From contig CM049311.1 in the NCBI GenBank assembly GCA_026874595.1, forward strand, positions 74,650,953 to 74,714,952: a stretch of 64,000 bases of DNA. Reading direction: 5' to 3'. The position numbers and the translations under genes were made by a program. This stretch comes from Sipunculus nudus (lineage: Eukaryota; Annelida; Sipuncula; Golfingiida; Sipunculidae). Every line of letters begins with the position of its first letter. The first letter of the stretch is position 1. The notes beneath the pieces were generated by a model. That model was not told the origin of the DNA. It was given only the letters and a program-made list of their open reading frames with translations, and searched no databases. This document shows positions 1 through 64,000 of this stretch, one piece after another.

Positions 1-811
1 ATGAATGCTAAGACACACTTTCAAGATGTGGTTATAGTTTAGTTTACTGCTGTTTATCTCTATACACTGGAATGTGTACAAACTGAGCAAGATGAGCTTA
101 AATCAAATCAGCATATTAAAACTTAACTGCCAAGCCCAAAACTTGTGACTGAATGCTAAACAATGCCCCTTCCCGGAAGTTACACTTCCTCACTGGCAAG
201 TCAGTCATGTGCATTTCCTTATTTGTAAATCAGTCCGGTGGACTTCCCTGTGGTCAGTCTGCTAAGTGCACTTTCCCATGGTAAGTTGGGCAAGTGCATT
301 GTTCTTAGTCAGCCAAGTGTGCCTCTTGTGGAAAGGTAACTTGATGAATGTCCTGGTTTTACAGTTTCAAGGTGCACTTCTTCAAGTCAGGAACATACTT
401 TTACCCTGTGGTAATTAAGTCACATGGACTACACTGTAGTAATTCAGCAACAATATGATTACACTGTGGTAATACTGCCACAATAACTACATGGCCATAC
501 ATAGTAGGCTACATGCACTCCCCTGTGGTAAGTCAGTAAGTTGCTTTAATAGTGACAATCCATTCTACTTCCTCCTTGAAAATCTATCGACCACCCGTAT
601 GTATTGATTTCAAGTGCTCCATCACAGTACATCACTCCGACACAGAGCATTTCCAGGCCTACCAGTGACTAACACAGGAAGGACCAGGTTCTGTGGCTGT
701 CTGCAGTCAGTCCTTGAGTTCAGGTCCTGTAGCTGTCTGATGTCAGTCCCTGAGTCTTGTTTATGACTGATCCAGGCTTTCTGGGTGCATGCTGTCCAAG
801 CTTTAGTTCTG
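1..811. other. NPAT 3' UTR and downstream flank
   Basis: No coding region recognised. From about 230 to 540 there is a loose repetition of a phrase like CCCTGTGGTAAGTCA (near 248, 410, 470 and 521), looking like a decayed tandem repeat. The NPAT 3' UTR must occupy part of it on the minus strand. Confidence 0.5.
545..550 (-). terminator. Candidate NPAT poly(A) signal (ATTAAA)
   Basis: On the minus strand the hexamer ATTAAA occurs about 260 nt past the NPAT stop codon. No AATAAA was found on that strand between the stop and position 1. Placement is plausible for a short 3' UTR but is unsupported by transcript data. Confidence 0.3.
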
Positions 812-874
812 TCACCTGTGCAGCATTGATAAGAACTGGTCCACATCCATGTCACTTAGGCTGCGCTGCTTCTT
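812..874 (-). CDS. NPAT: NPAT coding exon 12 (conserved C-terminus and stop)
   Basis: Acceptor tattttcag; 63 nt, phase 0, stop TGA at 814-812. Encodes KKQRSLSDMDVDQFLSMLHR. This aligns with the vertebrate NPAT ending, where a lysine-rich stretch is followed by GMDVDKFLLSLHYDE. Found only by looking for this motif beyond the end of the long open frame of exon 11; the junction reads SKK|KKQRS. Confidence 0.92.
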   Translation of the reverse strand, partial: KKQRSLSDMDVDQFLSMLHR

Positions 875-3800
875 CTGAAAATAATGACGACATACAAATA
901 CAGATCTCATCTGTTGACACATCAGACTCGGAGCAATCTCTGTCATAATGTGGCAAGCATCAGCTTAACCTGCAGCTATGGTTGACACCACATGGTGACA
1001 CATACGGGCAGGACTGCATCGACCATAACCAGCCTTTCATGTTGATGAACTGAAGGCTGTTTTAGGCAGCAAATGCAACTTTTCTGCTGCACATGGTAAA
1101 TTCCAGTGTTTAATTTCAATATTTTATTATAATGCATTCTTTTGAGGTAAAATATATAACATTATCACTGTGTTTATTATCAATTTGGTCAATCAGGCGA
1201 TTTTCAGTCATTATAGGCCATCTTGGGCAGCTTCTATACATCTACAGCATTAATGTGTTTGTTCAATTTTGCATATTACATATCCAATTTAATGTTTCAT
1301 CATTCCTTTGTGAAATTCATGAAAACTAGAAGAGAATAAGGACTTAATTCCTGTTGGCACATACAACGCATATGACTCAATAATGCATCAAATTACAAGG
1401 ACTGCAGGTTATCTTTACCTTTTTGGATGGCTGACTAGATGTGTTATCTGTGCGTTTCCTCTTGTTGTAAACCACACGTGGGCTTTCTCCAAGTACTGCA
1501 GTCTTTTGTTGACCACCTGATGGCACATCCTTGCCAATATGATTTTCCTTGGATTTTGCGTCACATAAATTACTAGAACTAGTCTTGTTTTCCTGCACAA
1601 CATCCTCCTGATTATCAGCAGAATCTAAACTTTTAGTCTGGCACTTTTTAGTATCAGCCACCAAACTCGGATCAGACACACATTTACTATTTTGGTTTAT
1701 AATGGAAGTCCTAACTTGTGAAGTTTTGCTTGGTCGCTTATCCTCAGATGCTGTCTGTCTGTAATTACATGAATCTTTTGTAGTTTGATTTTCTGAACCC
1801 CCACCAGGTGTCAGGCTGTCTGTGTTTGCATTTGTTACTTGAGAACCATTTTGTGATGTCACAAACACTGGCGTATCACTTTTAGAGTTCGCAGCAGTAC
1901 AACTTGACACAACATCTGAAGTTTTATTTCCACTGGGACAACTTTGAGAATTCTTATTTTTACCTATCCTCATTTTAAACTGCTTATTAATCAATCTTCC
2001 TTTGGCAACTACATCTTTAAGGGGTACACAGCGTGCACAGTTAAGAAATTCTGATAAACCAGTGCTGCCACCTGGTGAGGACACACTAGGTTGACTCATC
2101 ATGCTGCCGTGATTAACAGCAGATGTAGCATCAACAGTTCTGCCAGGACTGGCCACAGCATCACATGCTTTTGGCCATAGATTAGTTTTAACTGTGTCCC
2201 TAGTTGGCATCTTGAGGGCAGCCTTGACCTGATTATGGCTGGTGGTATCCATACCATCACCTGCACTTGGCTTATTTTTCACCTGGTTTGTGTCTCCGTC
2301 AGCACACTGACCTGACTCTGTACCATTCTCTCTTTGTGGTCTCCCTTTAATGCTACACTTATCTGTACATCGGTCACTCGTTTTTACAGGAGCTACCATT
2401 GCTCCACCCTTGACCTGTTTACAGACTGGACCAGACACTGGTAAAGACGCCACATTCTGCAAAGCCTCTGTACTGCATGATACAGTGTTACCTGTCCCTG
2501 CCATATTCCCAGAACAGGAAATACTGTCATTGTCACAAGCAGTATCAGCTTTACCATTCAGCAACTCATTTTTTGACCCTGTTGCTTTTCTGGAGCAATT
2601 TGATAAATTACCTTTATTTTCAGCTACTGATTCTGTTACATTGTCACTAGAGTGGAGGTTGGTTTGAAGTTTGCTTACAGACACAAGTTTCTCCTTATGT
2701 TCAGGGTATTTCTCACACTTACTTTTGGAAACATAGCATTTACCTGTATTGTCTGTATTGTTCTCATTTCCTTTCCTACTTTTCTTATTCCTAGTTTTGC
2801 TTTTGATATTTTTAGAATTATTGTTCAGCTCAGATGTTTCCACTGTCTTTGTTTTCCCATTGTTCTGGCAGACCTCTGTTTCTGTTACACCATTGCAGCT
2901 CTCTCCTGGTTTGCTTTTGTTACAGACCGTGGACAAGCTAGTGTGCTCTGTTGTAAGTACTTGTTTTTCTACTGGTGATTTGTGATCACAAGTAACTGCA
3001 GAATTCTGTACACTGACAGGTTCATTTTGTATGTTATTATTGCTATGCATGTTTGGTATTTCACCACTGCATTCAGCAGTCTCTTTGTCACCTGGCACTG
3101 ATGTATTAGCATTCTGCCGAGCTATTACTGGTTCTGTTTCTGATTCACAATGACTAGATGCTGAATTATGCTGAGAAGTGATCTCTTTTTCATGCCTTGT
3201 GTTACCATGATTACATGGTGAAGATCTACTTTTAAACAGAAATGCTTCTGTTCGTTTTGGACGTTCCCTTAAACATTCCTGCACGAGCCGCTGCAACATG
3301 GGAGATCTTTCAGGTGAACTAAACCCCACTTGACTTGGATTCTTTTGTGGAGTGCACATTTCTTTTTCCTTTCTTGGGGTAATAACAGGTGCTTTGGCCA
3401 GATTTATAAGAGTTTCTGCTACCTCACTCTCTGTTTTTGTATTTAATGAATTGTATGGTCTCAAGTCTGGCTTGCTGACATTAGAAGTCCTACTTGAATT
3501 ACTTAACAGGGAGTCTGATGGCATATCTATGGATGCCGAATCTTTCTGTGGTGTGTAAAAACTTCCTAATGGTGATTCTCCACCAAAACTTCTCTTATGA
3601 GGGGTACCTGAATGACTGTTTGGACAGTACAGATCAGTTTTTTCTATCCTTGAAGCTGAGGGGTCATGCAATTCTGTCAGCACACTAGCTGCTATCTGTG
3701 CTTCAATAATAGAGTCATTAGGATCAGCTTCCATTGAAGCATCCATTATCATTTCTTCTACTGCCTTCTCTGACTTTGTTGGTGTTTTAGGCTTTTTGTT

Positions 3801-6800
3801 ATTTGTAGGCTGTTTTATTCTGAGCATTTTTCTCACCCCTGAGAGTGAATCATTGTTTTCACTTCCTTTACTTCTCACAGCCTTTTTAGCTGGGGATGGC
3901 AAACACTCCAGATCAGATGAACTTTCAATATTTTTCTGTTCTGAAGATTCTGGGGGGTTTGCTTTTGCCTTTGAATCAGGCTGTTTTGCATTTTCTTTCT
4001 TTAACCGTGAACTGCTTCTTGTGGGCTTCTTCGGTGTCACCTCTTTCTGAACTTTCTTGTTTGGGAATGGAAGTTTGACTTTGAGACCAGCCTTTTTCTT
4101 TTGGTGTTTTGAAGGGGATGGTGAGAGAACGCGCTTTAGTTTGTCACTTGGATTTTTTACTGGAGTCCTTGCTTTCATAACCAAAGTCCGTTTACTAGGC
4201 GACTGAGTAGCCACAAACAAATCATTTATATTCTTCTTTGCAGTTTCACTAATAACTAATGGCTTCACAGGACGTTTTACTGCTTGATTTTCATTGCTCT
4301 TTGATGTTTCAGGACTTCCAGACTTTCTGGACACTCTTTTGGGAACATTTTTCTTATTAACAAGATCTGGAGACAATTTCTCTTTGCATGCTGCTAATGA
4401 AATCAAAGGTAAATCATCTTCAGCCTCATCATCACTCAAATCTGGAAGATAATCCTGCTTCACAGCAACCTCATCTTTATCACATTCATCTCTATTCTCA
4501 TTTGAAGAAACCTCATGGGTAACGTTTTCTTTTCTCTTATCTGCTCTAACTGGTTTATCTACTTGATGTGATTTGTTTTCTGTCTTATCACTCAATGAAG
4601 AAGCACACTCAAGTTCTTTCTTTGCTGGTGATTTTAATTTCTTTGCACCTTTTCTCTTGGGAGAACTCAATGTTTTGGTACTTTTGCTTGACTTCTTGCT
4701 TGGTGTTTCCTGTTTGCTTGTTAGACAGTTTTTGATGGGTACAGTTAGTGTATTAGTTAATTCTTCTATACCCATACCCTCAATATTATGAACAACACTG
4801 GAAGCTGTTGAATGTTTACTAATATTAACTTCCTGAACTTGGCTGTTAGCGGTTTTCTCAGACCCTGTCTTTGAAGAATTTCTTTGTGAGCTATTTCGGC
4901 TTGGCTTTCTGGACTTAGTTGTGTTTGATGACTTTCCCTTTCTGCTAGAAGATGTGGTCTGGTTGCCTTTTTTGGACACCACATTTTTGCTCATGCTCAT
5001 ATCACCAAGGTCTGCCAGGTCTAAAGTGTGCAGGTCTAAAGTGGCAGCCTCCCCTTGAGATTCTGACGGAGCTGGCTCTGGCTGCTGGGCTTCCACTGCA
5101 TCCAATAAAAGACTTGATTGCTGCAAGTCAACACAGGACTGATCATCCTGGATTGTTACAACAGCACCAAGGTCAATGTCCTTTACCACCTGTAATGTCT
5201 GTGGGGACAAGGTCGAGTTTATGGAAAATGGAGCCAGCTGAAGTTGCATGGCCACTGGTGTAGGTGGCGCCAGCTGTACCTTATTCGTTCCTGGAGTCAT
5301 TGCTAGCTGTCCCTGGTCAACTAAAGGTACAGTAAGTGTTAGTTCAGATTGGTTTTCTGTCATAGTTGCAGTTGTAACATCTTCAGGTATTCCATTCCCA
5401 GGAGTGCTCAAAACTGAAAGAACAAAATTGATTAAAGGATATCTTCTATTATTATTTATGTTAGTAACAAAACAGAATACTCAAGGTTCACTTAAAAATA
5501 CTAATCCTGAATTATTTCAAGGTTACATGTGGGAGGATATATGATCACATTTTTCACATGGGTAAGATGTCAGAGAGCACACAGCAATCTGGTTTCAGTA
5601 TTGTTGTGGATATTGCTTATTTAAGGGGTTTGTAGTTCTTGATGGCAAGTTATTTTAATTACATAATGGACTTTGCAATCAGAGAGACTGTAAACACGTG
5701 ACCCATGTGTCATTACACTCAGCTGACTAGGAAGACATTCACAAAAGAAATTTTATCATCTGAATGCCAAATTTTGTTGGTGGTATCCCCATTCAACTGT
5801 AGCAATTAAAGTTCTTTAAAAACAACAAGAAGAAACAGTTTCATGATAACATGTCCAGCCATTACCATGAAATCTAGCCAGTCTTTTTGTATGCAGTCAG
5901 TTCCGCTAAAAATGATCATGCACATTTTTGAAGGACATCTTTGGATGTAATGACAGAAGATTCTAGGTCCAACAGTAAAGTTTTGTCTGACTGTCTGCTT
6001 TAAATTTTTTTGGCCAATAATAAAAATCCCCATGTCCTTACTTCAGGTTTCCATGGAGATTGTCCAAAATGTTGGTCAGTAGCACTCAAAATATAGGTCA
6101 CCATGACCTAATTTCAGATTTCCATGGAGATTGCCTAAGACTTCCCTGTATATTACATTGTAACATTCTAGGGCTAGCAGATACAATTTGTGGCTATCTG
6201 ATTTTCAGGGTGTTTAAAATCATGCTCTTAACCCATAGTTCACAGAATATAGGTCACCCTGACCAAAATCAGGTTTCCATGCAGATTTACCCAGGACCTG
6301 CCAGAATGTCATGTTGGAAGATTCTAGGCCTAGCGGATTATCATATATATATATAAGCATATGAGAAGCTAAGAGGAAATGAGAAGCTAAGAGGAAATGG
6401 CCCACCTACTTGGTTATAGTAAAGTTTTAAATATCTGATTGCAAAACTAATACTCTGACAAGATTGTAATGAAGAAAAACAGTAAAAGTTTTGAGATAGT
6501 GTGATTCATATGTTAAATTTAATGGACTGATACCTGTATTTCACTTTCAGGGGAATAATGCATTTAAGTTTATATTAAACCTTATTTTTTAGCATTTCCA
6601 CTTTTCCATTAATAGTTTTTATCATATTCATTTTTAACAAGTTTAATAAAATTGTAATAAAACAAATCTGAAAATATAAGTTAAAATATCAAAACTGTAA
6701 GTTGCAATCATTATTTATCCAGAGTTAGCTCAAATCAGGTTATATAATGCTTACACATATATTTTATTGTATCGCAAGACAGTCTTTTTTTTATGAGCTG

Positions 6801-9800
6801 TTGACAGTTCAACAGTTTACTAATTTGTGTAATGAGATCCAATTTTATTAATAAACCTTTATTTCTATTTTATGATATGCATACAGTTGCAAAACATCCC
6901 AACTCCACTGGTAGGGGGGATTTAATCATTGGGGGGGGGGGAAGAAGGAGGGTTATGATGGGAGTTACAACACCTTTGTCTTTCTATATATATTTTCTTT
7001 AATTATTAAATTTTATGCTATAGCAATAGATCTATTATTTAAAGCGCCAATGAGCAGGGACTTAGAGGATGGGGTAATGGGATGGTAGGAGTTACAACAC
7101 CTTTGCATATACATACAGGATATGAAATTTAATTCAACAGAAAAAAAAGTTTATTCATTATTATTAAATATTTAAAACAAAGAAACAAATCAAATCATTT
7201 TAATTCCCATTCTACTTAGCCAGGAAATTAAAGCCGTATATCTCCTGGCTCTGAAAATTAAATCAAATGTACTTAAAAGAGAAACAAGGGACCCATGGGT
7301 CACTGTGCTCAGCTGAAGTTGACCTTGAAGGTAAAAATCTAAAATCAATATCAAATGGAGATAAAGTGTGAGAGGAAGAAGTAATATAGGCCATGGTTGG
7401 TTTATATGATTGGTTTGTATTGATGAGCAAGAAATTGTTGCAAATAATATTTTATGACCTGACCATATGTTTCCTAATGTTAAAACTAAAAGCATGTGGG
7501 CAGTTTGTGAACAAATGATCTTTACTATTACCATGATCATAGGTTGGATTTTTGATTACCTGTTGACATTTTAGTAGTTTACACATTTGTTCAATTGAAT
7601 CTATTTTTTTATAATATATATTATTAGATATATATACATTTTTTATTTTATGAAATGTAAACAGTTGAAATATAATTAATGTCCCCAGTCCTCAGATGAA
7701 AGGACTTGGTGGTGGTGGGGAGGGGGCTGTGTGGAATGATGGGAGTGACAAGATATCTGTATTATTATAGTGTATATACACATAGGATTTTCACTTTATT
7801 AAACAATGATTACAGGATAAAACAAGGGACCTATGGGTCACGGCGCTCAGCTGTTATATAAGATAAAACTAGAATATCAGCAGAAGCTGACAAAAGCCCT
7901 CAGCCAAAAGAACAGTGTTTAGAGGTGGTAACAGTAACAAGTACTAAATATCTGTTCTCACATGGATGTATATCTGTACATGTCTCAGTTATAAATTTAA
8001 AATGGAGAGGCATGCACCATGATTCATAAAAATCCACCAAATGCTTCCTGAAAAATAAGCTTCTATGTTTTATTCTATTATCAGCTCTGTGACCTTGAAA
8101 AGTATGTCAAGGTCACCCATCTTTGAACTTGACCGAGATTTTGTCGATATACAGCTTCACCAGAAAATAAAATTCCTATTGTGAATCCTTTTAGAGATAT
8201 CCCGTGCACAAGGCCAAAGTTGAAAAATCCAAGAAAAATTCATTAAAAATAAGAAATTGCAGGTGGCGCCCCCAAACTTGTGCAGCAGTTACAGACCATC
8301 ACTCCCTATGATCATAGTAAGTATTGTGAAAATCCAGCCAATGGTTCCTGAGAAATAAGCTTCTAAATGTATTTTCTATAATCAGCTCTAAAACATAGAA
8401 AAATAGGTCAAGGTCACCCATCTTCGAACTTGAACGAGATTTTGTCAATATACATCTTCACCGAAAAAATAAAATTCCTACGGTGAATCCTTTTAGGTAT
8501 ATCCTGCTCACAAGCCCAAAGTTGAAAAATCCGATAAAAATTCATAAAAAATAAGATATTGTAGGTGGCGCCACCAAACTTGTGTAGCAGGTACAGATTA
8601 TCAGTCCCAATAATCATAGTAAGTTTTGTGAAAATCCACCAAATGGTTCCTGAGTAATTAGCATCTAAGTGTTTTTCTATAATCAGCTCTAAAATGTAGA
8701 AAAATAGGTCAAGGTCCCCCATCTTCGAACTTGACCCAGATTTTGTCGATATACATCTTTACCGAGGAAATAAAATTCTGACGGTGAATCCTTTTCAAGA
8801 TATCCCGCTCACAAGGTAAAAGTTAACGGACGCCGGACGGACGGACGGACAGCTTGGGTGACGACAATAGCCCATCAGCCTAAGGGCTGAGGGCTAAATA
8901 TATGATTTTGAAATGAGGCACATGCTGGTTTTGTGTGGAAATAAATATAAGCTGTATTATGAGTTGTTAGTGTTAAGCTTATGTATGATTTTGATAGTTT
9001 CTTTGGAGAATGGGAGGAGATTGATTTCATTTATTTTATTAACAAATGGAGTGCCACTGTCATACAGATTTTGACTTGGCCATATAACTGAAAAGCAGCA
9101 CATATAAGATAAGAGTGTAACTATTTATTAAAATTTAATAACAAATATTGTGCCAAATATAATTTTTATTAAAAATAATAAGAGAATCATATGATTTTTT
9201 AAATAAAATATAACTGAAATGATTATTAAAATAATATTATAGAATACATTTATGAATGCATTGGAGTTTTCAGTACATGCTTAATTTTATTCACCGAAAT
9301 AAAATAAAAGATTCAGTACATTTGATAAAATAAAAACATCTTTTCAAATAAAGTATACACACTGTTGGTTGAATGAGGGACAAACAATATCATTATACTA
9401 ATTACAATCTCAGCTATAATTAATTACTGGAATTAATAGTCAATTTCACACCTGGTGAAGTTTTACTCTTCTGAAGTAAAGCATTACTTATCTGATGAAC
9501 ACCCACACTTTCATAGCAATACATCACTTTGTGGACACAATTAAATGTGCACTTTAATCATTGTAACCCTGGTGGTACAATACAAAATCTAAAATGTAGC
9601 ATGTCCAAGAATAAAATAAAATACAGAAAAAACATTCATCTAGTTTATGCACCAGCTGGGGGGGGGGGGGCAGAGTGCAGGGCAGAGGGGAAGCCTGCTA
9701 GTAGTGGCCAAGCTGGGCTAAGGCAAGCTGCCTGGGGTGGGTTACATAATGCAAGTGAAGGCTGTACTACTAGGTGGTCCAGATGTAAACAACACTTGAC

Positions 9801-12800
9801 ATGGTGTATGAAAACTTGAATAAAAGCTACTCTTTTCAAACAATTTCTTTGAAATTTCAGATTTTAAAAGATTAAATCCTTATGTATATATGCTGTGAAA
9901 ATAAAATCAACAGTACTTACAGGAAAAAAACGTGCCACTGCCAAATTTGGACAAAATTTAAGGTGCTGATTTTTTATTTATGCTAATAACTTGAACAATT
10001 TGTAAAATTCAGATCTAATTTTGGGTAAACAATTGAATCTTGATTAAATAAAGTTATATTCCTGAAAAAAGTCTCCAGCTTCAGCAATTTTCATGTAAAG
10101 TGAGCAAATATATTTCCTGATTTTTAAAAAATTGCATTATATTTGGGCCTATAACTTCAAAATAATACCCAATACTGACCTAATTTTTGGTATGTGCACA
10201 GAAAATGTATGGAAGAATATGAATACTAAATCTGAACAAAAACAGATCAGTGGTTTTGATATTAGGCAGCCTTGAAGTGTAACAATGGCTTTTTTATGGA
10301 AAACGGAGGTTTTTCCTTAATATCTCGAAGGAACGAAGTTCTAATGACCCAATTTTAGGTATGGTAGGAGATTTTGGGGACATCTAATGGTATGCAGAAT
10401 TTTGGATTCGTAGGTCCAACAGTTTTAAAATGTGCCCTGTTAACAGACGGATGGCCGGACGGACGACTGACAAAGGACCACGACTAAAGCTCAGATGACT
10501 AATAGTCAGCTGAGCTAAAAATTCATTCATAATTACTTTATATTTAAAAACAGACAGACAGACTGGTAGACAAACAAAGCTGATAATATATGAAATTTCA
10601 ATTATTTTTTAATTTATTTATTATATCAAAAAGTTTAACATCTATTTTCATATCTCGAAGGAACAAAGTCATACTGACCCAATTTTTGGTATGGTAAGAG
10701 ATTTTTGGAACATCTAATGGTATTTTGAATTTTGGATTCGTAGGTCTAACGGTTTCAAAACGTGCCAGTCTAACGGACAGACAGACGGACCGACAGACAA
10801 TGGACCATGACTATATAGCTCAGATGACTTACAGTCAGCTGAGCTAAAAACATGCCAAGGTCAAATTTGGACAAAATTTAAGGTTCCATTTTCTTATTTT
10901 TGCTAATAATTTAAAAAATTTTGAAAATGGTGACCTAATTTTGGGTATACAATTACATTTTTATAAATTAATCTTATATTACTAAAAAAAGATCCCCAGC
11001 TTTCACATTTATAGTGTAAATTGATCAATTATCATTCCTGCTTTTATACAAAGTGTTTATGTTGGGGCCCATAACTTTTTTAGACTATATAGTACTGACC
11101 TAATAACAGGCATGTACATCTAATACTTATAAAAGGAATTCAGTTCACCTTTGTACGCGGTGTTCTCTAAAACTGCGTTGTGTACAATATTGTGCCATAC
11201 ATCATTTTAAAGGTTATTATCCCCGCAGTGACATAGGCGATATGAAAATAAATAATTTTTAATATACACATAATTTTGAGTGATTTTTCCGTTTTCTTAC
11301 CGAGCACAGCCGAATTGCCTTTGGCAATCACCTGAATGCGTGCATCGTGGTCACTTAACCTCTAACACTAAGGACTATAGTTCATATGATTAACGCTTGC
11401 TTTCAATGAGGGATTTGACCCACGTGCGTGGTCAGTAAAAGAGAAAAACACATGTTTCCGCTTTATGAAACCTAGGAGGATTAATGACAAAACCTAATTC
11501 AAGGTCCCGAGTTCAGGAACAGGGCTGGGGTGGTGTCGGGGGTCTGAAAATGGGATACAGACCCACTGCATGGAGTCTCGCTGGGTCCGCTTCTGCTACT
11601 TACGATGTATGTATATTTCTGTTTCCTTCTTCAGGAACAGTTTCCTTGCAACGTACATTTAATTAATCTAATGTTTTCCTCACATCAACCTATTCTTTAT
11701 ACGTCCAACAATAGAAACCAGTCAAATATCAACGAAACACTGTATGCCTCCGCGTCTCATTCCGGTTCGCAATGTAAATCATCACTGACCAGGTCTTTAA
11801 GGTAAACATACCGGGATATGATATTTGCTACGAGCACAGCGCCACAAAATAACAGTAAAAATTATTTGTACATATTGTATTCCGAGAGTATCCCACTAAA
11901 AATCTATATTTTCTTTTAACTTTTATAATAAAAAATCAGCCAACCTTCAATATCTCAGTAAATATATCTCCCAAACCCCGGTGAAAAGCCCGGTATGCCG
12001 GGTTTATCAGCTAGTAAGTTATATAGAGAAAATTATTTATGGAAAATATGAAGAAAATAAGTGAGTGGTTTTTATATTAGGCATTCCTGAAGTGTAAAAA
12101 TGATTTTAATAAAAAAAAAATTGAGGGTTTCCTTAATTTCTCAAAGGAAAAAGGTTGCAGAGACCCAGTTTTTGGCTTGAAAGGAAATCATAGGAACATC
12201 TAACAATATGCCAATTTTTGGATTACCAGGCAAAGCTGTAGTAAACAAAAGTGGGGTCATGATGCTAGAAAATACAAATACAATTAGGCTTCTAAAAAAC
12301 TTCAATAGCTAGACTATTTTTTTAGCTTATACTTTCAAATTTGGAAAAATTAATCAGATTAAATCCACATGTAAAACTGGCTGTGAAAATTAAATCAAAT
12401 GTACTTATAAGAAAAAACATGCCATGGTCAAAGTTGGGCAAAATTTAAGGTACCAATTTTTTATTTTTGCTAATATTTTAAAAAATAATGCTAATATTTT
12501 AAAAGTCCTTTGCTTTTACATGTTTTGTGTTAAGTGATCAAATATCTTTCCTGATTTTTTACAAATGCAATATGTTTGGGCCCATAACTATTTTAAATTA
12601 TATAATACAGACCTAATTTCTGACATGTACATAGGAACTATGCAGAGGAATATTTATGGTAAAAACAAGGAAAAACAGATGAGTGGTTTTGATATTTGGC
12701 AGTCCTGAAGTGTGAAAATAGGTTTTTAATAAAAAATTAAGGTTTTTCCTTAATTTCTCAAGGGAACAAAGTTGCAAAGACCCAGTTTTAGGCTTGGTAG

Positions 12801-15800
12801 GATATCTTAGGGACATCTAAGATTGTGCTGAATTTAGGAATCCTGGTCTTACGGTTTCAAAATGTGCCACATCTACGGACGGACTGACGGACTACGGACA
12901 ATGGACCACGACTATAGCTCTGATGACTCATAGTCAGCTGAGCTAAAGAGTGCCATGGTCAAAGTTGGACAAAATTTAAGGTGTTGATTTTTTATTAATG
13001 CTAATAACTTGAAAAATATGCAAAATTCAGATCTAATTTTGGGTAAACAATTGAATCTTGATTAAATAAAGTTATATTCCTGAACAAAAAACTCTCTAGC
13101 TTCAGCAGTTCTTATGTTAAGTGAGTAAATATATATCTTGATTTTTTACAAGGTGCATTATGTTTGGGCCCATAACTTGAACACATTAAGCAATGCTGTC
13201 CTAAATTTTGGTATGTACATAGAAAATGTATGGAAGAATAGGCATACTAAATAAGATCAAAAATAGAACAGTGGTTTTGATAAATGGCATTAGAAAACAG
13301 AGGTTTTCTCTTAATATCTCAAAGGAAAGAAGTCATAGTGACCCGATTTTCTGTATGGTAGGAGATTTTGGGGACAACTAACTGTATGCAAAATTTTGGA
13401 TTCTAGGTCCAAAGGTTTCAAAACATGCCCTTTAATGGACGGCTGGACAAACTGATGACGAACAAAGGACCACAACTATAGCTCAGATGACTTATAGTCG
13501 GCTGAGCTAAAAACAGGTGATACCACCAGTCTTCAGGGAATGATGAAACCCTCAATATGCAATCAATCCTTAGATGTTCAGATACTGGAGCTTTAGTATC
13601 AAATTTTAATTATTCTGGAGGGTCCTTTCCAGCCCCATAGCTCAGAGGATGAAGTCAGCTAATTTCAGGTTTCCAAAGAGGTTTTTTATGGACCTTTACA
13701 GGATTTCAGCTAGAGGTTTCTAGGTCAGGCGGTTACAATCTGTGCTCTGTTAACAGACAGACAGATGGTATGACAGACAGACAACAGAAAAAGAGTGATT
13801 GCTATAGCTCAGATGATTTTCAGGCAGCTGAGCTAAAAACACAGTCATAGAATGGTGAGTGAAGGTACAGCAATCAAGAGATCCTGAAAGAAACAAACCT
13901 TGAAATGGGCCAGGAAATGGCAATCAAGGAGACTGTAGGAAACATACCTGGAATAAGGCCAGTAAATGGCAATCAGAGAGACTGTAAGAAACATACCTGG
14001 AATAAGGCCAGTGAATGGCAATAAGAGGGACTGTAAGAAACATACCTGGAATAAGGCCAGTGAATGGCGATAAGAGGGACTGTAAGAAACATACCTGGAA
14101 TAAGGCCAGTGAAAGCCAATCAGAGGGATTGTAAGAAACATTACTGGAACAAGACATTTCTTGGCACCGCAGGTGCCAGAGTATCCCCTGACATAGTAGC
14201 CCCCCCCCCCCCTTTAAGAATAGGCCCCCATTTTTAGCAGCTTATACTGACACTTGGCATATTTATTGGTTCTTTCATCTATCAATCCACAATCTTGTTG
14301 AAGATGTTGGTCCTGTGAGCTTGATCTTTTTAAAGATGTGTCCTGTGACCTTGACCTTTGACCTCATGACCCCAAAATCGATTCGGGTCTTGCTTTTCCA
14401 ATGGGACATATACAAGTCAAGTTTGAAATCTATACATCAATAAAGCAGGAATTATCATCCAGAAACTAATTTTTGGACAGATTGCTCCGGTGACCTTAAC
14501 CTTTGACCTTGTGACCTCAAATTTGATAGGGTTCTTCCTCTCTTGGTAGGTGAACTATAAGTGCAAGATTAAAGATCTGAGATGAAATGTTTGGCTGAAA
14601 ATGCATCTACAATCTTTTTAAAGATGTGTCCTGTGACCTTGACCTTTGACCTCATGACCCCAAAATCCATTGGAGTCTTGCTTTTTCAATGGGACATATA
14701 TAAGTCAAGTTTGAAATCAATACATCAATAAAAGCAGGAATTATCATCCAGAAACTAATTTTTGGACAGATAGCTCCTGTGGCCTTGACCTTTGGCCTTG
14801 TGACCCCAAAATTGATATGGATCATCCACTATTGGCAAGTGAGCTATATATTCAAGATGGAAGACCTGGGATGAAAGTTTGGCTTAAAATGCATCCACAG
14901 TATCTTTTAAGATGCCAGTCCAGTGACCTTGACCTTTGACCCTATCACCCTAGAACCTACAGCGTTCTTAATTTAGTGGTGGGCCATACATGAGTCATGT
15001 TTGAAATCCATATGGCTATCAACACTGGAGATATCATAAGAGGTGTGTGATTTTCACCATATATAGCAATATTCAAGGTCAAGGCCACTCTCATAGGAAA
15101 GGTCATGACCCCAATTTTTATAAACATCATCCCATAACCCATACCTATGTATATGCATAATATAAAAGAAATCTGTCCATTAGTTTTTTACTTATAATGC
15201 TCACAATACTGTAAGGTGGCAATTTTGGGGGTATTAAACGGCATGAAAACAAGTAAAGAATAAAAGGTGGCGCCACCAGTTTCTCGAACATGACAACCCT
15301 ATCCATGATCTTCCATCAACTTGATTTTGGGATAAATCCATGCAAGATTTCTTGAGATATTAAAGAATTTGTGTGATTTTCCCCCAAATTGGACCTATTC
15401 AAGGTCAAGGACACTCTCCTAGTAAAGGTCATGACCTCATTTTAAATAGGCGTCGTCCTCTTACCCATATCTATACATATACCAAGTCTGGTAAAGTTCC
15501 GTGAAAAATTTTTTGGGTTATCGCGCAAACAAGATTTATATGCGTGGCGGCGGCGGGGGGACCGGTATGAAAACATAGTATCCCCCGACTTTGTCTGGGG
15601 ATACAATAAGGCCATGGTATCGCAGTCAGAGGGATTATAAGAAATATACCTCACGTAGGGCCAGGGTATGGCAATCGGAGGGACTGTAATACACATACTT
15701 GGTATAGGGAGTAAAGGTACATCAATGAAGAGGGACTATAAGAAACACATACCTGGTATGGGCACTGGAGGCATGGCAACAACAGGGACCAGAAACTCTT

Positions 15801-18800
15801 GTGGCTGCAGTGAGTTATAATGTTCTGTAAAGAGAAATCACACATTATACAAACCATGAACAAACTGTTATTATCAAAAATTGTACAAGGAAATTATGAA
15901 CATAAATTTTATATTAGAATAAAATTAAAAACACTGTTTTCAATATAAAAACTACATCTGGTGCATCAGCACTTTTTCTTTGGTCATTTTCCATGCCTGT
16001 TACTGCCACTACATAGTTTTATTTCTCATATCAGCAGAAATAACAATGAATAAACAGATTGCTATTTGAATAAATAATATTCTTTTAATAATTTATATAA
16101 TGGTAAACATGGGAACCATGGGTCATTGCAATCAGCTGTCTACATGGGTTAAATAAGACTATATTTAATGGCAATACAGTCTCTGTTCCACAAAAACTGT
16201 TTACAACCACAATTTCTTCAAACATAAACATTTAATTTTATGATGGAGAACCTTTTATGGTCTCTATAGGTGGTAATGGGCTAACAATCCAAGCAAAATA
16301 CCATTTCTTTTCTCCAATGTCACATAATTTATAAAACAAATTCAATGGGGAATGGGTTCGCACCAGGTCACCAACTGATAAGACAGCAAAGATCTTTATT
16401 TTAAAGATTTTATTACCATAACAGACATCAGAAGAAACATCTCTATCATTATGAAGCAATGGAGCTGTAGATCAGCCCAAATGGACTGACTGAGGTGAAA
16501 GTTCACAAATGGTGGTCAAATGGTTGAATAAGTAAATATGTTACAGCCATTTGACTAATCTATCTGTAAAGCATATATAATAGATTCCTTTCTCCTAGTT
16601 CTCACTTCCATGCCATATTGTTTGTAACCTTAAGTTATGCAGCTTACTGCTGAAATCATGAATATATGCACAGTCTTTATGGTCTCCGATACCTAAATTA
16701 AAGTACTGAGGTAATTGAAGAGATCTGTTACAGTGAGCTGCCTGTATTGTAGTTCATCAGTTTGGTAGGTCACCATACACCAGTCATGGACTTTTACTAA
16801 GTGTCCAAATAACAGGTGTCCTTAATAGAGGGGGTGCCTGTGAAGATGTTTCCCTTTAAATAATCACTACTGTTTACCTTTGCCTTTTGCCCATCGCGTC
16901 TTCAACTTTCCAGGTTCATCTTTAGCTTGTTTCACTTTGGCACTGGGGGTTTTGCAGGCAGATTTTTTGGCTGCAACAAACCATAAATACCTGTACACAC
17001 ATTTTATATGGGCTATCTTGGCTCTTTTCCAAAATAAACACCAGTTTTTATGCTACACTCAACAGCAAGTACAATTAACCTCTGTATAAACTGCAGCTAG
17101 ATATGGAGAACACTGAAATATACATGGACTAAAATTTCAACATACAACATGAATGTGAAGAAATGTATGGGAAATATGCACATGTAAAGGCACTCTTGCA
17201 TAAACCGTGAATGTTAAAGGCTTGGCAGTTACTGAACAAGGCAGACAGCAGAACCAATGTGCCAATACAATAGCAACACAGAAGAGAACTGATCTTCTGT
17301 TTCTAACAACGAAGAAGTAACTAGGTGAGGAAACCCTGGTGGCAGATTCAAAATGGGGCTGTTCCGTTTTGAGAACGTCGTCGGTTAAAAGACGTAATAG
17401 CACCCATCATTAGTGACCTACGTTAATCCACGTACAGAAACTGGAATTTAATTTCATACTTACCATTTGATCTTGGCTGTTTTGGCTGTGGTAATCTCTT
17501 TGGAGTTGTTGTGGCCTGTTTGCTCTGACCATCCCCAGCTGTATCAAGTTGAAGTTTCTTGCGGCTGCGACTTGGCTGCCTCCTGCGTGTTTTTTTGGGT
17601 TTTGATTCAGTGCTTGTTACCTGGTTGTTAAGAGCATCTGGGTTTACTGGAAGAAGGACACTTCCTGTGTCTGAGTATACCTCCCCAGTGCTGTGTACTA
17701 CAGGAATCAGTTCAAACACCTCCCGTTCCTGACCGTCAATAACTGCTGTATGACACAGTTTGACCATCTGTGTAGCTTGTTCTACTGGCTGCTGGCTGAC
17801 CGTGGCATGCACGTCTGCTTCAGTGACAACAGAGGACTGGTTTTCAGCTATCATTGCCAGTGTCTGCTGGTCTGCTGAGAGTGAGACCAACTGTGAAATG
17901 TCACTTGATGTCACCTGTAGGCTTTCATATGACACAGGTGCGTTGTCATTTGACACAGGTGGGGTGTGGCAGTAAGGCACAGGTGTGCATGGGGTCAGAG
18001 GGATCTCGCTGTGAGGGGTGAATGGCTGACTGTGTATTGATTGAGGCGTGAACGGTTGACTCTGCGGGGAGAACACCATGTCATCTCCTGGTCTAGATGC
18101 CTCCACTAACTGGCTAGCAGCAGGTGCCCCCTGGCATCCATCATCTGCATCTGAAGCCACAGATGCCGGCGCCAACTGGTTTCCATCACTAGCCTCTGAA
18201 GCAAAAGATGCCAGAGCCCCCTGGTGTTCACCATTCATATCAGTAGTTACATAAGAGGTTGAATCATTTGCTGAACTTGTGACATCTTGGATGGTAGACT
18301 GTAGGAGACGTGTTAAGTTTTCAGCTGTACATGTGATGGTGCCTGCCGTGCTCGTATCACATCCAGATGACTGTGCAATTGTGCCCATACTTATACCAGT
18401 GGAGTCCAGCTGTCCTATCACTGCAGAAGTTGAGCTCTCCCCCAAGCTCTGTCCACTGCTTTGTGCAATTAATGCTCCATATTCTTTCTGAATGAACTCA
18501 TTTTTGTCTGTAATTACAAGAACATTATACATACACAATACCATAAAACCATTTTGTTCCTTTTCTGACATTTATTACACATGCAGTATTTCTTCTACCT
18601 CAAAAGAGTCCAAAAAGGAAATGAAGTTACTATAAAATACTACAAGATAACAACTGGGTGACTGGCGAATTTAGAGAAATAAAGATGCTTAACTTCATAC
18701 TTACAGAAAGTTTAGTAGGAACTAGGAATAATGTAGAGTTACAGGGAACAGTTAAATGTAAAGAATAACAATAAATGATCTCGAGCAAGAATTTTTAACA

Positions 18801-21800
18801 AAAATCAATATTATTAGGGAAAAAAAAAAGGTTTGGTTCTCAGGCACTTTTTTTTCAGAAATCAATGCGGATGGGTGTTTTTTCATTTTTAATTTTTTTT
18901 TGTATGTTTCGATAAAAATGTTTATTGATAAGGAAAAAGCATGATAATAACAGATTTATTTTGCTAAACAAATAAAAGCACTATATAACAAAGGAAATCT
19001 TCACAAAATTGTATGATGTTATCTTCTACAGAGAAATGTCCGAGCGGTTGGCGCTCAAAATTGGTAGATTTCTATTGAAATTCAAAATTAAGATTTTTGA
19101 TGCGGGGGAAAAAATTTGATGCAGGCTGTGCCTGAGAACCATTATTTTTTTGGCCTTATCAATTCAAAATATATATACACACTTTGACAGTAATAACACT
19201 AGGAGTCCCATCAATGAAAACAGTTGTATTATTATGTCTGTTCACTAAAACTCACACAAGTGTAACTGGTGAAAAACAGAAATATACACTCTCTTTCACT
19301 CGGTCACCATGTAATCTGTGTTAAACTATTTTAAAAAGTATATAACAAAATATACTAAATAGGTTTCAAAGCATTGAATTAAACTGAAATTCCCCAATTT
19401 CTTTCCTGCAGTTCACCCTGATGAATTTGGAAATTCCAGGATTGTTCTTTTGTCCTATTTCAGGTATTTCTAGACTAAAACTCTGCATTGCAAATAATCC
19501 AGTATTTATAAAATGATTGGATCAACAAAATATGAAAATAATGAGACAATATAATATAACAGACTGATCATTTTCATTTTTCCCTTCTGCTTTTTTCCCT
19601 TTTGTGAGGGATTTTTCTCAGAATCCCTATCTGGGAAAAAGGAAACTTATTTTTTCCTGTTTTCCCTAATTTCCTGGTTGTAAGGGATCCCTGTACATTA
19701 CAACAGTTCACTCCTTATTCCAGCAGATTTGATGGGAAGGAAATTCAAAAGTTATCCTTGCACCTTCAAATATTTCTTTTAAGGTTAAGGTATCCTTCAT
19801 ATATCATTCAGTGGTTACCATTTCTTTCTTACTCTAATCAAACCATGAATGGCTGTCACTGTATATACTCAGACTTAATATTATTGTATCCGCCAAAACA
19901 GAGTTTTGCGGATACTATTTTTTCAGCTGCACGCCGCCGCCGTCGCGTAGGTGTCCGGAGAACTCCTCCGTAACCGCTGGGCAGAATTTTACGAAACCCG
20001 GTTCAGGTCACATGTGAACTGCTGCGCCCCGATTTTGTTTTGACCTCTGACCTTTCCTCTGCGCTCTGCGTCCGTTTGTGCGTCTGTTTCCACACATAAA
20101 CCCACATATCTCGGGAACCGTTTGACGGATCAGGAAAATTTAAAAAAAAAAGCTTTATAACATACACAAAAAATGGTGGCGCCACCTGCAACCATGTTTA
20201 CACAGTGTCCATCTGTTCGTCTGCCTTGGGTTAAAATCACTCATATCTTTGCAGTGACTTGACTAATTCACCTGAAATTCGGCATGCGCATACATCCTGG
20301 ATAGCTTTCCTGATTTTATGACAGGTGGCACCACCTACATTCAAGTTTACGCTGCAGACATCCAAGCTCATATCTCGGGAACCATTTGACCGATCAGGAA
20401 AATTTTTTTGCACAAACGTAGCCCTAGGAGAGCTTTATAACATACACAAGAAATGGTGGCACCACCTGCAACCATGTTTGCCCAGTGTCCATCTGTTCGT
20501 CTGCCTTGGGTTAAAATCACTCATATCTCTGCAGTGATTTGACTAATTCACCTGAAATTTGGCATGCGTTTACATCCTGGATAGCTTTTCTGATTTTATG
20601 ACAGGTGGCGCCACCTACATTCACGTTTACACTGCAGACATCCAAGCTCATATCTCGGGAACCGTTTGACCGATCTGGCCAAAATTTTGCATGTGTATAG
20701 ATCTCACATAGCTCTTTATCATATGCAAAACTGGTGGCGCCACCTGCAGCCATTTATGCACAGCTCCCGTCTGTTAGTTTGCCATGGGATAAAATCACTC
20801 ATATCTCTGCAGTGACTTGACTAATTCACCTGAAATTCGGCATGCGTATACATCCTGGATAGCTTTTCTGATTTTATGACAGGTGGCGCCACCTACATTT
20901 ATGTTTACGCTGCAGACATCCAAGCTCATATCTCGGGAACCATTTGACCGATTGGACCAAAATTTTGCATGTGTATAGATCTCACATAGCTCTTCATCAT
21001 ACACAAAACTGGTGGCACCACCTGCAGCCATTTTTTCAAAGCTCCCATCTGTTTGTCTGCCATGGGATAAAATCACTCATATCTCGGCAGTGGTTTGACA
21101 TATCTGCCTAAAATTTTGCAGGTTTATACATCCCCAACAGCTCTCTTGATTTTATGACAGGTGGCGCCACCTGCATTCTAGTTTATGCAGCAGACATCCA
21201 AGCTCATATCTTGGGAACCGTTTGACCGATTGGGCCAAAGTTTTGCATGTGTATAGTTCTCACATAGCTCTTTATCATACGCAAAACTGGTGGCACCACC
21301 TTCAACCATTTTTGCACAGCGTCCGTCTGTTTGTCTGTCTCGGGCTAAAATCACTCATAAACATATAGTGGTTTGACTTATCTGCCTCAAATTTTGCATA
21401 TGTATACAACTTGGATGGCTTTCTGGATTTTGTGGTAGGTGGCGAAACCTACATACATCATTTGGCTGCAGACATCCATGCTAATATGCAACACTTCACT
21501 CTATTTCCCCTTGCCACTCAATCCATGCCTCACTTCACCCGTTCCACTCTGATTTAGGCGGATACACGTAGTCGCTTGTCGACTACCCGTATTCTAGTTC
21601 AAATGGCAGATGCTGATTCTAGCCATATGTTAATTAAACATTATCAGTATATTACAGCTGTAACACTTACCAGCACCAAACATATTAAAAAGTGCGTCAA
21701 ACTCAGGGTCTGTCCTTGTCATCTCAATGATACCTTCAATGGCTTCTGTTGACATCTGGGCTTCCTGACAACACAACACAAGACTAAGTGGAACACAAAA

Positions 21801-24800
21801 TACATTTACTGAAGTCTCTAATTTCAGGATAAAGGGGAAAAATATATACTGAATTTTAACATGCAATGCAAATGAACTCAGACTTCTGTGCGCACCCATA
21901 TGTTAACCCATAGTTATTGTATTGAATGTTCAAGTTTAGAGTATAACCAGATGATTATTTCGATAATTTACTGTACGTTTATATGGAGTATCATGTTTAG
22001 ATATTAGCGTGAGAACATTGGTTTAAGAGCATACATGTCTTGTTTGATGTTAATTTCAGTGCATTTTATTCCTAGTGAGCTGTCTCTGTTTGGCAGTCTC
22101 TATAGTTACAATTGTTTGTTGTAGACTTTAAAGGATCAGCACCTGTCTAGTTTGGTTTTCTTAGATTTTTGTCTTTGAAGGCATGTCCATATTAAGATTT
22201 ATGTAATAACTTGCATAATAGGAACTGGTGATTGGCCAGAAGAAGGTCAGGACATGTGACATCGGCAAGCACATATAAGACATGATTAAAATGAAATTCA
22301 CAACGACCAGCGTGCCAGGATGGTATAGCCTTACGATACCTGCAGTCCAGGGGCAGGTCTATGTACAAAAAGTCTAGACAGCCGAGATATGATGTCTGTA
22401 AGTGTAGATAGTTAATGTCTGTGGAAGACCACTGTGATTTCTCTGTAACAGACTTCAGAGTGAGTATCACATTTTGCAGACGCACTGGTTAATATGGCAA
22501 TTTAAACCTGTTGTGAGTGCTTCCAGGAACAGACCAAGGACATTATTTAAACGCAAAACTGTGGAGGTACTGGATATCTGTGTGTGGAAGCATTCTGGGT
22601 ACTACAGCTGGATGATTCCAGGAGACATCACTTGTGAAAGACAATGACTCAAGTCAAGATTGAATCGTCTGTGCGTAAATTAGTGATTACTGCGTGAACT
22701 GTCCTAAGAGTTATACCAGTACTCCAAAGAGGGACTATTGATGGTGGGAGTTCCTTGTATCTAAAGGTGTACTGATTGTACTGTGAACACAGCACGATCA
22801 AACAGTGAGTCAGGCAGCATAACATTCTGATGTCATGTACAATCATGTGATCAGAAGAAGTGTTAACAAGGGACTGCTCAGTGTATTGTGGTTAAGGGAC
22901 GGTGATTATTTCTTTGTTGATTAACAGACATATATTTATTATCATTAGTGCATGTATGCATGAAGCACCTCTCCAGAGAAACGTAAGTGTATTTTTTCCT
23001 GAATATACTGATTTACTTAAGGATGTAGATACACATCCTTCCAAGAGGCGTTATAAGAACTTCGCTCAACAGAAATTACCAACAGTTCATTATAATGTGT
23101 ACGCAGAGTTAGCCAGAAATCACATGAAATCTATAGACAGGACAGGTGAGTAGGTGGCTTTACTGTTTATTTCATGTACCTGGTCCACGTTAACTTTTTC
23201 AACATTTCATGGACAAAACCACCACTCTACCAGCACTAACATACTTCACAGCTTTGTATTATCAGGGCATTCCACTAATACACATCCGTGAAACCATGCT
23301 GGCTTTTCTTTAGCCACATGCTGTAAACACAGGGAATGCCCTTCCCTGGTGATGTTATTTTAAGGAATTCCATCCCAAGTTATGTGCCACAGGCCCCTGT
23401 ATCAATACCTGGAGTAATTTAGAAAACATGTTCCTATAAGTGCTCCAATTTATGTTCACCTACATGCACAGGGAAACGCTCCGGTGCTATAACCAGTGAT
23501 CGATTTTATCACATTCGCTATGCTTACTTAGTTTAAAGGTAGTTTAAACCTTGTTTAAAGGTTTAACAGATATCTCTTTTCATAAGAATTGTTTACAAAC
23601 AGAAAAATTGACAGACAAACACACAGACATACAGATGGAGCTGGTCACTTTATAAAACAAGAGCATCACAAACATGCATAATACTCCTGTCTTATGTCTT
23701 GTGACCTCTTTAATTATGCATGAATTTTGCCGAGAATTAAATTAAACTGATTAATATTTACACTGAGTTTCATGAACATCCATAACAATTTTGTTAAGTC
23801 ATCAAGGCACCACTAAAGTCTGGTGACCTCTGACCTCATTAAATATGCGTGTATATTGCTGGGAATCAAACTTAGGGGAGACAGCTGGATGGACAGATGG
23901 TGGGTATACCATAATATGTCCCGTTATAAACAGGCGTATAGTTTACCTGCATGTCTAGGATTTCCTCCAGCATGCTAGTGGCTGAGGTGTTCTGGTGTGT
24001 GCTGCTGTTTCTTCTACTGTCAGCCTCAGGCTGTGTGACATCAGCTGGGGTGGATGATGGCATGGCGTCTGATTCACTGTTCACTGTGTGATCCTCTCTG
24101 GACTCGTCTTGCCCTGGCTGTGTGGTATTACAAGTGTCCGTGCTGTTTGACTTATCCTGAGACTGCCTGGTGGTGTCAACTGGTGTCTGGCTGTCAGTCA
24201 CCTGACTGGGGTCATCGGCAGCATTCTTCACTCTGTTGATGTTTTTCGCTAACTTTTCTGCCAGACTTGGTTTAGTGATCAATTTTTCCAACAAGTGCTA
24301 TGTTATAAAAAGAAGAAATAGCAACAAGATATTTTTACGCCAATGTTTTGAAAAGCTGCACCAACAGACAAAAACACATTCTTTAAGCAACATAATGGAA
24401 AGGCTCAGTCTAAAGATGGGATTTTTTTTGTATGGAATGCAGCATGTGGAATGCATGTTGAGAGATTTCATATGTACCAACATGGGAACATACATATATT
24501 GTGTGTGTTGTTCAGGATACCATGCCAAACTGGCAAAAATTGCTACATGTAGCAATTTAGTTTGCCGGATTATCATACTGCATGCCAGCCCAATGCATGT
24601 GGCATCCCAATTTCTGTCCTGATCCACATGTCGGATCCACATTCTGTATATATGAAACCTTATCTTAAGACAACTTGAGTCACAATCCATCCGTCAATAT
24701 ACATAAATATGTGTTAAACATAATGAAAACTGGTCAGATGTTTGACAGAATGATAAACAGTTGAATAATGAAGAGTGACAGTACAAACGTGCCCAGAATC

Positions 24801-27800
24801 TCAGGTTTGCTAACAATCTGAATATTAATTCTACCAATATTAGAATATTACTGATGGGGTGTTTTGGTACCATAAACAACTGAAAATAAACATGCTGCAT
24901 GTTAATTTGACCTCTGAAAATTAAGCCTTAAAAGGGAGTAAAATATACATGAATTTCCATGCACTTTGAACAGGTAAGGCAGCCAATGCCTTTTTATCCA
25001 CAAACCACTGTCATTGTTGCCTCTAAGGCTTCATAAAATTAAGAATAAAGAGATCAATTTTCAAGTGTTTCAGGCAAATTAGGTAGTAAATGTAATCATT
25101 TTGTGCCAATTTACCAAATTTTAAAAGCATCAAAGATACCGTTGATGAAAATGTTCTAGAAATGGCATGTACATTGAAGTGACATACACATGCTGAGTTT
25201 TGAACCGGCTTTTGAGTACCCTTGGGCAGCAAAGTAATCCTAGGGACATGTTAAAAGTAAAAACATATTTATAAAAATATCTGCACTATCTTAAACTGTT
25301 GCTTCAGCTAAAGTTTCACAGCCAAACTATCTAGGCATATGGACATATTATCTCAAATTCACCTGTTAAATGCCATGAGTAACACATTCCATGCATGTCT
25401 ATTTACCTACAAGACTGTGACCAGAGGTTCAATCTTGTGCACTGGCAACAATTCACAAACAAGAAACAAGGGACCTATGGGTCACGGCGCTCAGCTGATA
25501 TATATGATAAAAAAATATGATTTAGAAATGAGGCACATGCTGGTTTTATATGGTAATAAAAATAAGCTGTATTATGAGTTGTTGTTGTTTAGCTTATGTA
25601 TGATTTTGATAGTACCTTTGGAGACAGGAAAGAGGATTAATTTCATTTATTTTATTAACAAATGGAGTGGGATTGTCACACAGATTTTGACTTGGCCATA
25701 TAACTAATATAAGCAGAACATATAATATAAGAGTTTATCTATTTATTAGAAAAATTACAAATATTGTCCTAAATATAATTTTTATTAAAAATAATAAGAG
25801 AATAGTATGATTTTTTCAAATAAAATATGACTGAAATGATTATTAAAATAATATTAAAGAATATATTCATGAATGCATTCATTAATACATTTTGAAAATA
25901 TTTGCACTGGTATTCATATACTTTCATTTTTACCTGAATTCCCCTTCTTATGAAAGAAATTTTATAATGGAGTACATATTCATATTCGTGATTAAATACA
26001 ATTGCAAAGTATTCGCACCATGTCTGGTATTTATTCAGTTTTCACCAAACAATGATGTTGAGAATCCAGAATATACAAAATTCACACATTTAAATAATGA
26101 TCATAAGTACCTGGTTTTATGGCTTTTATTTATATTAAAATGAAAAGGGACCTATGGGTCACGGCGCTCAGCTGTTATATATGATTAAAAAATATGATTT
26201 AGGAATGAGGCATATGCTGGTTTGGTGTGGTAATAAATATAAGCTTTATTATGAGTTGTTGGTGTTTAGCTTATGTATGATTATGATATTATCTTTGGAG
26301 ACAGGGAAGAGAATTGATTTCATTTATTTTATCAACAAACGGAGTACTATTGTCACACAGATTTTGACTTGGCCATATAACTTATAAGCAGAACATATAA
26401 TATAAGAGTTTAACTATTTATTTTTAAAAAAAAATTACAAATATTGTCCCAAATATAATTTTTATTAAAAATAATAAGAGAATCTTATGATTTTTTAAAA
26501 TGAAATATAACTGAAATGGTTATAAAAATAATATTCATGAATGCATTCATGAATACATTTTGAAAGTATTTGCACTGGTATTCATATACTTTCATTTTTA
26601 CCTGAATTCCAATTCTTTATGCAAGACATTTTATAATGAAGTACATATTCATATTCGTATTTAAATACAATTGCAAAGTTTTCCCACCATTACTGGCATT
26701 TTTTCAGTTTTCACCAAACAATTATGTTGAGAATCCAGAATATACAAAATTCACACATTTAAATTATGATCAAAAGTACCTGGTTTTATGGCTTTTATTT
26801 ATATTAAAAAAAAAATGTAATATATTCATTTAGGACTAATTTCACATCAATGTACACACTAGACACAGTAGGAATCTAGATTAATAATATCAACTGCATC
26901 TTTGTCTATCATTAATTTCCTTCATATGATCCCTATAACGATTAGTAATGAATAATATGATTTACTTTTTTTATCATTAAAATTGAACTGAAAAATACCA
27001 TAGGTGACTGCATGGTGTTATTTGGAGTACGTGACATTCTATCCATCGATACAAGATTCTTTTATCATAAGTAACTGCAAGTTGATTTCCTGTTATTATA
27101 AACTAACAAATTCTTTTTTATTTTTCTTTAATTTGTTATTAAAAAACAATAAAAATTTATTAATTTATTGTTAATTGTTATGTTGTTGGTTAAAACTACT
27201 AGATGAGTTGGGTTGGACACCTGGATCAACTGTGGCTGGCCATAAGCTGCCTACCTGCAACAGTGTATGGCTCGCCTCAAGCATGCATAATTTGCTGAAA
27301 GTTCAACAAGGTCAACATACAGGTGACTCAAGAGGGGCTGGAGAGAGTTAAGGTCTGACATGGTCTCATAAAAACATTAATAAAAGCTACAATTTTTGGC
27401 CAATTTCTTTCAGCTTTCTAAACTAAAAAGCTGAAATCCTTGTGTGCATGATATGAAAATTATTTCAACCGTGCTCACAGGAAACAAATGTGCCATGGTC
27501 AAAGTTGGGCAAAATTAAAGGTACTAATTTTATATTTATACTAATAACATATAAAATTTGAAAAATTCAGGACTAATTTAGGGTATTCAATTGAATCTTG
27601 ATTAAATAATGTTACATCCCTGGCAAAAAAACTCTAGCTTCAGCAATCCCCTTGTTAAGGGAGTAAATATATTTCTTGATTTTTTACATAGTGCATTATG
27701 TTTGGGCCTATAACTTAAAACAATTACGCAATACTGACATCATTTCTGGCATATGCATAGAGAATGTATAGAAAAATATGTATATTATATATGATTAAAG

Positions 27801-30800
27801 TCACATCAGTGGTTTTGATATTAGGCAGTCTTGAAGTGTAACAATGGGTTTTTAATGGAAAAATGAAGTTTTTCATTAATATCTTGAAGGTATTAAGTCC
27901 TAGTGACCAAATTCTTGGCATGGTAGGGAATTTCGGAGACATCTAATTGTATGCCAAATTATAGGAACTGAGAGCTGAAACTGGGGAGCTGAGCTCTTGC
28001 AAACTGCATAACACTAGCTTGATGTAAACAATTTGTTACATGGTGCTTGAAAACTTGAATAAAATCTACAGTTTTTTATTACCGGGTTCCAAATTTTTGG
28101 TGTTAACAGACAAAATGCTAACAAAAACATGCTGCGAAAATTAAATCCACAGTACTTACAGTAAAAAAACGTGCCATGGTCAAAGTTGGGCAAAATTTAA
28201 GGTACCAATTTTTTATTTTTGTTAATATTTTAAAAAATTTAAAAGATTTTGATCTAATTTTGGGTATACAATTTAATTTTGATAAATTAAAGTTATATTA
28301 CTGGAAAAAAAGTCCATAGCTTTAACAAGTTTTGTGTTAAGTGATCAAATATCTTTCCTGATTTTTTACAAAATGCATTATGTTTGGGCCCATAACTTTT
28401 TTAAATTATATAATACAGACATAATTTCTGGCATGTACATAGGAACTATACAGAAGAATATTTATGGTAAATATGAGGGAAAACAGATGAGTGGTTTTGA
28501 TATTAGGCAGTCCTGAAGTGTGAAAATAGGTTTTTAATAAGAAATTGAGGTTTTTCCTTAATTTCTCAAAGGAACGAAGTCGCAAAGACCCAGTTTTCAG
28601 CTTGGTAGGAGATCTTGGGAACATCTAACATTATGCTGAATTTTGGATTCCTAGGTCTTACGGTTTCAAAACGTGCCACATCTACGGACGGACGGACGGA
28701 CGGACGGACGACGGACAATGGACCACGACTATAGCTCAGATGACTTATAGTCAGCTGAGCTAAAAAAACATGATTGAAGAAACACTGAAGAAGCTTGAAA
28801 GATCTTGATTCATCACATGACATATGCTACTGTATTTATTCCAGTTTGTGATCCCTCTTATTTCTCGACCCCAAAAAATATTTTGAAAGCATAATTTCTA
28901 AAATGACTCTAATTTCTCGACTGCCGACGATGTGTTCTGTCGACGATGTTAAGGTGAAATGCCTCCGTCTCTCACGAGCACCGTAGTTTGTATCTGACTA
29001 GATTCTTATTACACTGGGCATCCATATCAAACTTGCTTCCAATAAAATTTATGAAGATACAAAGATGCATTTTTCATAATATAAAAACATGATTAAGTGT
29101 TCAAGAACCAAATGGGTGTCCATGATGAAGCAAACTCGTGTACCATTCCTGGTACGCACGTGCCTCGTGTGGAATTCACGTGGGATCTTCAGCAATAATA
29201 TTAACAAAATACTGCAAAGCACGCGTGGTGGAACAACTGTGATACAGGTGAAACTGTCATATTAGTTAAGTATAAGCGACCCCGGTTAGTTTTTGGATGG
29301 GTGACCGCGCGTACCAAATGGGGCCCGATCGAGGGCACGCGAGCTAGGACCATTTCCGGTTGTATATATTTTAACGCGCCTTTACTTTCCTATATTTATT
29401 ACGTATTATGCAAATAAAAGTTATCTGATAATAGGCAGTTATTTTTATAAAGTCTTCTTCCAACTTGATGCAGCTGCTTGTCCCTTTTCGGCCCGCCGAT
29501 ATCGCTGCCTGGCGGGTTATCTTGAAACAACTGGTGGTTACATGAGTTGCCATCTATGTCAAGTGATTGTACCTATACGCAAAGTAGTGATCATTTTGTA
29601 AAGTGATTGAGCTCAGTTTGATTAATCATTTGCCGACTGCGTATAATTCATGTGACGGTTGGAAGCCCGTTTGTAGAAAATACTGTTAAGCTAACAAAAC
29701 AAACTTATATACGACCATATTATCACTCAATTCATATGACTGCTCGAGTGTCAGAGCGGCTCTGCGTCTCTACGGAAGGTTATCAAACCGTATGCCTCAA
29801 ATATCTGGACCACCGCAAATTCTGCATGAAGATAATTTTCAAATATCCTCCATTATCTCGACCTCTGAGAAAATTAATTATTTTTAAGTGGTCACCAAAT
29901 TAGAATAAATACGGTATTTTTTATTTCCTTCACTGATCATGCTGGTGCAAGCTTTTTTCCCACTTATGATTATATATATTACCATATACTTCAAAACACT
30001 AAATATGAAATACATTTAACACAACTGGTATGTGAATAGGCCCTTTTAAGAAGAACATACTTACAGATAAGTCTACGCTGTCCTCAGAAAGTACAACTGG
30101 TGGGTGCGAGGAACTGTCTCCACTGTCACTGCCATCAATTTGAATTGGGCTGGGTTTAATGTTTGAAGTTCCTTGAGCCAGTGGAGGAAAACTTCTTCTT
30201 TTTGGAGCATGACTATCAAGAGAGAAAAGTAAAGATACTGTGTTTGAGAGCATATCAATTTTGTTCCCTATTAACTGTACTTTTAAGAAATAAAAAAAAT
30301 TACACAGATTGTGTTTGTTTAATATCGAAGGAACTGATCATTTAAAAGCAGGAAACTTCATATCTCCTTAAACTTAAAAGATAGGAAAACTGGAACCTAT
30401 TTTGATTTTTATATCATAATTATACTTGCCTACCTGTCATTCATACCACATGTGAAGTGGCCAGACCTTTTTCACAAAAATTGTTAGGCAAAACAAAAGA
30501 AGAAACTGTTCGACAGAATACTGGCTCCAATGTTTTGGTAACATTTTTTTATATGAATGTGCATCTTGCTGTTTGTGCTTTGCCATGATACTTAAAATTC
30601 ATTAAGGTGTCAAACACTTGGCTTAATTGTGTACATTATTTGCTTCTATTTTTTAAGAATAGAAGCAAAATTTTTTTTTTCCTGAAAGTTTCCAGTGTTT
30701 TTCTTTTTGTGCTTCAACCAGTATTTTGCTGATAGAAAATTTGTAAGGTCATTCAAAATTAATATTTTACCAATAACTTCACAAAACTATTTATTGCTGT

Positions 30801-33800
30801 AGCCTAAAACTGGGAAGATTTTGGGAGTGGAGAAAAAAAATAAACAAATAAAGCAAACCTTTTTCTCCTTGGTGATCTGAAATTACTATTATCAGCATCA
30901 CTAAGCACTTGCTTAACTGGAGTCTTTAGTGCAATGTCTTTACATAAATCCCTCTTTGGTATAGCTGGTGTCTCCCCCTGCTGGACATAGTTGGCATCAT
31001 CTGACTGATTGGCATGAACATCATCCTCCTCTGTGGTATGTGCATGATCAGGAGGGTCACTATCGTCAGGTTTTCTGGGTGTTGCATAGGGATTGGATCT
31101 GGAAGGTGGGGTTAATGCAGGTTGTTCATCTCCTGAAAAAAATGAAGCAAATACCCAGGCTTCAACCATTCAATTTGTATCCAGGCCGTGCCATAATTTA
31201 ATCAACCCATATGCCTCCATTAAACATTAATTTACCTAAATTTATTGAAAACATAAGGTGATGGTACATAATAATGAATCAACATATTTTGAAACAAAGA
31301 AACAGGAAAACACCTATTGTCCATCCTATCACAAAAAGTCAATGAAAAACAAGAATTTTTTGTAAAATTTTGTGTTGTGAAAAACTAATAAAGATGTCCA
31401 GTGGTTAACATATTGTAACAGGATCTTATTGACTCATGATGAACATAACAAGCAGGCAAGCTGTGATGTTATGGAGGGGGAGGGGCACTGTTCTGAAACC
31501 TGCTGCTTGACAAGTTCCCTTGACTAAGAGATAGGTAGAGTAAAAAGCTTAAAAGTAGGTCAAGGAGGCCATCTGGAGAGTTTCCAAGCAAACCACCAGC
31601 AAGGCCAAAGCAAGAAGAGGTTGGCAAACAGCAGCTACTATGTCCAGGCTGGTACCTCATCACAACCACATTATTCTTTCACCTTACATTTTTATAAACT
31701 TCCTTGATGATGATGTCAGTTATTCACTATAAACCTCTAAAAGTTAAAGGTACCTTTACAGACATGAAAAATGGCAAATTTGGCTTGATCTGGACCAATA
31801 TGCCAATTTAATTTTACCAATCTATATCAATATTATAATTCTTCTTCTTTCCTCCACTGCCCATCCTTCAACAAATTTTAACTGGAATTAATAGAGAATT
31901 TTAAGAGACATGTATCAAACACACACCTGGCCAATCACATAACCCCACCTTTACCTTCAACCACCTTCACTAGCAGAAGTAATAAAAGGATAATCTGTGT
32001 TGTTATAAAAAAAGACAGAAATCTTGCCTGAGCTGCAGTAAAAAAATGTTTAAATGTAAGTTTTCAAAGGATATATATATATATATATATATATATATCA
32101 AGAAAATAAGGATTGGCAAAGATTTTTTATGAAGGACAAACCCAGATTAATGCCTTTCCCTAAAGAGATGACAATTTTGAGGTATGATCCTTGTGAAGCA
32201 TTCATATTTAAAACAATGCTAAATTCTAGCCTGAATAATAGTTATAATCATTATAATTATGTCTCAACAAACATGCAAATATTTTACTCACTGTGCTGTA
32301 TTGTGCTAGCTCGTAATAACTGCAGGTCTGAAGCTGATATTGTGGATGGCACAGTTTTGTCCGTAACTGGTTTATTTAAAAGTTGGGTTAACTTTGGGTT
32401 TCTTTTGACCATGGTTGATGCAACCCCAGGGTGTGTTGAGTGGTTGGTGCCTGAGCTGTCCATGACTAGTGATTTTTGTGAAGTCTTTTTTATGCTACTA
32501 AATATATCCTGACAAGATATGAAGCTCTCGTCCATATCACTGCTTCTGTCTATGACCAACCTGTCATCGATGACAGCATCCGTTTCGATGTCACTTGATT
32601 CAGGGTCAGTGCTTTGATGAGATGTCCTAACATTTAAGTTAGAATTTTGGGGTGTACTACTGCAGCATGCCAAGCGTGATTCATCACCATGGCAACCAAT
32701 ACCTGAGGCAGGTGAAGTTTGTGAGGTAGAGGGCGTTGGTGACACAAGACTGGTAGTTAGATTACATGAATTGTGTAAGGAAGCTCCACTTTCTCTCTTC
32801 CTTTTTGTGTTGTTTGATTTTTTGGGAGTCCTTTTTGAAACTGATGCTTCCCTGATAGCAGTCAATGTGAACAAACTCAGGTGCCTGTTTTCGCTCTCAT
32901 TAGTTCTTGTTACAAATTGCTCTTCTATTCTTTGTTCAGTAAACCCTTCCTCCATGCTTTGAACATGTCCACTATCATTGGCAGCTGTCTGACACCCCGA
33001 TCTATTTAGGTTAGAAAAGTTCAGCATCGGCTGCACATGACTTCGTCGCTGTTGGGGTTCCTCTGGTGTTTTCATATATTTTGTTTTCACTGTGGAAAAG
33101 AGGAAATAGAAAAGATTAACATGCAAGAAGACAGAAAAATTGTTTCTATAAATTATATCCACCATTTGGTTCACTGTGAATTTCTTTTTTTATGTATATC
33201 TGGCATTAAAAATATTGATCTGTTGTTAGTCATAATGTGAAAGATATGGTTTGTTTCCACTTGTGCCCCTTACCTTCATGGCAAAACGGGCAAGGAGTCT
33301 AAGAAGCTTGCATGTTTTTATGAGCAAGGTTACAAAAGAAATGCAGAAATTTAGAGTCTGTCTTTTTGAGCAACCGTTAATCATTTATTGTGGAAATGGT
33401 GATCATGACCTCACAGCATCCAGCAATTTCTTTCCATTTAAATATTTTGAAATTATACCTGACATTTGAGTTGGTGACAACAATTTTATATAGATACATA
33501 ACCTAGATGATGATTTATTGTATAAAAATAGACATGACAGTTTGTAAACCAAACCAGAAAATTTTATCCAAAGTTTTCTCGTTATCTTTTCTTTTCACAA
33601 TACATGTGAATGATAAAATATATGAGATTTACTGAGTTTTCTAATAACCTCTTAATTCTTGCTCCTATATACTATATTTGCTGAAAAGGTGAAATCCAAG
33701 ATGGTCCACACATCACAAATGATGAACAACACACTGGTACCCTGTGCTGTTATGGCTTCCCAGCACTGATGAAATCACAGAGCTCCATGATTTGCAGAAT

Positions 33801-36800
33801 GGCAGAGCCACAAAAGAGCTGGGTATCAGTCTAAGTCCTAGCCCCAAGGAAACACTTCACTGCATTATTGGCAAATTTGTTATGGTACACCTGCCTATAT
33901 ATTCAGTCACAATGTACATAACAAAAAGATTGCTGGGTGTCCCCATTAGGAAGCTGCAATATTTACAAAATGTTCTTCAGAATTTTGTCTATAGCGGAAA
34001 AGTGAACAGTTCTAAGTATTATGATCCCTGGCAGATATATACAATATTACTACTGTAGAGTACCTGACCACATATATGAATGAATGCAACCATGTGTGTG
34101 ATATTCACTGCTTTAGTCCCTTCACTAAATCCCAGCCAACCAAATGCGAGTCAGTTGATGCAAGCATGTGTAAGAATCACTGCTCCAAGTCCTTGGCTAA
34201 AGCAATGCTTCAGAGTAAGTCTGAAACATAACTGGCCACTTGTGGGTCTCATATTGTCAGTTTTTAGGCAGAATTTAATCCAACCACTGGGAAGATAAAA
34301 CAGGTTAAAGGCTGGCTTCTGAACTGTATGCTAGTGTTACATGTGAAACAATAGACACCAGTGTATTACATATGATGTGTAAACATTACAGTATGTACTA
34401 TAAAACAGGCGTGTAATCGCCTTCTCCTTCAATTACAGCCAATAAAAAGCCACAATAGCCATCCTTTCTCCCGCCCCCCCCCCCCCCCACTTATTCCATG
34501 ATTTCCCAATATGTGAGAAAACAGTTTATTTTTGTCACAACACATCTGCTGATCTGACATGGTCACAGATGCCATCCTGCATGCGCTATCAATTCACAAA
34601 GAAATATCTTAAAAGTTTTGAAGTATAGATTTCATAAATTTGACTAGAATGTTTCTTTTGCCAGGGTGCCCATAATCCTCTGCTATTTTGCTATTTCACC
34701 GTTTCATAGCCAAGACTGATTGGTGCCATTTGGTTGGATGAACTATATAATCACAATGATAGAGTACACCTGTTTCTAGAACAATGCGGCATGTTTTTCT
34801 TACTTTCAAGTTTTCTGGCTCCATGTTCATCCAGAATCTCTTTGAGGCTCAAACCTCCAACCTGGAGTGGGTACTGGCGCCCCATGCTGAGCAAAACTGA
34901 ATATTCTGACAGGTATGGGCATTCTTCCATAAACGTACTGTATGACTTGACAAACTTCTCCTCCTCCAGGTATCCTAAAAGTTGAAAAAAATAATGGGTT
35001 ACGAACCTAAGATTACAAGTATAACCTGTGACAAAAGAGCTTATTTAAGGGATAAAATACGGAGGATTATCATGCAGATTCTTTCACACTATCAGTTTGG
35101 ATTTGCTTTATACAAGAGTTTCCCACAAAACCATCCCAGCACACAGTTTCAGTACCTCACATACAGCTGTTAAATACTTTATTTTGGCTTTGCGTGTTGG
35201 TTAACCCAGTCCATGTATGTATGTTTGATACATGTTGTGGCCAGGGCTATGCACTTGCTGTGTTTATGTGATCTCGCATAGTCCAGTGTTTTTAACATTC
35301 TTTCACAGGTGTCAACAATTTAATAAAATAACTAGATGTGTCGGAGCGACACAAATGCCCCCGCCTGGAGCAAATTATACATATTTGTTAAATTTTGTAA
35401 ATTTTTTAAGTTCAGGAGCTGTCATATGGTCAAAAGTCAGTCAACGAGAGCAAAATGCAAACTCAATCTGTAACGGGTCATTATCAAGGAACACACCGAA
35501 AATTAGGTCAGTATCTGCAGGCACTGTGAAAAAAAGTCCATACATGTGCATTTTTCATAAAAATTTCTATTTTTCATGAATATTTCTATGTTCAGGATCT
35601 GTCATATGGTCAAAAATAGGTCAACTGGGACGAAACGCGAACTTGATTTGAAAGTGGTCATTATGCGCCAACAGACAAAAAATAGGCCAGTATCTGTAAG
35701 CATTGCACTGCAAAACTGGAATATTAGAAAAAGCTGATAATCAGTTATAAATTTAAATTGGAGAGGTATGTACCATGTTAAATAACAATTCAACAAATGC
35801 TTCTTGAGAAATAAGCTCCTAAGTTTTTTCTATTCTAGGCTCTATGACCTTGAAAAGTAGGTCAAGATCACTTATCTTTGAATTTGAGCAAGATTTTGTA
35901 AATATGCAATAGCACTGAAGAAATGAAGTTCCTGTGTTGAATATCTTTGGGGATATCCTGCACAAAAGGCCAAAATTGAAAATCTGATAAAAATTCATTA
36001 AAAAATCAGAAATAGTAGGTGGCACCACTAAAATTGTGCAGCTCTTACAGACCATCAGTCCAAATAGCCATAGTAAATTTTGTGAAAATCCACACAATGG
36101 TTCCTGAGATATAAGCTTCTAAGTGTTTTTCTATAATCAGCTCTAAATCAAAGAAAAATAGGTCAAGGTCACCAATCTTCGAACTTGGCCAAGATTTTGT
36201 TGATATACATCTTTACAGAAGAAATAAAAATTCCTATGGCGAATCCTTAAAGAAATATCCTGCTCACAAGGCCAAAGGTGAAAAATCCAATAAAAATCTA
36301 TAAAAAATCAGAAACTGCAGGTGGCATCACCAAACTTGTGCAGCGGGTACAGACCATCAGTCCAAATGAGCATAGTAAGATATATGAAAATTCCACACAA
36401 TGGTTCCTGAGATATAAGCTTCTGAGTGTTTATCTTTAATCAGCTCTAAAATTTAGAAAAATCAGTCAAGGTCACCAATCTTCAAACTTGACCGAGATTT
36501 TATCGATATACATCTTTACTGATGAAATAAAATTTCAATGGGGAATCCTTTTAGAGATATCCCGCTCACAAGGTAAAAGTTAACTGACGCCAGACGGACA
36601 GATGCTGGACAGACAGAAGGAGGGACAGCTTGGGTGACGACAATAGCCCATCAGCCTACAGATGACAACTGACGAGGGCACTGAACAAGTGACCCATGAG
36701 TCATGATGCTCAGCTGACTGACATGATGATTATATGTCTCTAGGGGCCTGGACAGCTGAGTGGTAAAACGCTTGGCTCTCTCTGCTGGTGACCCGGGTTC

Positions 36801-38476
36801 GATCCCCGGCGTGGCTATGAGAGTGGGTTGTAGTTGTCCGTCCAAGGCCAGTGGTTTTCTCTGGGTACTCCAGTTTCCTCCACCCCTGCAGACTACCGAA
36901 CGCCATCACCAGAGCCATGAAGAGTGCCTTGATTAGTTAAGATAACTATTTGTGCAATCCATGTAAAATAAATAAGTTTATATAATATGTCCTTGCACAG
37001 ACAACTAATTAAGATAGGTGGCATCGGTGTTCATGCATATTAGCTTAAGTTCATCAAGACCCATAAGCACAACAAATCTGATGACAATCCAACCAGCCTT
37101 TCATGAAGAATCTGGCAATTTGTGTGTATTTTGCATTATTTCTGGGATGCTCAAACATACCCCAAAATTCTGAGAATATAGGTCAGTGTAACCCAATTTC
37201 AGGTTTCTGGGGAGAACTTTTGAGGCACTCTCAGGATGTCAGTTTAGAAGATTCTGGGCCCAATGGTTATGATTTGTGCCCTACTTAGGTATCAAATTTT
37301 CAATTATTCTGAGGGGTGCTTTATAAGCCTCATAGCTCAGAAAATATGGGTAACAAAGACCTTAATTCATGTTGCCAAGAAAACTTTTCCCAGATCTCCT
37401 TGGATGTCAAGTTTGAAGATTCTAGAACCAATGGTTACAATTTGAGCCCTGTTAAGTGAAGACATCTTTGAAGGTCTCATCAATAGAGAAAAAAATGTGT
37501 TAAATTTTTTTTAAATTTAGGTGGTGTCACCAGTCCACAAGAACTGATGAAACACTCCCTGATGAATATGCATGCAAAGAAACAGGGTGATCAATGCAAT
37601 AGTTGTTTTGATACTGGAGCTTTTGTATCAAATTTTTAGTTATTCTGTGAAGTACTTCTAAGACCCATAGCTCAGAGGATATGGTAACAGAGATCTAATT
37701 TCAGGTTTCCATGGAGTTTTTTATGGACCTCCCAGGATGTCAAGAAAGAAGATTCCAGGTCAAATAGTTATGATTTGTGCCCTGTTAACAGACGACCACA
37801 TCTTTGAAGTTCTCAAAAATAAAGATAAAAATGTGTAAATATTCAAAGAAGTCCAGGTGGCTCCACCAGTCTGCAGAAACTAATAAAAACACTTAATGGT
37901 CAATATCCATGCATAGAATCATGGTGATCTCTGCATTAGTTGTTCAGATACTTCAGCTTTTGTATCAAATTTTCCATTATTCTGAGGGTATTTAGAGTCC
38001 TATAGCTTGAAGGATATGGGTAACAGAGACCTAATTTCAGGTTTCCACAGACACTTTTCATGGGCCTCTTTGCATGACAAGAATGAAGATTCTAGGTTCA
38101 CTTGTTACAATTTGTGCCATGTTAACAGATGACAGCATCCTTAAAGGTCTCAACAAGGGACCTATGGGTCACGACGCTCAGCTGTTATATATGATAAAAA
38201 AATATTATTTAGAAATGAGGCACATGCTGGTTTTGTGTGGTAATAAATATAAGCTGTATTATGAGTTGTTGTTGTTTAGCTTATGTATGATTTTGATAGT
38301 ACAGTAAAACCTGAGAGTTAAGACCACCTGATGTGCCACACCAAAAGCGGTCTTAAGTCACAGGTGGTCTTAAGTCTCAGGTGGTCTAAGTCTCATAAGT
38401 CTCAGCATGAAGCTAACAAAGTATATCAAGGCATATGTGTCTACGTAAACATTTATTTATTTATTATAAAAATACA

Positions 38477-38516
<40 letters not shown>

Positions 38517-41500
38517 TCAAGATATTCACAACAATATTTACAAGTTAACAACAATATTAACTTAAAACAATGAATCAATCTTGCCCTGCTTAACAAAGGG
38601 AATCTTATTTATAATTTTCAAAGAAAGCTGGTCCTTTTATAACTTTATTAAACAAGCCTTTGTCAAAGGCTTTGAATAGCCTGGTTGTCATATTGCACAA
38701 ACAGAAACCGCTAATTAATGATATACCATGAGTACACACTGAGTCACTTTGTTGATCACTGACTTGTGCTCACCGTAATTAGAAGCAGACTCCGTTAAAA
38801 TCTCAATAAACTTCAAAGCAGGTATCATCATTAGATTACAGGTGACTGCTCACGTTATCAAACAGACTCTCTATATTGGTACTATTTTAGTTAGCATCGA
38901 GTCCCATTGTCTTTTTGATGAATTTTCTATTGATGTTATTGAAGGAGGTCGTCAGTTTGTTTTTCGTCAAGAACTGACATATTGTCAAGTCAAAATGTGT
39001 GAGATAAGCAATGACAGTTGATCGCTTACGTAATGACAAACTTACTTTCATGACTCACTTTTTTAATTAAATCCGCGCAAATGTTATTTACACATCGCTA
39101 AGACTAGTTATGAACTTCGGTCAACGACCGCAGCCTAGTGAATGCGATCGCGGTGTCAGAAATACAACGGTAGTTCTATTCGACGAATAATAATGAGGGA
39201 TTTCCCCTAGATCACGTGATCCTTTACCGTTAAGATGTTTTAACAATCGTTTAACAAATCCGATGTGTTCAAAGATAGGCTGTGCTAAAAAAAAGTAATG
39301 GTACACAGGCATCAGAATTGAAGAATTGCGTCGTTTTACATGTTCCCTCGCAATATTCCATTTTTGGTGAAAGATTAAAACCAAACGGGCCCTGGGCTAT
39401 TTACACCTGGAGGGGTATTGTGAATTGATGTCCAAATCACCGCGGGGAAAGTAGGTCACCATTGCCACCTGCACATTCAAGAGACGGTCAATTGCACGGT
39501 CTTTTTAGTCTTAACTTAGGACGCCAGGTGCCACTTCTGCTACACCTGGCGGTCGCTTAACGGAGGTTAAGACCAGCGACCGGCCACATTTGAGCGGTCG
39601 GTGGTCGCGTACCACAAACGATCGCTCAACACAGGGGCATTAAAGAGTGATTAAGCTCGGTGCATTCATTTTTCGGTCGTAAGTCACAGACGGTCGCTAG
39701 TGGCAGTGGTCGCTTGGTTCAGGTTTCACTGTACCTTTGGAGACAGGGAAGAGGATTGATTTCATTTATTTTATTAACAAATGGAGTACTACTGTCACAC
39801 AGATTTTGACTTGGCCATATAACTTATAAGCAGAACATATAATATAAGAGTTTAACTATTTATTAAAAAAATTACAAATATTGTCCCAAATATAATTTTT
39901 ATTAAAAATAATAAGAGAATCATATGATTTTTTAAAATAAAATATAACTGATATGATTATTAAAATAATATTAAAGAATATATTCATGAATGCTTTCATG
40001 AATACATTTTGAAAGTATTTGCACGAGTATTCATATACTTTCATTTTTACCTGAATTCCCATTCAGAAATTTTATAATGGAGTACATAATCATATTCGTT
40101 TTTAAATACAATTACAAAGTATTCGCACCATGTCTGGTATTTATTCAGTTTTCACCAAACAATGATGTTGAGAATCCAGAATATACAAATTTCACACATT
40201 TAAATAATGATCATAAGTACCTGGTTTTATGGCTTTTATTTATATTAAAAAATAACTGTAAAAAATTCATTTTGGACTACTTTCACATCAATGTACACAC
40301 TCGACACAGCAGGAATCTAGATTAATATTATCAACTGCATCTTTGTCTATCATTAATTTCCTTCATATAATCCTTAATGATTAGTAATGAATAATATGAT
40401 TTACTTCTTTATCATTAAAAATGAACTGAAAATGCCATAGGTGACTGCATGGAGTTATTTGGAATATGTGACATTCTACCCATCGATACAAGATTCTTAT
40501 AACAACAGTAACTGCAAGTTAATTTCCTGTTATTATAAACTAACAAATTCCTTTTCTATTTTTCTTTAATTTGTTATTAAAAACCAATAAAAATTTATTA
40601 ATTTATTGTTTATTGTTATGTTTTTGGTTAAAACTACTAGATGAGTTGGGTTGAACACCTGGATCAACTGTGGCTGGCCATAAGCTGCCTTGATTCTCCC
40701 CTCAAGCGTGCATAATTTGATGAAAGGTCAACTAGGTCAACATACAGGTGACTCAAGAGGGGCTGGAGAGAGCCAAAGTCTGACAGGGTCTCATAAAAAA
40801 CATTAATAAAAGCTACAATATTTGGCAAATTTCTTTCAGCTTTCTAAACTAAAAAGCTGAAATCCTTCTGTGTGCATGATATGAAAATTATATCAACAGT
40901 GCTCACAGGAAACAAACGTGCCTTGGTCACAGTTGGGCAAAATTTAAGGTACTAATTTTATATTTATACTAATAACTTATAAAATTTGAAAAATTCAGAA
41001 CTAATTTTGGGTATTCAATTGAATCTTGATTAAATAATGTTACATACCTGACAAAAAAAATCTCTAGCTTCAGCAATGCCCTTGTTAAGGGAGTAAATAT
41101 ATTTCTTGATTTTTTACAAAGTGCATTATGTTTGGGCCCATAACTTTAAAAAAAATACACAATACTGACATCATTTCTGGCATGTGCATAGTGAATGTAT
41201 AGAAAAATATGTATATTATATATGATCAAAGTCAGATCAGTGATTTTGATATTAGGCAGTCTTAAAGTGTAACATTGGGTTTTTAATGGAAAAATGAAGT
41301 TTTTCATTGATATCTCGAAGGAATTAAGTCCTAGTGACCAAATTCTTGGCATGGTAGGGGATTTTGGAGAAATCTAACTGTATGCCAAATTTAAGGAACT
41401 TAGAGCTGAAGCTCAGGAGCTGAGCTCTAGCAAACTGCATAACACTAGCAATATGTGACATGGTGCTTGAAAACTTGAATAAAATCTACAGTTTTTGATC

Positions 41501-44500
41501 AACTGGTTTCAAATTTTTGGTGTTAACAGTTGAAATGCTAACAAAAACATGCTGTGAAAATTAAATCCACAGCAATTACAGCAAAAAAAGTGCCATGGTC
41601 AAAGTTGGGCAAAATTTAAGGTACCAATTTTTTATTTTTGCTAATATTTTTAAAAATTTAAAAGATTTTGATCTAATTTTGGGTATAAAATTTAATTTTG
41701 ATTAATAAAAGTAATATTACTGGAAAAAAGTGCTTAGCTTTAACAATTTTTGTGTTAAGTGATAATATTTCTTTCCTGATTATTTACAAAATGCATTATG
41801 TTTGGGCCCATAACTTTTTTAAATTAAATAATACAGACCTAATTTCTGGCATGTACATAGGAATTATATAGAGGATTATTTATAGGAAATATGAGGAAAT
41901 ATAGATGAGTGGTTTTGATATTAGGCAGTCCTAAAGTGTGAAAATAGGTTTTTAATAAAAAATTGAGGTTTTTCCTTAATTTCTCAAAGGAATGAAGTTG
42001 CAAAGACCCAGTTTTCGGCTTGGTAGGAGATCTTGGGGACATCTAACATTATGCTGAATTTTGGATTCCTAGGTCTTACGGTTTCAAAACGTGCCACATC
42101 TACGGACGGACGGACGGACGGACAGACGGACGGACGACGGACAATGGACCACGACTATAGCTCAGATGACTTATAGTCAGCTGAGCTAAAAAAAGAGAAA
42201 AATCTCAAAAAATTGATTAAATATAGGTGGCATCACCAGTATGCAGAAACTGATGAAACACTCCATGATCAATATCCATGCAAAGAATCATGGTGATCAA
42301 TGCATTAGTTGTTCAGATACCTGAGCTTTTGTATCAAATTTTCTATTTTTCTGGGGGGGGGGGGGTACTTGGAAGCCCCATAACTCACAGGTTTTGGGTA
42401 ACCGAGACCTAATTCAAGGTTTCCATGGAGAGTTTTCATGAGCCTCCCTACATGTTGAGACAGAAGATTTTAAGTCCAGTCATTAAGATTTGTGTCCTGT
42501 TAACAGATGAAGGTATCTTTTAAGGTCTCAAAAATACAGAAAAAAAATTGAAAAATACAGGTGGGCCCACCATTCTGCAAAAACTGATGTAACACCCCAT
42601 GATCAATATCCATGCAAAGAATCATGGTGATCAATGCATTAGTTGTTCAGATACTTAAGCTTAAATTTATATCAAATTTTTCATTATTCAAGGGGGGTAC
42701 TTCGGAGCCCCAATGCTTGAAGAATATGGGTAACAGATAGCTAATTCTAAGTTTTCAAGGAGACTTTTATGGACCTATCTGGATGTAAAATTAGAAGTTT
42801 CCAGGTCCAGTGTTTATGATTTGTGCCCTGTTAACATATGACAGCATCTTTTAAGGTCTCAAAATAGAGAAAAAACAAGGGACCTATGGGTCACGATGCT
42901 CAGCTGTTATTTATGATAAAAAATATTATTTAGAAATGAGGCACATGCTGGTTTTGTGTGGTAATAAATATAAGCTGTATTATGAGTTGTTGTTGTTTAG
43001 CTTATAAATGATTTTGATAGTACCTTTGGAGACAGGGAAGAGGATTGATTTCATTTATTTTATTAACAATTGGAGTACTATTGTCACACAGATTTTGACT
43101 TGGCCATATAACTTATAAGCAGAACATATAATATAAGAGTTTAACTATTTATTAAAAAAAATTACAAATATTGTCCCAAATATAATTTTTATTAAAAATA
43201 ATAAGAGAATCATATGATTTTTTAAAATGAAATATAACTGATATGATTATTAAAATAATATTAAAGAATATATTCATGAATGCATTCATGAATACATTTT
43301 GAAAGTATTTGCACAAGTATTCATATACTTTCATTTTTACCTGAATTCCCATTCTTTATGCAAGAAATTTTATAATGGAGTACATAATCATATTCGTATT
43401 TAAATACAATTACAAAGTATTCGCACCATGTCTGGTATTTATTCAATTTTCACCAAACAATGATGTTGAGAATCCAGAATATACAAAATTCACACATTTA
43501 AATAATGATCATAAGTACCTGGTTTTATGGCTTTTATTTATATTAAAAAATAACTGTGAAATATTCATTTTGGACTAATTTAACATCAATGTACACACTA
43601 GACACAGTAGGAATCTAGATTAATATTATCAACTGCATCTTTGTCTATCATTAATTTCCTTCATATGATCCCTAATGATTAGTAATGAATAATATGATTT
43701 ACTTCTTTTTCATTAAAATTGAACTGAAAAATGCCATAGGTGACTGCATGGTGTTATTTGGAATATGTGACATTCTACCCATCGATACAAGATTCTTATA
43801 TCATCAGTAACTGCAAATTAATTTCCTGTTATTATAAACTAACAAATTCCTTTTCTATTTTTCTTTAATTTGTTATTAAAAACCAATAAAAATTTATTAA
43901 TTTGTTGTTTATTGTTATGTTGTTGGTTAAAACTACTAGATGAGTTGGGTTGGACACCTGGATCAACTGTGGCTGGCCATAAGCTGCCTGGATTCCTGTA
44001 TGCCTCGCCTCAAGCGTGCATAATTTGATGAAAGGTCAACAAGGTCAACATACAGGTGACTCAAGAGGGGCTGGAGAGAGCCAAAGTCTGACAGGGTCTC
44101 ATAAAAAACATTAATAAAAGCTACAATTTTTGGCCAATTTCTTTCAGCTTTCTAAACTAAAAAGCTGAAATCCTTATGTGTGCATGATATGAAAATTATA
44201 TCAACAGTGCTCACGGGAAACAAACGTGCCATGGTCACAGTTGGGCAAAATTTAAGGTACTTATTTTATATTTATACTAATAACTTATAAAATTTGAAAA
44301 ATTCAGAACTAATTTTGGGTATTCAATTGAATCTTGATTAAATAATGTTACATCCCTGACAAAAAAAATCTCTAGCAATGCCCTTGTTAAGGGAATAAAT
44401 ATATTTCTTGATTTTTTACAAAGTGCATTATGTTTGGGCCCATAACTTAAAACAATTACGCAATACTGACATCATTCTGGGATGTGCATAGAGAATGAAA

Positions 44501-47500
44501 AATATGTATATTGTTTATGATTAAAGTCAGATCAGTTGTTTTGATATTAGGCAGTCTTGAAGTGTAACAATGAGTTTTTAATGGAAAAATGAAGTTTTTA
44601 ATTAATATCTCGAAGGTATTAAGTCCTAGTGACCAAATTCTTGGCATGGTAGGGGATTTTGGAGACATCTAACTGTATGCTGAATTTAAGGAACTTAGAG
44701 CTGAAGCTAGGGAGCTGAGCTTTTGCAAACTGCATAACACTAGCTTGATGTAAACAATATGTTACAAGGTGCTTGAAAACTTGATTAAAATCTACAGTTT
44801 TTGATCAACTGGTTTCAAATTTTTGGTGTTAACAGTTGAAATGCTGACAAAAACATGCTGTGAAAATTAAATCCACAGTACTTACAGGAAAAAAACGTGC
44901 CATGGTCAAAGTTGGGCAAAATTTAAGGTACCAATTTTTTATTTTTATTAATATTTTAAAAAATTTAAAAGATTTTCATCTAATTTTGGGTATACAATTT
45001 AATTTTGATTAATTAAAGTTATATTACTGGAAAAAAGGTCCACAGCTTTAACATTTTTTGTGTTAAGTGATCAAATATCTTTCCTTATTTTTTTCAAAAT
45101 GCATTATGTTTGGGCCCAGAACTTTTTTGAATTAAATAATACAGACATAATTTCTGGCATGTACATAGGAACTATATAGAGGAATATTTATGGTAAATAT
45201 GAGGAAAAACAGATGAGTGGTTTTGATATTAGGCAGTCCTAAAGTGTGAAAATAGGTTTTTTATAAAAAATTGAGGTTTTTCCTTAATTTCTCAAAGGAA
45301 CGAAGTTGCAAAGACACAGTTTTCGGCTTGGTAGGAGATCTTGGGGACATCTAACATTATGCCGAATTTTGGATTCCTAGGTCTTACGGTTTCAAAACGT
45401 GCCACATCTACGGACGGACGGACGGACGGACAGACGGACGGACGACGGACAATGGACCACGACTATAGCTCAGATGACTTATAGTCAGCTGAGCTAAAAA
45501 TTGTAAAAAAAATTGAAAAAATACAGGTGGTGCCACTAGTCTGCAGAAACTGATGAAACACTCCATGATTATTATTGACCTTATATTACCCCTATTTTAA
45601 AAATTTGATAATTTACAGTTTACATACTATGTTGTAATACCTTAAAATATGGACCTTGACAAAATTAATGATCTGTAATATCCAGATTTGATCAAAGCAG
45701 AGACCCCTGGCTCATGATGCGATCCTATTATCAGAGAGATTTCATGCAGACCTGGTAGAATATTAAGCAGCATATTTCTTGGTCTTATGATTACAATTTG
45801 TACCATTTGAAAAACAAATGTAAAATTTAATTGTAATCAATCACTTTTGAGTAGAAACTCATTCAAACAGCTTAATTATTCACACATAAAAAAATGCATG
45901 GAACGTCTTAGACTGTGTGTTCCTTTTCATCTTGGATTGGAACTGGTAGATTGACTAAAAAAAGTTGCACATAAATACCATATTTGAAATAAAAATTCAG
46001 ATTTAATTGTATGAACTCAAAGAGTAGTTTTCTTGTTAATATCTTTTTTTTCATTAATTTTAATTTCTGGGCTCTAAGGAATATAAAAATACTAAAAAAA
46101 GTGGCATCCTGGGGGTTACTGCTAGGCCCCTCAAGTCGATAACTGTTAAGAGATGCAGAAAACCAGCTTCAGGACTACTGAAAACTACTCACAACCAGTT
46201 AAGGCACAATTATATTAATGAGCATACTAAAATGAAAGCCTGCTCAAAGTGACAAGCCTAGGGGTGAGGACAGCCAGCCAGTTACTATCACCCCTAATTA
46301 GCTCACCCTACCCTGCAGTTGCTGGAGGAGAACAAAAGCTGATCACTCAAGAGTTAATTTATTTAGGACATTTATCTAAAATTGTATATAAAATATTAGC
46401 TCTTAGCTGGATATCTATAAAAACATTTTTTGAGATAAATAAATTAAGACAACAGCAAATTTAAATGAGTAAATAGTGCATGCTTCTACCAAATATATAT
46501 ATATATATTCATTTCACTCTTTGTATTTCTGTCATGTCATAAAATAGCTACTCTGTTTAATATTCAAAACTGTGTTTTGGAAAAGATACTAAAATATTAG
46601 AATTAATTTTACCTAGGAAACAATATGTTTACCAAAGTAAATTACATTTAAATTACCTGAAATTAAACACTTTACAAAACAAGTGACCCATGGGTCATGA
46701 CGCTCAGCTGCCATGCATTACCTGTGACATCATGGACTGAGATTCACAACTTCCAGTCAAATTTTGAAGAACCAATTTGCCAATTTGTTGAAAATTTTCT
46801 ATGACAACAGAAATATATATCACCTATGTCTGGTTAAAACACAGTGAATTGATGGTCTGAGGAAAATGCATGATTGTTAAGCTATCAGGAACTATTCCAA
46901 CAGCTTGCTTGAAACCTGTCAGTCTCATAAGGAACTTCACAAAGGGCAAATATAAGATCAAAATATATAGCAAAATCAAGGAAATACATGCCAGAACTAG
47001 AATACGGATAGTCGACAAGCGACTACGTGTATCTGCCTAAATCAGAGTGGAACTGGTGAAGTGAGGCATGGATTGAGTGGCAAGGGGAAATAGAGTGAAG
47101 TGTTGCATATTAGCATGGATGTCTGCAGCCCCATTGTGTATGTAGGTTGCGCCACCTACCACAAAATCCAGAAAGCTGTCCAAGTTGTATACATATGCAA
47201 AATTTAAGGCAGATAAGTCAAACCACTACATGTATATGAGTGATTTTTGCCCTTGGCAGACAAACAGATGGATGCTGTGCAAAAATGGCTGCAGGTGGTG
47301 CCACCAGTTTTGCGTATGATAAAGAGCTATGTGAGAACTATACACATGCAAAACTTTGGCCCAATTGGTCAAACGGTTCCCAAGATATGAGCTTGGATAT
47401 CTGCTGCATAAATGTAGAGTGTAGGTGGCGCCACCTGTCATAAAATCAAGAGAGCTGTCGGGGATGTATAAACCTGCAAAATTTTAGGCAGATATGTCAA

Positions 47501-50500
47501 ACCACTGCAGAGATATGAGTGATTTTATCCCATGGCAGACAAATAGACGGAAGCTGTGCAAAAATAGCTGCAGGTGGCGCCACCAGTTTTGCGTATGATA
47601 CAGAGCTATGTGAGATCTATACACATGCAAAATTTTGGCTCAATCGGTCAAACGGTTCCCGAGATATGAGCTTGGATGTCTGCAGCGTAAACGTTAATGT
47701 AGGTGGCGCCACCTGTCATAAAATCAGAAAAGCTGTCTAGGATGTATATGCATGCCGAATTTTAGGTGAATTAGTCAAACCACTATAGAGATATGAGTGA
47801 TTTTAACCCCAGGCAGATGAACAAATGGACACTGTGCAAACATGGTTGCAGGTGGCGCCACCTTTTGTTGTATATGTTATAAAGCTATCCGAGGGCTATA
47901 TTTGTATACGCATGCTGAATTTCAGGTGAATTAGTCAAACCACTGCGGAGATATGAGTGATTTTAACCCAAGGCACAGATGGACACTGTGCAAACATGGT
48001 TGCAGGTGGCGCCACCATTTTTTGTATGTTAAACAGCTCTCCAAGGGCTACATTTGTGCAAAAAAATTTCCTGATCGTTCAAACGGTTCCCGAGATATGT
48101 TGGTTTATGTGTGGAAACAGACACACAAACTGACGCAGAGTGCAGAAGAAAGGTCAGAGGTCAAAACAAAATTGGGGTGCAGCAGTTCACATGTGAACTG
48201 AACATAATCCCGGGTTTCGTAAAATTCTGCCCAGCGGTTATGGAGGAGTTCTCCGGACACCTACGCGGCGGCAGCGGCGTGCAGCTGAAAACCTAGTATC
48301 CGCAAAACTCTGTTTTGGCGGATGCAATTATTGAGAAACAGGTGCTTCTGTATGAATTTTTATTCAATACAAGCCAACTGTATTGCACTTTTATAAATGA
48401 TGGTAATATTTATTCAGAAATATTTGACCCAATCCTTTACAAGATTACATAAATATACATCCAACTGCATTCACTTTAACTGTTCTTGAGATAATATGAT
48501 CAAAAGGAATTAAAAGATGGTTGCCTGGTGGCCATATTGGACTTTTGACAAGAGACCAAACTTGGGGCAAATTATCAAGTAATGAATGCCCAAAATAATT
48601 CAAAAGGCATGTCCAGGCGCTCATATCAGATTTATAAATATGCAATTGTAAAAAGTGTAAGTCCAATATTTTTTATTATCACCCTGCTTTTCAATGGGGT
48701 CAGCAGGGTAGGTAAACTGCCAAACCTGAAAGAAAAGAAATGCAGAAAGCATGACTAAGGGTCTTGAAATAAAACAAAAAGCCATCCTAAATCAAGGTAC
48801 ACATCCACATATTATGAGAACAAACACTTGCTTTTATATGTGGTGATATATATTAAAATATTCAGATATCTAGGAAACTATGTTTATTGCTAGGATTCCA
48901 TAAAATAAACTGCAAAATGTTCCCATCATCTTATAAATCAGTAGCTAAACCTTAATACTATACTCTCATAGTCTTAATGCCTGGCTGAAGCATTCAGACA
49001 ACAGTGTTTTTGTTATGAAGTAACGAGGTACTTATCACTGATCCTTATCACTTAATAGGCTGAAACAAAAGGGAGTCATATGTCACCAGTGTCACTCACA
49101 ATTACAGCCACACAGGGAGATTACCAGCTGGGGTGGGATGGTTATATATACAAGAAAAATAGAGATGGTCTATAAAATAAGTAATTGTGAACATCACTGA
49201 CCTATAAAATAAGTAATTGTGAACATCACTGACCTTTGACCTTGGCCTTTTGCCCATATATCAACTGGATTTTTTCTAAATGATGGGTAACTACTAACTA
49301 CTTAAATCTGGTGTAATTACTTGGCAACCATGGGTGAATAACTTTGACCTGCAACCTTTAACCTGCTGACCAGCTGACCCCAAAATCAATAAGTTATTTA
49401 ATCAAGCAAAAAGACCCATAAATATGAAGTTTGAGTCAAACTGAGTGATGCATAGATGTGGCATATGTGAAAGACTGAAGGTTTGGGTTGAACAGTTACA
49501 CTTGAAATATGCTAACAAGCATTTAGAACAATTAAATATTGTGACCTTGACCTTTGACTTTTTGACCTCAACATCAATAGGCTTCTTCCCTTATTGGTAG
49601 GTAAGCCATATATGAAAGATGGAAGGTACAGATTGAAAAGTTTGCCTGAAAATTACTCCATGCAAGAAGTGGGTGCTGTGAACTTGACCTTTGACCTCAA
49701 AATCAACAGGTCTTTTCCCCTGTTGGCAGAGAAGCCATATCAGTGCTGAAAGGTTTGGAATGAAAAGTCTAGCTTGAAATGTGTCCACAACCTTTTCAAA
49801 GAAGTGGATCCTGTGACCCTGACCTTTGACCTTGTGACCTCAAAATCTATAGGATTCTTCTCCAACTTAGTAGGTGAGCTATATGTGAAAGATCAAAGAA
49901 TTGGGATGAAAGGGTTGGCTTAAAATGCATCCACAGGCTTTTCAAAGAAGAGGCTCCTGTGACCTTGACCTTTGACCTTTTGACCTAAAAAAAGTTATGG
50001 TTCTTCCCCTGTTGGTAGGTGAGCTGTATGTGAAAGATGGAAGGTTTGGGATGAAAATTTTGTCTCAGAGTTATTTCTGGGGGGTGCAAACACACCCCAT
50101 AACTTCGAGAATATAGGTCACAGTGACCTAATTTCAGGTTTGCAAGGAGATCTTTTTATAACCTCTAAGACTGCATAGGGTTCATGGCCCTAGCCCCTAC
50201 GGTTACGATTTGTGCCCTGCTAACGGACGGACGGCCGGCCGGACAGACGGAAGGACGACGGACAAAGACCCATCGCTATAGCCCAGCATGACTGAAAGTC
50301 AGCTGAGCTAAAAACTTAAATGTTATATTAAAACTGAACAAATACTTGCAAACAAACATAACAAGAAAATTATGCAATACTGTTATGTATAAAAACTTCA
50401 CAAAACCTTGTATTTTATCATGTATAATCACAGAAGGTTTATGTTTAGTCATGAATGTTGTTACTGTATTATGTTTAATATTGTCCAAGAATAAAGAAAT

Positions 50501-52278
50501 AAAAAAATAATAATTCAATTTAAATGTATTTTAATGTCAGTTCCAGTAAAGCAGGTCAGTTTCAGTAAAAAGTCAAACCGGTTTAATTCCACTGATTTAA
50601 TTGGTTGGGCTTGATGGATGAGAGATGTCATATTTACAAAGCTTAATCAAATAAATATTACTGAACATACCAAACTCATACCAGTTGTAATTCATTGTTC
50701 AATATAATCATTATCTGCATTACCTGTAGGATGTATTGACATAAAATACATTGGTGAAAAAAAGTTTTGGGACTGATAATATTCAACACATGCACTCAAC
50801 ACTATTCAACTGATAATAAGCTCTTGACATATATAAACTGTAAATATATATTCTACACAGTGTCTTGATATATAGTGTACTGTGATACCCAGAGGGTTAA
50901 ATTGAAGAATTTGAAAACATGTGTAATTTCAAATACAATGATCATGACATCTGAAAGAATGGCACAGACCCATTTACACAGCAGAGTAAGCACATGATTA
51001 AATATCAAAAGTAAATGGAATTAAACTTCTCTCAGACTGTCCCTGAAAACATTAAATACAGGATTTTAATTTAAATTTGTAGGATTGACATAAACAGTCA
51101 TTTGCTGCTAAATAAACTTGTAAACAATCAATTTACTCTGCTTATTAAAAGACCAAAGTTTGGTGGGGGTATTATTGTCTTGTGAGTTATGATTAACAGA
51201 GGCTCTTTGTCTTATGTAAGATATCAAGAGATCTTTCAGAACTAAGTGACAGATAAAGTGTGGGAGTGGCAGTGTCAATGTACAGGCTGAAAGTTTTTTA
51301 ATCCATTTAAATTATTCAGGTCTACTGTACACAGAACATGGATCAATTTAAATCTATTGTTTGATTTGTGGAATGTTCATTGTACACATTATTAGATAAG
51401 ATAATATTTTTATCAGTCCTGGAAAATATTTTTTTTGCATATATATCAATTGCTGTTCTTTTTATACTTGTGTGCAATTTTAAATATACATATTACATAA
51501 ACAGATATATTAAAGTATACACAATATTAAAAAATCTGTTTGACAGTTCTTGTAGTCTAGTTGTATATTCTTCTTGACTCTAAATTAAGTCTTATTACAT
51601 GCAACAAGTGACAAGATAAAACAGAGTTAAAATATTTGATGTCATGATAATGAAAAATACAAATTTGGGCAACAACAATCAGCTTTAGCTTATGATGAAC
51701 TGCCTTTTCTTTATATTTACACTGTAAAATATAAATTACAGCTGTGGCTATCTTAGATCTTACAAATAATAAAAATTATTATTAATGGCCCTCCTTCCCT
51801 CACTTGAATAATAGCCCATTATTTAAGATGAACAAAACCTAAATAACTGGTTCATATATCAACATACTTACACATAGATGATGAATACCTTATGGCTGGA
51901 CTGTCTAGAGTTGATGGGTTCACTAACATGCTTCTTCAAACGTTGAAAAATGAAATTATTGACAACCTTTATATAATATCTGAATTAAAGTATACATCAC
52001 GATTTTTGCACAAAACACACATTTTGTAGACATCAGTGAGTGAATAAAAATAAACATTATAATAAGCATACTAGCAAATCTGTCAAGTTTCTGATTCGTA
52101 AGCGTTTTATGCTTTGATGAATAAATCCCTCTTGCCCTACTAAGCAAGTTTTCCATTGAACATAGTGGATAGAGTCAGAACGTCAAACGTGAAAATAAAG
52201 TCGCCAAACACGGCGTCAAACGAAATGCAACTCACCTAGCACGAGCCGTGCAATTTCAGATGGAAGGTAAAATTCCAT
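812..52278 (-). CDS. NPAT: NPAT gene (nuclear protein, coactivator of histone transcription), 12 coding exons
   Basis: Joined CDS on the minus strand: 52278-52236, 34974-34804, 33089-32292, 31132-30859, 30212-30065, 24297-23947, 21764-21671, 18507-17464, 16970-16878, 15824-15753, 5413-1419, 874-812; 7146 nt, 2381 residues. Every junction has GT-AG borders and compatible phase. Seen: an N-terminal LisH motif (residues 1-45), a conserved segment SLAEKLAKNINRVK in exon 6, STEAIEGIIEMTRTDPEFDA in exon 7, and the C-terminal DMDVDQFLSMLH. All four align with vertebrate NPAT. Known for the family: a scaffold of histone locus bodies, phosphorylated by cyclin E/CDK2, needed for S-phase transcription of replication-dependent histone genes. 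Many SP/TP sites and basic clusters fit a CDK-regulated nuclear protein. It is far longer than human NPAT (about 1430 residues); the excess lies mainly in the Ser/Thr/Lys-rich low-complexity exons 8 and 11. Start ATG at 52278 has A at -3 and G at +4. Confidence 0.93.
875..1418 (-). other. NPAT intron 11
   Basis: Donor at 1418-1413 (gtaaag), acceptor ending at 875. 544 bp, A+T-rich, no repeat family recognised. Retaining it would extend exon 11 by a few non-conserved residues to a stop at 1377-1379. Confidence 0.8.
1419..5413 (-). CDS. NPAT: NPAT coding exon 11 (giant exon)
   Basis: Acceptor gttctttcag; donor AAAAAG|gtaaag. 3995 nt, residues 1030-2361, starting LSTPGNGIPEDV. Most of it is low-complexity Ser/Thr/Lys/Asn-rich, presumably disordered, with basic blocks (KRKGAKKLKSPAKK, KHQKKKAGLKVK) and many SP/TP sites. 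Near the end VVYNKRKRTD and SSQPSKK align with the basic tail of vertebrate NPAT. The open frame continues past the donor to a stop at 1377-1379, adding a non-conserved tail. Splicing at 1418 is preferred because it joins in frame to the conserved last exon. The equivalent large exon in vertebrates is much shorter. Confidence 0.9.
5414..7821. repeat. NPAT intron 10, distal part: decayed ~300-bp modules and repeat ends
   Basis: No exon recognised. Around 5990-6345 are two decayed copies of a module found many times in the window (phrases such as ATAGGTCACCATGACCTAAT, TTTCCATGGAGAT, GATTCTAGG). Isolated left-end motifs of the composite repeat (GACCCATGGGTCA followed by CTCAGCTG) occur near 5697-5728 and 7285-7318. 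A G11 run lies at 6931-6941. The remainder is A+T-rich with no recognised content. Confidence 0.55.
7868..8897 (+). mobile_element. Hairpin-ended tandem-repeat element (CTAGA...GGCTGAGGGCT) nested in the composite repeat
   Basis: Comparison with the paralogous left ends at 38153 and 42875 shows that TATAAGATAAAA resumes after this segment as AAATATATGATTT, so about 1.03 kb has been inserted. Inside are three copies of a ~300-bp module (AGGTCAAGGTCACCCATCTT, GATTTTGTCGATATACA, GGTGGCGCCACCAAACTTGT). The left end has AGCCCTCAGCC and the right end GGCTGAGGGCT, perfect inverted repeats. The right end itself can fold (AGCCCATCAGCC with GGCTGAGGGCT). Non-autonomous; no reading frame of note. Confidence 0.6.
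11119..12014 (+). mobile_element. Non-autonomous Helitron, 896 bp, with empty-site support
   Basis: Starts with TC directly after a host A (TCTAATACTTATAAAAGG) and ends CTAG directly before a host T. A hairpin CCCGG-TATG-CCGGG lies 8 bp before CTAG. These are the defining features of canonical Helitrons: 5'-TC, 3'-CTRR, a 3' hairpin and A/T insertion. Paralogous modules at about 41,850, 45,165 and 28,435 read CATGTACATAGGAACTATA without interruption; here the same phrase is split at A^T. The interior is richer in G+C than its surroundings and has no Rep/helicase frame, so it depends on a partner element. Confidence 0.82.
13850..14149 (-). repeat. 49-bp minisatellite of exon-like units, part 1
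   Basis: Period exactly 49 bp: CATACCTGG recurs at 13943, 13992, 14041 and 14090, with more diverged units at both sides. Read on the minus strand (the NPAT sense), each unit is a 34-nt exon-like block from TCCCTCTTATTGCCATTCAC to TTATTCCAG, followed by the 15-nt spacer gtatgtttcttacag. The spacer is a consensus donor fused to a consensus acceptor. Exon-like blocks: 14128-14095, 14079-14046, 14030-13997, 13981-13948. The blocks resemble the 3' part of NPAT exon 10. Confidence 0.85.
14150..15605 (-). mobile_element. Hairpin-ended GTATCCCC element with CTTTGACC tandem core (Helentron-like)
   Basis: Sits inside the 49-bp array. Removing it (within 1 bp) restores the array phrase GGCCTTATTCCAG, so it entered between two T residues. 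Minus-strand structure: 5' hairpin GTATCCCC-AGACAAAGTC-GGGGGATAC, a core of repeated CTTGACCTTTGACCTCATGA modules, a subterminal inverted TCAGGGGATAC, then a 3' hairpin TGGCACC-TGC-GGTGCCA and a short tail ending GTCTTG. T^T insertion and this layout match descriptions of non-autonomous Helentrons (Helitron2/DINE type). A C13 run lies at 14200-14212. No reading frame of note. Confidence 0.65.
15606..15800 (-). repeat. 49-51 bp minisatellite of exon-like units, part 2 (merges into NPAT exon 10)
   Basis: Continuation of the array on the other side of the inserted element. Three diverged units lie between 15606 and about 15735 (ends near 15650, 15700, 15750), each with GTATRT-type donor and TTAYAG-like acceptor remains. 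The last unit is the functional 3' end of exon 10 (CCAG|gtatgtgtttcttatag). Units nearer the exon are the most diverged, and those at 13943-14128 the most alike. Confidence 0.75.
15753..15824 (-). CDS. NPAT: NPAT coding exon 10 (source of the adjacent minisatellite)
   Basis: Acceptor ctctttacag; donor CCAG|gtatgtg. 72 nt, phase 1 to phase 1, encoding EHYNSLQPQEFLVPVVAMPP then VPIP. The last ~37 nt (from GTCCCTG to the donor) are repeated in diverged form downstream in intron 10 as a 49 to 51 bp array, so this exon overlaps the first unit of that array. Splices to exon 11 at VPIP-V-LSTPGNG. Confidence 0.83.
15825..16877 (-). other. NPAT intron 9
   Basis: A+T-rich, 1053 bp. A decayed left-end motif of the composite repeat (GGGAACCATGGGTCATTGC followed by ATCAGCTG) lies at about 16108-16138. 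Nothing else recognised. Confidence 0.6.
16878..16970 (-). CDS. NPAT: NPAT coding exon 9 (short basic exon)
   Basis: Acceptor tttgttgcag; donor AAAG|gtaaac. 93 nt, phase 1 to phase 1. Encodes AKKSACKTPSAKVKQAKDEP then GKLKTRWAKGK, a lysine-rich piece with one TP site. Being symmetric it could be skipped without a frameshift. Assigned by phase and splice sites; no homologous segment was recognised. Confidence 0.8.
16971..17463 (-). other. NPAT intron 8
   Basis: 493 bp between two coding exons; no repeat family or RNA gene recognised. Confidence 0.6.
17464..18507 (-). CDS. NPAT: NPAT coding exon 8 (SP/TP cluster, basic patch)
   Basis: Acceptor gtaattacag; donor G|gtaagtatg. 1044 nt, residues 627-974, starting DKNEFIQKEYGALIAQ. 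Residues about 772-810 form a dense proline-directed phosphorylation cluster (VFSPQ, PFTPQ, PFTPH, PLTPCTP, CHTPP), the kind of site used by cyclin E/CDK2 in NPAT. Near the end is a basic patch KPKKTRRRQPSRSRKK resembling a nuclear localisation signal or AT-hook-like segment. Phase 1 at both ends. Confidence 0.9.
18834..19141. mobile_element. 308-bp MITE with 14-bp perfect terminal inverted repeats
   Basis: Starts TGGTTCTCAGGCAC and ends with its exact reverse complement GTGCCTGAGAACCA. The interior is A+T-rich with long T runs and no coding. In NPAT intron 7. A target duplication could not be fixed, so the superfamily is not assigned. Confidence 0.65.
19142..19884 (-). other. NPAT intron 7, middle part
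   Basis: A+T-rich sequence; includes pyrimidine-rich TTTTCCCTTCTGCTTTTTTC-type runs near 19580-19670. No gene or clear repeat recognised. Confidence 0.5.
19885..21598 (+). mobile_element. GTATCCGCC hairpin-ended element, copy 1 (GGTGGCGCCACC tandem core)
   Basis: 5' end TTGTATCCGCCAAAACAGAG followed by TTTTGCGGATAC, a near-perfect hairpin. The core is about four tandem units of ~280 bp, each with two half-units marked by the palindrome GGTGGCGCCACC and by CTCATATCTCGGGAACC. The 3' end has inverted GGCGGATAC, a hairpin GTAGTCG-CTTGT-CGACTAC, and a tail CCGTATTCTAG then TT. The layout matches tandem-repeat-cored non-autonomous elements of bivalves (pearl-like) and Helentron/DINE-type elements. 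Frames through the core are repeat artefacts. Lies in NPAT intron 7. Confidence 0.75.
21671..21764 (-). CDS. NPAT: NPAT coding exon 7 (conserved acidic segment)
   Basis: Acceptor gttgtcag; donor G|gtaagtg. 94 nt, phase 0 to phase 1, residues 596-626. Encodes EAQMSTEAIEGIIEMTRTDP then EFDALFNMFGA, aligning with vertebrate NPAT MSEEAIQDILEQTESDPAFQ and ALFDLF. This match identifies the gene with little doubt. Confidence 0.93.
21765..23946 (-). other. NPAT intron 6
   Basis: 2.2 kb. Mostly unrecognised. From about 23680 to 23890 two decayed CTTGTGACCTCTTTAATTATGC-type copies occur (near 23698 and 23820). A plus-strand open frame at 22902-23153 is listed separately. Confidence 0.5.
22902..23153 (+). 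other. Unrecognised open frame of 83 codons
   Basis: Plus strand, within NPAT intron 6. After a hydrophobic start it reads HEAPLQRNVSVFFPEYTDLL and on to VYAELARNHMKSIDRTGE with ordinary-looking composition. The stop TAG falls in ACAGGTGAGTAGG, so AG|gtgagt could be a splice donor inside an exon of a nested gene or of a decayed mobile element. No family recognised and no second exon found. Confidence 0.2.
23947..24297 (-). CDS. NPAT: NPAT coding exon 6 (conserved EKLAKNIN helix)
   Basis: Acceptor ataacatag; donor CAG|gtaaac. 351 nt, phase 0 to phase 0, residues 479-595. Begins HLLEKLITKPSLAEKLAKNI, which aligns with the vertebrate NPAT segment ILSNKSLQEKLAENINKFL and is one of the best-conserved pieces of the protein. 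The remainder is Ser/Thr/Asp-rich and ends SMLEEILDMQ. Confidence 0.92.
24298..25465 (-). other. NPAT intron 5, proximal part
   Basis: A+T-rich. Open frames on both strands look like chance. No repeat family recognised. Confidence 0.5.
25466..28768 (+). repeat. Composite repeat copy with duplicated left part
   Basis: Left end ACAAGGGACCTATGGGTCAC at 25466 and again at about 26145, so the first ~680 bp are tandemly duplicated (25466-26143 and 26145-26815, about 90% alike by eye). Then follow the GTTGGGTTGGACACCTGGAT segment (~27208) and two ~600-bp modules (27490-27960 and 28165-28690). The right end is a run of CGGACGGA and the hairpin TAGCTCAG-ATGACTTATAGTCAG-CTGAGCTA. Same orientation as the copies at 38153 and 42875. 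No transposase frame. Confidence 0.75.
28828..29916. mobile_element. TIR element with TA flanks, ~1.09 kb
   Basis: Left end TA-CTGTATTTATTCCAGTTTG and right end CAAATTAGAATAAATACGG-TA; the inverted ends match at about 16 of 19 positions. TA on both sides fits Tc1/mariner-like insertion. The interior is less A+T-rich than the flanks and includes a 5S-like piece. No transposase seen. The exact superfamily is uncertain. Confidence 0.5.
29271..29312 (+). ncRNA. 5S rRNA-derived fragment
   Basis: TAAGCGACCCCGGTTAGT followed by TTTTGGATGGGTGACCGC closely follows the 3' half of metazoan 5S rRNA (GGTTAGTACTTGGATGGG, GACCGC, the box C internal promoter region). The 5' half (box A side) and the final stem are not recognisable, so this is a fragment rather than a gene. 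It may be part of a 5S-derived SINE or a relic captured by the surrounding TIR element. Confidence 0.5.
30065..30212 (-). CDS. NPAT: NPAT coding exon 5
   Basis: Acceptor ctcttgatag; strong donor TCT|gtaagtatg. Encodes residues 429-478 starting SHAPKRRSFPPLAQG and ending VVLSEDSVDLS. The KRR cluster joins the basic end of exon 4. Phase 2 in, phase 0 out, which fits exon 6. Confidence 0.87.
30213..30858 (-). other. NPAT intron 4
   Basis: 646 bp, A+T-rich, no repeat family recognised. Confidence 0.6.
30859..31132 (-). CDS. NPAT: NPAT coding exon 4
   Basis: Acceptor after a run of T then cag; donor AAAAAG|gtttgc. Encodes residues 338-428, beginning DEQPALTPPSRSNPYATPRK, an acidic middle, and ending FRSPRRK. 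Contains several TP/SP dipeptides (LTPP, ATPRK, KTPVK, RSPRR), suitable CDK targets. Phase 1 in, phase 2 out. Confidence 0.88.
31133..32291 (-). other. NPAT intron 3, with an (AT)n run
   Basis: 1159 bp, A+T-rich. A perfect (AT)n microsatellite of about 28 bp lies at 32071-32098. Nothing else recognised. Confidence 0.6.
32292..33089 (-). CDS. NPAT: NPAT coding exon 3
   Basis: Acceptor ttttccacag; donor A|gtgagt. Encodes residues 72-337, beginning MKTKYMKTPEEPQQRRSH, which parallels the vertebrate AMKTKE segment after the LisH domain. It holds a basic nuclear-localisation-like cluster (SKRTPKKSNNTKRKR) and many Ser/Thr residues. Low-complexity and presumably disordered. Phase 1 at both ends. 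Confidence 0.88.
33090..34803 (-). other. NPAT intron 2
   Basis: 1.7 kb without recognised repeats apart from a C15 run at 34474-34488. Confidence 0.6.
34804..34974 (-). CDS. NPAT: NPAT coding exon 2 (rest of LisH domain)
   Basis: Acceptor caacttttag then GATACC; donor A|gtaag. Completes the glycine codon and encodes YLEEEKFVKSYSTFMEECPY and on to ILDEHGARKLE (residues 16-71). The pattern LVLGYLEEE with spaced aromatic residues is the LisH dimerisation helix pair of NPAT. It ends in phase 1, and the split codon with exon 3 becomes ATG (Met72). It is separated from exon 1 by the 17.3-kb intron 1. Confidence 0.9.
35332..36659 (+). mobile_element. Hairpin-ended tandem-repeat element (CTAGA-hairpin-ACAAA left end), second copy
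   Basis: Left end CTAGATGTGTCGGAGCGACA carries the hairpin GTGTCG-GAG-CGACAC. The interior has diverged modules of ~300 bp matching those at 7868-8897 (GGTCAAGGTCACCAATCTTC, TCGATATACATCTTTAC, AGGTGGCACCACTAAAATTG). The right end GACAATAGCCCATCAGCCTA equals that of the copy at 8897 up to its truncated hairpin. In NPAT intron 1. No reading frame of note. Confidence 0.6.
36741..36975 (+). mobile_element. tRNA-derived SINE
   Basis: A tRNA-like head with pol III box A (CAGCTGAGTGGTAAAACGC, about 36754-36772) and a perfect box B (GGTTCGATCCC, about 36796-36806). The T arm can pair CCGGG with CCCGG. It is followed by an unrelated body with CTCTGGGTACTCCAGTTTCC, a phrase common in SINEs of marine invertebrates, and an A+T-rich tail. 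The 5' and 3' acceptor-stem strands do not pair, so it is not a functional tRNA. Lies in NPAT intron 1. Confidence 0.72.
37100..38152 (+). repeat. Tandem ~300-bp modules, array 1
   Basis: Three and a half diverged copies, each with CAGGTGGC(A/T)(C/T)CACCAGTCTGCA, TGATGAAACACTCC, TCAGATACTTGAGCTTTTGT, ACCTAATTTCAGGTTTCCA and TGCCCTGTTAACAGATGACA. They also occur at 13516-13800, 42200-42870 and 45500-45600. The array leads straight into the composite repeat at 38153, which inserted after an AAGGTCTCAA phrase of a module. Confidence 0.7.
38153..42190 (+). repeat. Composite repeat, complete copy A (2.6 kb, split by a pogo-like element)
   Basis: Left end ACAAGGGACCTATGGGTCAC; right end CGGA-type run, ACAATGGACCACGACTATAG, and hairpin TAGCTCAG...CTGAGCTA plus A-run. 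Without the 1430-bp insertion at 38302-39731 its length is about 2606 bp, matching the copy at 42875-45500 (2626 bp). The interior has an A+T-rich part, GTTGGGTTGAACACCTGGAT, and two related ~600-bp modules. No transposase or reverse transcriptase frame, so it is non-autonomous. Confidence 0.75.
38302..39731. mobile_element. Non-autonomous Tc1/mariner-pogo-like element, 1430 bp, TA target duplication
   Basis: Ends CAGTAAAACCTGA and TCAGGTTTCACTG are inverted repeats (12 of 13), flanked by TA on both sides. The paralogous site in the copy at 43010-43030 reads GATAGTACCTTTGGAG with a single TA, which proves a clean insertion. CAGT-starting ends with AACCTG and TA duplication are typical of pogo/Tigger-like elements. 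Subterminal repeated phrases (GCGGTCTTAAGTC, GGTGGTCTTAAGTC). Contains (AT)n at 38480-38511. No transposase frame. Confidence 0.8.
42191..42874 (+). repeat. Tandem ~300-bp modules, array 2
   Basis: Two copies of the module described at 37100-38152, with a G13 run at 42353-42365. The second is interrupted at its end by the composite repeat starting at 42875. After that repeat the module phrase resumes (AATTGAAAAAATACAGGTGG at about 45510). Confidence 0.7.
42875..45500 (+). repeat. Composite repeat, complete copy B (2.6 kb)
   Basis: Same ends and same order of parts as the copy at 38153, uninterrupted. Right end near 45410-45500 with (CGGA)n, ACAATGGACCACGACTATAG and the hairpin GCTCAGATGACT-TATA-GTCAGCTGAGC. 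Serves as the empty-site reference for the pogo-like insertion in copy A and for the Helitron at 11119. Confidence 0.77.
45501..46995. other. NPAT intron 1: module remnant and unrecognised A+T-rich sequence
   Basis: The first ~100 bp continue the ~300-bp module. An isolated left-end motif of the composite repeat (ACAAGTGACCCATGGGTCAT, then CTCAGCTG) lies at 46678-46712. A short (AT)n run is at about 46494-46508. Otherwise nothing recognised. Confidence 0.5.
46996..48327 (-). mobile_element. GTATCCGCC hairpin-ended element, copy 2 (inverted)
   Basis: Reverse-oriented relative of 19885-21598. The plus strand starts with the complement of the 3' end (CTAGAATACGGATAGTCGAC), passes through several GGTGGCGCCACC units, and ends with CCGCAAAACTCTGTTTTGGC and GGATGCAAT, the complement of the 5' hairpin. 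About 1.33 kb, with fewer tandem units than copy 1. Lies in NPAT intron 1, so NPAT pre-mRNA carries both orientations. Confidence 0.75.
48328..49170. other. NPAT intron 1: no recognised feature
   Basis: A+T-rich sequence without recognised repeat ends, RNA genes or coding. Confidence 0.5.
49171..49234. repeat. 32-bp perfect tandem duplication
   Basis: Two identical copies, 49171-49202 and 49203-49234, starting TATAAAATAAGTAATTGTGA and ending CACTGACC. A recent slippage or duplication event. Confidence 0.85.
49235..50312 (+). repeat. CTTTGACC tandem modules with composite-repeat right end
   Basis: About five diverged ~145-bp modules with TGTGACCTTGACCTTTGACC and GATGGAAGGTTTGGGATGAA, related to the core of the element at 14150-15605. 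It ends at 50220-50312 with a CGGACGGACGGCC run, AAAGACCCATCGCTATAG and AGTCAGCTGAGCTAAAAA, the right end of the composite repeats. Confidence 0.6.
50313..52235 (-). other. NPAT intron 1, promoter-proximal part
   Basis: A+T-rich, no recognised mobile element. A splice-bordered 51-nt stretch at 51872-51922 was considered and not accepted as an exon. Confidence 0.5.
52236..52278 (-). CDS. NPAT: NPAT coding exon 1 (start codon, first half of LisH)
   Basis: Encodes MEFYLPSEIARLVLG, with the last glycine codon split after its first base (phase 1). This matches the vertebrate NPAT N-terminus, which begins with a short Leu-Pro-Ser stretch followed by ARLVLGYL. The donor reads G|gtgag. Too short to show as an ORF; found by seeking the missing LisH start upstream of exon 2. 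It lies 150 to 240 bp from the divergent MRPL21 start. Confidence 0.9.
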
Positions 52279-52517
52279 TTTCCAATGATTCAGCACCTCT
52301 TAGCTTTTTATAAGGTAGATTCGTGGCATTTTCTTTCAAAGTTGTCTGCTCACAGATATAAACAAGGGACCCATGATTCGATTCAGACCGGAAGCGGGAA
52401 CGGCGGGCCTAACACTTCACGTTTTACATGATGAGAGTAGGTAAACCAATCAGCGGCGATATCACAAATGTCGTTTGGCATCAGTTCCGGTCAAGGTCAA
52501 TCATCAGACTGTTCGGC
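52279..52517. promoter_or_regulatory. Bidirectional NPAT / MRPL21 promoter
   Basis: 239 bp between the two start codons. Seen: ACCGGAAGC (ETS/GABP-NRF-2 type, 52387-52395) overlapping GCGGGAAC (E2F-like, 52394-52401), AACCAATCAG (CCAAT box, NF-Y type, about 52444-52453), TTCCGGT (second ETS-like core, about 52485) and TCAAGGTCA (ERR-type half site, 52491-52499). NRF-2 and ERR sites are usual at nuclear genes for mitochondrial proteins, and human NPAT is an E2F target, so the motif mix suits both genes. Transcription starts are not known. Confidence 0.65.
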
Positions 52518-52611
52518 ATGGCAGGTGCCTGTGCAAGAAGCACGGGTTTCTTTGCCCGTCATATTTCTCAGCTAAGACTGTCAGATAAATATATTTTAAG
52601 GTCTTGTCCTG
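52518..52611 (+). CDS. MRPL21: MRPL21 coding exon 1 (targeting sequence)
   Basis: Encodes MAGACARSTGFFARHISQ and on to KYILRSCP; donor CCTG|gtaagtata, phase 1. The frame stays open upstream to ATGs at 52428/52431, but that stretch covers the CCAAT box and ERR-like site, so it is more likely promoter or 5' UTR than coding. Confidence 0.82.
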
Positions 52612-53031
52612 GTAAGTATAGCCCTTGCTCCAGGATCATCGGCTGAATCACATGTATTGACATGTGAGGAATGTGTACGCAGCAAGTTACTCGATAACAT
52701 TAAAAAAAAATTGACACTATCACTGTCAGCATGGTCAGTGTATGACAGTGCACTGCAACTGGTGCAGTACATCACCAGTCGACCGGGGGGGGGGGGATTT
52801 ACTATGGTCTGAATAACATTTTTGCATAATCGATCATTTATAATCATGTATGGCATCCAGATAAGTCCTGTTATCCCGATAAAAATATTTTATTCTTACA
52901 GTCCAGACAGACTAAGAGTAAGAAGTAAGATTCAACGAGTCTGAGATTAAGAAATTAATAAATTAATTTGATTCAATTACATTATTTACTGTACATGTAT
53001 ATAATATATACCGCATATCACAGTACATATT

Positions 53032-53104
<73 letters not shown>

Positions 53105-56100
53105 CACAGTACATGAGGAATTAAATATATAAAAAAAAATAAATATATAAAAATTTATATCACAGTACATATAAAAGAATATCTAAAAAATATATAAATC
53201 ACAGTACAACAATTGAGCACCATGCAGCATTTTACCAGAAAACAATAAAATGAAAATGGAGCACTAAAAATTTGTCTTCCCAATAAAAGACATATCCATA
53301 GTGGACCATGCATACTAAGATCACAGTTTACAACAAGGCACCTGCACCTGGTATTATCACAACAGCTAATTAAGAACCATCACATCGACCCAAAAATCGG
53401 CAATAACCTTTCTAAAATTATTTCAACAGTGTATTCACAATTTTCTTATTGTTCCATCTGTTGTAAAAGATAAATGTGACATTTTCTTTTGAAAACATTT
53501 CTACTATTTTTCTGTAGACTGGGTACAAAACGGCATTAAACTTTACCTTGTGCTATGAATAAGTGTCAACAACTTGACCATTACCTTGACCTCTCAGCTG
53601 GATGCCCTAATTAGACTGTATTTACTTGCTCAGTATTTTAGACCTGTATAACTCTATAGAGTATAGTATTTTACACTATTATGTAGATGGTACTAAAATT
53701 GATTAATAATTGATCATCAGTCAAATACAATTTTACAAATAATTCCCACCACTACACCCTTGCAAGAATTTCATTCCCATTTTATGTATGATAAATTAAT
53801 CATATGTAAAAATTAATCTGTTAGTTTTCAATGTTTTATTGACACCTGAACTTAAATCTTTTAACTGAATGTAATCAATGACATTTATTTGATGTCACCA
53901 TGCACAAACCAATAACATTTGTACAGCAAACAGTCATGAGTAATGAATATGAAGCCACTGGGTTTTGCTAATGTTCAAAGACAGGTGTCAGCTTAGAAAA
54001 CCATACATTACAGAATCTCATATTCTAAACTAGCTTGCCAAAACTGCCCAAAATGAACAGCCTAAACAAAACTTACACAACAGCCTATGAATCCATAACT
54101 GAATTGCTCATTCATTTTTCATAAGGTTTATTTTAATAATACTAGAAATACAATTTATTATTAAGGAAGAATCCAGAAAAAAGGTGTAAATATAATCTGA
54201 AAAGGAATTTTTTATGTGACATGATGTGATAAAATTCAGTTTTCCAATAATTCTCAGTAAAATCAGTATTTTCGAGCAATGAGTGACATTAACCACTTAA
54301 TGGACTTGTTAAGTATTAGCCAGCATTCTGCCATCCCTTATTCATTAAATAACCCCTATCTTACCAGTGATTTCAGTTTGCTATGTATTATCACCAGTGA
54401 GTTGGCAAAAGACCAAAAACAGAATTGAGCATTGCAGGTTTCATACTTGGTCAGAAAAATTGCTTTTGTATGAAATGATCATAAATTGATAAACAGGTGT
54501 TTACATTAAATGAACCCATGATTTAATTTGCCACAGCATGGTGATGGATTAGTGTTCAATGCCAAATTTATATACATTTATAGCAGAGTTGGGTCCGAGT
54601 ACTTTTAAAGTACTTGAGTACGAGTACTGAGTACTTAAAAATTACTCGAGTACAAGGATGAGTACTTTTGCACTTTTTTTTCAAAAGTACAAAATAAAAA
54701 TATATACAATGTTGTGTTATGCTTAATCAAAATACTGAGGCAAGATGCAAACTCTAGGGCATATAAACAGGCCATATACAGAGGAAATATATCAAAGCAT
54801 TAACTTATTAAAGTTGACGGTTTGCATTAAAGAAACATCTGGTCTCGTAGGTCTCAACAATACATTTCTTAGCCAGGACAAGATAAACAATTTACTTAAT
54901 GTTGTATTATGCAAATTCAAAATAGTGGTGGGAATGTTCAGAAAATACAACATAAAAAAGTTATATAAAAGTTAATAAATAAAAGTTATATTGTTAAAGG
55001 AAATCTCATTAACATTGTATAAAACATATAACCATATGTTAACCATATGTAATCATATAATAATAACAATGATAACAATTATAATAATAATAACAAACAT
55101 GTTATTATTTATATAATATCAACTTATGAACAATATGTGGCTGTAGCCTAATGAAGATATTTAATGACAACCGGTATATGTGAAAATAGTATAAAACAAC
55201 ATATCTGAAAGACTGACTATTTCATTAACCATGTGTAATAATTTATGAGTATTAACAACAGTTACATCAGTGATAATTACAACAAGGAATGAGGCGATAG
55301 TAATGCGTATATTAATATAAATAGAATATTACATGTTTTCAAAGTTAGTAAGAGTAATATTACAATTGATAGAAAAGAAATTTGAATTAGTAATGGTAAA
55401 AGTACCCCTAGTAATAGAATAATAGCTATTACTTTTCTATTACAACCCTAGGCTAACACATCTGATGAATTGAGTGTTTGTTTGATTAGGTTGATAGAGC
55501 ATAATGAAGGCCCAGTGTAGTGTGCTTTCATGGTCCAGTGGGCACTGCACAGAAGACTTTGGCTTGAGGTCAACCCCTGGTTCTCATTGTTGATTCATTA
55601 AGTAGGCTTGGTCATTAAACATTGGAGAAGTCCTTTGTGAGCATACACAGTATTTTGGGCAAGTTATTGTCAGCTGATAGTAGAATATGATGCAGAAGCA
55701 TATGTTGTAGCAGTACGGAGTGTATGGTCTGATAGTCACAGCTTTTCATTGGTTAATCAGGTGACAGTCAACAGTTGACTTTAGTTGTGCCACAGACTGT
55801 GTACAGAGCTCATCAGAGACTGCAGTTCCTACTGAAAATCTGCTAAACCTACACTCACATGTAGTTTCATATATAAATTAATTCAAGCTTGATTAGTCCA
55901 GGCCCCAGAGCACTGATGAATTTATGTTATGATGAACAGGTTCTGAGTATATTTATTTGTATTGAATTGAAGCAAATCTAAACTTTTTTATTTTGGGATC
56001 TTTCACAAATTATATTTTTTTCTCTTAAAATATTACTCAGTATGAATTTGCTGATTTAATGTTTTATTGAACATTATGTTGTACTTATCTTGCTGGAAAT

Positions 56101-59100
56101 ATATAATGCTGTACACATGTACACATGAATTGCATGAATGTATTAATAATAAAATAGTTCAATTTATTTATATTTTATATTAAATAAAAGTGTTAGTATT
56201 AGTAAAAGAAGGAAAGTAATTGTAGTAGTTATCATTGATGTAATAGTTTTAGTTATAGTAACAGATGAATTACTTTAAGTACTATTATATATGATATTAT
56301 ATATGTTATATATTAAATATATCTTGCTACAATATTCAATAATAAACTATTAATAATATAATAAAATGAGATTAAAGTTTATTTAGAAAAATATGAAAAA
56401 CTCAAAGAACTCATGAATTACTCATATGAGTACCGAGTACTTTCTAAGTACTCTAGTACAAGTATGAGTACTTTTGTGAATTTTAAAAAGTACTTGTGTA
56501 AGAGTACTGAGTACTCAAAAAAGTACTCATGAGTACGAGTACTTTTGGACCCAACTCTGATTTATAGTGTAACATTGTTTATAAGAACACCATTTATTTG
56601 GGGAAAAAATCATCCATGCTTGAAAAACTGAGATAAGAAAAGTTGGCATAAAAGGTAATATAATTCCGGGTAAAATGTACAGAGGTTAGCAGTGATACCT
56701 GCTGCCAATTAATTAGTGCACCCAACTGCACAAATGGGGAAAAACATTGAACATCTGGTCCATTTTGGTAATTGACTCGCCTTTAGTCCAGCTGCTGAGA
56801 CCATTGATTAACACTTTGAGACCTAGGGTGCATTTTAGGGAGTTGATTGGTTGGTTGTGAACAGAGGCTGGTTGCTGGATTGCACTAAAATGCTACTTGT
56901 TCAAAAACAAAATGGCGTTTATTAGCGTTTCTTAAAAATGTGGGTGTTTTTTAATTTGAAAATTTGGGAAACAGATTTTAAGACCCTCAAAGTATGATTT
57001 CCCTTTTAAGCTTATTGTGGTTTTGTGTTTTTCAAGACAAAATGACCCTGAAGGCACTTGGTTTCAACCCATTTGCACTCAATTCCCAGTTACACTTGCG
57101 CTTGTTCCTGGGCCACCAGGGCCACGTCTACATATGTATAGGCCCTGGAACTTTGATATGTATGAGGGCCTTATATACCATCTGTCTGCACAGAATTAAC
57201 AACCGTTCTTGGTTCAGCTCAGTTTGACCACTGGTTCAACCAAAGCCCTGAACCAGGGCGCCAAAACGCCTTTAGTCATAACCAAATGTACAACAAAATT
57301 TTGGTCAGAGCTCCAAAACGCACCCTATTGACCCTAAGATATTTTGCTGGTATTGGCCTTTTTTAATTCCCTTTGAATTCAGATAAAAATATGATAGAGC
57401 CTTAATTATTTGTTTTATTTATCTCCCATTAAATGTTAAACCATAATTTCAAGTGTTTTATTCAAAATTTTCATTAAAATGGTAATAAAACCTCTATATT
57501 CCACTTGATTCACCCATTCATTTTTTCAGGCACTTCAAAAGCATTTTACATGATATATTGGTTAAACTGATGGAATGTTTAACAAAACTTGTTGCCAAGC
57601 TTAAAGGTCAGCTTTGTCAATGTAGCAAGTTCTAGAGGCATGTTGTAGAATCTTGGTGCATTCTCGTGCAAAATTTTAATTGAAAGATCATTTATCTTGA
57701 CTCTATCTGTCCAGATAAATTAGGCTTTATTTTGAAGATTTGTTTATTAATTTTATTTTAAAGCTGAGTCTCACTTTAATTTTTCATCAGCAGCTTTCCT
57801 ACAGCATACAAGAGTATGGCCAGCTGCTGCACATTTATCCCAGAGTCAAAGATACAAAAGTTACCAGGTATATCAGGGAAGGAGTCTACCTTTAGGGTGA
57901 GTTTAACCTTTAAATGATCCATTACTGAATGCAAATGAAATGACTGAAGTAGTTATGAGTAGATATAATTACAACATGAAAATCATCAGTGTGTAATTGG
58001 CAAGTTGTCACAGTAGACATGCATTAAATCATCATCTCATTTAAATAAATACACCACAGAGGACTAGCAGTTGTGCCCAGATAGCCCAATTTCAACCCAG
58101 ATAACATTTAGGTTTGAAAATTCATGTACCGTTGCAGAAGTCCTTGACTATTAAGTGGAATTCTACAGTATTTCTAATCAGATGACTGTTAATTGGTGAC
58201 ATATCTTGAGTTCTTGACTGACTTTATACACCAAGAGTACCTAAGGTAGCAGCCTTGGTGGGTTCATGGCCTCAACTATATTCAGTGTATTATATTTACC
58301 ATATTTGCTTTCAGTGCAACCTCATATCTATTTAGTTATAGAAGAGTTCTTACTTAGCTTTGTTACTTTTCTGTTATTTCCTGTTATGAATGTCTTTGTT
58401 CAATTCAGTCAATTCTGTTGCAACAGTGACATTAATAATGACAAACCTTTTAATCAGCAAATGTTATATGTGAAAATAGAAATTGTCATTTGGAGAACAT
58501 TTTTCAAAGCATCCACTGACTCCTTTATATTCCTATATTTTCCTGTGAAAAAAAATGTCTCCTATTATTTCCTATATTTTCTAGCTTTTAAACCATAATC
58601 TTTTATTTTTTTTCCCATTGTACAAGCATGTTTTCAGTATAAGTTTTAAAATTTAATAATTATTGTTAAACAGACTTGTTCTTATTGAAAAATTCAGATT
58701 TTTGTAAAACTCTGCATGTACATGTAGCAGCCATACAGGTAAAATTGTCTAAACCATTTAAACTGAGTTCTAGGTGCTACATGGATATCTGATTGTCATT
58801 ATAAGTTAACAAGTACAACATGATTGTACAATAAAAACTCCCTTCTTTTATTGTCCCCTGCTTCCACATTGATTTGGGTCCGTCTGTCAATAACGTCTAT
58901 CAAGTTTTGGTTTCTGTGCAATAACTTTCCTAAATATTATCTGATTTCATTCAAATTTGGGGCAGTGATTGCTCTAATGCATACCTTGGTTAGGATTGGT
59001 TTTGGTCTTTTGAGTGTCTGTCATTATCACCAGCTCCAAACAATAAAAAAATTTCCTTTTGTTCCCAATTCACAACTAAAATTGTGACATGGAGACATCT

Positions 59101-62100
59101 ACAGGGGACAATGAAAACTAAAACACAGGTACTTTGACATGTGGAGACATCTTCAGGGGAAAATAAATACTAAAACATACAGAAGGCAAGCATTCAGATC
59201 ACAGGAACCTAAATAAGAAGAGGCGGAAGCAAGGGACATAAATTCCACAAATTTGCTTGTCATATATTTCTTTTTGGTTGAAAATTTGTAAAGCTCCTAC
59301 ATTTTTTCTCAGATGCTCCTGAGAACTTCCTTTACCTCTCAGGAGCCTGGTGGAAGCTCTGATAAATCTAATCCTCTATGTCTGACCAATATTTTATACA
59401 AGAGTATGTGTTGCTTATCATTTTAAACCAGGCACTGAGTGCATTAATTACGCATTCCCAAATTTTCTGCATTAAAACAGCCTTTAAAGATCTTATCTGC
59501 CATATATACACCATATATGAAACAGTTATCAATGTGACAATAAAATTATATCAGGCATGTGCTGTGTATCATTGTAATACAAAATATGAGATTCACAATT
59601 ACAGGGGTATTTTTTCTGTTTATTTTGAAAACATTAATAGTAGTGCTGTAAATGGAACAAGTTAATTTTTGATTTTATGTTTTGCATTTATGTATTTGCT
59701 ACCTTAAATACTCAGGATCGATTCATTTCTACTTCAACTTTAAGCAGTTTTCTAAAATATTCAAAATGTGTAAGCAGTTTTCTAAAATATTCAAAATGTG
59801 TAAGCCTTTAATTTGATGATCAGTAAGATTTGTTTGATTTTGGTATAAAAAGCATAATAGTATCTTGTCAGCATGGTGCCACTTTTTTATTTGATTTCAA
59901 TTTTCAGAAATGAACAGAATGCAAGTTTTAGTACAGCATTACCTGATCTCCAGAGAGATGATGATTTCAGCAAAGGTCTGTATGATCTCTGTAATATGTT
60001 ACCCAAAATTCTAAGCATAACACCCATGCTAAATCAATAAACACTGTTTTTTGTGAGATTCTTATTAGATAAGACTGCATTTAAATCAACATTTCAGTTA
60101 AAATTTCAATTTTCTTTTTTCAGAGGATTATTTCAGAAGCTGGCCATTGTGAAACAAAGTTCAAGTACAAAAGACCTCAATATACCACAGCATATTTGTA
60201 AAGCTTAAGACACTTTAGGTGATGGTCTAAAATTAATCTGCAGGCTCTTTGTTAACTTGAACCTGACCAGTGCAGCATAATTTTGTTAAAAACATAGCGT
60301 GACATAGCTTTATTCCCAACCATATACAGTAATCCAACAGAAATTTAAAGGCTTCATACTGATATATCTTAATTTATCTTTGATACCTTTAGCTGGTTTC
60401 AGTCAGTAATACTGTTTAATTGTAAGGATATATCTACAATATCACTGAAACCTGGAATTCTTTATATTACAAAAATGTTCCATTGAAAAACCTGTCTTTA
60501 TTTTTACCTACAGATATAGCTGAGAGGGTGAATCTACAACTATCCCAACAGGATATTGGTCGCCTCTTTGCTGTAGTGTTTGTTGCTGGTAAACAGAGGA
60601 AGGTTACACAAGAAGATGTCATTGTACTGGATAAACATATAGATGCAGAGATTGGTGAGAGAATCAGGTTAAACAAGGTGAGTATATTTTAATGATATGT
60701 ATATATATTTTGTTGAATTAGTTTGTCTTTTACAAATCAGTGGTTTCAGGGCAGTAATGTGAATATTAAGTTTGAAATCCAAAGTGAAGGTAAAATACCC
60801 TGCAAAAAGCCATGTTCATTTTAAAGAATATCAACAGCTTATGTTTTTATTAAATGTCTACTTCAGCAGTATCATGATAAAAAGGTATAATTATAATAAT
60901 AGGGACCTCCAAGATCTGCTGAGCAACAACTTGAACTCTTACCTAAACTGTTAGTGATAGAGCTTTGCTATTGTCAAGGAAATAAGAAGTCAAACTATTT
61001 TATGTTTAATTTAATGTAGCAACAACATGCTGCTTCAGACTATTACCTTAACATTCTTGTAGATAAATATCGAGAATTAACCTCTTTCTCTGTACAGGTC
61101 GCTCACTAAGCAAATATTCAGATAAGTTCATAATGTGTAAATTTTCTAACAAATAGATTATGAACAGATTTAGAGGCACATAACTTATCTAGTACTTGTC
61201 AATGAGGAAAGGATTGTGTTAAAGTATCAGCACTGTGTTCCTTGTTAAAAGGTTACAAATCTAGTCAGGTCACATTTGTCTGTGACTGTGCCGTATGTGT
61301 TTCAGGTTATGATGGTGGGAGGCAGAGATTTTACACTGGTAGGAAGACCAGTATTACAGTGAGTCTAGATCCCAAGCTTGTCTAGTGGTTATCCCTTGAG
61401 TTTGGTTTTTTACCTTTGAATTTTTCTTTTCTGGAAAATATAGATTTTTGTGATTTTACATCAACAATTACATGAATATTGCTAGGGTCCAGGCAGTATG
61501 TTATACAGGAACATAAAATAAGACTCCATAAGGACAGCAGCTGTGGCATTACTTATCAAGATCTCACTGTCTGGAGCACTTAGTAGAATTCTTTGAAATA
61601 TAAGTCATTTAATGTATAATTGTATCCGCCAAAACGAAGTTTTGCGGATACTTTGTTTTTCACTGGGTTCCGCCGCTGCGTTTGTTTCTGGAGAACTCCT
61701 CTGAGACTTCTGGACGGATTTTTCCGAAACTTACACCAGTTATCGGGTCACATGTGAACTGGTGCCTAACCATTGGCCTTGACCTCTGACCTTTCCTCTC
61801 TGCCCAGCGTCCGTTTGTGCATCTGTTTTCACACATGAACCCTCATATCTCCTGACTCTTTTGACCAATCAGGAAAAAATTTTACACAAATGTAGCCCTT
61901 GGATAGCTTTATAACATACACAAAAATGGTGGCGCCACCTGCAGCCATTTTTGCACAGCGTCCATCTGTTTGTCTGCCTTAGGTTAAAATCACTCATATC
62001 TCTGCAGTGGTTTGACTAAATTACCTGTAATTCGGCATGCGTATACATCCTGGATAGCTTTCTTGATTTTATGACAGGTGGCGCCAGCTTCATTCACATT

Positions 62101-62777
62101 CACACTGCAGACATTAATGCTTATATCTCTGGACTCGTTTGACCAATCAGGAAATTTTTTTTACAAAAATGTAGCCCTTGGATAGCTTTATTTACATGCA
62201 CAAAAATGGTGGCCATTTTTGCACAGCATCCATCTGTTTGTCTGCTGTGGGATAAAATTACTCATATCTCTGCAGTGGTTTGACTTTTCCACCTGAAATT
62301 TTGCATGTGTATACATCTTGGATAGTTTCTCGTTCAAATAACAGGTGGCGTCACCTACAATCATGTTTACGTGGCAGACATCCATTCTAATATGTAACAC
62401 ATGTAACTCTATTTCCCCATGCCACTTAATCCATGCCTCACTTCACCCGTCCTACTTTGATTTTGGCGGATACACGTAGTTGCTTGTCAACTACCCGTAT
62501 TCTAGTTAACTAATATTTCTGTTTAAATTGATATAGTAAAAGCATAAATATTTAATGTTTCACATTTTCATCCAGAGTGTATGATTATGGAAAAATTTCA
62601 CTAGTTAAAGTATTTTCCACTGAGGTGTCTATGACTTTGCTACTGCATAAATATTTTATCAAGTTTAGTTTGTTAAAACGGTTTCAGTATCATCAATGGA
62701 CCTCCCCATTCTTGCATTACTAAAGCAAATATATTTCTATATTCTAAATATTTCTGTTTTATATATATATATATTTA

Positions 62778-62847
<70 letters not shown>

Positions 62848-63545
62848 CTATAACAGTACGATGGTGCACTGAAACTAAGTGGTACAGAGTATGATATGGT
62901 ATTGATACATTCAATATATTTGGTCGTGTGAAGAAAAGCAAGGTCCTACATTTTTTAAATGCTTCAAAGTGCCACATTAGGTATGTTAAGTTTTGCAACA
63001 AGTTTACCAGGATTTCATTGGTTGATTGTTTGTGAATAAATAATATTTATTATTCTGAAATACCTTTTATATGAGCAAGCTCATCAACCTAGAATCTAAA
63101 ATGTAATGTTCCTTAATTGAAATGTATCGTGTGACATATCATGTGCAGTGAATCTTGATACCTATCACATTGTGAGTTATGCTATCACCCCTTATATATA
63201 TATATATAATATATATTTATATATAACTTCTTTGATTTCAGTTCTAACACAGCAAGAGTAGAAGCAACAGTCATTGAAAAGACCTTAGAATACACAAAGA
63301 TACTATATAAATACAAGAGGAGGAAAAATAAGAAAAAGTTCAAATGTGAGTTTATTCTCTAAACTTATTTCAAATGTCCATGTTATATACAGTTGTGATA
63401 AATGTATTTGTAATATGTAGTAGTTATTTCCTGTTATCATTTGTTATAAGATTTATGAATATGAATCTGTTTCAAATACAATGAATTTGTTGTAAATTCA
63501 TGTAATTTGTCTTTTTAATGTTATGCAGATGTAACTCTAAATTAA
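52518..63545 (+). CDS. MRPL21: MRPL21 gene (mitochondrial large-subunit ribosomal protein bL21m), 7 coding exons
   Basis: Joined CDS: 52518-52611, 57791-57896, 59908-59975, 60514-60677, 61306-61358, 63242-63345, 63529-63545; 606 nt, 201 residues (human about 205). All junctions are GT-AG and agree in phase. Residues about 99-201 form the L21 domain: GRLFAVVFVAGKQRKV, EIGERIRLNKVMMVGGRDFT, VEATVIEK and the basic YKYKRRKNKKKFK, close to vertebrate MRPL21 and recognisably like bacterial L21. The N-terminus MAGACARSTGFFARHISQ has Arg without acidic residues and suits a mitochondrial targeting sequence. The start at 52518 (G at -3, G at +4) gives the expected length; in-frame ATGs at 52428 and 52431 would add 29 or 30 residues. 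Role: 23S-like rRNA binding in the mitoribosome large subunit. Confidence 0.9.
52612..54575 (+). other. MRPL21 intron 1, first part
   Basis: Contains a G12 run (52785-52796) and a long perfect (AT)n at 53035-53099 followed by ~100 bp of repeated ATATCACAGTACATA phrases. No gene recognised. Confidence 0.6.
53035..53099. repeat. (AT)n microsatellite, about 65 bp
   Basis: Uninterrupted AT dinucleotides; flanked by CACAGTACATAT on both sides. Confidence 0.95.
54584..56559. mobile_element. Non-autonomous hAT element, 1976 bp, 8-bp target duplication
   Basis: Ends CAGAGTTGGGTCC and GGACCCAACTCTG are perfect 13-bp inverted repeats. ATTTATAG flanks both sides (54576-54583 and 56560-56567), the 8-bp duplication typical of hAT. 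Subterminal regions are full of short AGTAC/GTACT motifs in both orientations, the usual transposase-binding layout of hAT elements. The interior is A+T-rich with no transposase frame. In MRPL21 intron 1. Confidence 0.9.
56826..57325. mobile_element. Candidate 500-bp MITE with TA flanks
   Basis: Left TA-GGGTGCATTTTAGGGAG and right CTCCAAAACGCACCC-TA are inverted with about 13 of 16 matches, and TA stands at both ends. An open frame inside is not coding-like. Superfamily uncertain. Confidence 0.42.
57328..57790 (+). other. MRPL21 intron 1, last part
   Basis: A+T-rich sequence ending in the CAGCAG acceptor; nothing else recognised. Confidence 0.6.
57791..57896 (+). CDS. MRPL21: MRPL21 coding exon 2
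   Basis: Acceptor tttcatcag, donor TTTAGG|gtgagt; phase 1 to phase 2. Encodes AAFLQHTRVWPAAAHLSQSQ then RYKSYQVYQGRSLPL. The acceptor is a tandem CAGCAG: using the second would drop one alanine without a frameshift. An earlier GT at 57868 was not used because it breaks the phase to exon 3. Poorly conserved part of the protein. Confidence 0.72.
58851..59111. mobile_element. Candidate short TIR element, 261 bp
   Basis: Starts TTGTCCCCTG and ends CAGGGGACAA, perfect 10-bp inverted repeats (11 with the adjoining A/T). The interior has phrases common in bivalve repeats (TGGGTCCGTCTGTC, TTCAAATTTGGGGC). A partial copy of its right end follows at about 59138-59165. Confidence 0.5.
59741..59800. repeat. 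30-bp perfect tandem duplication
   Basis: TAAGCAGTTTTCTAAAATAT plus TCAAAATGTG occurs twice back to back (59741-59770, 59771-59800). Confidence 0.9.
59908..59975 (+). CDS. MRPL21: MRPL21 coding exon 3
   Basis: Acceptor ttcaattttcag, donor AAAG|gtctgt (weaker than the others); phase 2 to phase 1. Encodes NEQNASFSTALPDLQRDDDF then SK. ALPDLQRDD parallels the LPDPVEET stretch of human MRPL21. Confidence 0.78.
59976..60513 (+). other. MRPL21 intron 3
   Basis: 538 bp. Contains a good acceptor-like ttcttttttcag at 60123 that is not used in the model because the following frame stops soon. Nothing else recognised. Confidence 0.6.
60514..60677 (+). CDS. MRPL21: MRPL21 coding exon 4 (L21 core)
   Basis: Acceptor ttttacctacag, donor AACAAG|gtgagt; phase 1 to phase 0. 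Encodes IAERVNLQLSQQDIGRLFAV, VFVAGKQRKVTQEDVIVLDK and EIGERIRLNK, the strongest match to the L21 family. Confidence 0.93.
60678..61305 (+). other. MRPL21 intron 4
   Basis: 628 bp, A+T-rich, nothing recognised. Confidence 0.6.
61306..61358 (+). CDS. MRPL21: MRPL21 coding exon 5 (L21 core)
   Basis: Acceptor gtgtttcag, donor TTACA|gtgagt; phase 0 to phase 2. Encodes VMMVGGRDFTLVGRPVL, matching the VLLVG..DFTLLGKPLL stretch of vertebrate MRPL21. Confidence 0.92.
61359..61619 (+). other. MRPL21 intron 5, first part
   Basis: 261 bp from the donor of exon 5 to the GTATCCGCC element; nothing else recognised. Confidence 0.5.
61620..62506 (+). mobile_element. GTATCCGCC hairpin-ended element, copy 3 (short)
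   Basis: About 0.89 kb, in MRPL21 intron 5. 5' hairpin GTATCCGCCAAAAC-GAA-GTTTTGCGGATAC, about one and a half ~280-bp core units with GGTGGCGCCACC, inverted GGCGGATAC, then a 3' hairpin GTAGTTG-CTTGT-CAACTAC and a CCGTATTCTAG-TT tail. The 3' hairpin differs from copy 1 by a paired change on both arms, so pairing is kept. Confidence 0.77.
62507..63241 (+). other. MRPL21 intron 5, last part, with (AT)n runs
   Basis: A long AT/ATTT microsatellite lies at 62760-62843 and a shorter one at about 63194-63225, close to the exon 6 acceptor. Otherwise nothing recognised. Confidence 0.7.
63242..63345 (+). CDS. MRPL21: MRPL21 coding exon 6 (L21 C-terminal basic part)
   Basis: Acceptor ctttgatttcag, donor AAAT|gtgagt; phase 2 to phase 1. 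Encodes HSNTARVEATVIEKTLEYTK then ILYKYKRRKNKKKFK. The RVEATVIEKT and RKRKN-type basic stretch are diagnostic for MRPL21. Confidence 0.92.
63346..63528 (+). other. MRPL21 intron 6
   Basis: 183 bp, A+T-rich; donor gtgagt and acceptor ttatgcag. Confidence 0.65.
63529..63545 (+). CDS. MRPL21: MRPL21 coding exon 7 (last five codons and stop)
   Basis: Acceptor ttatgcag; completes the tyrosine codon and encodes YVTLN then TAA at 63543-63545. Human MRPL21 has RIVTT at the same place and runs on further, so the protein here ends somewhat earlier. Phase fits exon 6. Confidence 0.72.
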
Positions 63546-64000
63546 CGCATCTCTCCAAGATTGTCACTCTGCTATTATTGTCCGAAGTAAAGTCCTACAC
63601 TAGTTAAGTTTCATTGATGTATATGACCAAAAGAGCTATGGTCATTGGTTAATAGAATAAAATCTTGTCTGCTTCCATTTATTAAGTAAGTCTGGCACAA
63701 CATAAAATAAAATGATAGAACTGACATTACACTGGTTTTAGATAGAACATCATTTTCTAGATTTAACAACTGATCAAGGATTTGTTGTGGTATACAAATA
63801 CGAGTAAATGATTTTGTGGATGAAACTTTGATGTGATTTCCATGTAAAGCAATTAAGATTTGGTACTGGTATATTCAGGATTTAACTGTTGACAGTTTCA
63901 GTTTAATTCCATGTAACTTGACATAACATAGTTAAATTTTACATGTGCATGACCAAGTGAACAGGATTTGACAGAGTTGCATTTTCAGTTTCATACTCGA
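63546..64000 (+). other. MRPL21 3' UTR and downstream flank
   Basis: No coding recognised. Two poly(A)-signal-like hexamers lie in the first 170 bp. Confidence 0.5.
63656..63661 (+). terminator. Candidate MRPL21 poly(A) signal (AATAAA)
   Basis: AATAAA about 110 nt after the stop codon; a second group (CATAAAATAAAATG) follows near 63700. Either could end the transcript. Confidence 0.4.

Follow-up and report, generated by a model that had tools for sequence, protein, structure and literature searches.

A minisatellite that runs from the end of NPAT exon 10 into intron 10 of Sipunculus nudus was probably seeded by a tandem duplication of the exon end together with its splice donor, and reads as tolerated repeat growth, not as a switch. 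The window, the whole 64,000-nt stretch of DNA analysed (assembly GCA_026874595.1, contig CM049311.1), carries the gene on its minus strand, and all coordinates are positions in it. On that strand the final 36 nt of exon 10 and the donor recur into the intron every 49–53 bp, in about ten units (Table 1). TRF places the array at 13870–14153 with a period of 49 and 5.8 copies, and the 36 exonic end nucleotides align to the unit with a score of 22, against a maximum of 14 in 2000 shuffles, which rules out chance similarity between exon and unit. Both results confirm the shared unit behind the initial annotation's tandem repeat grown from the exon 10 end and donor; the repeat itself stands, with the measured lengths replacing the ~37 nt and 49–51 bp given there, and its extent of 13850..15824 holds from exon 10 but falls short, as the array continues through two insertions to a remnant at 5693–5675.

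The core of the array is homogeneous, with 1–5 differences per 49 nt among u4–u7, and the edges are decayed, at 36–41/49 to the consensus; unit E, which holds the exon end, matches at 39/49. Two insertions of repeat elements break the array. The left edge of the 1.46-kb element lies at 15609–15607 in all five fetched copies and its right edge at 14148 in two of the five, whilst for the 8.1-kb block 36 of 39 non-self copies start at query 57–64 (~13839) and 29 of 39 end at query 108–111 (5693–5690), both counts being among the matches listed. The 281-nt array has a single place in the 1.43-Gb genome, in a search that skips very common words, and the 18-mer CAGGTATGTTTCTTACAG has three places, all within this array, so that the unit can be ruled out as a dispersed element.

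Table 1 Features of the NPAT exon 10 array and its surroundings.
Feature	Position	Strand	Basis
NPAT exon 10, 72 nt, phase 1-1	15753..15824	-	Acceptor and donor context, open frame linking exons 9 and 11
Unit E: final 36 exonic nt, exon 10's own donor and 15–17 nt of intron	15736..15788	-	Alignment to unit consensus
Degenerate unit u1	15684..15735	-	nhmmer and alignment, 37/49 to consensus
Degenerate unit u2, acceptor AG lost	15635..15683	-	38/49 to consensus
Unit u3, left part	15605..15634	-	nhmmer/alignment to consensus
Repeat element (1.46 kb) inserted in u3, edges uncertain by 2–3 nt	14148..15607	-	40 scored copies, best non-self 97%
Unit u3, right part, ends TTTCTTACAA	14129..14147	-	Sequence, alignment
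Five core units u4–u8, 49 nt each	13884..14128	-	TRF, nhmmer, splice scores
Decayed unit u9, left part	13840..13883	-	36/49 to consensus once joined across insertion
Dispersed-repeat block of 8.1 kb, inserted in u9	5694..13839	-	Edges of copies elsewhere in genome
19-nt exact remnant of unit boundary, beyond 8.1-kb insertion	5675..5693	-	Longest chance match 15 in 60 simulated windows
NPAT exon 11, last coding exon found	1377..5413	-	Acceptor, in-frame join, stop

Intron 10 spans 15752–5414 (10,339 nt) and measures ~730 nt without the repeat insertions. We take the gene to be NPAT from the N-terminus of the human protein, which matched the locus at 32% over 57 aa (BLASTP, E 2e-5, one comparison), and from a candidate first exon with LPSEIARLVLG at 52266; a Pfam search for support of the name gave 0 families at E 0.01 and nothing relevant at E 10. 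No NPAT retrocopy able to record splicing was found in a protein search, which matched only the two exons of this locus.

The units had been described as 34-nt blocks separated by a 15-nt spacer that joins a donor to an acceptor, and both are present. At least four adjacent blocks (14128–13948) were said to carry both quoted splice sites; three of them do (14079–14046, 14030–13997 and 13981–13948), but the one at 14128 lacks the acceptor, having TTACAA, not TTACAG: the sequence before this block is TTTCTTACAA, without an AG. Another block, 13932–13899, has the variant sites TTTCCTACAG and AAG|GTTTGT. Scored with weight tables, the end of the block itself, CCTTATTCCAG|GTATGT, fits an acceptor better (9.66, rank 29 of 3574 AGs on the sense strand) than does TTTCTTACAG, to which the acceptor had been assigned (6.70, rank 189 of 3574); the units are therefore more aptly described as dual-specific (AG|GT) sites in tandem. 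AG|GT occurs once per unit at 15752, 15649, 14094, 14045, 13996, 13947 and 13898 and is absent at 15698; within the core it is weak at 13898 and strong at the other four sites. Of the 276 AG|GT sites that the window has on its sense strand, these four score highest, which we count against a neutral reading, tempered by the 23 of 100 simulated strands that contain one AG|GT site equally good. The donor consensus is weakened in u1, u2 and u8 and lost in u3 and u9, and pairing with U1 is stronger for the donor of exon 10 itself (−10.2) than for the four core copies (−8.3). As in a splice-donor minisatellite, the array begins at the exon end and a donor is carried per unit; the intron is not bounded at both ends by repeat sites, with the exon 11 acceptor at 5413 lying outside the array.

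We suggest that a tandem duplication spanning the end of exon 10 and its donor gave the first copy, and that the AG|GT at unit boundaries would have been inherited from the exon–donor junction, with the boundary in T-rich core copies becoming acceptor-like as well. Since all extra copies come after exon 10's own donor, within the intron, they could accumulate, homogenise in mid-array, decay at the edges and be split, with the normal mRNA unchanged. Most likely exon 10's own donor is still joined to exon 11 and the array is removed as intron, its sites contributing low-level splicing noise at most.

The exon ends of further genes in the genome carry donor arrays as well. We examined 18 other loci with repeated donor motifs, picked with CAGGTRAGT, a motif that itself selects real donors and whose match counts are of units, not arrays; in six of the 18 the array starts from the donor of an apparent coding exon, and for this uncontrolled set a special mechanism was considered and is not claimed. 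One exon-end array holds 93 donor copies. The array in a DNAJC16-like gene has the same layout, with 12 donors and weak acceptors, which points to copying of the exon end and donor as the shared feature; its unit and the end of a 158-nt open exon agree at 48/51. Its donor hexamers show 0/66 mismatches, which speaks against neutrality, although 4 of the array's 48 six-column runs are likewise free of them. Such arrays also occur at five more apparent exon ends. At one locus (L028) the exonic bases alone did not match the unit beyond shuffles (86/1000), so the array there adjoins an exon without shown exonic homology, and Pfam support was not found for most exons beside the other arrays. One search pattern was dominated, among the matches listed, by a dispersed repeat.

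The poison switch suggested in the initial annotation, taken here as regulated inclusion of at least one unit that would cut NPAT short or reduce its mRNA, seems to us highly improbable. Using a unit would indeed harm NPAT, as had been expected: all 30 modelled uses (7 exon extensions and 23 cassettes, the latter 23/23) end the protein at a premature stop, and three blocks with the quoted acceptor and donor, plus one variant, are on offer. That units could be taken only singly, as had been argued, is not supported: a cassette can start at any one acceptor and end at whichever later donor (34 + 49k nt), and steps of 49 nt result if the sites are read as AG|GT. An in-frame cassette of three blocks (132 nt), tried as a harmless form, contains an internal stop. 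However, 34-nt exons are difficult to define, and unrelated genes have similar arrays at their exon ends, which argues against a switch specific to NPAT. Extension from the exon 10 donor meets a stop 18 nt on, and a single 34-nt unit meets one 31 nt into exon 11. A stop in the last exon does not, as a general rule, trigger exon-junction-dependent decay; one unit and two units alike meet their stop within exon 11, beyond which no coding exon was found, so that decay is not expected, and inclusion of a single unit would more likely truncate the protein. Constraint on splice dinucleotides, which had been named as a test of function, was not seen: the five degenerate units, a low-powered sample, keep 9/15 against a mean of 9.2 for random column pairs (P 0.66). 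As far as the sequence can tell, neither dinucleotide constraint nor modelled use gives a sign of function in the array.

That test bears equally on a recursive-splicing ladder, in which each CCTTATTCCAG|GTATGT would be a ratchet point (RP), the next donor 49 nt on would define an RS-exon, and the 10.3-kb intron would be removed stepwise. A strong acceptor fused to a strong donor in four tandem copies, a long intron, and a next donor lying 49 nt away, with RS-exons in flies given as ~50 nt (PMC8605326), speak for it, but the strict motif Y5+N0-4YAGGT (PMC10156609) occurs at two places in intron 10, neither within the units, the RP and RS-exon donors are identical, so that the donor-strength difference of a ratchet point is missing, and the intron owes most of its length to repeat insertions; we give the ladder a very slim chance. 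Equally slim is that of a broader proposal, that exon ends here repeatedly seed donor minisatellites, some of which, NPAT's included, became working splice ladders metering full-length mRNA, with copy number as a fast-evolving dial. The tandem AG|GT sites of such a ladder would be spaced one RS-exon apart. The array may instead have arisen first in the intron, with the exon 10 donor moving into it and the exon end being an exonised repeat unit. Unit E, as consensus-like as the intronic edge units, is consistent with that order, but the close match of the DNAJC16-like unit to its open exon fits copying from exon to intron there, and we regard the reverse direction as very unlikely.

Under tolerated growth from the exon end, splice-competent sequence can gain copies with no visible selection: a duplication spanning an exon end would put ready-made donors, and sometimes acceptors, into the intron, where they are seemingly tolerated. 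Dense splice-like motifs in a repeat should accordingly be read with caution, and not as evidence of a switch. Several such arrays, differing in period and gene within one genome, would offer a natural experiment, bearing on how the spliceosome chooses the first among many near-equal donors and on shifts of exon boundaries.

Among the matches listed in the literature on NPAT in bivalves, exon-boundary minisatellites, bivalve intron minisatellites and tandem recursive splice sites, this case did not appear. The closest precedents in the literature covered are the donor minisatellite of human IFI6 (6-16) and, in human UBC and VCX3A, dual-specific splice sites arrayed in tandem (PMC10809524). In IFI6, too, the units of a tandem repeat at an exon end supply donors, and use of two of the downstream units as donors is reported (Turri, Cuin and Porter 1995). 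The NPAT repeat has longer units (49 bp), which in addition bear acceptor-like sites, have donors predicted from sequence, and would allow an extension that stops 18 nt on. UBC and VCX3A share with NPAT an AG|GT once per tandem unit and the origin of splice sites in repeat expansion, but the UBC units are coding, in frame and stochastically used (PMC10809524), whilst the NPAT copies are intronic except the first, their period of 49 shifts the frame, and the 3' end of the intron is outside the array. Introns gained when a segment with AGGT is duplicated in tandem, for which multi-copy AGGT duplications of 24 bp in fission yeast genes are cited (PMC4974935), similarly involve tandem copying over an AG|GT junction in several copies, but they arise anew within an exon, and in NPAT an intron already present is lengthened at its 5' end. 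Drosophila ratchet points and RS-exons also join an acceptor to a donor with a second donor ~50 nt on; those sites are conserved (PMC8605326), whereas the NPAT sites are tandem copies without sign of constraint and with a broken pyrimidine tract.

In the NPAT-like gene on the minus strand, the end of exon 10 and its donor recur as a tandem array running into intron 10, the exonic 36 nt aligning to the repeat unit with a score of 22 (maximum of 14 in 2000 shuffles), which bears out the initial annotation's claim of a unit common to exon end and array. Splice context together with an open reading frame located nine exons, of which exons 10 and 11 keep the numbers given in that annotation; joined, exons 9, 10 and 11 hold a single open frame. 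No relevant Pfam family was found for the gene, so the name, presumably NPAT, is taken from similarity to the human N-terminus, which located a first exon near 52266 (BLASTP 32% over 57 aa, E 2e-5, one comparison).

The array is homogeneous at its centre and decayed at its edges, core units u4–u7 differing pairwise at 1 to 5 of 49 positions. The unit repeat at the exon 10/intron 10 boundary stands in its essentials, two insertions within it having been overlooked. Removing the ~1,460-bp element restores a unit of exactly 49 nt; its left edge is common to five of five other copies and its right edge to two of five, the fetched loci being short, and a 155-nt probe from its end scored at 40 places, the top non-self copy having 97% identity. 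The block of dispersed repeats is flanked by GTGTTT on both sides; among the matches listed, 36 of 39 non-self copies start at query 57–64 (left edge) and 29 of 39 end at query 108–111 (right edge). The remnant beyond it exceeds the longest match across 60 simulated windows (15 nt). Minus both insertions, intron 10 would measure about 730 nt.

Coordinates of exons, repeat units and insertions at the NPAT array
Feature	Position	Strand	Remarks
NPAT exon 10	15824-15753	minus	72 nt, phase 1-1
NPAT intron 10	15752-5414	minus	10,339 nt
Weaker units	15788 (inside exon 10) to 15605	minus	
Repeat element splitting array	15607-14148	minus	~1,460 bp, edges shared with other copies
Core units u4-u8	14128-13884	minus	five x 49 nt
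Dispersed-repeat block, cutting decayed unit after u8	~13839 to ~5693		edges from other copies
Unit remnant beyond block	5693-5675	minus	19-nt exact match
NPAT exon 11	5413-1377	minus	end of coding sequence; last coding exon found

A genome pattern of a donor fused to an acceptor (39 matches vs 27 in a reversed control) formed two clusters, the NPAT array and locus L023 on contig C15, in a presumably DNAJC16-like gene; another stretch of that locus matched thioredoxin at E 0.0018, below cut-off. In this gene 11 further donors come after the one that ends the exon, at a period of 51, the unit (last 38 exonic and first 13 intronic nt) being 48/51 identical to consensus. Donor scores are 13.36 in 9 of 12 and 9.23–10.98 in the others, the best acceptor after each donor reaches at most 4.59, and all 11 exon extensions stop at once; of the two arrays scored, only that of NPAT has strong acceptors.

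Patterns of two donors 17–26 nt apart gave 315 (first 100 listed), 54 and 39 matches vs 140, 8 and 23 in reversed controls, counts of units, not arrays (19 of the 39 came from one array, several more from a dispersed repeat). Seventeen loci chosen mainly as clusters from among the matches listed were examined with the C15 locus; on visual inspection of reading frame, acceptor context and abutment, the array begins at an apparent coding exon's donor in six of these 18. Besides L023 these are L026 (leucine-rich repeats, LRR_8 E 1.5e-12; 21.6 units of 21 bp), L028 (54.5 units of 37 bp; 93 donor 9-mers including its own), L031, L033 and L039 (membrane protein, DUF7789 E 8.3e-5, below its cut-off); L028 is presumably DNA-PKcs-like, L031 hydrolase-like and L033 acyl-CoA-synthetase-like, the names for L026 and L039 coming from matches. 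The arrays at L025 and L037 start at most 100 nt from an apparent exon end, and no abutting exon was seen at the ten other loci. None of 1000 shuffles matched the similarity between exonic bases and unit at L023 and L026, whereas one did at L025 and 86 did at L028 (not significant). Because the search motif is itself the donor consensus, the six show recurrence, not enrichment.

An exon end and donor common to units across genes suggests a tandem duplication spanning the end of the exon, which we consider the likely origin. Such an event would copy exon end and donor together, and the copies would be tolerated because the first donor is left unmoved and everything beyond it is intron; the reverse direction, in which exon 10's donor would have moved into a pre-existing intronic array, we consider very unlikely. 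Scored with weight tables, the block end CCTTATTCCAG|GTATGT reaches 9.66 in the acceptor and 9.83 in the donor role, and its four copies head the ranking of the 276 AG|GT sites (acceptor AG joined to donor GT) on the window's sense strand, nearly equalled at 41047 (9.60); as acceptors, among the 3574 AGs of that strand, the CCTTATTCCAG end ranks 29 and TTTCTTACAG 189. These sites might suggest a recursive splicing ladder, which is nonetheless very unlikely; they fail the strict motif Y5+N0-4YAGGT used in PMC10156609. A site as good arose in 23 of 100 simulated 64-kb strands, one such unit is therefore unsurprising, and copying made four. Of the four blocks annotated with both splice sites three have them, the block at 14128 lacking the acceptor AG (TTACAA). 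Predicted U1 pairing is better for exon 10's own donor than for the core copies (−10.2 vs −8.3).

All 23 modelled acceptor–donor pairs give an early end, as a regulated poison switch of NPAT would require. Each of the seven extensions of exon 10 to a later donor encodes PIPGMCFL and then a stop; a single included unit meets its stop 31 nt into exon 11 (the unit at 15735-15699 does so inside the insert instead), two units mostly 6 nt into exon 11, and longer cassettes inside the insert. Since exon 11 is the last coding exon found, a stop there would more probably shorten the protein than trigger decay; skipping exon 10 would keep the frame. Constraint on splice dinucleotides, a refutation test named by the initial annotation itself, gave no support for function: essential dinucleotides are retained in 9/15 cases in five degenerate units, small numbers, vs a mean of 9.2 for random column pairs (P 0.66). 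We regard such a switch as highly improbable, and favour tolerated duplication.

The NPAT array joins a known kind, and the genome holds further cases like it. Donors supplied by units of the human IFI6 minisatellite are reported used, human UBC and VCX3A carry tandem dual-specific splice sites (PMC10809524), and fission yeast is reported to have AGGT duplications in multiple copies, spanned by introns (as cited in PMC4974935); the NPAT copies differ in lying on the intron side. Among the literature matches listed, all open-licence papers, none reported the NPAT array.

Other repeats were also observed. Coding exon 9 of the NPAT-like gene holds a 45-bp repeat (2.2 copies, 18126-18225, minus strand), its period a multiple of three, and several tandem arrays with periods near 280–340 bp lie in the gene's introns or next to the gene (20161-21487, 8029-8815, 35953-36580, 37289-38153 and 47107-47862). 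At L028 (G000:C4:88719500-88728500, reverse-complement 3112-3267) the acceptor side of the exon is also tandemly repeated, in four copies of acceptor and exon start AG|GGTGGGCATGAT at a period of about 39; the final copy belongs to the exon itself. L030 (G000:C17:2282000-2290500, reverse-complement 4198-4623) holds 20.3 copies, at 100% match, of a 21-bp unit joining acceptor to donor, TGTCTTACAG|GTAAGTCTGAA, with no abutting coding exon seen. Finally, CAGGTGAGTAAACTTTTACAG is a dispersed repeat across many G000 contigs (299 matches, first 100 listed), with donor and acceptor about 20 nt apart.
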